DNA from: Prevotella sp.
Lineage (GTDB): Bacteria > Bacteroidota > Bacteroidia > Bacteroidales > Bacteroidaceae
DNA: 40,168 bases
Direction of reading: 5' to 3'
Assembly (NCBI GenBank): GCA_017462915.1
Contig: JAFTQG010000011.1
Coordinates: 1 to 40,168, forward strand
Shown here: positions 1-40,168 of the stretch, in pieces
Layout: every line of letters starts with the position of its first letter
Position numbering within the stretch: the stretch's first letter is position 1
Translations under genes and position numbers: made by a program
The notes under the pieces: model-generated
Databases searched by the model: none
What the model saw: the letters and a program-made list of their open reading frames with translations, nothing else
What the model was told of the DNA's origin: nothing

Positions 1-110
1 CCATTTCGTCGAAGGCATAGCGGGCTATGTCGAGACGGAACGGGAAGCAAGACAGCGAAGAGAAAGGCGAAACGAACGAAAAGACCATATAACAATAACA
101 GAATATTACT
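1..110. repeat. Possible truncated copy of the MITE-like element
   Basis: Positions 16-29 carry the dyad CATAGCGGGCTATG (6-bp arms, 2-nt centre), which occurs again at 39888-39901 inside the MITE-like element near the other end of the window. The flanking bases are loosely alike (GAAG before the dyad, purine-rich AAGGCG-type sequence after it). The terminal inverted repeat of the family is not visible here, so this is a degenerate or edge-truncated copy at best. The rest of 1-367 shows no gene; it holds only the direct repeat and terminator at 245-307. Confidence 0.35.
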
Positions 111-244
111 GTATGTCGGTCTAATGACCGATTTGGGTTTAATTGTCAGCAACGGGCCGAGACGTGTTCCTGATGAATATGGCCGCTCAGGGGAGTTGCA
201 GTAACAGGGACTGTGGGACCAGTAGATGTAGTTGGGACAGCCGG

Positions 245-307
245 ACAGCCTGCAACAAAAATATGCCGTGGGTTTCATGAACCCACGGCATATAAATAAT
301 GTGTTTT
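245..307. repeat. 63-bp direct repeat, left copy, flanking the Abi gene
   Basis: This stretch matches 1579-1641 at 62 of 63 positions in the same orientation. The two copies bracket a 1.3-kb interval that holds only the Abi gene and a MITE-like element. Each copy contains the same perfect 12-bp hairpin. Confidence 0.85.
253..291 (-). terminator. Rho-independent terminator of the Abi gene
   Basis: A 12-bp perfect stem (263-274 pairing with 280-291, loop TCATG) is followed on the minus strand by ATTTTTGTTG (262-253). It lies about 80 nt past the Abi stop codon. It is a near-identical copy of the pectate lyase terminator at 1587-1625. Confidence 0.75.
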
Positions 308-367
308 TATAACTGGTACTCTTCTGTATAGATTAGGGTATTATGATAGTTCTCGTCTCATATTGTC

Positions 368-1258
368 TTATGCCCAAAGAGCATTTGTTTTCCATTTTTC
401 AGGGAATCCCATTGCACTTGTATCAATCTGAGGATATTTTGCAAGTAATTTCTTGAAACGTGAGGAAAAGGTATTGTTGGGGTTTATGGTTTGCAGAAAA
501 TATAATATGATAGATAGCATATAATATACCCTTTTTGTATCAGCGGGAATAGGTATGAAAGGCAATGTTGTACGCCTCGGCACGATGGCATTGATGCTGA
601 GTCTTCTGTTCCAAAGGCGGCTATGGTGTGCACAGATATTACGGATATAGACGATGGAGTGAAGCCATGATTCCATAACAGAGTCTGATAGACCATAGAA
701 TTTGGCTACCTGACGACGAGAATGTCCTGCATTAAGCCATTTGTACATCATTGATAATGTTCCAAATGAACTCACCTCAAATGTCATCCATGTTGGAGGG
801 AAATGGTTCGTGTAGTTGCGTGAAAACTCGGTTATGGTGTCATCATCACTTCGACGAAGCTCTTCTTGCAGCTTTCTCAATAAAAGCGAATGGCGGCCTG
901 CATCACGGAAATTTGTTGTATCTTCAAACCAGTAGATTCCGGCAGAGTTTCCCATGGTTAGAGACAGCTGTGTACGGATAGATATTTCTATTTTCTCCAA
1001 TTCAGAGCAGATTATCTTTCTGAGTTCGGAATCAAACTTATAAATGTTGTAGGCATTCTCAAATGTTGTGCCAGTTTTGAACTGTCGACTGTTCTGTTGT
1101 CTGAAAGGCTTAAGGTAGCTCTTCATCCTGAACATACTGATATTTTGCAACAGATGGTGAGCCCGTTCTTCATCTTGGAAGAATAAGCCTTCTGATTTCA
1201 AAAGGCGGATCTGTTCCTTTTCTGAAATCTGCGGTTGGTTGTAGGAGCGTGATACCAT
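368..1258 (-). CDS. Abi family protein (Abi_2/AbiD-AbiF type, HEPN-like)
   Basis: The 296-residue protein matches the Abi_2 family of abortive infection proteins in length and architecture (recognised by eye, no search run). Family-like features are an N-terminal helical region beginning SEKEQIRLLKSEGL, the segment YKFDSELRKIICSELEKIEI (about residues 73-92), and an R-x4-H motif at R206-H211 (RNICAH) inside RNICAHHSRLWNR, the signature of HEPN ribonuclease domains. From the family one would infer a single-gene phage defence toxin that cleaves RNA after infection; nothing here proves activity. There is no signal peptide. It is monocistronic, with its own promoter (1327-1358) and terminator (253-291). 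It stands alone between 63-bp direct repeats, which suggests a cassette gained independently of the neighbouring pectin locus. Confidence 0.8.
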   Translation of the reverse strand: MVSRSYNQPQISEKEQIRLLKSEGLFFQDEERAHHLLQNISMFRMKSYLKPFRQQNSRQFKTGTTFENAYNIYKFDSELRKIICSELEKIEISIRTQLSLTMGNSAGIYWFEDTTNFRDAGRHSLLLRKLQEELRRSDDDTITEFSRNYTNHFPPTWMTFEVSSFGTLSMMYKWLNAGHSRRQVAKFYGLSDSVMESWLHSIVYIRNICAHHSRLWNRRLSINAIVPRRTTLPFIPIPADTKRVYYMLSIILYFLQTINPNNTFSSRFKKLLAKYPQIDTSAMGFPEKWKTNALWA

Positions 1259-1326
1259 TATTTCAAAAGAAAAAACTTACCCTGAGCGCGCTGTTCTTAT
1301 GGGAAGCGGGGTAAGTATGTTGTTGC

Positions 1327-1358
1327 AAAGGTAGTGATAATTTCTCAAATCACCAAAT
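1327..1358 (-). promoter_or_regulatory. Bacteroidota-type promoter of the Abi gene
   Basis: Read on the minus strand, TTTG (1358-1355) is followed after exactly 20 nt by TACCTTTG (1334-1327), a good match to the -33 TTTG / -7 TAnnTTTG consensus. The start codon at 1258 lies about 60 nt downstream of the predicted start site. Confidence 0.7.
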
Positions 1359-1425
1359 TTTCAGGCGATTAATTCATATCTGTGGATTTCATGTGCTTGA
1401 TTTACTGGAATGGCAGGGAATTTTA

Positions 1426-1538
1426 TAAGTAAGTCAACAAAATTAACCGATACAATCTATAACGAAATGAGTAGCAAAACCTTGTATGTATAAAACGTAA
1501 TTGTTTTATACTATACATTAATTTTATTGACTTACTTA
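1426..1538. mobile_element. 113-bp MITE-like element
   Basis: Terminal inverted repeats of 21 bp (1426-1446 and 1518-1538) match at 20 of 21 positions; the core is AAGTAAGTCAACAAAATTAA. There is no coding capacity. Its reverse complement aligns with the outer parts of the 199-bp element at 39812-40010 but lacks that element's centre, so it is an internally deleted relative in opposite orientation. No convincing target-site duplication was seen. It sits upstream of the Abi gene, inside the 63-bp repeat bracket. Confidence 0.7.
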
Positions 1539-1578
1539 GTTGAAATAATCGTGACTGTAGAAAGTCGGGATAGAAAAA

Positions 1579-1641
1579 ACAGCCTGCAACAAAAATATGC
1601 CGTGGGTTTCATGAACCCACGGCATATAAGTAATGTGTTTT
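1579..1641. repeat. 63-bp direct repeat, right copy
   Basis: This is the partner of 245-307 with one mismatch. It lies immediately downstream of the pectate lyase gene that ends at 1665, so this copy is probably the resident one and the left copy came with duplication or insertion. Confidence 0.85.
1587..1625 (-). terminator. Rho-independent terminator of the pectate lyase gene
   Basis: A perfect 12-bp stem (1597-1608 with 1614-1625) is followed by ATTTTTGTTG on the minus strand, 40 nt past the stop codon of the 1665-3689 gene. Confidence 0.8.
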
Positions 1642-1664
1642 CCTTAGACTATATAGTATTTTGA

Positions 1665-2239
1665 TTATTGCGCTACATGCTTCTTTCCGTCCTTTATGTA
1701 GAGCTGTCCTTTGAGAGGGGCGGCAATCCTGCGGCCGGAGATGTCGTACATAGCGCCGCTGTCGAGTGTTACCGTCTCGATGTCGCTGATGCCTGTGCCT
1801 GCAGAGCGTGTGACGATGAGCTTTGTCACGGTAGCTGTTGTGCCTCCTGAGCGCACGAGCCAGAGTTCGTCATAATCGTTTGCGAGAGTGTAGGTCTGGT
1901 CTGTGGCGGTCTTGCCCTCTGCTACATTGGCGAACGGCTGGAAGGTATGAATCTCTTCCTCCACACGATCTGCCTGTATTCCGGCAGTAGCCTTTGCGAG
2001 CACTACGGTAGTGAGAATCTTTGTGTCGTACTTGGCGTCTGATGTCTTCACATTGATAGTGCCTGCCACGGTGAATATGTCACCAGTCTTGAAGCCTCCT
2101 GCGACTTTCAGGATGATGCCGTTGTCGTATCCGGCTGTACCGGAGTAGAAGCCGTTCTTTATGGCTATTTCGGTAGCAGACATTGTCGTCGTGCCGCTTG
2201 CCGTGATGCCGTCGGTGCTTACAGGGAAGTTGATCTGTG
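1665..2239. repeat. Duplicated 3' gene segment (copy 1 of 2)
   Basis: About 575 bp encoding the C-terminal module and tail of this lyase is closely similar, in direct orientation, to 3951-4540 of the adjacent lyase gene. Similarity ends at the start of the module, just after the Asp/Pro linker. Copy 2 has a short extra stretch after the NGF motif. A domain duplication or gene conversion between neighbours explains it. Confidence 0.8.
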
Positions 2240-3689
2240 CAGCCTCCGGCTTTGGATCCGGTGTCGGGTCTGGATCAGGGTCTGGCGTCCCGGAAGGAGT
2301 TACGGTGTTGCCGTTTTCGTCATAGACCTTCTCCGTCACGGTGCCGGATGCGCTCTGATATGAGCGCTGGTTGTTCACGGCTGTCATGTATTCGTCCTTG
2401 TCGGCAGCTGGTATGGCGTCGGCGTATGTCTTCCATATCTCTATCTTTCCTGCTCCGGAGTATTTCTCGCATACGGCAGGGACATCCATGGCCTTGTCGT
2501 GGCTGTTGAGGAAGTATCCGCTCCATGTGTCTGTAGGCACCCATGTGCCGTCTATGCCCGACGTGAACTCTTTGTCGTACTTGGCAGGAGCGTTGACGTA
2601 TGTCACTCCTGCACCTTTTATTACACGCGTGCAGTTGTCATACACTATGCCGTAGCCCTCTGCTGTATTGATTTTCACAACACCTCCTCCGTCGGGCAAT
2701 ATCGGAGCCTTGCTGTCTTTGAAGTAGCTGGCGTCGGCATATCCCACGGACTTCGTGCGCAGGTCCCATCCATCGGCACAGTTGTTGACATAGTTGTTCG
2801 CATAATGGACATTGCCGCCACGCTGTAAGGGGAGGCGTGAACCCTCTATGTTGTGGAAATAGTTATGATGGGCAGTGATTGTGCGTGCGTTATCGAACAC
2901 GTCGCTGTCTCCCTTTCCCCAGAGGCAAGCCTTGTCGTGGTCATGGAAGTAGTTGTAGGAGAGGGTAATCCACTGTACGTTGTTCTTGCAGTCTACAAGT
3001 CCGTCGTAGCGGTCCTTGTTGGCGGCGTTGCCGTTGAAGAACTCGCAGTGGTCTATCCATACATGCGAGCCGCCGTTGGTATTCGCACTGATGGCATCGG
3101 CCTGCATACCTATGCAGTCAGGGTCTCCGACCTCTACCTGCTTGCCGTTGCGCCATGCGACAATCTTGTTCTCGCCCGATTTGAGGATAGGCGCGCCTAC
3201 CATTGTGAAGCGGCAGTTGCGGATGATGACATTGTGCACGCCCTGCATCACGAATGTTATGCGTGAGAACAGTGGAGCCTTGCCTGTCTGCGGATTGGTT
3301 ATGCCGATGAGGGTCTTGTTGTCGGCTATCATGATACGCTCGCCGTATGTCGTCTCCTGTCCCGATGCTCCACTCTGGTCGTCAAGGAGATGTCCGCTGT
3401 TTATATCGTCAACGTAGCATTTCATGCCGGTCGTGATGTCTTTGTCCACGAGTATGATGTATGGCTTGCTCGACTGGAGATAGGCCTGCAGTTCGGAGAA
3501 GTTGCTGGCATAGACAGTCTTGCCGCCCTGACCGCCGGTTGTGCCTCCGGCGTGATACCATTGTGTCCCGGCTGTTCCCTCGTATGCGGCGAAGCCGTCG
3601 ATGCCGAAGTTCCTGCCGTCTGTCTCTTGTGAGGAGGCTGTGCCGGTGATGGAAGCCAGCACAGCGAGTATGGATAATATTCTTTTCAT
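1665..3689 (-). CDS. Secreted PL1 pectate lyase with C-terminal beta module
   Basis: This 674-residue protein has a signal peptide (about residues 1-20, ending TGTASS) and a polysaccharide lyase family 1 right-handed beta-helix over about residues 30-360. Family landmarks are WIDHCEF, the YDGLVDC segment, and RLPLQR at 285-290, which fits the PL1 R-x-P-x-x-R motif whose first Arg acts as catalytic base. It should cleave alpha-1,4-galacturonan by beta-elimination, outside the cell or on its surface. An Asp/Pro-rich linker (PDPDPDPTPDPKP) leads to a beta-rich module of about 140 residues and a tail with YDISGRRI and IKDGKK, probably a sorting signal. The module and tail are nearly the same as those of the neighbouring lyase at 3951-7466. 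No promoter was found in the 260 nt upstream, so co-transcription or a non-canonical promoter is possible. Confidence 0.9.
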   Translation of the reverse strand: MKRILSILAVLASITGTASSQETDGRNFGIDGFAAYEGTAGTQWYHAGGTTGGQGGKTVYASNFSELQAYLQSSKPYIILVDKDITTGMKCYVDDINSGHLLDDQSGASGQETTYGERIMIADNKTLIGITNPQTGKAPLFSRITFVMQGVHNVIIRNCRFTMVGAPILKSGENKIVAWRNGKQVEVGDPDCIGMQADAISANTNGGSHVWIDHCEFFNGNAANKDRYDGLVDCKNNVQWITLSYNYFHDHDKACLWGKGDSDVFDNARTITAHHNYFHNIEGSRLPLQRGGNVHYANNYVNNCADGWDLRTKSVGYADASYFKDSKAPILPDGGGVVKINTAEGYGIVYDNCTRVIKGAGVTYVNAPAKYDKEFTSGIDGTWVPTDTWSGYFLNSHDKAMDVPAVCEKYSGAGKIEIWKTYADAIPAADKDEYMTAVNNQRSYQSASGTVTEKVYDENGNTVTPSGTPDPDPDPTPDPKPEAAQINFPVSTDGITASGTTTMSATEIAIKNGFYSGTAGYDNGIILKVAGGFKTGDIFTVAGTINVKTSDAKYDTKILTTVVLAKATAGIQADRVEEEIHTFQPFANVAEGKTATDQTYTLANDYDELWLVRSGGTTATVTKLIVTRSAGTGISDIETVTLDSGAMYDISGRRIAAPLKGQLYIKDGKKHVAQ

Positions 3690-3879
3690 TTGGTTTATGG
3701 TTGTAGGTGTTAGGTATTTGTTTTTTGTACTTTACTTATAGCATAAAGGCAAGCGACGGATATATAATATAGTGTGTAGAAAAGATGTTTCTGCAATGGA
3801 ATCCATTTGTATGGAAGTTTTCCTTGCAATAGAAAACAGTGTGTGGATAGAGAGATATGCGCCGCTTGCCTAAGATGCA

Positions 3880-3925
3880 ATTCGGGCATGTCGTGGAAGT
3901 CTGGTTTCCACAGACATGCCCGAAT
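3880..3925 (-). terminator. Large hairpin downstream of the second pectate lyase
   Basis: ATTCGGGCATGT (3880-3891) pairs over 12 bp with 3914-3925, and the inner GTGGAA/TTCCAC extends the stem. It lies 26 nt past the stop codon at 3951. The sequence after it on the minus strand is not U-rich, so it may stabilise the 3' end or attenuate transcription rather than terminate fully. The remainder of 3690-3950 shows nothing else. Confidence 0.5.
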
Positions 3926-3950
3926 GTATTTGAAAATCAGTTTATCTTGC

Positions 3951-6900
3951 TTATTCTCCGATATACTTCTTTCCGCCCTTTATGTAGAGCTGACCCTTGA
4001 CAGGAGCAGCAATCTTGCGGCCGGAAATGTCGTACATCGCCTCGGTGTCAAGGACGATGGTCTCGATGTCGCTGATGCCTGTGCCTGTAGAGCGTGTGAC
4101 GATGAGCTTTGTCACGATAGCCTTTGTGCCGCCGGAGCGCACGAGCCATAGTTCGTCGTAGTCGTTCACGAGAGTGTAGGTCTGGTCTGTGGCAGTCTTG
4201 CCTTCAGCTGTATTGGCGAACGGCTGGAAGGTGTAAATCTCTTCCTCGACAGTCTCTGCCTTGATGCCTGCTGTGGCTTTGGCGAGCATTACGGTAGTGA
4301 GAATCTTTGTATCGTACTTGGCGTCAGATGTCTTCACGTTTATAGTACCTGCAACGGTTACTACATCGCCAGCCTTGAATCCTCCTTCAACCTTCATGAT
4401 GATGCCGTTGTCATACTTGTTCTCAGCCTCTGTAGTTCCCTTTGAGAAGAAGCCGTTGGCGAAGGTGATTTCAGTGGCAGACATTGTTGTCGTGCCGCTT
4501 GCGGTGATGCCGTCAGTGCTTACAGGGAAGTTGATCTGTGTAGCAGGTGTCGGGTCTGGGTCGACTGGATCAGGGTCTGTCGTACCTCCAGCTTTCTGGA
4601 AGATGACGAGGTAGAGGTTGATGGCGTCGACCTTTGTGATTGTGTAGGTTGTGCCCTGCTTGCCTTCGAATGTGTAGCTTCCCTCTGCGTCTGTTGTCTG
4701 TGTCGTGCCGTCAAGATTGAATCTCTTTCCAGCCTCTCCGAACTTCAGGATGACATTGCAGTCTGAAGTAGGAGTTACCTTGATGCTTGTGCTTGACTCC
4801 ATCTTCACACAGTCGGTGTATGTTGTGCCGTTGTATGTCACGGAGCCTTTGCTGTTGGAATAGTTGCCAGTAACGACTACATTTGGCATAGAAGGAGACT
4901 TTGTGCTCTGGATGAAGTAGCATATTTCCTCCTGTGGCAGAGTAGCAGGATCGCTGCCCTTGACGATATTGAAAGTATAGGTCTTCGTTGTCGTCTCGTT
5001 CTCGGCAACGATAGTGAATGTGGCTGTAGCAGTCTTGCCTGCTGCCGGTGCTGCGATAGAGTAGGTGTTTTCAGCCTTCTCTGTTGCTCCGGTAACGCTC
5101 TTTATGGTAGCCTTCTCGGCTGGAGTCACGACTACAGTGTACTCTGTCTCTGTAGCGTCGAAAGCTACATTGCGGGTATAAGAGCCCACGGTTACTATGT
5201 CTTCTCCGTCAATGGTGAACGAAGCTGTAGCGTCCTTGCTCTTCTCATCTTCGGCAGGGTCTCCGCTGTCGCCGCCACCCTCACCAGGCTTGGCAATCTT
5301 TATGCCCTGGATGTTGAGGCCGCCTGTAGTAGTGTTTGTGATACGGATGTATTTGCATGGCTTTTCAGGAGTTACGGAAAGTTCCTTGATGCCCTTATTT
5401 CCATTGTATGTAGTGAGCTTTGTGAATGTTGTGCCGTCGTCGCTTGTCTGTATTTCGCCAGCAAATGAGCCTGTACGCACAAGGTATAGGGACAAGGACT
5501 GGATGCCGTCAGCCCAGTAGAATGTTGCTGTACCAGTGTTCTTGGCAATCTGCAGTGAACCGACTTTGTCTGAATAGACTGTGCCGTCGCCGCCTGCTAT
5601 GTTCTTGGTTGTCTGGAATTGAGAACCAGCATCGAGAGTGATTGTGCCGTCTGCTATGAGTGCATTGGTTGCGTCTGCGTTGTCTGCGATGGTCCAGAAG
5701 TAGTCGGAAGAAGAGCCGATGACATATTCTCCGCTTGTTATTGTGCCGCCACCGCCGCCGTATGAAGGAACATAACCCTCATTTACATCAGGGTCGATGC
5801 CCTTGCCGTCGCCGCCGTCTACAGTAGAAGATGCACCGCCGTTAGAAATCTCACTGCCGTCAGCAAAACCTATAAGAGTAGACTTGTAGTTTATGATGGC
5901 ATTCTTGAGGTCGGCTATCACGCCGTAGTTCTCGTCCTGTGTGGAGTTGTTGAAAGTCCACTTGAAGTCGCCCTGCTCGCAGCGTCCTGCCAGTTTCTGT
6001 ATTGTGGCGCGTGCTGCCTCAGGAGCTTCCACAGCACTTGCAGGGACAGCCTTGCGGGCCTCTGCGTCAGCAGTGTTGTTGTATGAAGTGCCTCCCGAGA
6101 ATGCTGTTGCGCTGACAGCCTCGTCGCGGTTCTGTGCCAGCACTGCGTCCCATTTGCCGTCTGTCTGTGAACCGTCATAATACTGTATCTTGCGCTCTCC
6201 CTTTATGAAGTTGTTGAAAGCCTTGTTCACACCGCCCGGTTCGCCGGAGAATGTGCCGTCGCCTTCTGCGTCAGTACCCTGCTTGGAGATGAGGAGAGGA
6301 TATTTGCAGTTGCGGAAATAGTTGTTCTCCACGAATGACGAACCGCCGCATGTCACGCCGACACCGTACTTTGACACGCCGTCATAGTAGTTGTTGTAGA
6401 CATGGTAGAAAGCTGTGCGGATACGTGGATGGCGTGAGTCTGAGTGGTCAAACCAGTTGTGGTGGTATGTCATCCAGCAGTCTGTTGTCTCGCTCTTCAT
6501 GCCGCCGAGTGAGCATTTGCCTGAGTCGAAGAAGTGGTTGTAGGATACTGTAATATGGCTTGACTTTCCTTTGATGTCGACTGTGCCGTCGCCCTTTGCC
6601 TGATCAGCATCGCCGCCTGTGCCTCCATAGAAGAAGTCCATGTTGTGGATCCAGATGTTCTTGTTGTCAGTGTCAATAGACAGGCAGTCGTCCATGCAGA
6701 GCATGATGGCGAAGTTGCGGAACTCCACTGACGAGATTCTGCCACAAAGGATGCCGAAACCGTGGATGGCAGCGTCGTTGCCGATGCCCTCTATGGTGAT
6801 GTTTGCGCTGTAGGCACTGCTTTTGCCCTTTATCTGCAGACCTTCCGCGCTTGAACCGAAGGCATCCATGTCTGCGGCTTTTACAGTGCCGACGATACGG

Positions 6901-7466
6901 ATGGCGAGAGGACGTGTCTCAAGACCCTTCTCAAACGCTGCGATGATGTTCTGGAGACCTGTGCGTGTCTCTTCACCCTTGGTAGATGTTGTAATAGGGA
7001 GCGAAACGGTCTTCGCGTTGTTTGCGGTGACATAGATGACACGTGCGTTGGACTTCAGAGTGCCGTCGTTGTTGTATGCGCCGACGCCTTCGCTCCTGTT
7101 GTAGTGCGCGAAGCCGTTGCGGTCGTGTGCAATGACGTTGAGTGCTGATGTCTCCATTGCCTTGCTCTCGTCGGCTTTGCCTCCGATGACAGGGACAATC
7201 TTCATGACATAGCTTCCTGCCTTGAGGCCGACGGCATCAGCACGGAAATATCCTGGATACTGGCGCACAAGCTCCTCGTCGAGCTGGGTGTATGTGCCGC
7301 CCTGCGGCTTGATGAATACTTGGTAGCCGGAAGCTCCGCTCACAGCTTCCCATTTTGCATAGGCGGCTTCAAACCAGCCGCTCTGTGCTGTGACAGCTGC
7401 CTTTGCCGCTACAGACACGATGAGTGCCAGAGCCGTGAGGGCAAGATACTGTAAAAATCTTCTCAT
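3951..7466 (-). CDS. Large multidomain secreted PL1 pectate lyase
   Basis: This 1171-residue protein has a signal peptide (about residues 1-23) followed by a fibronectin III-like domain (about 24-115; AKWEAVSGASGYQVFI is typical). A PL1 beta-helix covers about 140-480, with WIHNMDFF, GDGTVDIKG, and RHPRIR at 345-350 fitting the catalytic R-x-P-x-x-R motif. After a helical stretch and a Gly-rich linker come several beta domains (about 580-975) of the kind that bind carbohydrate or act as spacers. The last 195 residues repeat the C-terminal module of the 1665-3689 lyase and end with YDISGRKI and IKGGKK. The role is extracellular depolymerisation of homogalacturonan; the extra modules suggest anchoring to plant cell wall. 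A TAnnTTTG box at 7607-7614 and a pair of direct repeats in the predicted leader (7559-7594) suggest dedicated control. Confidence 0.88.
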   Translation of the reverse strand: MRRFLQYLALTALALIVSVAAKAAVTAQSGWFEAAYAKWEAVSGASGYQVFIKPQGGTYTQLDEELVRQYPGYFRADAVGLKAGSYVMKIVPVIGGKADESKAMETSALNVIAHDRNGFAHYNRSEGVGAYNNDGTLKSNARVIYVTANNAKTVSLPITTSTKGEETRTGLQNIIAAFEKGLETRPLAIRIVGTVKAADMDAFGSSAEGLQIKGKSSAYSANITIEGIGNDAAIHGFGILCGRISSVEFRNFAIMLCMDDCLSIDTDNKNIWIHNMDFFYGGTGGDADQAKGDGTVDIKGKSSHITVSYNHFFDSGKCSLGGMKSETTDCWMTYHHNWFDHSDSRHPRIRTAFYHVYNNYYDGVSKYGVGVTCGGSSFVENNYFRNCKYPLLISKQGTDAEGDGTFSGEPGGVNKAFNNFIKGERKIQYYDGSQTDGKWDAVLAQNRDEAVSATAFSGGTSYNNTADAEARKAVPASAVEAPEAARATIQKLAGRCEQGDFKWTFNNSTQDENYGVIADLKNAIINYKSTLIGFADGSEISNGGASSTVDGGDGKGIDPDVNEGYVPSYGGGGGTITSGEYVIGSSSDYFWTIADNADATNALIADGTITLDAGSQFQTTKNIAGGDGTVYSDKVGSLQIAKNTGTATFYWADGIQSLSLYLVRTGSFAGEIQTSDDGTTFTKLTTYNGNKGIKELSVTPEKPCKYIRITNTTTGGLNIQGIKIAKPGEGGGDSGDPAEDEKSKDATASFTIDGEDIVTVGSYTRNVAFDATETEYTVVVTPAEKATIKSVTGATEKAENTYSIAAPAAGKTATATFTIVAENETTTKTYTFNIVKGSDPATLPQEEICYFIQSTKSPSMPNVVVTGNYSNSKGSVTYNGTTYTDCVKMESSTSIKVTPTSDCNVILKFGEAGKRFNLDGTTQTTDAEGSYTFEGKQGTTYTITKVDAINLYLVIFQKAGGTTDPDPVDPDPTPATQINFPVSTDGITASGTTTMSATEITFANGFFSKGTTEAENKYDNGIIMKVEGGFKAGDVVTVAGTINVKTSDAKYDTKILTTVMLAKATAGIKAETVEEEIYTFQPFANTAEGKTATDQTYTLVNDYDELWLVRSGGTKAIVTKLIVTRSTGTGISDIETIVLDTEAMYDISGRKIAAPVKGQLYIKGGKKYIGE

Positions 7467-7558
7467 TTGTTTTTAGGATTTTAGTTAATGTTTGGAAATA
7501 TAGTGTGTTGTTTGATGCGCATTACCTATGTATCTCACATTAGCGGACATTTTTTTAT

Positions 7559-7594
7559 TGTTAACGCACACAGACTTGCTGTTAACGCACACAG
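7559..7594. promoter_or_regulatory. Pair of 15-bp direct repeats in the pectate lyase leader
   Basis: TGTTAACGCACACAG occurs twice, at 7559-7573 and 7580-7594, exactly 21 bp apart (two helical turns). The pair starts about 13 nt downstream of the minus-strand -7 box and ends about 90 nt before the start codon. The spacing suits a dimeric regulator on one face of DNA. The position, at or after the predicted transcription start, fits a repressor or an RNA-level element better than an activator site. Confidence 0.55.
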
Positions 7595-7606
7595 TAGAAT
7601 CAACCG

Positions 7607-7614
7607 CAAAGTTA
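7607..7614 (-). promoter_or_regulatory. -7 box of the large pectate lyase gene
   Basis: The minus strand reads TAACTTTG, a perfect TAnnTTTG, about 140 nt before the start codon at 7466. No clear -33 TTTG is present at the usual distance, which would fit a regulator-dependent promoter. Confidence 0.5.
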
Positions 7615-7716
7615 CATCAGTATTGAATTATATAAAAATTTTCAAACGGAAATTAACTTTTTTTGCACAAAAACGATGGTTGTAGTGTGTGCAAAACACT
7701 ATAAAACAGTGGTTTT

Positions 7717-7823
7717 GTGGTTATACGGTTATGCGGTTGTGATAGCCGATATAGCCGTAATAGAAGCTATAGATATTATAGCATAACCACATAACCGCAT
7801 GACCGTACCGAACCGTACGGCCG
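7717..7823. repeat. Palindromic intergenic repeat, copy A
   Basis: A left arm of GGTTATACGGTTATGCGGTT and a right arm running AACCACATAACCGCATGACC are imperfect inverted copies. They enclose 9-bp units of the form ATAGCCGNA that decay into ATAGNNNNN repeats. The element lies between the lyase promoter and the tRNA-Arg gene. It belongs to a family of six in this window. Confidence 0.75.
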
Positions 7824-7853
7824 TGAACGGAAATCCACTTTTTCATGTATTTA

Positions 7854-7885
7854 TTTGTATGTTTGAAGAAAAAGCATTACCTTTG
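7854..7885 (+). promoter_or_regulatory. Promoter of tRNA-Arg
   Basis: TTTG (7854-7857), a 20-nt spacer and TACCTTTG (7878-7885) match the Bacteroidota consensus. The tRNA begins 52 nt after the -7 box. Confidence 0.7.
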
Positions 7886-7937
7886 CAGGGCAAAAGTCTT
7901 GATATGGCGGTATATCGCTGTACAGGCGAGGAATGCT

Positions 7938-8009
7938 GGCTTTGTAGTTCAATGGATAGAACAGCCCTCTCCTACAGGGCAGATCTGAGTTCGATTCTCA
8001 GCGGAGCTA
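7938..8009 (+). tRNA. tRNA-Arg (anticodon CCU)
   Basis: All four arms fold. The D stem is GTTC/GAAC. The anticodon stem is GCCCT/AGGGC around loop CTCCTAC with anticodon CCT, which reads AGG. The T stem is CTGAG/CTCAG around TTCGATT. The acceptor stem GGCTTTG/CGGAGCT includes G-U pairs, with discriminator A at 8009. CCA is not encoded. The variable loop is a short 4 nt. The gene has its own promoter and terminator, and it lies on the opposite strand to the pectin genes on either side. Confidence 0.9.
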
Positions 8010-8012
8010 CGA

Positions 8013-8055
8013 CAATGGCGTGGATACTCTTCGGAGTTTTCACGCCATTGCTTTT
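8013..8055 (+). terminator. Terminator of tRNA-Arg
   Basis: CAATGGCGTG (8013-8022) pairs perfectly with 8041-8050. An inner ACTC-TTCG-GAGT hairpin carries a UUCG-type tetraloop, and CTTTTAT follows. It starts three bases after the mature tRNA end. The interval 8056-8270 beyond it is AT-rich, with nothing recognised. Confidence 0.85.
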
Positions 8056-8270
8056 ATATTCAGCCATACGAAGGATGCATGTACAATTAGGCCTACAATT
8101 ATAGAATGTCTGCCATGAGATAATAGAGAGGAATGAAGGATATCTTCATTTTATATAATGAGCCAGATGGATTTCTGATTATCGTGATAAGGATTTCATC
8201 CGTTCTAATCTATGGCAGCGTTTTCATCCTGTTTTTTGCATATTAGGCCAATATATATAATAGTAAAACA

Positions 8271-8318
8271 AGAGGCGGAAACAGATGAGGAATATTCCTT
8301 TCATCTGTTTCCGCCTCT
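8271..8318 (-). terminator. Strong terminator after the SusC-1/SusD-1/lipoprotein genes
   Basis: An 18-bp perfect stem (8271-8288 with 8301-8318, loop GGAATATTCCTT) is followed on the minus strand by TTGTTTTACT. It closes the SusC-1 transcription unit 22 nt past the lipoprotein stop codon. Confidence 0.85.
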
Positions 8319-8339
8319 TTGTATAAAGTCTCGTTTACA

Positions 8340-9146
8340 TTAGTTGTGAACCATCTCCACCTTGTAGAAGCCGAGGGCTCCTGCGGAAACCTGAGCAGCG
8401 AAGTTGCCGGATAACATCTTGCCACCCTTTGGAGTGAACTTGAACACTATGTTCGCTGTGTAAGCTGTTATAGCGTCATTGACACCGATGGCGTAAACAT
8501 TACCGAATCTTGAATCAACACCTATCATCTGCTCAGACGGAACAGTGACAGTCTGGGTTGCAGCGTCGTATATGCCGTCGATGGTCTTGTCGCCACCCCA
8601 GAGACCGGTGATTTCCACGTTTGTGGTGCTTCCCTGGACAAAGCGTATGTCCATAGTATAAGAGCCATTCTCCTTCTGCCATACATCATTGTTGTCAAGT
8701 TCATACTCTGTAACGGTGTATGTTCCGTCCACTGTATATGTAGGAAGTTCTGATGTCTTCACTGCGCTGACTGCGCCGACAGCTGTTCCTGCCGCGCGTG
8801 TCACGGCGTATGGGCGTACATAATATGTAGTCATCTCCTCAAGCTCGGAAACATTGACAGCGAAGGACTGTGCCACTGTTTCAGCAGGATAGCTCTCGCA
8901 TGAAGCGAAGTCTTCTGTCTCAGATACTTGGAAACCTACTTCCAGCACATTGTCTATATTGTCGACAGCTCCCGTCATGCTGATTGTCGTGATGTTCACC
9001 TGAGCTGCGGTCATAGTGACGGCAGGCTGCTCTGTTGAGGCGAAAGCGTTGTCGACATCTGCCTTTGCTCCCATCTCGTCGTCGCAGCTTGTGAGGCAAG
9101 CGAGGAATGCGAGGCAAGGCATCAAGTATAAGAATATCTTTTTCAT
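8340..9146 (-). CDS. Surface lipoprotein, SusE/F-position, possible glycan binder
   Basis: This 268-residue lipoprotein has a signal peptide with lipobox LTSC (lipid Cys at residue 21), followed by acidic DDE as in surface-exposed Bacteroidota lipoproteins. About residues 40-135 look like a fibronectin III/Ig-type fold ending in the YYVRPYAVT strand. The rest is a beta-rich domain with WQKENGSYTMDIRF and several aromatic residues. I do not recognise a named family. Its place directly after susD is that of SusE/SusF-type surface glycan-binding proteins, so binding pectic fragments at the outer membrane is an inference from context. The 133-nt gap to susD contains an imperfect hairpin (9233-9263) that could uncouple its expression from susD. 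Confidence 0.75.
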   Translation of the reverse strand: MKKIFLYLMPCLAFLACLTSCDDEMGAKADVDNAFASTEQPAVTMTAAQVNITTISMTGAVDNIDNVLEVGFQVSETEDFASCESYPAETVAQSFAVNVSELEEMTTYYVRPYAVTRAAGTAVGAVSAVKTSELPTYTVDGTYTVTEYELDNNDVWQKENGSYTMDIRFVQGSTTNVEITGLWGGDKTIDGIYDAATQTVTVPSEQMIGVDSRFGNVYAIGVNDAITAYTANIVFKFTPKGGKMLSGNFAAQVSAGALGFYKVEMVHN

Positions 9147-9279
9147 TGTTACTTTTTTATTCTAAAATAAGGCCTACCATCTTGCAATAAGGCCTGAAAT
9201 AATGGATTTCATTATATATGCTCTTTCCGTGAGGGCGGGACAAGGTCAGTCCTCATCCTGCCCGTCCGGAATGAAAGCA

Positions 9280-10773
9280 TTAAGGGTTCTGGTCTGCTTC
9301 ACTTATCAGAGAGTTCTCCTGTATCTCACGCAGAGGGAGCTGGAATGTCCATCTTACATCATGGGCAGGCACTACAAGCTGGCAGCCGTTCATGTGGTTC
9401 GTGCCGGCATAAGCGCGGTCGATACCCTTGTTGAGACGCTTCAGGTCGAAGTATGCGAAGCCCTCGCCCCAAAGCTCTATACGGCGCTGGAGCTGTACCT
9501 CTGCTGCTGTTACGCTTGTCTTAGACCATCCCGGCTGGCGGTTTGCCATGAGTACCTTCAGTACATCGGCAGCCTTGCCGTTCTCGTTGAGACGGGCATA
9601 AGCCTCTGCCTCGATAAGTACCATCTCTGCTGCACGCATGTAGATGTAGTCCATCAGCCAGTCGCCGCAGTTGCCGAACTTGATGTTTGCATAAGGCAGA
9701 CGCGCGGAGCTTGTAGGCTGGCTTGCATCGCCCGCTGCGCCGTTGAAGAGGCTCTTGCGGTAGTCGTTGTCAGGAATCTGGTCGTAGAGACGGCGGTCGA
9801 TATGCTTAGGGCAGTAGCCTGCGCCGGCATATCCGGGAGCAAGGTTGGAGATGTGTGAGAAGTAGCTTGCGAAGGCTGTCTGTGTCTCGGTAGTCTGGTC
9901 GAAGCCCCACATCACGTCAGGGTTGTTTATCTCCATGAAGCCGTCATGCAGGCCGCTCTCTGTACGCATAGCATATCCCTGACGGGCCTTGTTGGCAGCA
10001 TCGGCAGCGTTCTGGAACTGCTGTGTCAGGAGATAGTAGCGTGCAAGGAGGCCGTTGGCGACACTTGCGTCGATATAGTTCTTGTTAGGACGTGAGTAGT
10101 CAGCCTCCTCAAGGAGAGACACTGCCAGTTCGAGGTCATGTCCTGTCTGGTCAAGCACGGCACCTACAGTGTTACGGCTCTTGGCTGCCGCGATTTCCTC
10201 CTCGGTCTTTCCGTCAGCAGCAGTGTACATCAATGGAATACCCTTTGCCTCGCGGTTGATGGTGCCGTCGGTGTTCATATAGTCCTGATAGAGCTGTATG
10301 AGGTAGTAGTATGACATGCCGCGCATGGCGTATGCCTGTCCGATAAGTGCCTTCTCGGAAGATGTCTGTGCACCGTTAGGATAGAGGCCGATGATTTCGT
10401 TGGCCTTCTGTATCGTGGTGTAGAATGTGCTCCAGAGGTGGCCTGTTCTCATCCACTGGTCGTTACGGTAGTCGAGCTGGTAGTCGTACACGAAGAAGTG
10501 GCTTGCAGAGAATGCGATGTCCTCTGTCATGACATCTGTACACAGCATCACTGCCATGTATGAGAAGTTGGAGGGGTCGTCCTTGTTTGCCACAGTACCT
10601 TCAATGAACCATGACCACGCGCCGTTAAGGAACACGTCAGGGTTCTTTCCGGCAGCCTCTCCAGCCTCCTCAGAACCGAGGAACTCCGTATTTTCAGTGT
10701 CGAGGAAGTCTCCGCTACAAGAGGCCAGCCCGAGGGCGAGCAGAGCCGCCGGTATATATTTTGAAATCTTCAT
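9280..10773 (-). CDS. RagB/SusD family outer membrane lipoprotein (SusD-1)
   Basis: The 497-residue protein has lipobox LASC (Cys19) followed by SGDFLDTENTEF, the usual SusD start. SusD family features are the helical TPR-like segment around QAYAMRGMSYYYLIQLYQD, and the C-terminal YMRAAEMVLIEAEAYAR and LWGEGFAYFDLKR motifs. SusD-like proteins form the lid of the SusC barrel and bind oligosaccharide outside the cell. It follows susC-1 by 27 nt, and together with the lyases it most likely handles pectic oligosaccharides. Its expression would depend on the promoter in the proposed invertible segment. Confidence 0.93.
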   Translation of the reverse strand: MKISKYIPAALLALGLASCSGDFLDTENTEFLGSEEAGEAAGKNPDVFLNGAWSWFIEGTVANKDDPSNFSYMAVMLCTDVMTEDIAFSASHFFVYDYQLDYRNDQWMRTGHLWSTFYTTIQKANEIIGLYPNGAQTSSEKALIGQAYAMRGMSYYYLIQLYQDYMNTDGTINREAKGIPLMYTAADGKTEEEIAAAKSRNTVGAVLDQTGHDLELAVSLLEEADYSRPNKNYIDASVANGLLARYYLLTQQFQNAADAANKARQGYAMRTESGLHDGFMEINNPDVMWGFDQTTETQTAFASYFSHISNLAPGYAGAGYCPKHIDRRLYDQIPDNDYRKSLFNGAAGDASQPTSSARLPYANIKFGNCGDWLMDYIYMRAAEMVLIEAEAYARLNENGKAADVLKVLMANRQPGWSKTSVTAAEVQLQRRIELWGEGFAYFDLKRLNKGIDRAYAGTNHMNGCQLVVPAHDVRWTFQLPLREIQENSLISEADQNP

Positions 10774-10800
10774 ATCGTTTTCTTTTTTATGATACTATGT

Positions 10801-13800
10801 TTAGAATGTGAGGTTCAGTCCGAAAGAGTATGAGCTCAGGGCTGAATATACGTAGCCAGTAGCGCCGCTGAAAGACTGGCGTGGGTCGAGACCCTTACGC
10901 TTTGACTGCAGCCAGATGTTGTCACCGGCGAAGTAGAAGCGCAGACGGCTGATGCCCCATTTGCGTGTTGTCTTTGCAGGGATGGTGTATCCGAGAGTCA
11001 CGTTGCGGAGGCTGAAGTATGACGCACTTGTAAGGAAGTAGTCAGAGTAGCGTGTGATGCCGCCGTCGTTTGTGTCAACCATGAGCACCGGAATGTCGGT
11101 GTTGGTGTTTGCAGGTGTCCAGCGGTTGAACATGTCCTTGTGGAGGTTGTATCCGCCACGTACACCTGAGTTCATCAATGCGGCATAGTAGTCGTCGATG
11201 ACATAGCCGCCGAGCTGGAATGCTGTAGAGACGGAGAGGTCGAAGCCGTAGCCCTCGACAGTAGTGGTGAGACCACCGACAACGTCAGGGATGGCAGACT
11301 TGCCTGTCTGACGGTATGTAGCCTCTGTAGACTGGTTGACGATGGTTACAGTCTCCACGCCGTTCTCGTCGGTAGTGTACTTGTTGTACTGTGGCAGACC
11401 TGTCTCAGGGTCAGCTCCTACATACTCGTAGAGATAGAAGTCGTAGAGTGAGCCACCGAGCTTTCTCCAGTAGTCTCCAGCCTGGTATCCGTCAGGGAAC
11501 TCGCTTGCAGGCTTTGATGCAGGGAGCTTTGTCAGCTGGTTCTTGTAGTGTGTGAGGTTGAGGGCTGCGTTCCAGCGGATATCCTTTGTCTTGATGATGT
11601 CGCCGCTGATTTCGAGCTCGATACCTGTATTCTTCATGTCCATCTCGTTGCGGAGTATCCATGCAGGAGCACCCTCGGATGTCGGGATAGGCGACTGGTA
11701 GAGCATGTCGAGAGTCTTCTTCACGAAGAAGTCGAAGTTGACATTGAGTCTGCTCCAGAGGCTTGCCTCGAAACCTACGTTGAAGTTCTGGCTCTTCTCC
11801 CATGTGAGGTCCTTGTTGCCGCGGAACACCTTTGTGAACGCTGCCGCGCCGTCTACACGGTCTACACGGTAGAGGTCAGTGTAGGCTGTCATGTATTTTG
11901 TAGAGCCTATCTGGATGTTGTCGTTACCCTGTGTACCGTAGCTGATCTTCAGCTTGAGGTTGTTGATGAAGTCAACATTCTTCAGCCAAGGCTCTTCCTT
12001 GAGTCTCCATGACGCGCCGACAGCCCAGAATGAGCCCCAGCGGTTGTCTGGATGGACGTGTGAGGAGCCGTCACGGCGGAAGCTGGCTGTGAAGTAGTAT
12101 TTGTCAGCGTAGTTGTACTCGCCCTTTGCGAAGTAGCCTTCGAGAGCGTACTCGGAAGCATCGCTTGTAAGGTTCTGATACTGTGTAGCCTGAGAGAAGT
12201 CAGGTATCTCTGACACAAAGTTTGTCATGTGACCGAGGAGATAGTCGCTGTCATCGTTCTTCGTCTCGTGGCCGAGGAGCACGTGTACGTTGTGGTCTCC
12301 GAAGTCGTGTGTCCAGTCGAGGAGCTGGTTCCAGTTTATGGCAGCGTAGCGCTGGCTCACCTGGTATCCGCGTCCGCCTACATTGGCAGCGTCGCCGCCG
12401 ATAGGTGTGGCGAACTGTGTCTGACGTGTGTTGAAGAGGTCGTATGCGAAGTTAGTAGTGAACTTGAAGTCCTTGAGGAAGTTCACCTCGAAGTATCCAC
12501 GTGCGGAGAGGTTGTCACGCAGCACACGGTTGATGTTTTTCTGTGTCGTTGCCACAGGGTTCTGCTCTGAGCCGTAAGGACGTGCATACTCTGAACCGAA
12601 GTCGTAGCGCATGTTGCCGGACTCGTCGAGCATAGGCTGGCCGTCACGGTCGTAGAGGTAGATAGGGTAGATAGGAGCGATGGACTGTGAGAACATGAAG
12701 ACGTTCTGGTATGTAGAGTTCTCGCTGCCGAATGTCTTCTGGTCTGTCCTTGAGTATGCTATGTTTGCACCCACGCGGACATACTTGCCGATGTTCTGGT
12801 CGAGCTTGAGGCGTGTGTTGAAACGGTCGAAGCCGGAGCCTGCGACATAGCCCTCGTCGTTGAGGTAGCCGAAGGATACGTATGCCTTGGTGTTCTCTGT
12901 ACCGCCGTTGATGCCGATGGTGTACTCCTGGCGCAGGCCGTTCTCGAACGGATCCTTTGTCCAGTCGTCGCCCCACTTGTATGTAGTGGCGTTAGGATTG
13001 AGCTTGCCTGTGAGAGGGTCGATGAGCTCTGTGTCGGCAACACCTGCGAACTTGTTGTATTTCAGCAGTCCGGAGATGAGGTTCTTGGCTGCATACTCGC
13101 TTGCGCCTGCCCAGCCCATCTGGCCTACGAGGCTGTTGCGGTATGCCTCGAACATCATCTCGTAGTATTCGCCTGCGTCGGTGATGACGTCGTATGTAGG
13201 CACACCACGTGTGTTGAAGCCGAGACGTGCGTCGAAGTTGATGACAGGCTTGCCTGTCTTTCCGCCCTTTGTGGTGATCATGATGACACCGTTAGAGCCG
13301 CGCGCACCGTACATTGAGTTGGCGGCAGCATCCTTGAGGATGGTGAGTGACTCTATGTCCTGAGGAGGGATAGAGTTGAGAGAGCCTTCATAAGGTGTTC
13401 CGTCGAGGACTATCAGCGGCTCGCTGGAGTTGAGGATAGAGCCGATACCGCGGACGTGTATTGACGCGCTTGAGCCAGGAGTGCCTGACGAAGCGGCAAT
13501 CTGCACGCCGGCAACGGAGCCCTCAAGGGCCTTTGATATGTTGGACACCTGGAGTTTCTCTATCTTGTCGCCCTTGACAGTGGAGGCTGAACCGGTGAAC
13601 GATGACTTCTTCTGTGTGCCGTAGGCTACGACCATGACCTCGTCAAGAGCCTGGGCGTCAGACTCGAGGGCGACTATCATGTTCTGCGAAGCCTTTACGG
13701 TCTTCGTGATCATGCCGACATAAGAGACTTCAAGGCTCTTTCCGTGGTCGACATTGATAGTAAACTGGCCGTCCATGTCCGTCACGGTGCCAGCCTTGCT

Positions 13801-13941
13801 TCCCGCAACCTTCACGGTCGCGCCGATCACAGGCTCGTTGTCCTCGGCGGACACGACAACGCCCTTGATCGCTGTCTGTGCCAGTGCCGCTCCTATGCAC
13901 AGGAACATGCTGGCAAGAATCAAAGTAAGTTTTCTTTTCAT
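10801..13941 (-). CDS. SusC/RagA family TonB-linked outer membrane transporter (SusC-1)
   Basis: I place the start at 13941 (MKRKLTLILASMFLCIGAALAQ), giving 1046 residues. The frame stays open to an ATG at 14115, but that extension has no signal peptide and would include most of the leader and the inverted repeat. Domains: signal peptide 1-22; carboxypeptidase-regulatory-like domain about 24-95 (IKGVVVSAEDNEPVIGATV); plug about 115-230 with the SusC signature VRGIGS, LDGTPYEGS and LKDAAANSMYGARGSNGVI; then a 22-strand type barrel ending LNLTF. It imports oligosaccharide with TonB energy, paired with SusD-1. A 136-bp stretch of its 5' end is identical and inverted relative to SusC-2. The promoter lies at 14095-14118, just inside the proposed invertible segment. 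Confidence 0.95.
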   Translation of the reverse strand: MKRKLTLILASMFLCIGAALAQTAIKGVVVSAEDNEPVIGATVKVAGSKAGTVTDMDGQFTINVDHGKSLEVSYVGMITKTVKASQNMIVALESDAQALDEVMVVAYGTQKKSSFTGSASTVKGDKIEKLQVSNISKALEGSVAGVQIAASSGTPGSSASIHVRGIGSILNSSEPLIVLDGTPYEGSLNSIPPQDIESLTILKDAAANSMYGARGSNGVIMITTKGGKTGKPVINFDARLGFNTRGVPTYDVITDAGEYYEMMFEAYRNSLVGQMGWAGASEYAAKNLISGLLKYNKFAGVADTELIDPLTGKLNPNATTYKWGDDWTKDPFENGLRQEYTIGINGGTENTKAYVSFGYLNDEGYVAGSGFDRFNTRLKLDQNIGKYVRVGANIAYSRTDQKTFGSENSTYQNVFMFSQSIAPIYPIYLYDRDGQPMLDESGNMRYDFGSEYARPYGSEQNPVATTQKNINRVLRDNLSARGYFEVNFLKDFKFTTNFAYDLFNTRQTQFATPIGGDAANVGGRGYQVSQRYAAINWNQLLDWTHDFGDHNVHVLLGHETKNDDSDYLLGHMTNFVSEIPDFSQATQYQNLTSDASEYALEGYFAKGEYNYADKYYFTASFRRDGSSHVHPDNRWGSFWAVGASWRLKEEPWLKNVDFINNLKLKISYGTQGNDNIQIGSTKYMTAYTDLYRVDRVDGAAAFTKVFRGNKDLTWEKSQNFNVGFEASLWSRLNVNFDFFVKKTLDMLYQSPIPTSEGAPAWILRNEMDMKNTGIELEISGDIIKTKDIRWNAALNLTHYKNQLTKLPASKPASEFPDGYQAGDYWRKLGGSLYDFYLYEYVGADPETGLPQYNKYTTDENGVETVTIVNQSTEATYRQTGKSAIPDVVGGLTTTVEGYGFDLSVSTAFQLGGYVIDDYYAALMNSGVRGGYNLHKDMFNRWTPANTNTDIPVLMVDTNDGGITRYSDYFLTSASYFSLRNVTLGYTIPAKTTRKWGISRLRFYFAGDNIWLQSKRKGLDPRQSFSGATGYVYSALSSYSFGLNLTF
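13760..13895. repeat. 136-bp perfect inverted repeat, susC-1 copy
   Basis: The reverse complement is identical over 136 bp to 16059-16194, by row-by-row comparison. It lies in the signal peptide and regulatory-domain codons of both susC genes. Weaker similarity extends on both sides (start codon to about codon 115). Such conservation, including silent sites, between two otherwise divergent genes points to gene conversion or recombination. Confidence 0.9.
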
Positions 13942-14047
13942 AAATAAAATGTTTGTTAAAAAAAATATTGTCTTTTCTGTGGCCATACCGGCTTTCCCCA
14001 CAAACCGACGGACGACCGGTAATGTCTTATGTAGTATATGCGACATG

Positions 14048-14067
14048 TGCTCCTCTGGGGCGAGAGG
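14048..14067. repeat. 20-bp inverted repeat IR-L, candidate inversion site
   Basis: The minus strand reads CCTCTCGCCCCAGAGGAGCA, identical to the plus strand at 15888-15907. The bases immediately outside and inside differ between copies, so the identity stops abruptly. The site has internal dyad symmetry (CCTCT/AGAGG around a 6-nt centre), as recombinase core sites often do. It lies in the susC-1 leader between promoter and start codon. Confidence 0.8.
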
Positions 14068-14094
14068 TGCACACTTAATCGACACATTAGGATG

Positions 14095-14118
14095 CAAAGT
14101 TAACAATATTTTCACAAA
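14095..14118 (-). promoter_or_regulatory. Promoter of susC-1 (movable promoter)
   Basis: On the minus strand TTTG (14118-14115), a 12-nt spacer and TAACTTTG (14102-14095) form a 24-nt block. It differs at one base from the block at 20878-20901 upstream of susC-3. The -7 box matches the consensus; the TTTG is closer than the usual 20 nt, so the true -33 contact may be elsewhere. The -7 box is followed after 27 nt by IR-L. Confidence 0.7.
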
Positions 14119-14232
14119 GAAATGTATTTCTTATATAAATATTGTGCACGTGGAGCTGTTTCCTTTACATAAATCAAGTAATATGAGCTTTACGTTAATG
14201 CTTTTCAGCAAAAATGCGCGAAACAGTTACAA

Positions 14233-14254
14233 TTTGTCGCCTTATCCCGACAAA
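14233..14254. promoter_or_regulatory. Dyad upstream of the susC-1 promoter, possible operator
   Basis: TTTGTCG (14233-14239) and CGACAAA (14248-14254) form perfect 7-bp arms separated by 8 nt, about 130 bp upstream of the -7 box. A regulator site that would travel with the promoter on inversion is possible. The evidence is the symmetry and position only. Confidence 0.3.
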
Positions 14255-14304
14255 AGTTCTGAGATTGGAATTTTGGATGATGTGCCAAGTCGGAAAGTTG
14301 TTCT

Positions 14305-14441
14305 GGTGGTTTAGGAGGTAGGGGATTATAGGTTATAGCCGAAATAGCTATTATAGCCGAAATAGAAGCTAAAAACCAAACGACCAAGCCACTAAACGAC
14401 TAAACCACCAAACGACTAAACGACCAAACAACCAAACCACC
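14305..14441. repeat. Palindromic intergenic repeat, copy B (variant)
   Basis: A short left arm GGTGGTTTAGGAGG, a centre with TTATAGCCGAAATAGC units, and a long right arm of units such as AAACGACTAAACCACC. The arms carry AAACGACC/AAACCACC in place of the AACCGCC of other copies. This is the most divergent family member. Confidence 0.65.
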
Positions 14442-14448
14442 AATATAG

Positions 14449-14501
14449 GGGTCACCCTTTATTGTGTGAAACGTAACATTTTGCATGGTGAAAGGTGACC
14501 C
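14449..14501 (-). terminator. GTCACC inverted repeats downstream of the recombinase
   Basis: GGGTCACC (14449-14456) pairs with GGTGACCC (14494-14501), and a third GTCACCTTTT occurs at 14518-14527. It may end recombinase transcripts, which run toward it, or susC-1-region transcription. Similar GGTCAC/GTGACC pairs recur at 34573-34608. The stretch 14502-14696 has no convincing gene. Confidence 0.4.
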
Positions 14502-14696
14502 TTTGCTTTACAAAACGTCACCTTTTAGTTTGTGCCCGATACATTTGGCATTCCGTTTCGGTCATAGAGTCTTTTATTAACTCGGATTTCTCGGAACACC
14601 CCTGCTGGTGTGGCGAGATGCTTCGCCTGGGTTTTATGTAACCTGCGGTGAGACATTGCGGTATGACGGCGCGATTTGCTTGCATGACTTGCACAT

Positions 14697-15659
14697 TCAG
14701 CGTCCCATGGCATCAGCCACGGCGTTTGCCACAGTGATGCTGTCGCGCATCATCTCGTCATCGGGGATACGGGCGAGGTATATCTCAGTGGTCTTGATGT
14801 TGGTGTGCCCGAGAGCCTGCGAGATATGGTGAAGGCTTACTCCCGAGGTGTTTGCCAGCGAAGCCCATGTGTGGCGCGCGACGTATGATGTTATGTTGCC
14901 GGGCAGTCCTGCCGCGACGGAGAGACGGTGCAGTGCGCGGTTGTAGCGTGTGATGCTGTTGTGGTATGTCTGCCATCCGCAGTCCGCGGAGGGCAGTATG
15001 GGGAAGAGCAGTCCGCAGGGAGAGCTCCCGCGGTAGCGTTGTATTATCTCGCGCATCTCGGGAAGCAGCGGCACGGATATCCTCTGCGATGTCTTGCGTC
15101 TGCGGTAGACTATCGTGTCGCCTGAGATATTGTCGTGGGAGAGGCGCGCGAGGTCGGCAAACGGTATGCCGAGGCCGAGGAAAGAGAAGAGGAACACGTC
15201 ATGCCACAGGCGCAGCGGTGTCCCCGCGTGAGGCGTGTTGGCTATGAACCGCGCCATCATCTCCGCGCTCACGGCCCGTTTCCGTGTCCGTTCGTTGCCC
15301 GTAAACGCTCCGGCGAACGGGTTGTCGGTTTCGGGGAAAGTCCTTTTGTACAGGGAGCGCAGGGAGCGCAGGTAACATGATGAGGTGTTGCGCCTTATGC
15401 CTCTCTGCGACAGCCATTGCTGGTAGCTTGTCATCGTGGCGGCAGTCATGCGACTGTCATTGCCGTGCTCACGGCAGAAGACCGCGAACGAGCGCAAGGC
15501 CGTGTTGTAATTGGTGACGGTGGACTTGCTTACGCTGCCTGAGACTGTGGCGGCAGCATCGTTTGCAGACAGTAGAAACTGGCTGACGGTGGGCATCTCC
15601 GTGTGGGCTTTCTGCTTCCTGCCGAAAGAGAAGCTCAGTGAAAAATCGAACATTACCAT
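14697..15659 (-). CDS. Tyrosine recombinase (site-specific integrase/invertase)
   Basis: I place the start at 15659, giving 320 residues, because the in-frame ATG at 15719 lies upstream of the -7 box; 15653 is an equally possible start. The N-terminal SAM-like core-binding domain is about residues 25-115 and the catalytic domain about 130-310. Catalytic landmarks are K189 (YRRRKTSQ), R262 (SYVARHTWAS), H285 (ALGHTNIKTT) and the nucleophile Y294 (EIYLAR). The Arg I position, RGMSF in many Bacteroidales enzymes (aligned from memory), is L163 here (FSFLGLGIPFADLA). The CTnDOT integrase also lacks Arg I, so activity is not excluded. There is no N-terminal arm-binding extension, which fits a simple invertase. 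It lies within its presumed substrate. Confidence 0.88.
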   Translation of the reverse strand: MVMFDFSLSFSFGRKQKAHTEMPTVSQFLLSANDAAATVSGSVSKSTVTNYNTALRSFAVFCREHGNDSRMTAATMTSYQQWLSQRGIRRNTSSCYLRSLRSLYKRTFPETDNPFAGAFTGNERTRKRAVSAEMMARFIANTPHAGTPLRLWHDVFLFSFLGLGIPFADLARLSHDNISGDTIVYRRRKTSQRISVPLLPEMREIIQRYRGSSPCGLLFPILPSADCGWQTYHNSITRYNRALHRLSVAAGLPGNITSYVARHTWASLANTSGVSLHHISQALGHTNIKTTEIYLARIPDDEMMRDSITVANAVADAMGR

Positions 15660-15703
15660 AATTAGAAAAGATGTTTGTTGTAAAATAAGCATTGGATTTC
15701 CTG

Positions 15704-15731
15704 TGCAAAGATAATGCAAACCGAACGCAAT
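15704..15731 (-). promoter_or_regulatory. Promoter of the recombinase gene, shared 28-bp cassette
   Basis: On the minus strand ATTGCGTTCGGTTTGC runs into ATTATCTTTGCA, giving -7 box TATCTTTG (15713-15706). The 28 bp match, with one mismatch, the promoter unit repeated at 32049-32076 and 32115-32142 before the M6 protease gene. The chosen start codon is about 47 nt downstream. Confidence 0.65.
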
Positions 15732-15756
15732 GGAGCAGGAAGCAGGTAGGCTTTTT

Positions 15757-15880
15757 GCGGTTGTGTGCGGTTGGGCGGTTTATAGAAGCAATAGCCGTAA
15801 TAGCCGTAATAGAAGCTATAGATATTATAGCATATACCGCCCAACCGCCCAACCGCCTAACCGTACAACCGCCTAACCGC
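15757..15880. repeat. Palindromic intergenic repeat, copy C
   Basis: The left arm is GCGGTTGTGTGCGGTTGGGC and the right arm is built from CCGCCCAACCGCCCAACC and CCGCCTAACCG units. Between them are ATAGCCGTA 9-mers and decayed ATAG units. The 28-nt centre AATAGAAGCTATAGATATTATAGCATA is essentially the same as in copy A. It abuts IR-R. Confidence 0.75.
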
Positions 15881-15887
15881 ATGTCTT

Positions 15888-15907
15888 CCTCTCGCCCCAG
15901 AGGAGCA
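15888..15907. repeat. 20-bp inverted repeat IR-R, candidate inversion site
   Basis: CCTCTCGCCCCAGAGGAGCA on the plus strand is the perfect partner of IR-L. It lies 105 nt before the susC-2 start codon, the same leader position as IR-L before susC-1 (106 nt). A TATAAT at 15929-15934 is not a Bacteroidota-type promoter. No TAnnTTTG faces susC-2 between here and 15660. Confidence 0.8.
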
Positions 15908-16012
15908 TCGGCTGTCAGATATACATTATATAATATATATAGGCTGTAGTGCAATGGATATGTGTCACGGCCGCAGAAGAAAGAAAACATTTTCCAACAA
16001 ACGTTTTTATTT

Positions 16013-19000
16013 ATGAAAAGAAAACTTACTTTAATTCTTGCCAGTATGCTTCTTTGCGTAGGAGCGGCACTGGCACAGACAGCGATCAAGGGCGTTGTCG
16101 TGTCCGCCGAGGACAACGAGCCTGTGATCGGCGCGACCGTGAAGGTTGCGGGAAGCAAGGCTGGCACCGTGACGGACATGGACGGCCAGTTTACAATCAA
16201 TGTCGAGCGTGGTACACACCTTGAGGTGTCATACGTCGGCATGATCACGAAGACCGTAAAGGCTTCACAGAACATGAAGATAGCCCTCGAGTCTGACGCC
16301 CAGGCCCTTGACGAGGTGATGGTCGTGGCTTACGGCACGGCGAAGAAGTCCACATTTACCGGTGCGGCAGGTGTGATGAAGGATAAGGATTTCTCGGCTC
16401 AGAAGACATCTGTGGTGAAATCTCTTGAGGGAAAGATGGCAGGCGTGAAGATAGGTGCTTCGACCGGAGACCCGGGTTCAGACCAGCAGGTGCTCATCCG
16501 CGGCATCGGCTCCATAAGCGGTTCTACACAGCCTCTGTATGTCGTTGACGGCGTGCCTGTTGTCAACGACGACATGTCAAACGGCAACCTCCGTTCCCAG
16601 TCTGTACTTTCCTCCCTGAACCCCAACGACATAGAGAGCATGACAGTGCTGAAGGACGCTGCCGCATCCTCGCTCTACGGTTCGCGTGCGGCCAACGGTG
16701 TCATCATCATCACCACCAAGAAGGGCAATGTAGGCAAGACCTCCGTCAGCTACGAGATGCAGATGGGCTGGAGCGAGATAGCCAAGAAGAGTGCCATGGA
16801 GATGATGTCGTCGGCAGAGCTGAAGCAGTATTACCCGGATGCCATCCAGGGATATTTCGAGGCATACTATGACCTGCCGTCCGATATGGCGGCCGCAGAG
16901 GCAGCCGCAGAGGTGAGGAACGGATGGTTCTACGACTATGACTCTGACGAGACTACCGACTGGTACAAGGAAGTGTACCACAAGGGTTTCACTACCGACC
17001 ATCAGGTGTCCATCAACGGCGGCAATGACAATACGAAGTTCTATGCCAGCTTCGGCTACAACAAGGTCAACGGTGTCGTGAAAGGCAGCTCGTTCGACCG
17101 TTACAGTGGACGTCTCAACATAGACCACAAGGTGAACAGCTGGTTCAAGTTCTCCGCCAAGCAGATGCTCTCGTTCACAGACCAGAAAGGCTTCCGTGAC
17201 CAGAACAACCAGGAGCAGGGCTTCGGCACCACGGCGCCGATGTCCATCCTCTTCTGCATGGACCCTACCGCTCCCAACAGACTTGAGGACGGCTCGTACA
17301 ATCCTAACGCTTCGTTCTCTCCGACAATCTCCAACCCTAACCTCATCCTCGGACAGGAGACGGGCACTTATGCCGAGACGCTCGATTCGGAACTTATGCG
17401 CAGCATGACGAATGTCGAGGGAGAGATAAAGCTCCCGTTCGACCTTACGCTGCGTTCAATCTTCGGTTTCGACTATATGAGCAACAATATGCGTGAGTTC
17501 TGGGCTCCTGAGAGCGTGAACGGCGCATCGCTCAGCGGCATGGGACAGCGCTGGCAGTACACGAACAAGACTCTCACCTCGTCAACGACGCTGGGTTACA
17601 TGAAGTCGTTCGGCCAGCACAACCTCAACGCCCTGGTGGGTTTCGAGGCAGAGAAGCGTAACCTCCTGTACCTCACGTCACAGTCGCATTCTTACTCTAC
17701 CGACAAGCTCCCGGAGCTCTCCAACGGACAGAACTCCAACGGCGGCAGTGCCACCTATGATGCCAACATGCTGTCATGGCTCGGAAACATCAACTACAAC
17801 TATGCCGACAGGTACTATCTCTCGGCAAGTTTCCGCCGAGACGGCTCTTCACGCCTTTCCGCCGAGAACCGTTGGGCGAACTTCTTCTCCATCTCCGGCG
17901 CATGGCGTATCAGCGGAGAGAAGTTCCTTGAGGGCAATGACCTTTTCAGCGACCTAAAGATACGTATGTCTTACGGTACCAACGGCAATCTTCCTGCCGA
18001 CTACTACGGATACATGGGCACATACTCCACGACCGGCGGCTACGGCTCCGCTCCCGGCATATTCTGGAGCAATATAAGCAATCCTAAGCTCGGCTGGGAG
18101 AAGTCCAACAACTTCAATGTCGGTCTCGAGTGGCGTCTCTATAACCGTGTCACCCTGACCGTCGACTATTACAACAAGCTCACCAAGGATCTCCTCTTCG
18201 AGATGCCGGTGTCTTACCCTACAGGCTTCTCCAGCTACTGGAACAATATCGGCGAGCTGAAGAACACTGGCCTGGAGTTCTCTGTCAATTCACATAACAT
18301 CACGACAAAGGACTTCAGCTGGACCACCGATTTCAACATCACAAGACAGTCGATAAAGGTCAACAAGCTGCCTGGCGGCGACGACGTGCAGTATGGCGAC
18401 GGCAATATGTATCTCCTCCGTGAAGGCGAGTCGATGCACACGTTCTATCTCCCGTTGGCAAAGGGCGTGAACCCTGACAACGGCCTTATGGAGTTCTACA
18501 TCGACCCGGAAGACCCTGAGAAAGGTGTCACGAACTATTATTCAGAGGCAGGCAAGACCATCGTCGGCAAGGGTGTGCCAGACTGGATTGGCGGCATGAC
18601 AAACACGTTCCGTTACAAGGACTTCGACCTCTCGTTCATGATTTCCTACCAGTTCGGCGGAGACCTGTTCGACTATCCCGGCTACTTCCTGAAGTATTCC
18701 GACGGTCTCCGTGTCGGCAGTTTCAACGTGCAGAAGGCAGTTGCCGGCAACTACTGGCAGAAGCCTGGCGATGTATGCGAGTATCCGCGTCCGATATACG
18801 GCAACCCATACCGTTCGGACAAGTTCTCCTCACGCGAGATCATCTCTACCGACAATATCCGTGTCCGCGACATCACCATCGGATGGAACGTGCCGTATCT
18901 GAAGAAGTATCTCAGCAACCTGCGCGTGTATTTCCGTGCGACGAACCCGTTCCTGATATACAGCGCGTCTGACGATATAGACCCGGATGTGGACATTAAC

Positions 19001-19066
19001 GGCTACCGACAGACCGATACGCCTGCCCTCCGCCAGTATATGTTCGGCCTCAATCTGACATTTTAA
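16013..19066 (+). CDS. SusC/RagA family TonB-linked outer membrane transporter (SusC-2)
   Basis: The start at 16013 gives 1017 residues beginning MKRKLTLILASMLLCVGAALAQ; an in-frame ATG at 15962 would add 17 residues and disrupt the signal peptide. The regulatory-like domain (about 24-95) is almost the same as in SusC-1. From about residue 115 the plug (VRGIGSISG, VVDGVPVVND, LKDAAASSLYGSRAANGVI) and barrel diverge strongly, ending MFGLNLTF. It should therefore import a different oligosaccharide with SusD-2. No enzyme gene follows in the operon. As sequenced there is no recognisable promoter in the upstream 350 nt, so I infer the gene is silent or poorly expressed in this orientation of the 14048-15907 segment. 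Confidence 0.95.
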   Translation: MKRKLTLILASMLLCVGAALAQTAIKGVVVSAEDNEPVIGATVKVAGSKAGTVTDMDGQFTINVERGTHLEVSYVGMITKTVKASQNMKIALESDAQALDEVMVVAYGTAKKSTFTGAAGVMKDKDFSAQKTSVVKSLEGKMAGVKIGASTGDPGSDQQVLIRGIGSISGSTQPLYVVDGVPVVNDDMSNGNLRSQSVLSSLNPNDIESMTVLKDAAASSLYGSRAANGVIIITTKKGNVGKTSVSYEMQMGWSEIAKKSAMEMMSSAELKQYYPDAIQGYFEAYYDLPSDMAAAEAAAEVRNGWFYDYDSDETTDWYKEVYHKGFTTDHQVSINGGNDNTKFYASFGYNKVNGVVKGSSFDRYSGRLNIDHKVNSWFKFSAKQMLSFTDQKGFRDQNNQEQGFGTTAPMSILFCMDPTAPNRLEDGSYNPNASFSPTISNPNLILGQETGTYAETLDSELMRSMTNVEGEIKLPFDLTLRSIFGFDYMSNNMREFWAPESVNGASLSGMGQRWQYTNKTLTSSTTLGYMKSFGQHNLNALVGFEAEKRNLLYLTSQSHSYSTDKLPELSNGQNSNGGSATYDANMLSWLGNINYNYADRYYLSASFRRDGSSRLSAENRWANFFSISGAWRISGEKFLEGNDLFSDLKIRMSYGTNGNLPADYYGYMGTYSTTGGYGSAPGIFWSNISNPKLGWEKSNNFNVGLEWRLYNRVTLTVDYYNKLTKDLLFEMPVSYPTGFSSYWNNIGELKNTGLEFSVNSHNITTKDFSWTTDFNITRQSIKVNKLPGGDDVQYGDGNMYLLREGESMHTFYLPLAKGVNPDNGLMEFYIDPEDPEKGVTNYYSEAGKTIVGKGVPDWIGGMTNTFRYKDFDLSFMISYQFGGDLFDYPGYFLKYSDGLRVGSFNVQKAVAGNYWQKPGDVCEYPRPIYGNPYRSDKFSSREIISTDNIRVRDITIGWNVPYLKKYLSNLRVYFRATNPFLIYSASDDIDPDVDINGYRQTDTPALRQYMFGLNLTF
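16059..16194. repeat. 136-bp perfect inverted repeat, susC-2 copy
   Basis: This is the partner of 13760-13895. The two copies lie in inverted orientation about 2.2 kb apart around the recombinase segment, so RecA-dependent recombination between them could also invert the interval. Confidence 0.9.
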
Positions 19067-19094
19067 GTAATTTTATATATAAGCTGAAGAAGAC

Positions 19095-20528
19095 ATGAAA
19101 AAGATAATTTTCTCATTTGGTCTGGCGATGAGCCTCGGCCTCACATCATGCAGCGACTTCCTTGACAAGGAGCCGTCAACGGAACTCCCGTCAAACGGAG
19201 CCATAACCTCTGTCGCCGATCTTGAGAATGCTGTTAACGGACTGTGCTATGTCCTTATCGAGAGCGCAAGCGGACGCATGAACTATGCCTCGGAGTTCGG
19301 ACTGTATGGCGATATCAGGTGCAACGACTTCGTCAATATCGGCCGCAACGGACAGACAGAGCTGATAAGCCAGTATACCAACCATGCCACAGACTATCCT
19401 TCCGAATATCCTTACTATACTTTCTATGCTGCCCTTGCCAACGCCAACAACGCTCTGGAAAGCATAGAGAACGGCAGTGTGGAGGGAGATGCCGTGGAGG
19501 TGGACAACTACAAGGGACAGTTCCTCACATGGCGTGCCATGATGCACTTCGACCTTGCACGCATATACTGCAAGATACCTGCCACGGTGGATAATCCTGC
19601 CGACGAGCTGGGCCTCGTCATCTCCGACCGCGTGTTCCCTACCGATTACAAGGGACTCCGCGCAGACCTGAAGACCACATACGATGATATCATCGGATGG
19701 CTCAGCGAAGCTATCCCCATGCTTGCCGAAGACAATGGCACAGGATATATCAACCAGGCTACGGCTCTGGCTCTCCGTGCCCGTGCCTATCTGTATACAG
19801 GCCAGTATGGCTTGGCTCTCCAGGATGCCAGGAATGTCATCGACAACTATGGCTACGAGCTGCTCACTGTCTCCAACTATGTCTCTTCATGGGGTAAGGA
19901 AGACCAAGACGAGAGCATCTTCGAACTTCTGATTACCGAGAAGTACAATCCGCAGCGTTACGGTCTCGGCTACTATACAGACGCTTCAGGATATGCCGAG
20001 TGTGCCTTCAATGTCGACGGCTATCTCTTCAAGTATCTCTCGTCTCATCCCGAGGATGTGCGTTCAGGACTTGTAAAGGACCAGACCGCGGCAAAGAATT
20101 CCGGCTACTATCCTGCCAAGTATCCCGGACGTGACGGCAGCATCTATGTGAATAATCCGAAGCTCGTGCGTCTCTCCGAGATGTATCTCATCGCCGCCGA
20201 GGCTCAATGGCATCTTGACAATCCGTCGGCAGACATCAATGTCAATGCTGTGAGCGCAGACGCCGCTGCATACATCAACGACATCAACCGCAACCGCATC
20301 ACCGGCTACACGGATGTCGCCGAGGTCTCCCTTGCCGATATCCTGCACGCCTGGGAGATAGAGATGTTCTGCGAGAACCAGATTACCTATGCCTACTGGC
20401 GCAACAAGCAGAGCGTGACAAGCACTGTCGGGCAGGAAATCACATACGACGATTATCGTGTGCTGCAGCCTATCCCGCAGAGGGAGATTGACTATAACAA
20501 GGATCTGCAGCAGAATGACAGATACTGA
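19095..20528 (+). CDS. RagB/SusD family outer membrane lipoprotein (SusD-2)
   Basis: The 477-residue protein has lipobox LTSC (Cys19) followed by SDFLDKEPSTELP, a standard SusD opening. Family features are FLTWRAMMHFDLARIYC (helical core) and the C-terminal LVRLSEMYLIAAEAQW and HAWEIEMFCENQITYAYWR segments. It begins 28 nt after susC-2, clearly the same operon, and should supply the substrate-binding lid. A terminator at 20633-20672 ends the unit after only two genes, so degradation of its substrate must rely on enzymes encoded elsewhere, perhaps the pectate lyases of the opposite operon (inference). Confidence 0.93.
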   Translation: MKKIIFSFGLAMSLGLTSCSDFLDKEPSTELPSNGAITSVADLENAVNGLCYVLIESASGRMNYASEFGLYGDIRCNDFVNIGRNGQTELISQYTNHATDYPSEYPYYTFYAALANANNALESIENGSVEGDAVEVDNYKGQFLTWRAMMHFDLARIYCKIPATVDNPADELGLVISDRVFPTDYKGLRADLKTTYDDIIGWLSEAIPMLAEDNGTGYINQATALALRARAYLYTGQYGLALQDARNVIDNYGYELLTVSNYVSSWGKEDQDESIFELLITEKYNPQRYGLGYYTDASGYAECAFNVDGYLFKYLSSHPEDVRSGLVKDQTAAKNSGYYPAKYPGRDGSIYVNNPKLVRLSEMYLIAAEAQWHLDNPSADINVNAVSADAAAYINDINRNRITGYTDVAEVSLADILHAWEIEMFCENQITYAYWRNKQSVTSTVGQEITYDDYRVLQPIPQREIDYNKDLQQNDRY

Positions 20529-20632
20529 TGGCTCCTGCCGACAGTCCTTTACTCTTCTAAGAGCTTGGGACAGTGGAAGATTACAACGGGATGTCCTGCC
20601 GGATAGACGGGACATGCTGTCCGACTGAAAGA

Positions 20633-20672
20633 AGAAGAGCCCGGTATGATACTGGCTCTTCTCCTTTTTTTT
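20633..20672 (+). terminator. Terminator of the susC-2/susD-2 operon
   Basis: AGAAGAGCC (20633-20641) pairs perfectly with 20654-20662 and is followed by CCTTTTTTTT. The interval 20673-20877 is AT-rich, with nothing recognised. Confidence 0.9.
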
Positions 20673-20877
20673 ACTTGCGGAATGTACCGTGAGGGCGGGA
20701 AAGTTACGCGATGTTTCCGCGGAGTATCAATCTTAAAACTTTTGTTTGATTAATGCAGGAAAATGTAACATTTTCGTACATTTTTATGAAAAAACATAAC
20801 TTTTGTGTCAATTCCACTTGATTTAGATAAAGTAAACGGGCATTTTGTATACAATAATTTATATAAGACATGTATTG

Positions 20878-20901
20878 TTTGTAAAAATATTGTTAACTTT
20901 G
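20878..20901 (+). promoter_or_regulatory. Promoter of the susC-3 operon
   Basis: TTTG (20878-20881), 12 nt and TAACTTTG (20894-20901) match the susC-1 promoter block at 23 of 24 positions. The leader to the start codon at 21231 is long, about 320 nt. Confidence 0.7.
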
Positions 20902-20937
20902 TGCCCTGTATATATAGCGGTAAAGTGTCTCGGTAAT

Positions 20938-20954
20938 CCTCTCGTCGCGAGGGG
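20938..20954 (+). promoter_or_regulatory. Leader hairpin of susC-3, related to the inversion sites
   Basis: CCTCTCG-TCG-CGAGGGG can form a 7-bp hairpin 37 nt after the -7 box. Its first seven bases and place in the leader resemble IR-L and IR-R, but the second half differs. It may be a regulatory RNA hairpin common to these susC leaders, or a diverged recombination site. The rest of the leader (20955-21230) shows no other element I can name. Confidence 0.45.
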
Positions 20955-21230
20955 ACATATACAGTCCGCTATACCTTATTATATTTGGAGCAGGAGACTC
21001 TGCCAAGGTGAGAAGAAGCTGAAAAGAGAATCCTGTCTGTGAGAATACCGCTTGCCCGGTGACTATAGTCAATCTCTGCGGTACGTTCATGAATATGGTA
21101 GGGAAGCGCCCCATCCATGACCGGTGCCGGCCGGCGGGCTTTCGGGGATGTGACACAAGGAAGTGGCTGTCTGGACACTCGTGCAAACCTCCGGACGTTG
21201 GTAAGAATATTGTTTAACTAAAAAAAATAT

Positions 21231-24200
21231 ATGAAAAGAAAACTGGCAATGATGCTGATGTGCCTTATGGTAAGCGTGACGGCTGCCTTGGCACAGACAA
21301 AGGTTACCGGTATCGTCGTGGAAGACGGTACTGAAGAGCCTATCATTGGTGCCTCGGTAATGATTACTGGTACCAAGAAAGGTGTCGTAACTGACATTAA
21401 CGGAAATTTCTCCATTGAAGTTCCTGCCGGCAAAAAGCTGACGTTCAGCTATATCGGCATGCAACCTGTCACGCTTTCTGCAAAGCAGCAGATGAAGGTG
21501 CTGATGAAGGCAGACAACACCACCATCGAGGAGGTCGTCGTTACAGGTATGCAGAAGACGGACAAGCGCCTCTTTACCGGTGCTTCGTCTAAGATTGATG
21601 CAGACAAGACACACCTCTCCGGTGCGGCAGATGTCAGCCGCTCCCTCGAAGGACGTGTGGCTGGTGTGCAGGTGACTAATGTCAGCGGCACGTTCGGTGC
21701 CTCTCCTAAGATACGTGTCCGTGGTGCCACGTCTATCTATGGTAACTCAAAGCCTCTGTGGGTCATTGACGGTGTGATTTATGAAGATAATGTCGATGTC
21801 TCTGCAGACGAGCTGTCGTCGGGCGACGCCAAGACCCTGATATCCAGTGCCGTGGCAGGTCTTAACTCTGACGATATCGAGTCGTTCACCATCCTCAAGG
21901 ACGGTTCTGCGACATCCATCTACGGTGCGCGCGCCATGGCCGGCGTGATTGTCATCACCACAAAGCGCGGTCAGAAAGGCCGTGCCAACGTAAGCTATAC
22001 AGGCGAGTTCTCCACACGTCTCAAGCCGTCGTACAACGACTACAACATCATGAACTCCCAGGAGATGATGGGCGTGTATAAGGAGATGTCAAGTAAGGGC
22101 TGGCTTCAGCTTGAGAATCTTGTAAACGCCAAGAACACAGGTATATACGGATACATGTATAAGCAGCTCCGTGCATACGACGAGAATACTGGCGAGTTCG
22201 GTCTGCCTAACACAGAGGCAGCCATGAACGCCTACCTCCAGCAGGCAGAGTTCCGCAATACAGACTGGTTTGACCATCTGTTCTCCAACAGTGTGACACA
22301 GAATCACTCCCTGAGTGTTTCCATGGGCGGCGAGAAGTCACAGACATATCTCTCCATGTCTCTCATGAACGACCCGGGACAGTATGTCAACCGTTCCAAG
22401 GTGCGCCGTTATACCTTCAACGGCAAGACATCCTATGATGTCCTCAACAACCTTACCGTAAGACTCGCGGCACAGGGCAGCCACCGTGAGCAGGAGGCTC
22501 CGGGCTCACTCAACCAGACGACGGACGTCGTGACAGGTGAGGTGAAGCGCGACTTCGATATCAACCCGTTCTCCTACGCCCTGAACACCAGCCGCTGTCT
22601 TGACCCTACAATAGACTATACACGTTTCTATACAGGCTTCAATATCTTCAACGAGCTGGAAAACAACTACAACGACATCAATGTCGACGAGCTCATGTTC
22701 CGTGCCGAGCTTGAGTACAAGCCTGTACGTGGACTTACCCTCAACGGTCTCATCTCCACACGTATGTCACGCACAAAGCGCCAGCACAACGTGATGGATG
22801 ACTCCAACCAGGCAAACGCATACCGTGCCGGTGTCGATGCTACGGATGACAACTCCACCATCCGCGACTCTAACCCGTTGCTCTATAGAGACCCGGACGA
22901 CGAGACAGCTCTCCCTGAGAGTGTGCTCCCGGAGGGCGGTATCAAGTATCAGTATGACAGCGAGATGCGTTCATACAACTACCGTGCCACAGCCGACTAC
23001 CGCAACGTATGGAACGATATCCATACGCTCAATGTCATGGCAGGCTCAGAGCTCTCTACCCTCAAGCGTACAGAGACCAACTGGACAGGCTGGGGCTACC
23101 AGTTCAACAACGGCGGTATCGTGCATACTCCGTATCTGTGGCTCAAGATGATGAACGAGGAGAACACCGACTACTTCTCCGAGTCATTCACACAGACCAA
23201 TACTCTTGCATACTTCGGTACAGCGACTTATAACTTCGACCAGCGTTATACCATCAACGGAACATTCCGCTACGAGGGCACAAACCGTCTCGGAAAGGCA
23301 ACATCTTCCCGCTGGCTCCCTACATGGAACGTCTCCGGTTCGTATGACATCATCAACGAGAAGTTCATGAAGAACGCACAGTCATGGCTCTCACAGCTCA
23401 AGCTGCGCGCATCATACTCCCTTACAGCCGACGCCGGTCCGTCGTTCGTCACCAACGCGTCTGCCGTATATCATACGAAGAACACATGGCGTCCTACGAC
23501 ATCTGCTTCAGAATCACAGATATATATCGAGGATCTTGCCAATACAGAACTTACATACGAGAAGAAGCACGAGTTCAATATCGGTCTCGACTTCGGCTTC
23601 CTCAGCAACCGCATCGCCGTCAATGTCGATGCCTACTGGCGTAACAACTTCGACCTCATCGGCCGCACATATACACAGGGTGCCGGCGGACAGATTGCCA
23701 AGTATGCCAACGTTGCCGACATGAAGTCCAACGGTCTGGAGTTCGGCATATCCACAGTGAACATCAACAACAGGAGCTTCAAGTGGACATCCGACTTCAT
23801 CTACTCGTACGCCAAGAACGAGATTACAAACCTCGAGACAGCATCACGCGCCATCGACCTCGTCAGCGGCACAGGCTATGCTATCCAGGGATACCCTGTA
23901 CGCTCTATCTTCAGCTACAAGTTCGCTGGACTTAACGACGAGGGCCTCCCTATGGTATACAACGAGGAAGGCAAGGCGACTGTCGGCGACATCAACTTCC
24001 AGGAGACAGAGAACCTTACAGACTACCTCGTCTACGAGGGTGCGTCAGACCCTACATGGTACGGCTCTTTCAACAACTCGTTCTCATACAACTTCACCAA
24101 TGGCGGCAAGCTCAACCTTGATGTCTTCATAACATACTCGGGAGGCAATGTCGTACGTCTCGACCCAGTCTTCAACTATTCTTATTCAGACCTCTCCGCG

Positions 24201-24590
24201 CTCCCTAAGGAGTTCAAGAACCGCTGGATGACAGCAGGCGACGAGTTTATCACCAACGTCCCGGCCATAGCTTCCATCAACCAGCTTGACCGTTACGGCA
24301 CAACATCGCTGAAGACTGCATACAACGCCTACAACTACTCTACAGAGCGCATAGCGAAAGGCAATTTCATACGTCTCAAGGAGATAGCCCTCTCGTATGC
24401 CTTCCCGCAGTCATGGCTCAAGAAGACCGTTATCCTCAACAGCGCATCCCTGAAGCTCGCGGCTACAAACCTCTGCCTGCTCTATGCAGACGATAAGCTC
24501 AACGGCCAAGACCCAGAGTTCATCAATTCCGGTGGTGTGGCATCGCCTATCACAAAGCAGTTCACACTGACACTGCGTCTCGGATTCTAA
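21231..24590 (+). CDS. SusC/RagA family TonB-linked outer membrane transporter (SusC-3)
   Basis: The 1119-residue protein has signal peptide MKRKLAMMLMCLMVSVTAALAQ, a carboxypeptidase-regulatory-like domain about 24-95 (VTGIVVEDGTEEPIIGASV), a plug with VRGATSIYGNSKPLWVIDG and ILKDGSATSIYGARAMAGVI, and a large barrel ending LRLGF. It pairs with SusD-3 38 nt downstream. The two lipoproteins that follow (a HExxH zinc-metallohydrolase type and DUF4302) are a recurrent companion set of one SusC/SusD class. By analogy with RagAB of Porphyromonas gingivalis I infer peptide rather than glycan import. It does not share the near-identical 5' segment of susC-1 and susC-2. Confidence 0.95.
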   Translation: MKRKLAMMLMCLMVSVTAALAQTKVTGIVVEDGTEEPIIGASVMITGTKKGVVTDINGNFSIEVPAGKKLTFSYIGMQPVTLSAKQQMKVLMKADNTTIEEVVVTGMQKTDKRLFTGASSKIDADKTHLSGAADVSRSLEGRVAGVQVTNVSGTFGASPKIRVRGATSIYGNSKPLWVIDGVIYEDNVDVSADELSSGDAKTLISSAVAGLNSDDIESFTILKDGSATSIYGARAMAGVIVITTKRGQKGRANVSYTGEFSTRLKPSYNDYNIMNSQEMMGVYKEMSSKGWLQLENLVNAKNTGIYGYMYKQLRAYDENTGEFGLPNTEAAMNAYLQQAEFRNTDWFDHLFSNSVTQNHSLSVSMGGEKSQTYLSMSLMNDPGQYVNRSKVRRYTFNGKTSYDVLNNLTVRLAAQGSHREQEAPGSLNQTTDVVTGEVKRDFDINPFSYALNTSRCLDPTIDYTRFYTGFNIFNELENNYNDINVDELMFRAELEYKPVRGLTLNGLISTRMSRTKRQHNVMDDSNQANAYRAGVDATDDNSTIRDSNPLLYRDPDDETALPESVLPEGGIKYQYDSEMRSYNYRATADYRNVWNDIHTLNVMAGSELSTLKRTETNWTGWGYQFNNGGIVHTPYLWLKMMNEENTDYFSESFTQTNTLAYFGTATYNFDQRYTINGTFRYEGTNRLGKATSSRWLPTWNVSGSYDIINEKFMKNAQSWLSQLKLRASYSLTADAGPSFVTNASAVYHTKNTWRPTTSASESQIYIEDLANTELTYEKKHEFNIGLDFGFLSNRIAVNVDAYWRNNFDLIGRTYTQGAGGQIAKYANVADMKSNGLEFGISTVNINNRSFKWTSDFIYSYAKNEITNLETASRAIDLVSGTGYAIQGYPVRSIFSYKFAGLNDEGLPMVYNEEGKATVGDINFQETENLTDYLVYEGASDPTWYGSFNNSFSYNFTNGGKLNLDVFITYSGGNVVRLDPVFNYSYSDLSALPKEFKNRWMTAGDEFITNVPAIASINQLDRYGTTSLKTAYNAYNYSTERIAKGNFIRLKEIALSYAFPQSWLKKTVILNSASLKLAATNLCLLYADDKLNGQDPEFINSGGVASPITKQFTLTLRLGF

Positions 24591-24627
24591 AAGACAAGTT
24601 GTAAAAGAAAAAACAGAAAAGCAAAAT

Positions 24628-26307
24628 ATGAAGAAACTATATATACATAAGGTGTTCGGAACGCTTCTCCTCTCCGCTGCAATGGCAGGCATGACAGCCT
24701 GCACCGACAAGCTGGACGAGCTTCCTGACAACCGTACAGACATAGATACCCCGGAGAAGGTGGCACAGCTGCTCACATCCGGCTATCCTGAGGCTTCGGC
24801 TGCAGAGATCTGCGAGCTTTACGGCGACAATCTTGTCGACAACAACGTATGCGTCCCAGGCTCACACAAGGATGCCGACGCCAAGTTCCAGGAGGAGGCA
24901 TACAAGTGGGAGGATATCCGCAACTACTCTACCGGTGAGGACGATACTCCTTACCAGGTATGGGAGGCTTACTACAAAGGCATCGCCGTCTGCAACCATG
25001 CCATAGAGTCCATGAAGGAGATGAGCGCAGACCCTGCACACGACACACGTCTCTCCGCTTACTGGGGCGAGGCTCATGTGCTCCGCGCATACCTCCATTT
25101 CGTGCTCGTCAACGTCTTCTCAGAGTCATATCAGGGCGACGCGGCAAACGAGAAGAACCGTGGCATCCCTTATGTCACGAAGCCGGAGACAATCGTCAAT
25201 GTCGACTACTCTGACAACGAGTACCTGCACAATATCAAGGATACATACGCCCTCATAGAGAAGGATATCCTCGAAGGCGTCGACCTCATAGAGGATGCAG
25301 CATACAAAGTGCCTGCATACCATTTCAACAAGCGCGCGGCACACGCTTTCGCAGCACGCTTCTACCTCTATACACGCAACTACAAGGAAGTGCTTCGTCA
25401 TGCAGACATAGCCATCCAGGCATCCTCGCTCCGCGACTGGTCGCCATCGGCAATGAGCACCAACACCATCGAGAGCGGTCTCCGCGACTATAACGACGAG
25501 AAGCTCACTTGCAACTATCTCATACAGGCTACCTACTCCACAATGGACCGCATGTTCTCCGCATGTCGCTATGCCTTCAACGACGGCAATGCCGCATGGG
25601 GCGTGGAGTCCACCAAGGATGTCATCTACGGCAGCGGCCCTTGCTGGTCAAACCGTCTTCCGGCATTCGACGGCAGACTCTACCGCTGGGCTTCCGGCTC
25701 CGAGTACGGCACATGGCTCTTCCGTGTCTATGAGTATTTCGAGTATTCAGACAAGATTGCCGGCATCGGCTTCGTCCACATGCTCTACCAGCCTCTCACT
25801 GCCGACGAGACAATGCTTGCCCGCGCAGAGGCGAAGCTTTATCTCGACGACCAGGCAGGCGCCATCAGCGACCTCAACCAGTGGACAAAATCACACGAGG
25901 CTCCTAACGACCTGACACTGGCACGTATCCGCAACTTCTATTCAGGCGCAGCGGCAAAGAAGTATGCCGGCGACATCAATCCTGACAAGATGGGCTTCGA
26001 GAAGGTTCTCGCCGGCGATGACCTCGCCGTGCTCAACTGCATACTCCACCTGCGCCGCATCGAGACCCACTATGAAGGTCTCCGCTGGTTCGACATCAAG
26101 CGTTACGGCATAAACATCAGACACGTCTACCGCAACGCCCAGGAGCTCAATCCTACAGCCGACGAGCTGCGTTACGATGACCCTCGCCGTGTGTTCCAGA
26201 TACCTACCAACGTCATCAACGCAGGCTATCCGGCTACAGACCGCACACCGATGCTCAAGGATGCCAACGACGAGTCCATCCAGAATCCAGCTCTTGTCAT
26301 AGACTAA
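24628..26307 (+). CDS. RagB/SusD family outer membrane lipoprotein (SusD-3)
   Basis: The 559-residue protein has lipobox MTAC (Cys25) followed by TDKLDELPDNRTDIDTPEKV, a start typical of the SusD subgroup found with the zinc-metallohydrolase lipoprotein. Family motifs are AYWGEAHVLRAYLHFVLVNVF, NKRAAHAFAARFYLYTRNY and LRRIETHYEGLRWFDIKRYG near the C-terminus. It is longer than SusD-1 and SusD-2. It acts as the substrate-capturing lid on SusC-3 at the cell surface. It overlaps nothing and is followed after 20 nt by the next gene, so the operon is tight. Confidence 0.93.
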   Translation: MKKLYIHKVFGTLLLSAAMAGMTACTDKLDELPDNRTDIDTPEKVAQLLTSGYPEASAAEICELYGDNLVDNNVCVPGSHKDADAKFQEEAYKWEDIRNYSTGEDDTPYQVWEAYYKGIAVCNHAIESMKEMSADPAHDTRLSAYWGEAHVLRAYLHFVLVNVFSESYQGDAANEKNRGIPYVTKPETIVNVDYSDNEYLHNIKDTYALIEKDILEGVDLIEDAAYKVPAYHFNKRAAHAFAARFYLYTRNYKEVLRHADIAIQASSLRDWSPSAMSTNTIESGLRDYNDEKLTCNYLIQATYSTMDRMFSACRYAFNDGNAAWGVESTKDVIYGSGPCWSNRLPAFDGRLYRWASGSEYGTWLFRVYEYFEYSDKIAGIGFVHMLYQPLTADETMLARAEAKLYLDDQAGAISDLNQWTKSHEAPNDLTLARIRNFYSGAAAKKYAGDINPDKMGFEKVLAGDDLAVLNCILHLRRIETHYEGLRWFDIKRYGINIRHVYRNAQELNPTADELRYDDPRRVFQIPTNVINAGYPATDRTPMLKDANDESIQNPALVID

Positions 26308-26327
26308 ATAATAAGGAGGAAAGACAA

Positions 26328-27596
26328 ATGAAGAAATATCTCAGCTATATCATCATCGGTCTCTTTGCAGGAGCAGTGGCTTCCTGCAGCAGTGACGACG
26401 AGTTCACAGAGTCCATCTACGACACGAACATCCCTGTCTATGACGAGAACTCTACGACATATCCATTCGACAAGTGGGTATACGAAAACTTTACTGAGCC
26501 GTACAATGTGCAGATACAGTACAAGTTCAATTTCAATGCCTCAGACAAGGACTTCCAGCTGTCGCCGGCAGAGTACAACCGCTCACAGCTCCTCAGCCAT
26601 TTCGTGCGCTACCTGTTCTACGACGTCTATACGGCATGTCGTCCGAGCGACGACACCAAGCCGGAGAACTTCATGAAGAAGTACGGTCCGCGTCTGTTCC
26701 ATTTCATCGGCTCCTCCGGCTATTCCCCTTCTACAGGAACGGAAGTCCTCGGTACAGCATCGGGCGGTGTGAAGATCACCCTTTACAATGTCAACGAGAT
26801 GAAGCCTTACTCGGAAGATGTCGTGTATACCCCTGCCGACATCGACCTTCTCAACGACCGCTACTTCCACACCATGCACCACGAGTTCTCGCATATCCTC
26901 CACCAGACAAAGTCCTATCCAGTGACTTTCGGCCAGGTGACATCAGGCACATACGATGCAAGCAACTGGCAGGACCGCGACTCTACCACGACACACCGCC
27001 TCGGCTATGTCACACACTATGCGTCATCAGCCAATACAGAGGACTTCGTGGAGGTGCTCTCATGTATCATCACCGATACCGAGTGGCGCTGGATGAACCG
27101 CCTTATCTCCGCCACCGTCAACGGCATGTGCAGCGGCGACAAGGAGCAGGTAAAGGAGTTCGTGAAGTCCCTCAACATCAAGAATGTCGACGATCCTAAC
27201 GCCCACTGGAACAACTTCGCCGTATACACCGAGAGCGAGTACAACAGCGAGACAGGCCAGTATGTCGCGACAAAGAACAAGGTGCTCGACATCTACCGCA
27301 ACCCTGAGACCGTCATCAACAAGGACTACACGGCCTATGTGCCAAAGTACCGCTACACGCTCTACAAGCAGTACAACAGCTTCTACAGCTTCCTCGACGA
27401 TGTGGAGATCAGCAGCGAGGCCTCTAATGTCGGCATCAATGCCCTCCTGAAGAAGATAAGCATCGCCACGACATGGTACAAGGACAAGTGGGATTTCGAC
27501 ATCTACCAGATACGCCGCGAACTGGCACGCCGTCAGGCAGACGTCAACAACTACATCCACGACAAGAGCCAGGTCGTAATCTATGACTACCAGTAA
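26328..27596 (+). CDS. Substrate import-associated zinc metallohydrolase lipoprotein
   Basis: The 422-residue protein has lipobox VASC (Cys20) then SSDDEF, an acidic surface-export type signal. A zinc motif HEFSH lies at residues 185-189 (context YFHTMHHEFSHILHQTKSYP), fitting a gluzincin-type HExxH site; E186 would be the catalytic base. Further on, ANTEDFVEVLS supplies a glutamate about 60 residues downstream that could be the third ligand. The protein fits the family annotated as substrate import-associated zinc metallohydrolase lipoproteins, which accompany SusC/SusD. A role in trimming peptides at the transporter mouth is inferred; no substrate is known to me. Confidence 0.85.
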   Translation: MKKYLSYIIIGLFAGAVASCSSDDEFTESIYDTNIPVYDENSTTYPFDKWVYENFTEPYNVQIQYKFNFNASDKDFQLSPAEYNRSQLLSHFVRYLFYDVYTACRPSDDTKPENFMKKYGPRLFHFIGSSGYSPSTGTEVLGTASGGVKITLYNVNEMKPYSEDVVYTPADIDLLNDRYFHTMHHEFSHILHQTKSYPVTFGQVTSGTYDASNWQDRDSTTTHRLGYVTHYASSANTEDFVEVLSCIITDTEWRWMNRLISATVNGMCSGDKEQVKEFVKSLNIKNVDDPNAHWNNFAVYTESEYNSETGQYVATKNKVLDIYRNPETVINKDYTAYVPKYRYTLYKQYNSFYSFLDDVEISSEASNVGINALLKKISIATTWYKDKWDFDIYQIRRELARRQADVNNYIHDKSQVVIYDYQ

Positions 27597-27629
27597 GTGA
27601 TACGCAAACGAAAATACAACAGAACGACA

Positions 27630-28958
27630 ATGAAAAGACATAATATTTTCCGCGCAGCACTCGCACTGTTGCTTCCGGGCGTCATGATGACGTCATGCAA
27701 GTTTGAGGAGGACGACTATTTCTCCGAGAGTGCGGCACTGCGTATAGACAAGACCACAGCAGAGATAAAGGCAAAGCTCTGCGCCCCTACAGCCGAGGGA
27801 GAGCAGGGATGGCTCATGCAGACATTCGTGGCAGGCAACGACTCTACAAAGTTCGAGGGCTTCAACCTCTTCGCCAAGTTCTACGAAAACGGCAAGGTCC
27901 TCCTCGCCAGTGACCACCGCTATCTCCGCGACGGCAACGCCAACAAGTATACCGAGTCCACATCCCTCTACGAGATGCTTCAGGAAGAAGGCCCGGTACT
28001 CGCTTTCAACTCATGGAATGATATCCTTACTCCGCTCTCAGACCCTGTCAACCCTATCCATGCACCGGGTCAGATCATCAAGGACGGTGTAGGCCTCGGA
28101 GGCGACAACAACTTTGTCGTCATGGGCTACAGCGACGATGTCATCAATCTCGTTGGCGAGCGTTACCGCGCCAAGAGCCGCCTCCTCCGCTGCGACCGCC
28201 CTTGGGAACAGTATATCGCAGACGCGAAAGCCACCAAGGCAGCAATCTCCAGCGCGACGATGCCGGGACACTACTATATCATAAACGAGACAGACACCCT
28301 CTATCTGAAGAACCTCCGCGGAGGAGCGACAGTCATCGGCGACCGTCTCGAATACCCGGCAAAATATACCGAGCGCGCCCTCGTCTTCACTCCTACAGGC
28401 GTATCCTTTGAGGGAGGCATAGACTTCGTCATCTCAGACGACAAGACAAAGCTCGTCTCCGGCGACAGCCTCCAGATAGTAGCCATGTGGGACCAGTACA
28501 TCGTCGACCGCACATCCTTGTGGAACATTGACGACGCTACCTACTCCGACGCCATGAAGACCGTGGCTGCACAGATCAATACGGAAATCAAGAAGCACAA
28601 CACCGCATGGAGCTTTGCAAAGATAGGTTTCGGAAGGACTACGGGTGCCGGTGCCGTGAAAGGTGTTGTCGTCACTCTTTATACCAATGCGCAGAAGACA
28701 AAGACAAATACTGTATGCATGGAGATGACATCAGAGCGCGCAGGCTTCGGCAAGATAAAGTATTCCGTGGCAGACTCTCCCAAGACGGACAAGAACCTGC
28801 AGAGCGTCTCTAAGAAAGCCACCAACATGCCGACACTGGTAAAGAACCTTGCCGACATACTTGCTGGGACATACGACATCACCCCTGACAACTATTTCAT
28901 GCCGACCGGAGCGACATTCACCGCACTCGACGGTAGCAAGACAATCGTCCTGAAATAA
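27630..28958 (+). CDS. DUF4302 family lipoprotein
   Basis: The start at 27630 gives 442 residues (MKRHNIFRAALALLLPGVMMTSC, lipid Cys23). An in-frame GTG at 27597 exists, but it would put charged residues before the signal peptide and abut the preceding stop codon. I recognise the DUF4302 pattern: SAALRIDKTTAEIKAKLCAP after the lipobox, GWLMQTFVAG, FNLFAKF, YEMLQEEGPVLAFNSWNDIL. Function is unknown for the family. Its constant presence after SusC/SusD and the zinc-metallohydrolase lipoprotein suggests an accessory outer-surface subunit of that importer. It is the last gene of the tight operon. An imperfect hairpin around 28980-29026 follows, without a U-tract. Confidence 0.82.
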   Translation: MKRHNIFRAALALLLPGVMMTSCKFEEDDYFSESAALRIDKTTAEIKAKLCAPTAEGEQGWLMQTFVAGNDSTKFEGFNLFAKFYENGKVLLASDHRYLRDGNANKYTESTSLYEMLQEEGPVLAFNSWNDILTPLSDPVNPIHAPGQIIKDGVGLGGDNNFVVMGYSDDVINLVGERYRAKSRLLRCDRPWEQYIADAKATKAAISSATMPGHYYIINETDTLYLKNLRGGATVIGDRLEYPAKYTERALVFTPTGVSFEGGIDFVISDDKTKLVSGDSLQIVAMWDQYIVDRTSLWNIDDATYSDAMKTVAAQINTEIKKHNTAWSFAKIGFGRTTGAGAVKGVVVTLYTNAQKTKTNTVCMEMTSERAGFGKIKYSVADSPKTDKNLQSVSKKATNMPTLVKNLADILAGTYDITPDNYFMPTGATFTALDGSKTIVLK

Positions 28959-29086
28959 CAGCAGAGAGAATAAAAGAAGTGAAGTGCACCGAAGACCGGA
29001 CACAAGGCTTCGGGAGCACCTCACTCATACACACTGCAAAAGAAATATTCATTATTACATTTTTTATTAACTAATTTTCAAAACAG

Positions 29087-31756
29087 ATGAAGAAAGTATT
29101 ACTTCTCGCTGCTGCCGTACTCACACTCGGCACAGCAACAGCCCATCTCGGACTGAACGGCACTTTCGGAAAGCCTGTCAGCAAGGCCATCCATAAAGTG
29201 TTTGAGACAGTGAAGTCCGTTCCTCAGGACATCCGCGTGAAAAAGAGCATCAAAGCAGAAATGGCTAATTTCGGACCAGAGTTAGTTGCTCCAATGAAAC
29301 AGATGCCTGTAACTGGAAAGATGAAAACAATTTCAACAAAGGCTGAAATGGTAAATAAACTCGTTGCAAAGGCTCCTGCTGCAATTAACGAGAAATATTA
29401 TGCAAAGGCTGATGTTTATAATGAGACTGCTGGCGAATGGAATATGAAAAATTATATCATGGAGACAGTTTCATTTGGAGAGGGAATGGAATACATAATA
29501 AATCCTATTCCAGACAATTTCTCTGGTTACGGCTGCTTTGTTACTTACACATATGTGAACAACCCTGACGGCACAGCTTCCATCGAAATTGCTCCATCAT
29601 GGCAGATGCGTGTTACAGACAACGAGTCTGGGGAAACTCTTGATTATTTCGTATGTGACTTGACATCTGTTGAAAATGGAGGTGACGGAACAATCAAGAT
29701 GACCCTTGCAGCAGATGGCAATATAACATTTGACAATCCAAGTAATATAGTGGGATGTTGCACTACTCCAGCAAACATGGATATTGACCCTTCTATGGGT
29801 GTAGAGCCTCCTTTTGTTCCTGCAAATGTCAACTCTATTATAGAAAAATGCAAACAGATAAGTTATACAAAAGATACATTCGTTGCAGAGAAAACTTATA
29901 CTGGCAAGGGATATGACTATGGAAAGAGTGATAATGTGACTTGGGAGATGCAGATGGGAAAGGCTCCTGCAGGAGATGCGGTTATCCGTGACCTTGTGCC
30001 GAGTGTTGAATCCGCTACTGGTGTTCCTACTGATGTGAAGTATACAGAGGAAGGTGACAAAATTATCATTCAGCCACAGTCTGTTGGCACTTGGAATAAC
30101 TATTATCTTTATATCTGCGACGAGGCGAATGGTACCATTACACTTACTAAGGATGCAGAAGGACATATCACTACACCTGATGATATGATGATTGTCATAG
30201 GTGCATTCACTACAAATGCATTTGATCCAACATTCACTTCTGTAAAGAAAGGCGGTACTTATGCAGGTTATGTACAGATAATAGAGAAGCCGAAATATTA
30301 CGCTGAGGGACAGGAAATTCCAGCACCAGCACCAGAAGCAAAGTACGAGCCTGCATCCACAATTCTCAATGTCGGATTAGGACTTAACGGTCGCTCGTTC
30401 CTTAATACTTTATCCCTGCTTCCTGGATATGCAGAAATACCATATGTAAACAAAACTACAGACGAGGCTACAGCATGGTCATGGGGAATCAATGAATTGG
30501 AATATGATGCAGATGCAAAGGAATATGTTAATGTAAATGAAATTACAGGTACAGACGAGGACTTCTCTTTCTTTACAAAAGGTTCGGCATTGTTTGATGG
30601 CGTTACGCTTACAGGAATAAATGAGACATCTGCATCTGCTCCATACGTTTGGGGATTGAGCGAAGGTGGAAGTGTATTCCAATATGTAGGAGCGACCATA
30701 ACTTCTTTTGAAGACGCGAATGCAACTGTAGGTATACCTCAGGCTACTATCTGTAATCCTGCATTTGGAGCCGCTGCTTATATGGATTTGTGTACACCTG
30801 ATTTGTGCGAAACAAATGGTGTTGAGGATTATCCAACGGCATTGTGTATGTATCAGGGTAAACCTGCTGCTCCTTTGTATATCACAGGTCTGAACCTTAT
30901 GGTAAATAATTTTACAGGAAATGCAGACTTTAATCTTACTGCACGTATTGTGGAGGCTAAGCGTACAGGTAATACCATCACCCTTGGTGAGACCATTGCC
31001 TATGCGGATGCTTCTATTGATGATGTATTGACTGGCAATTCAACGGTATCCCGTATCAACTTCAATGACATGTATGTTCTTGATGAAGACGAGATGAGCC
31101 AGAGTATTGACCACCTTTTCCTTGACAAGGAATTTGCTGTAGTTATCGACGGCTTGGACAATGGTACATTCTCATGCTATTTCTTGTTAGAGAATATTTC
31201 AAATGTTACTCGTACTTCTCCATGTACAATTCTTGAGACTATGACCAAGGAGGGAGCGGCTTCTTCGTTCAGAATGGTTGCGTGCATGGCACTTGGTTTC
31301 AACGAGGCTACTTACGGATACCTCCATACAGCAGACAATGCGAACTTCACCGCTCTTGCAGACGGTGGCGAGGCAAAGATACACATTGATGATGCCATGT
31401 ACAGTTCTATAGGTGACAATGATGTGAAATCTCCACGTGTCTTCGTCAGCGACAACTGCCCAGAGTGGGTTACTGTAGATGTTGAGAACGCTAACGAGGA
31501 CGGTAGAGTCTTCGATCTCAAGTTCACTTTCGACAAGAATGACGGTGAGGCACGCAAGGCCACATTCTACGTATGGCAGGAGGGTGCCAAGATTGATGTC
31601 ACTGTAGATCAGGCTGGCACAATCAACACTGGCATCTCTGGCATCACAGCCGAGGGCGCTGCTAATGGTCCACGTTACAATGTTGCAGGTCAGCGTGTAG
31701 ACGCTTCTGCAAAGGGCATTGTCATCTCCAATGGCAAGAAGCAGATTGCAAAATGA
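29087..31756 (+). CDS. Large secreted protein of unknown function with C-terminal tail
   Basis: The 889-residue protein has a signal peptide (about 1-19) and no lipobox. I do not recognise the central part, which is beta-rich with many aromatic and acidic residues. About residues 785-850 (CPEWVTVDVENAN, then ATFYVWQEGAKIDVTVDQAG) resemble a BACON-type or similar Ig-like domain. The C-terminus (RYNVAGQRV, GIVISNGKKQIAK) resembles the tails of the two lyases and the M6 protease here. Codon use is odd: about the first 170 nt and last 450 nt are GC-rich like the neighbours, while about 29260-31300 is AT-rich with A/T-ending codons. A mosaic origin is likely. It is 128 nt after the DUF4302 gene and has its own terminator; it may be a surface partner of the SusC-3 system (context only). 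Confidence 0.75.
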   Translation: MKKVLLLAAAVLTLGTATAHLGLNGTFGKPVSKAIHKVFETVKSVPQDIRVKKSIKAEMANFGPELVAPMKQMPVTGKMKTISTKAEMVNKLVAKAPAAINEKYYAKADVYNETAGEWNMKNYIMETVSFGEGMEYIINPIPDNFSGYGCFVTYTYVNNPDGTASIEIAPSWQMRVTDNESGETLDYFVCDLTSVENGGDGTIKMTLAADGNITFDNPSNIVGCCTTPANMDIDPSMGVEPPFVPANVNSIIEKCKQISYTKDTFVAEKTYTGKGYDYGKSDNVTWEMQMGKAPAGDAVIRDLVPSVESATGVPTDVKYTEEGDKIIIQPQSVGTWNNYYLYICDEANGTITLTKDAEGHITTPDDMMIVIGAFTTNAFDPTFTSVKKGGTYAGYVQIIEKPKYYAEGQEIPAPAPEAKYEPASTILNVGLGLNGRSFLNTLSLLPGYAEIPYVNKTTDEATAWSWGINELEYDADAKEYVNVNEITGTDEDFSFFTKGSALFDGVTLTGINETSASAPYVWGLSEGGSVFQYVGATITSFEDANATVGIPQATICNPAFGAAAYMDLCTPDLCETNGVEDYPTALCMYQGKPAAPLYITGLNLMVNNFTGNADFNLTARIVEAKRTGNTITLGETIAYADASIDDVLTGNSTVSRINFNDMYVLDEDEMSQSIDHLFLDKEFAVVIDGLDNGTFSCYFLLENISNVTRTSPCTILETMTKEGAASSFRMVACMALGFNEATYGYLHTADNANFTALADGGEAKIHIDDAMYSSIGDNDVKSPRVFVSDNCPEWVTVDVENANEDGRVFDLKFTFDKNDGEARKATFYVWQEGAKIDVTVDQAGTINTGISGITAEGAANGPRYNVAGQRVDASAKGIVISNGKKQIAK

Positions 31757-31804
31757 TAAACGCAACGGTATAGGCTCCGCCCTGTACTGGAAATGATAAC
31801 AGAA

Positions 31805-31841
31805 GGTGGCAGGCTCATAGATATGGCCTGCCGCCTTTTTT
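31805..31841 (+). terminator. Terminator of the 889-residue protein gene
   Basis: GGTGGCAGGC (31805-31814) pairs with GCCTGCCGCC (31826-31835, one G-U pair) and is followed by TTTTTTG. It lies 48 nt past the stop codon. Confidence 0.9.
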
Positions 31842-31997
31842 GTTGCGTACTTCCCACAGATTCCTCAGATTCCCACGGATTTTTCTGTTATGATAGGAAC
31901 TACAGTGGCTACCGCAATAAAAAACCGCAAACATTATCGGAATTTGTGTGATATTGTCACTTTTTTTCAAATATTTCTTGACAGAAAGAATAATTAT

Positions 31998-32142
31998 CAT
32001 TATCTTTGCATAAGATAAGCTGCACCTCAGCAATTTCAAGCAAGCTTGATTGCATTCGGTTTGCATTATCTTTGCATAAGATAAGTTGCACCTCAGCAAT
32101 TTCAAGCAAGCTTGATTGCATTCGGTTTGCATTATCTTTGCA
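31998..32142 (+). repeat. 66-bp tandem repeat carrying a promoter in each unit
   Basis: Units start at 31998, 32064 and 32130; the first two are complete, with one or two differences, and the third is cut after about 13 nt. Each unit end plus the next start recreates TTG, 18 nt and TATCTTTG, a Bacteroidota-type promoter facing the M6 protease gene. The -7 boxes lie at about 32001-32008, 32067-32074 and 32133-32140. The 28-bp promoter core is also found before the recombinase gene (15704-15731). Confidence 0.8.
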
Positions 32143-32153
32143 ACAGATAAGCG

Positions 32154-32248
32154 ATAGCCGGAATAGCCGCTATAGCCAGAATAGAAACTGTAGTAGCTAC
32201 CGCACAACCGTAAAACCGCATAACCGCAAGCAACCGCACGTAACCGCA
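32154..32248. repeat. Palindromic intergenic repeat, copy D (left arm absent)
   Basis: ATAGCCGGA-type 9-mers (32154 onward) are followed by a right arm of CCGCACAACCG, CCGCATAACCGCAAG and CAACCGCACGTAACCGC units. The GCGGTT left arm is missing; the tandem promoter array is in its place. The element ends 11 nt before the M6 start codon, so it forms the mRNA leader. Confidence 0.65.
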
Positions 32249-32258
32249 AAAAGAAACA

Positions 32259-34541
32259 ATGATAAAAAGAATCCTATCAACACTCATTTTCCTCTCCTTC
32301 ATGGCGGCGGCAAAGGCCGTTCCCGTGTATCCTTACCCTGTAAAGCTGTACCAGCCTGACGGCACGGTGATTACCGTCATAGGTCATGGCGACGAGTACC
32401 GCAAATTCATGACTACGCAGGATGGCTATACCATCGTGCGCGGCAGTGACGGCTATTTCCGTTACGCCGAGCAGAAGGGCGGGAAGCTCGTGGCTACGGA
32501 CATCATCGCCCATGAGCCGGAGACACGTATCGCCTCAGAGAAGGAGTATCTCCGTGATGTGGAGAAATTCCTTACCCCTGAGCTGTCCACCAATCTTGTG
32601 CCGCTCAACGGCATGACGCCTGCACCGGCAAAGGGCGCAGTGCAACAGCCTGTTGACGGCGGTCCGTTGCCCCTTGCCCGTCCGAACTTCAACCTCAAGG
32701 ATTTCCGCGGCCTCCTTATCCTCGCCAACTACAGGGACTGCAAGTTCCGCATGGGCGACGATGGCATAAAGGAAGTCTACGACGGTCTCATGAATGCCGC
32801 GGACTATACCGGCTATAACGACGGCGCGGATGGTTTCCAGCGCTGCACAGGCTCTGTGCGTGACTATTTTTATGACAATACATACGGTGCTTTCGCGCCG
32901 CAGTTTGATATCGTCGTCGTGGACCTTGACTATTCCATGTACGACATGAACGCCACGGCCAATACATATACTATAGCCGAGGCTGCTGCCCGTGCTGCCG
33001 ATGCAAAGGGTGTGGACTTCTCCAAGTATGACGCCGACAATGACGGTACGGTAGACATGTTCTACATCGTCTATGCAGGCCATGCCTCAAGCTATGTAGG
33101 CAATGACGAGCGTCTGCTCCATCCTCATGCCACCTCTCTCGACTGGCGCAGGATCAGCATCGACGGCAAGCGTCTCGGACGCTATGCCTGCTCCACGGAG
33201 CTGTACGGCTGGGACTGCACGTTCCAGAGCGGCAACCAGACCTTCGAGAGGAACGACACGCAGCTCAACGGTATCGGCACGATATGCCACGAGTTCTCCC
33301 ATGTGCTCGGCTACAGCGACCATTACGACACATCCGGCGCCGGCTATGAGCAGCCGGGCAACTGGGATGTGATGGCTGGCGGCAGCTATAACGGCCCTTA
33401 TGGCAGGACTCCGGCAGGCTACAACGCCTATGAGCGTCTCACCGGCGGCTTCCTCGCTCCAGAGGAGATAAGCGGCATGACAGGGGAAATCCTCACGCTC
33501 AACTCCCTTGAGGAGGAGCAGAAGGCTTACCGCATAAACAGCGAGCAGACCAAGGTGTTCTTCCTCATAGAGAACAGGCAGCGCACGAAATGGGACGCTG
33601 ACCTTCCCGGCACGGGAATGCTCATCTGGCGTGTAGACAGCACAAGTACCGCGCCTTGGGACAACAATACCGTGAACTCTACACGACGCCCTTACCTGAA
33701 GCTCGTGCGTGCCAACGGATGGAGGGCTGGCATGAGCGACACTCAGGCCGATGCGTTCCCTGGGTCGGCAAACATCTCCGTAATCTCCAACACCACCTCG
33801 CCTGCCGACCTGAAGACGTACGACGGATACAAGTCGCCTGTCGAGATACACAATATTTCTGAGAACGGGAAGGTCGTCTCCTTCAAGGTCGTGGATCCTG
33901 ACGAGAAGAAGGAAATCCCGGAGGGCGCACTGTTCTACGAGAGCTTCGACGACTGCTTTGGCACAGGCGGCAATGACGGCATCTTCGGTACAGGCATGTC
34001 GGCGTCACGCTTCTTTGCCGACAATGAAGGCTGGACGACAGAGGCTCCTTACGGTGCTTTGCAGTGCGCATTCTTCGGTACATCCACCCGTAACGGTGCG
34101 GCCATCACGCCTGCCCTCACGCTTGAGAGCGGCAAGGCGTATACCCTGACGTTCAAGGCTGCTCCTTACGACGGCGGTGGCACAACGCTTGCCGTGGCAG
34201 TAACCAGTGGCAATGCCCTTGTCTCTGACGATGCTGCCGCAGGCAGTACGCCTGCAACTTCGGTCAATGTGGAGATGGAGAGCGGCAAATGGACTGACTA
34301 CAGCCTCACGCTGACAGGCAGCGGCGACCAGAAGCTCCGCTTCCGTGGCGCAACGGGTCCGGTGAAGCGTTTCTTCCTTGACGAGGTGCTCCTGACGGAG
34401 AAGGTCTCCACGGGCATCATGGCTGTCCCTTCAGTGTCTCAGGACACGGCAGACGGCGCAGCGTACAACCTTTCCGGCCAGCGTGTAGGCAAGGACTGGC
34501 GCGGCATAAGGATAGTAGGCGGAAAGAAGATTGTAAAGTAA
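32259..34541 (+). CDS. Secreted M6 family metalloprotease
   Basis: The 760-residue protein has a signal peptide (about 1-19) and an N-terminal region (about 20-130) typical of M6 enzymes, with the GDEYRKFMTTQDGYTIV segment. The M6 catalytic domain is about 145-440, with the zinc motif H344-E-F-S-H348-x-x-G-x-x-D354. Before it, DADNDGTVD is an EF-hand-like calcium loop. A beta-sandwich domain (about 555-715, FYESFDDCFGTGGND) precedes a tail with YNLSGQRV and GGKKIVK. The enzyme should degrade proteins outside the cell. Next to a SusC/SusD class with a HExxH lipoprotein it would supply peptides for import (inference). It has its own tandem promoters and its own terminator. Confidence 0.9.
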   Translation: MIKRILSTLIFLSFMAAAKAVPVYPYPVKLYQPDGTVITVIGHGDEYRKFMTTQDGYTIVRGSDGYFRYAEQKGGKLVATDIIAHEPETRIASEKEYLRDVEKFLTPELSTNLVPLNGMTPAPAKGAVQQPVDGGPLPLARPNFNLKDFRGLLILANYRDCKFRMGDDGIKEVYDGLMNAADYTGYNDGADGFQRCTGSVRDYFYDNTYGAFAPQFDIVVVDLDYSMYDMNATANTYTIAEAAARAADAKGVDFSKYDADNDGTVDMFYIVYAGHASSYVGNDERLLHPHATSLDWRRISIDGKRLGRYACSTELYGWDCTFQSGNQTFERNDTQLNGIGTICHEFSHVLGYSDHYDTSGAGYEQPGNWDVMAGGSYNGPYGRTPAGYNAYERLTGGFLAPEEISGMTGEILTLNSLEEEQKAYRINSEQTKVFFLIENRQRTKWDADLPGTGMLIWRVDSTSTAPWDNNTVNSTRRPYLKLVRANGWRAGMSDTQADAFPGSANISVISNTTSPADLKTYDGYKSPVEIHNISENGKVVSFKVVDPDEKKEIPEGALFYESFDDCFGTGGNDGIFGTGMSASRFFADNEGWTTEAPYGALQCAFFGTSTRNGAAITPALTLESGKAYTLTFKAAPYDGGGTTLAVAVTSGNALVSDDAAAGSTPATSVNVEMESGKWTDYSLTLTGSGDQKLRFRGATGPVKRFFLDEVLLTEKVSTGIMAVPSVSQDTADGAAYNLSGQRVGKDWRGIRIVGGKKIVK

Positions 34542-34572
34542 TAGCTTTCAGGCTGTTACTGTAGGTAAAAAT

Positions 34573-34608
34573 AAAGGTCACACTTTGCTCGACAAAGTGT
34601 GACCTTTT
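34573..34608 (+). terminator. Terminator of the M6 protease gene
   Basis: A perfect 15-bp stem (34573-34587 with 34593-34607, loop CTCGA) is followed by TTGTTGTG. The element is symmetrical enough to work for the converging phosphatase gene as well. Confidence 0.85.
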
Positions 34609-34647
34609 GTTGTGTCAGGGGTGACCGTCTGGAGGGTGAAAGGTGAC

Positions 34648-34789
34648 GGGCGGTTGCTTTCGGTTATACGGTTAGGCGGTTTTTCGGTTATACGGGGATA
34701 GCCGAAATAGCCGAAATAGCCGGAATAGGCAGGACTGATTTCCGTCTAACCGTCTAACCGCCTAACCGTCTAACCGCAAGCAACCGCAC
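34648..34789. repeat. Palindromic intergenic repeat, copy E (most complete)
   Basis: The 48-nt arms 34648-34695 and 34742-34789 are inverted copies with about 41 of 48 matches. Each is made of CGGTTANAC/GCGGTT units of 8-10 nt. The 46-nt centre has three ATAGCCGNA 9-mers. The element lies between two converging genes and ends 3 nt from the phosphatase stop codon. Confidence 0.8.
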
Positions 34790-34792
34790 GAC

Positions 34793-36127
34793 TCAATAGC
34801 TCACCTTCTTGAAATCCTCGAGCTTCTTGGTGTAGTAAGCCTTTACGTCGCTCCATTTGTAGTATGGCCAGGAGTCGGTGGCGAGAGGCAGGCGCGCCTC
34901 GTTCTCGTTGCGCAGGATTTTCACGAGGATATCCTTTCCGCGGCTGTCCTTGTCGGCAGTGCCGGCCTTTGCGCCCTTGCTGCGGTAGAAGACAAACTGC
35001 AGGTTGCAGGCCATGGGGAATATGCGGTAGTCGCACCACTCCTGCTCTGCCAGCGTGTTGAGGTCAAGGATGTCGCGGTCGGTGTCGTCGAGCTCGAGGA
35101 GACAGGTGAGCGGCATCACCATGGTGTCGTGTCCGTAGCGCAGTGTCGCGCCGCAGTTGTCGAGCGCGAGGCAGGAGTCCGCCTCGGAGATGATGTTGCT
35201 GAGGAGGTTGCGCTGTGAGTAAGGCTGCAGTCCGCGGCTGTAGCTCGACGGGCCGTAGGTGAGATACCAGAAGACGTTCTTCGTCTGCCAGAGGTCGTAC
35301 AGTTCCTCCTGTGTGAAGTAGTCCGTCATGTTCAGGCTATGGCGTATCTCAGAGCTCTGCACGTTCATGGCGAGCTTGAAGATATTCTGCATGAGGGCTT
35401 TCGCGTCGATGGAGTCCTTCCAGTAGGTCTCGGAGGTGAAGAGCTGCTGCATGAGACGCTCGGGATGAGTGTGGCTCTCGGTGAAGGCCGTGCCCACGGA
35501 GTCCACTGCCGCCTTCTTGTATTTGTACATGTCGTCGGCGTTCTGGTTCATGTAGTACATGTCATGGTGCGAGGCGTCGTGGCTGATGTCGAGCTGCGGG
35601 TTCATGCCCTTCAGCTGCAGCAGGGCGTTCTCCATGGAGAGGATGCAGCGTATGACGATGGTCGACTTGGCGTCGATATGCGTCTTCTTGGCGAATATCT
35701 CAGGGAAGTTGCGGTACATGCGTTCGGCTATCTGGCGGTGTTGCTGTGCGCCCAGCTCAGTCAGTTCGCCGTCGCGTCCTGCCGCCTCGTCCTTGAGCAT
35801 CCTTACCTGCTTCATGAGCGTCTTGCCTGTCGGTGTCAGCACATCGGCAGAGTCGGCATGCTGGAGCAGTCCGTAGACGTTGCCGTAGACAGAGCCTATA
35901 TGGTAGCGGCTGCCGTGGCGTCCGTAGTGGCTGAGATAGACAGGTTCGTAGCCTTTCGGTGCAGGTGTCAGCGTGCCTTTCGGCCCGGGGTAAGCCACAT
36001 AGTTGGAACCGGCGAGATAGGCATCGCGCGTGAAATCCTCCTTGCAGGTCTGTGCTGTGACTATTGTGCCGAGGCCTGTCGCCTGAAGGGCGAGGAGGGA
36101 GATGAGGACAAGAGATTTGAGTTTCAT
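34793..36127 (-). CDS. Histidine acid phosphatase, MINPP/phytase-like
   Basis: I place the start at 36127 (MKLKSLVLISLLALQATG), giving 444 residues with a signal peptide to about residue 26. The in-frame ATG at 36187 lies in the -33 region of the promoter. The histidine acid phosphatase signature RHGSR is at 70-74 (H71 is the phospho-acceptor) and the proton-donor region is YGHD at 331-334. The length and layout fit the multiple inositol polyphosphate phosphatase-like branch known in Bacteroides, so phytate or another phosphomonoester in the periplasm or outside the cell is the likely substrate. It converges with the M6 protease gene and is otherwise unlinked to the import systems. Confidence 0.87.
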   Translation of the reverse strand: MKLKSLVLISLLALQATGLGTIVTAQTCKEDFTRDAYLAGSNYVAYPGPKGTLTPAPKGYEPVYLSHYGRHGSRYHIGSVYGNVYGLLQHADSADVLTPTGKTLMKQVRMLKDEAAGRDGELTELGAQQHRQIAERMYRNFPEIFAKKTHIDAKSTIVIRCILSMENALLQLKGMNPQLDISHDASHHDMYYMNQNADDMYKYKKAAVDSVGTAFTESHTHPERLMQQLFTSETYWKDSIDAKALMQNIFKLAMNVQSSEIRHSLNMTDYFTQEELYDLWQTKNVFWYLTYGPSSYSRGLQPYSQRNLLSNIISEADSCLALDNCGATLRYGHDTMVMPLTCLLELDDTDRDILDLNTLAEQEWCDYRIFPMACNLQFVFYRSKGAKAGTADKDSRGKDILVKILRNENEARLPLATDSWPYYKWSDVKAYYTKKLEDFKKVSY

Positions 36128-36156
36128 ATCGTTATTGTTGGTTTGTTTCTTTTCTG

Positions 36157-36188
36157 CAAAGTTACGAAGAAGAAACCGAAAAACCAAA
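36157..36188 (-). promoter_or_regulatory. Promoter of the acid phosphatase gene
   Basis: On the minus strand TTTG (36188-36185), exactly 20 nt, then TAACTTTG (36164-36157). This is an ideal consensus match, with a leader of about 25 nt to the chosen start codon. Confidence 0.75.
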
Positions 36189-36196
36189 TTTTTTTT

Positions 36197-36345
36197 GCGG
36201 TGATAGCCGGAATAGCCATTATAGTCGATATAGCCATTATAGCCGATATAGCCGGAATAGTATCTATAGCTTCTATAGCGGCTATTACGGCTATCCTAAG
36301 ACCGCAAGTACCCGTAAAACCGCCCAACCGTATAACCTTATAACC
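36197..36345. repeat. Palindromic intergenic repeat, copy F
   Basis: A short left GCGG is followed by a long run of 9-mers (ATAGCCGGA, ATAGCCATT, ATAGTCGAT, ATAGCCGAT) that turns into its own reverse complement (GCGGCTATTACGGCTAT). The right arm is CCGCAAGTACCCGTAAAACC and onward. It lies between the divergent phosphatase and carB promoters. All of 36128-36464 is accounted for by promoters and this element. Confidence 0.75.
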
Positions 36346-36397
36346 TACTTTTTCTCTGAAAAGGAGAAAAAGTGTGTGTTATGTCAAAAAAATGTAT

Positions 36398-36405
36398 TAA
36401 CTTTG
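36398..36405 (+). promoter_or_regulatory. -7 box of carB
   Basis: TAACTTTG, a perfect TAnnTTTG, lies 59 nt before the carB start codon. No clear TTTG is present at -33. I saw no pyrimidine-sensing leader structure. Confidence 0.6.
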
Positions 36406-36464
36406 CAAAAATTTTCAGGCTATAGCATACATTTAGATATCCAAACAATATTAAACCCAAACGT

Positions 36465-39400
36465 ATGAAGAAACAACTCAAGAAGGTGCTTGTACTTGGT
36501 TCCGGCGCCCTGAAAATCGGACAGGCAGGAGAGTTTGACTATTCAGGCTCTCAGGCATTGAAGGCACTCCGCGAAGAAGGCATCAGCTCGGTGCTCATCA
36601 ATCCTAATGTCGCTACGATACAGACGAGTGAAGGTATTGCAGACAAGGTTTATTTCCTGCCTGTTGATACCTTTTTTGTTACAGAGGTGATAAAGAAAGA
36701 GCGTCCTGACGGCATCTTCCTTGCCTTTGGCGGACAGACAGCACTCAACTGCGGCACGGAGCTCTACAGGAACGGTACGCTGGAGAAGTATGGTGTAGAG
36801 GTGCTCGGCACGAGTGTCGAGGCCATCATGAACACCGAGGACCGCGACCTTTTTGTCCGTGAGCTGAACAAGATAGACCTGAAAGTCCCTGTGTCACAGG
36901 CCTGTGAGACCATGGAGGACGCTGTCGCCACGGCACGCAGGATAGGCTATCCTATCATGATACGCTCGGCATACGCTTTGGGAGGCCTCGGCTCTGGTGT
37001 CTGCCCTGACGAGAAGACATTCACGGAGATTGCCGAGTCGGCCTTCACTTTCGCCCCTCAGGTGCTTGTAGAGGAGTCTCTGAAAGGCTGGAAGGAGATA
37101 GAGTTTGAGGTGATACGCGATGCCAACGACCACTGTTTCACTGTCGCTTCGATGGAAAATTTCGACCCGCTGGGCATACATACGGGCGAGTCTATCGTCG
37201 TTGCGCCTACCTGTTCGCTGACAGAGGAGCAGGTGAAGATGCTTCAGGATATTGCCGTGAAGTGCGTGCGCCATCTGAATATCGTCGGCGAGTGTAACAT
37301 ACAGTATGCTTTCAACGCCGAGACCAACGACTATCGCATCATAGAAATCAACGCCCGTCTCTCCCGTTCGTCAGCTCTCGCGTCCAAGGCGACAGGCTAT
37401 CCGCTCGCTTTCGTGGCGGCGAAGATTGCTCTCGGATACACTCTCGACCAGATAGGTGAGCCGGGAACGCCGAACTCGGCATACAAGGCTCCGGAACTTG
37501 ACTACATGATATGCAAGATTCCACGCTGGGACCTCACCAAGTTTGCAGGTGTCAGCAGGAAGATAGGCTCCTCCATGAAGTCCGTGGGCGAGATAATGTC
37601 TATCGGACGCTCCTTTGAGGAGATGATACAGAAGGGTCTCCGCATGATAGGTCAGGGTATGCACGGCTTCGTGGGCAATGACCACACACGCTTTGACAAC
37701 CTCGATGAGGAGCTCGCCAATCCTACCGACCTCCGCGTTTTCGCTATCGCGCAGGCATTGGAGGAGGGTTACAGCATAGAGCGTATCCACGACCTGACGA
37801 AGATTGACCCATGGTTCCTTGAGCGCATGAAGAATATCGTGGACTACAAGGCTAAGCTCGAGGGCTACAATACGCTGGAGGAGATTCCTGCCGATGTCAT
37901 GCGACAGGCTAAGGTATTGGGCTTCTCCGACTTCCAGATAGCACGCTTCGTGCTGAAGCCTCAGACGGGCAACATGGAGAAGGAGAACCTTGCTGTCCGC
38001 GCATACCGCAAGAAGCTGGGCGTGCTCCCAGCCGTAAAGCGTATAGAGACTGTGGCAAGCGAGCATCCTGAACTGACAAACTATCTCTACATGACATACG
38101 CTGTGGAGGGATATGATGTCAATTACTACAACAACGAGAAGTCGGTTGTCGTGCTCGGTTCGGGCGCTTACCGCATCGGCTCTTCCGTAGAGTTCGACTG
38201 GTGCTCGGTCAACGCCATCAACACCGCACGCAAACTGGGCTACAAGAGCATCATGATAAACTATAATCCGGAGACAGTCTCCACGGATTATGACATGTGT
38301 GACCGTCTGTATTTCGACGAACTGTCGTTCGAGCGCGTGCTTGACGTCATAGACCTCGAGAACCCTCGCGGCGTGATCGTCTCCGTAGGCGGACAGATAC
38401 CTAACAACCTGGCAATGAAGCTCCATCGCCAGAGCGTGCCAATCCTCGGCACAAGTCCTGTCTCCATCGACCGTGCGGAGAACAGAGGCAAGTTCTCTGC
38501 CATGCTCGACGCCCTCGGCATCGACCAGCCTCGCTGGTCTGCACTGACCTCTATGGATGATGTGCAGAAGTTTATCGACGAGGTAGGCTTCCCTGTCCTT
38601 GTCCGTCCGTCGTACGTCCTCTCGGGAGCGGCGATGAATGTCTGCTACGACAACGACGAGCTGAAGCGCTTCCTTGCCGCCGCCTCTGAGGTTTCCAAGG
38701 AGTATCCTGTAGTCATCTCGCAGTTCATGACGGAGACCAACGAGATAGAGTTTGACGGTGTGGCGCAGAACGGAGAGATAGTCGAGTACGGAATCTCCGA
38801 GCATATCGAGTATGCCGGTGTGCATTCAGGCGACGCCACAATGGTATTCCCTGCACAGCAGATCACCTTTGCCACGACACGCCGTATCAAGAAGATTGCA
38901 CGTGCCATAGCCAAGGAGCTGAACATCTCCGGCCCGTTCAATATCCAGTTCCTTGCAAAGGGACGCGATGTGAAGGTCATCGAGTGTAACCTCCGTGCCT
39001 CCCGCTCGTTCCCGTTTGTGTCAAAGGTGCTGAAACGCAACTTCATAGAGACGGCGACACGCATCATGCTCGACGCTCCTTATAAGCAGCCGGACAAGTC
39101 AGTGTTTGACATTGACCGCATGGGCGTCAAGGCCTCACAGTTCTCTTTTGCACGTCTGCAGAATGCCGACCCTATCCTCGGCGTGGACATGTCCTCTACC
39201 GGCGAGGTGGGATGTATGGGCGACTCATACGAAGAGGCACTGCTCAACTCGATGATAGCCACAGGCTACAAGATTCCTTCCAAGGAAAAGGGCATAATGC
39301 TGTCAAGCGGAGGCGCGAAGGAGAAGGCTTCTCTCCTCGATGCCGCACAGGCTCTTGACAAGGCAGGATATGCTGTCTATGCCACGGAGGGCACGGCAAA

Positions 39401-39692
39401 GTATCTCAACGAGAACGGTGTGAAAGCCACTGCTGTAGGATGGCCTGACGAGACATCTCATGTGGCGAATGTCATGGACATGATACACGACCATAAGTTT
39501 GACCTTATAGTCAATATCCCTAAGAACCATTCGAAGCGTGAGCTCACCAACGGCTACAAGATACGCCGCGGCGCGATAGACCACAACATACCGCTGATAA
39601 CCAATGCACGCCTTGCCTCTGCATTTATCGAGGCCTTCTGCGAGAGACAGCTCGACAGTCTGCAGATAAAGAGCTGGCAGGAGTACGAATAA
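36465..39692 (+). CDS. carB: Carbamoyl-phosphate synthase large subunit
   Basis: This 1075-residue protein is full length for CarB. It has two homologous synthase halves: the first with GSGALKIGQAGEFDYSGSQA and an ATP-grasp domain about 125-335, then an oligomerisation region about 420-500; the second with GSGAYRIGSSVEFDW and an ATP-grasp domain about 670-870. A C-terminal MGS-like allosteric domain covers about 940-1060. It makes carbamoyl phosphate from glutamine-derived ammonia, bicarbonate and two ATP for pyrimidine and arginine synthesis. The amidotransferase gene carA is not adjacent. Several motifs (LGSGALKIGQAGEFDYSGSQ, VSTDYDMCDRLYFDE, GVHSGDAT) are closer, from memory, to eukaryotic CAD/CPS1 than to E. 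coli CarB. It could be a second CarB paralogue. Confidence 0.95.
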   Translation: MKKQLKKVLVLGSGALKIGQAGEFDYSGSQALKALREEGISSVLINPNVATIQTSEGIADKVYFLPVDTFFVTEVIKKERPDGIFLAFGGQTALNCGTELYRNGTLEKYGVEVLGTSVEAIMNTEDRDLFVRELNKIDLKVPVSQACETMEDAVATARRIGYPIMIRSAYALGGLGSGVCPDEKTFTEIAESAFTFAPQVLVEESLKGWKEIEFEVIRDANDHCFTVASMENFDPLGIHTGESIVVAPTCSLTEEQVKMLQDIAVKCVRHLNIVGECNIQYAFNAETNDYRIIEINARLSRSSALASKATGYPLAFVAAKIALGYTLDQIGEPGTPNSAYKAPELDYMICKIPRWDLTKFAGVSRKIGSSMKSVGEIMSIGRSFEEMIQKGLRMIGQGMHGFVGNDHTRFDNLDEELANPTDLRVFAIAQALEEGYSIERIHDLTKIDPWFLERMKNIVDYKAKLEGYNTLEEIPADVMRQAKVLGFSDFQIARFVLKPQTGNMEKENLAVRAYRKKLGVLPAVKRIETVASEHPELTNYLYMTYAVEGYDVNYYNNEKSVVVLGSGAYRIGSSVEFDWCSVNAINTARKLGYKSIMINYNPETVSTDYDMCDRLYFDELSFERVLDVIDLENPRGVIVSVGGQIPNNLAMKLHRQSVPILGTSPVSIDRAENRGKFSAMLDALGIDQPRWSALTSMDDVQKFIDEVGFPVLVRPSYVLSGAAMNVCYDNDELKRFLAAASEVSKEYPVVISQFMTETNEIEFDGVAQNGEIVEYGISEHIEYAGVHSGDATMVFPAQQITFATTRRIKKIARAIAKELNISGPFNIQFLAKGRDVKVIECNLRASRSFPFVSKVLKRNFIETATRIMLDAPYKQPDKSVFDIDRMGVKASQFSFARLQNADPILGVDMSSTGEVGCMGDSYEEALLNSMIATGYKIPSKEKGIMLSSGGAKEKASLLDAAQALDKAGYAVYATEGTAKYLNENGVKATAVGWPDETSHVANVMDMIHDHKFDLIVNIPKNHSKRELTNGYKIRRGAIDHNIPLITNARLASAFIEAFCERQLDSLQIKSWQEYE

Positions 39693-39715
39693 TCTGCCGT
39701 ACAAGGCATTAAGGA

Positions 39716-39785
39716 AAGACAGGTGCGACAGCCATGACGGTCACTTTTGCTTTTGTGGCTCCGTACTGGCTGATGCATCTGTCTT
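39716..39785 (+). terminator. Long imperfect hairpin after carB
   Basis: AAGACAGGTGC (39716-39726) pairs with GCATCTGTCTT (39775-39785, one G-U), and AGCCA/TGGCT extends the stem. The sequence after it is only weakly T-rich. Confidence 0.4.
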
Positions 39786-39811
39786 CTTGCGTTTAAATAA
39801 TATATATAATG

Positions 39812-40010
39812 TAAGTAAGTCAACAAAATTAATGTATAGTATAAAGCGCAGTTGCTTTTGAGATGTTTTCGTTTTGGAACGAAGAAGCATAGCGGGCTAT
39901 GTGACTGAGTGAAAAGGCGGAAACAGCCAAAAAGAACAAACTTTATACATACAAGATTTTGACGCTTATTTTGTTACACATAATATCGTTTAATTTTGTT
40001 GACTTACTTA
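39812..40010. mobile_element. 199-bp MITE-like element
   Basis: Perfect 21-bp terminal inverted repeats (39812-39832 and 39990-40010; core AAGTAAGTCAACAAAATTAA) enclose a non-coding centre with the dyad CATAGCGGGCTATG (39888-39901). It is the longer form of the element at 1426-1538. A matching transposase is not in the window, so mobilisation would be in trans. The last stretch, 40011-40168, holds nothing I can assign. Confidence 0.75.
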
Positions 40011-40168
40011 TAACCAGTCGTGGTGTGTCATTTTCCTTCAAGGATACGCGAGTTCGGGATAATTTCAGAACAATTCCAGCTGTCTTGATTTCTCGACATG
40101 TACAGGTAATGCCTCCGGCTTGTTGTCGTAGAAACAGTATGCCGTGAGCGCCCCGCAGATGTTCATGA

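What the first reader, a model, noticed from the sequence alone, without database searches (positions are those of the whole stretch)
14048..15907. Recombinase-carrying invertible promoter between two divergent SusC/SusD operons
The sequence shows perfect 20-bp inverted repeats (CCTCTCGCCCCAGAGGAGCA) at matching positions in the leaders of two divergent susC genes, 106 and 105 nt from the start codons, with abrupt loss of identity on both sides. The segment between them holds a tyrosine recombinase and, at its left end, the only TAnnTTTG promoter that faces either gene. susC-2 has no such promoter in 350 nt. Inversion would hand the promoter from susC-1/SusD-1 and its lipoprotein to susC-2/SusD-2. 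Invertible capsule promoters and recombinase-linked susC loci are known in Bacteroides. An either/or importer switch with the recombinase inside the flipping segment, next to pectate lyases, would be a distinct design.
Basis: partly seen in the sequence, partly recalled or inferred. Interest (0 to 1): 0.88.

Follow-up and report, generated by a model that had tools for sequence, protein, structure and literature searches.

The report
Self-flipping promoter between two importers
A bacterium of the Prevotella group carries a short DNA segment that holds one promoter and the enzyme that probably flips it, placed between two nutrient-importer operons so that only one is likely to be on at a time; the same arrangement is seen in related species, with matching importers found at the switched-on end in some and the switched-off end in others.

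Summary
The 20-bp inverted repeats occur only twice in the genome, in the leaders of two divergent susC genes, and enclose a tyrosine recombinase plus one outward TAnnTTTG promoter. I collected 19 same-genus loci with a recombinase between paired sites (18 with susC clearly on both sides). An outward promoter lies within 60 nt of the repeat at exactly one end in 18 of 19. Most sites share palindromic arms (CCTC…GAGG); centres match within a pair and differ between loci (0 of 105 comparisons identical, 15 loci). Orthologous susC genes sit at the promoter end in some genomes and the promoter-less end in others: susC-1 is ON here, OFF in G060 (97% identical). In G259 and G232 the same two operons flank the segment in opposite orientations, one breakpoint inside the repeat, the other about 20 nt outside. 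Best explanation: an either/or SusC/SusD switch flipped by its own recombinase. Not shown: inversion within one population, or transcription. Of 33 recombinase loci first read, 16 did not show the full arrangement. The pectin link is weak. A new variant of the known Bacteroidales tyrosine-recombinase invertons.

The parts
14048..14067 (-). left inverted repeat / recombination site, core CCTC-TCGCCCCA-GAGG read outward
15888..15907 (+). right inverted repeat / recombination site, identical core and centre
14068..15887 (.). predicted invertible segment (1860 bp with the repeats)
   Evidence: by analogy with the G259/G232 inversion
14095..14102 (-). TAACTTTG, -7 element of the single near outward promoter, 35 nt inside the left repeat; now faces susC-1
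   Evidence: consensus match
14697..15653 (-). tyrosine recombinase, 318 aa (start inferred from relatives; longest ORF begins at 15719)
15706..15713 (-). TATCTTTG, probable promoter of the recombinase itself, inside the segment so unaffected by flipping
   Evidence: consensus match only
10801..13941 (-). susC-1, 1046 aa, predicted ON in the orientation assembled
   Evidence: TIGR04056, 793 bits; promoter
9280..10773 (-). susD-1 (PF14322, PF07980)
8340..9146 (-).
16013..19066 (+). susC-2, 1017 aa, predicted OFF in the orientation assembled
   Evidence: TIGR04056, 828 bits; no facing TAnnTTTG within 350 nt
19095..20528 (+). susD-2 (PF14322, PF07980)
13586..13949 (-). 5' end of susC-1, 90% identical (inverted) to 16005-16368 of susC-2; N-terminal 105 aa 92% identical against 34% for the rest
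16005..16368 (+). 5' end of susC-2, partner of the above
20728..20952 (+). second, apparently static copy of the promoter end (TAACTTTG 20894-20901) followed by a third site-like palindrome CCTCTCGTCGCGAGG (20938-20952), in front of the next susC (21231)

Best explanation
An either/or phase-variation switch. A 1.86-kb segment bounded by two identical tyrosine-recombinase sites carries its own recombinase and one outward promoter. The recombinase pairs the two inverted sites and exchanges strands at the shared centre, which flips the segment. In one orientation the promoter drives susC-1/susD-1 and the small gene behind them; in the other it drives susC-2/susD-2. It cannot drive both in one chromosome, so a clone would split into two importer types. 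Shown from sequence: repeats, sites, single near promoter, recombinase, recurrence, orthologs in both states, opposite segment orientation between the same operons in two species. Inferred: that this recombinase acts on these sites, that inversion is current, and that the promoter is the main one for each operon.
For: Unique perfect repeat pair. 19 loci with paired sites around a recombinase: outward TAnnTTTG within 60 nt of the repeat at exactly one end in 18 of 19 (15 at the recombinase-3' end, 3 at the 5' end), at both in 1; about 0.05 per end expected from resampled sequence. Site arms conserved in most loci, centres identical within pairs and not between loci (0 of 105 comparisons over 15 loci): what a tyrosine recombinase needs of its overlap region (established knowledge). 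susC-1 ON here against OFF in G060, 97% identical. Mx1-operon susC: promoter present in G037, absent in G095 at 95% identity. G259/G232: flanks 83-85% identical (one outer stretch 77%) on one relative strand, segment on the other. Shared 14-mers: operon bodies 452+647 opposite-strand against 11+8 same-strand; segment 13 same-strand, 0 opposite. Among the best 30 relatives of the Mx1-operon susC, 23 of 24 without a site have a TAnnTTTG within 260 nt, against 3 of 6 with a site.
Against: No read, PCR or RNA data. The window/G060 comparison is not a clean flip: relative to the outer anchors the segment keeps its orientation, while the susC-1 operon changed side and the partner operon differs. In G259/G232 the segment is more diverged than its flanks (recombinases 63% identical, flanking SusC 90-92%), so a replacement segment in the other orientation is not excluded; the 14-mers of leader and N-terminal stretches there are mixed (36/25 and 44/22 opposite/same). 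Of the 33 recombinase loci, 16 did not show the full arrangement. G144 has one site and no divergent susC in the 20 kb read; G035 shows one site only; G218 and G374 have divergent susC without a detected site pair. The recombinase family lacks the canonical first catalytic Arg, so activity is assumed.
Confidence: 0.86

Rival explanations
1. A fossil or near-fossil switch: the locus once inverted, but in this species the orientation is now fixed and susC-1 is simply the expressed copy.
For: G144 looks like such an end state, with one site, one promoter, an open recombinase frame and no divergent partner in the 20 kb read. Only one orientation is assembled here.
Against: Both sites are still identical over 20 bp although the leader sequence next to them has diverged, and the recombinase frame is open with its integrase domain above Pfam's cut-off.
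Confidence: 0.12
2. Inversion is driven mainly by homologous recombination between the ~360-nt 90%-identical susC 5' ends, not by the recombinase at the 20-bp sites.
For: Long inverted homology encloses the segment; leaders are alike within several loci, nearly identical in G060.
Against: In G259/G232 one blastn flank match ends inside the site pair and the other about 20 nt outside it, not deep inside susC. Conserved site arms with pair-identical centres have no reason to exist under this model.
Confidence: 0.06
3. The segment is a mobile cassette that inserts between divergent operons in either orientation; orientation differences between species reflect separate insertions or replacements rather than flipping.
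For: The segment diverges faster than its flanks; partner operons differ between close relatives; G037 and G035 carry a 99% identical susC beside quite different recombinase regions.
Against: Pair-identical inverted site centres and a promoter at exactly one end in 18 of 19 loci are what an inverting switch needs.
Confidence: 0.1

Closest known systems
B. fragilis Tsr19/BF2766 local invertible promoter (PMC4747536, passages seen)
   Same: Tyrosine recombinase gene near an IR-flanked TAnnTTTG promoter that it inverts; ON/OFF control of a surface operon.
   Different: There the recombinase lies near the segment and also inverts a distant promoter; the target is an EPS operon (ON/OFF). Here the recombinase lies inside the segment, the site pair is unique in the genome, and two divergent susC/D operons share the promoter.
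B. fragilis Tsr0667 SusC/SusD shufflon (as described in PMC4747536 and PMC11852207, passages; the 2009 paper itself is not held)
   Same: Recombinase varies SusC/SusD outer membrane proteins by inversion.
   Different: Described as shufflon-type multiple inversions at three SusC/SusD clusters and nine other regions; here a two-site, two-state promoter handover with a local recombinase.
Invertible regions in or near SusC/SusD systems of gut Bacteroidales (PMC10939037, passages seen)
   Same: Orientation differences near SusC/SusD-like systems, found from metagenomes of IBD cohorts.
   Different: The passages seen do not describe a recombinase inside the segment or a promoter shared by two divergent operons; its Table S1 was not seen.
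Mpi/FinA capsule promoter inversions of B. fragilis (PMC4747536, PMC12632263, PMC3090145, passages seen)
   Same: Invertible Bacteroidales promoters controlling surface molecules.
   Different: Mpi is a serine recombinase acting globally on many promoters; here a local tyrosine recombinase.
Salmonella Hin switch (recalled)
   Same: Recombinase gene inside the segment that it inverts, with an outward promoter.
   Different: Hin is a serine recombinase and the promoter drives one operon whose product represses the other; here the promoter itself is handed between two divergent operons.

Membership tests
Invertible promoter (inverton) of Bacteroidales | inverted repeats flank an outward promoter upstream of a gene | tested here: met
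   (promoter by consensus)
Invertible promoter (inverton) of Bacteroidales | both orientations occur in one population | not testable with these tools
   no reads; one genome per species. Between species: opposite orientation in G259/G232
Invertible promoter (inverton) of Bacteroidales | transcription depends on orientation | not testable with these tools
   only consensus promoters; indirect support
Tyrosine site-specific recombinase (Tsr-like) | PF00589 catalytic domain with SAM-like N-terminal domain | tested here: met
Tyrosine site-specific recombinase (Tsr-like) | canonical catalytic set R-K-H-R-H-Y (recalled) | tested here: inconclusive
   K187, R260, H283 invariant in 8 sequences, Tyr at 292. 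In the alignment the first Arg column falls on Pro164 and the His before the second Arg on Tyr257. Recalled: other Bacteroidetes integrases also lack the first Arg.
SusC/SusD shufflon (Tsr0667 type) | several sites that shuffle multiple genes | tested here: not met
   only two copies of the site at <=3 mismatches; a third palindrome at 20938 has a different centre
Hin-type switch (works like, not a member) | serine recombinase inside the inverted segment | tested here: not met
   recombinase is inside, but of the tyrosine class

The most novel reading that the evidence does not exclude
A Prevotella-group family of self-contained promoter-handover cassettes that works as an expression site for nutrient importers. 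One promoter-plus-recombinase segment serves two divergent susC/D operons. Whole operons are exchanged at its two ends over evolution (susC-2/D-2 here, the Mx1-peptidase operon in G060), and the leader and N-terminal domain of the two SusC proteins tend to be homogenised within a locus, so that any new importer is plugged into the same 5' socket and comes under either/or control.
Probability: 0.38. Interest if true: 0.75.

Novelty: new variant of a known kind. Interest (0 to 1): 0.63.

Why it matters
SusC/SusD pairs decide which nutrients a Bacteroidales cell can import and are exposed at the surface. A switch that makes two importers mutually exclusive, with its invertase on board, would split a clone into two importer types without a dedicated regulator. 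Its recurrence in the genus makes it testable by read mapping in existing metagenomes, and the site rule (conserved arms, pair-specific centre) gives a way to find more.

Tried and rejected
Considered and rejected: (1) chance repeat, made very unlikely by recurrence. (2) The repeat as a mere part of homologous leaders: the leaders diverge between the repeat and the last ~30 nt in the window, although in G060 and some others they are alike throughout. (3) Multi-site shufflon: only two sites in the genome. (4) Pectin-utilisation switch: the lyase gene nearest the switch has its own TAACTTTG at 7614(-), and the lyase block stays put in G060 next to another operon. (5) A second apparent same-pair flip, G335/G040: dropped, because in G040 the promoter lies at the recombinase-5' end, so the ON operon is the same in both. 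(6) G037/G035 as a flip: the susC is 99% identical but the recombinase regions are unlike and G035 shows one site only, so it shows a promoter lost or absent, not a flip.

Results against or limiting: one search gave loci for 30 of its 55 matches; with 3 I read 33. Fifteen had paired sites between two susC genes; longer flanks added G232 and G213. The other 16: 9 with no susC within 1.5 kb (not extended; three near contig ends), 2 with divergent susC but no site pair (G218; G374, which has a 64-nt repeat over start codon and leader), and 5 with susC on one side (G144 and G035 extended without success; G023, G100, G112 not extended). G037 and G241 were added because they bore sites, so 19 is not an unbiased sample. 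Control for the N-terminal homogenisation: within-locus median 68% (21 pairs) against 52% for unrelated pairs between loci (864), but only 6 of 21 exceed every unrelated comparison, so this is a tendency; I lowered the novel-case odds from 0.45 to 0.38 for it. susC-2 has no relative at E<=1e-60 in G060, G125, G144 or G692 (0 of 4). The search for related loci gave two relatives. Stretches of G020, G103, G221 were fetched and not analysed. Ten paper searches (at most 20 listed each) showed no title or abstract start that describes this arrangement; the primary papers on Tsr0667 and on metagenome invertons are not held, so absence from print is not claimed.

Full report
OBSERVATION. The window is the whole of contig C36 of a 2.93-Mb, 59-contig genome (contig length). 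The repeats are as described: 14048-14067 and 15888-15907, 20 nt, perfect, and no other site within 3 mismatches in the genome. They lie 106 and 105 nt before the ATGs of two divergent susC genes at 13941(-) and 16013(+), both TIGR04056 members, each followed by susD. Between the repeats lies a 318-aa tyrosine recombinase (PF00589). A TAACTTTG at 14102(-), 35 nt inside the left repeat, faces susC-1; TATCTTTG at 15713(-) lies in front of the recombinase. The only + strand match, 14540, is about 1.5 kb from susC-2 and antisense to the recombinase.

RELATIVES OF THE RECOMBINASE. In 398 genomes of the genus, 51 have a match at E<=1e-50 and 4 at E<=1e-75, own genome included. A family sample of 399 had 3 at E<=1e-58: the own genome, G692 (74%) and G469 (45%). 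I read 33 loci, mostly with 1.5-kb flanks: 15 have an exact inverted repeat with a site in the leaders between two divergent susC genes. G232 and G213 joined after longer flanks were read; G037 and G241 were added because they bore sites. That makes 19. In one of the 19 (G073) the second susC runs into a contig end (31 residues seen). The other 16 of the 33 did not show the arrangement: 9 with no susC within 1.5 kb, 5 with susC on one side, 2 (G218, G374) with divergent susC but no site pair; 12 of these 16 were not read further out.

ONE PROMOTER PER SEGMENT. In 18 of 19 loci an outward TAnnTTTG lies within 60 nt of the repeat at exactly one end (15 at the recombinase-3' end; G390, G040 and G241 at the 5' end); G692 has one at both. 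About 0.05 per end is expected from first-order resampling. With a wider look of 110 nt, G390 too has matches at both ends and a second, nested site. One promoter end is the feature an either/or switch requires.

SITES. The repeats share a palindromic frame, (A)CCTC - 7 or 8 nt - GAGG(T), in most loci. For 15 loci the centres are all different, 0 of 105 comparisons identical, while the two centres within a locus are the same, since they lie inside exact repeats. Left out: G051 (near-identical to G296) and G692, G324, G335, whose cores depart from the frame; G125 was kept although one arm reads GAAG. Conserved arms with a pair-specific centre are what one expects of tyrosine-recombinase binding arms and overlap region (established knowledge of the class).

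BOTH STATES IN NATURE. (a) susC-1 is at the promoter end here and at the promoter-less end in G060 (97% identical). Of 259 genomes, 6 have a close susC-1 relative: the window with site and promoter; G060 and G213 with a site and no promoter within 300 nt; G221 and G103 with a TAnnTTTG and no site or recombinase in view; G020 with a recombinase pointing away, but its predicted start was not a start codon, so it is not counted. (b) A susC of an Mx1-peptidase operon, with relatives in 208 of 329 genomes; of the best 30 loci read, 24 have no CCTC..GAGG site and 23 of these have a TAnnTTTG within 260 nt; of the 6 with a site, 3 have the promoter and 3 do not. Two of the 30 had an uncertain start. 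G037 (promoter) and G095 (no promoter), both with paired sites, are 95% identical past residue 115. (c) G259 and G232 have the same two flanking operons (SusC 90% and 92% identical past residue 115). blastn pairs their flanks on opposite strands (L088 2175-7131 with L089 15795-10837; 8292-13040 and 13142-13940 with 8080-2468) but the segment on the same strand. Shared 14-mers agree: 452 and 647 opposite-strand in the operon bodies against 11 and 8 same-strand; 13 same-strand against 0 in the segment; mixed in the leader and N-terminal stretches, where the two susC resemble each other (36/25 and 44/22). One breakpoint falls inside the site pair, the other about 20 nt outside it. Caveat: the segment is more diverged than the flanks (recombinases 63%), so replacement in the other orientation is not excluded.

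WINDOW AGAINST G060. Relative to the outer anchors (pectate lyases plus tRNA-Arg 7938-8010; and the susC at 21231) the segment has the same orientation in both, but the susC-1/susD-1/small-gene operon stands on the left here and on the right there, inverted, and the other operon is different: susC-2/susD-2 here, the Mx1 operon there. susC-2 has no relative at E<=1e-60 in G060. So the switch state differs between the two species, but more than one simple flip lies between them. Operon exchange at the ends of the segment seems to be part of its history.

5' ENDS. The first 105 residues of the two SusC proteins are 92% identical in the window against 34% for the rest; in the other 20 loci compared the N-terminal value (43-96%) also exceeds the rest (26-60%). 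N-termini are more conserved anyway: unrelated pairs between loci have a median of 52% (864 pairs), within-locus pairs 68% (21), and 6 of 21 exceed every unrelated comparison of their members. Orthologs between species show the reverse, N-terminal lower than the rest in 12 of 13 pairs, for example G060/G241 with 51% against 92%. This suggests exchange between the two 5' ends in some loci, by gene conversion or on capture of a new operon. It leaves homologous recombination as an additional route of inversion.

LITERATURE. Passages seen in PMC4747536 describe Tsr19/BF2766 (local and distant promoter inversion) and Tsr0667 (shufflon-type inversions of SusC/SusD clusters); PMC10939037 reports orientation differences in or near SusC/SusD systems. 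PMC11852207, PMC12632263, PMC10994844, PMC8748976, PMC3090145 and PMC12118408 were also seen in passages only. None of those passages describes a recombinase-bearing segment that hands one promoter between two divergent susC operons. The primary 2009 and 2019 papers were not held.

VERDICT. A phase-variation switch of a known kind (tyrosine-recombinase inverton of Bacteroidales) in a new arrangement: recombinase inside, one promoter shared by two divergent importer operons, recurrent in the genus. Inversion in a living population and its effect on transcription are inferred.

Noticed in passing
window 20728-20952: A second copy of the segment's promoter end with a third site-like palindrome (different centre) in front of the next susC (21231); the stretch before the G060 ortholog does not align to it. 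Perhaps a relic of an older switch or a possible third recombination partner.
   Followed up: partly
L014:8081-10400 (G060): The G060 segment is enlarged to 3.66 kb; it holds a 177-aa ORF without Pfam match among many 27-28-nt repeats in both orientations.
   Followed up: partly
L015 (G144): Recombinase, promoter and a single site in front of one susC, no divergent partner in the 20 kb read: looks like a locked switch.
   Followed up: partly
window 13586-13949 and 16005-16368: Near-identical 5' ends of two otherwise unlike SusC genes; a tendency to the same in other loci.
   Followed up: yes
window 14697-15653: By the profile alignment the recombinase family has Pro where the first catalytic Arg of a XerC-like structure stands and Tyr in place of the His before the second Arg.
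   Followed up: partly
L047 (G390) 10859 and 10897: Two nested sites at one end of the segment, with TAnnTTTG matches inside both ends.
   Followed up: no
window 368-1258: Abi_2 family protein (PF07751, E=1e-53) near the pectate lyases.
   Followed up: no
   Followed up: no
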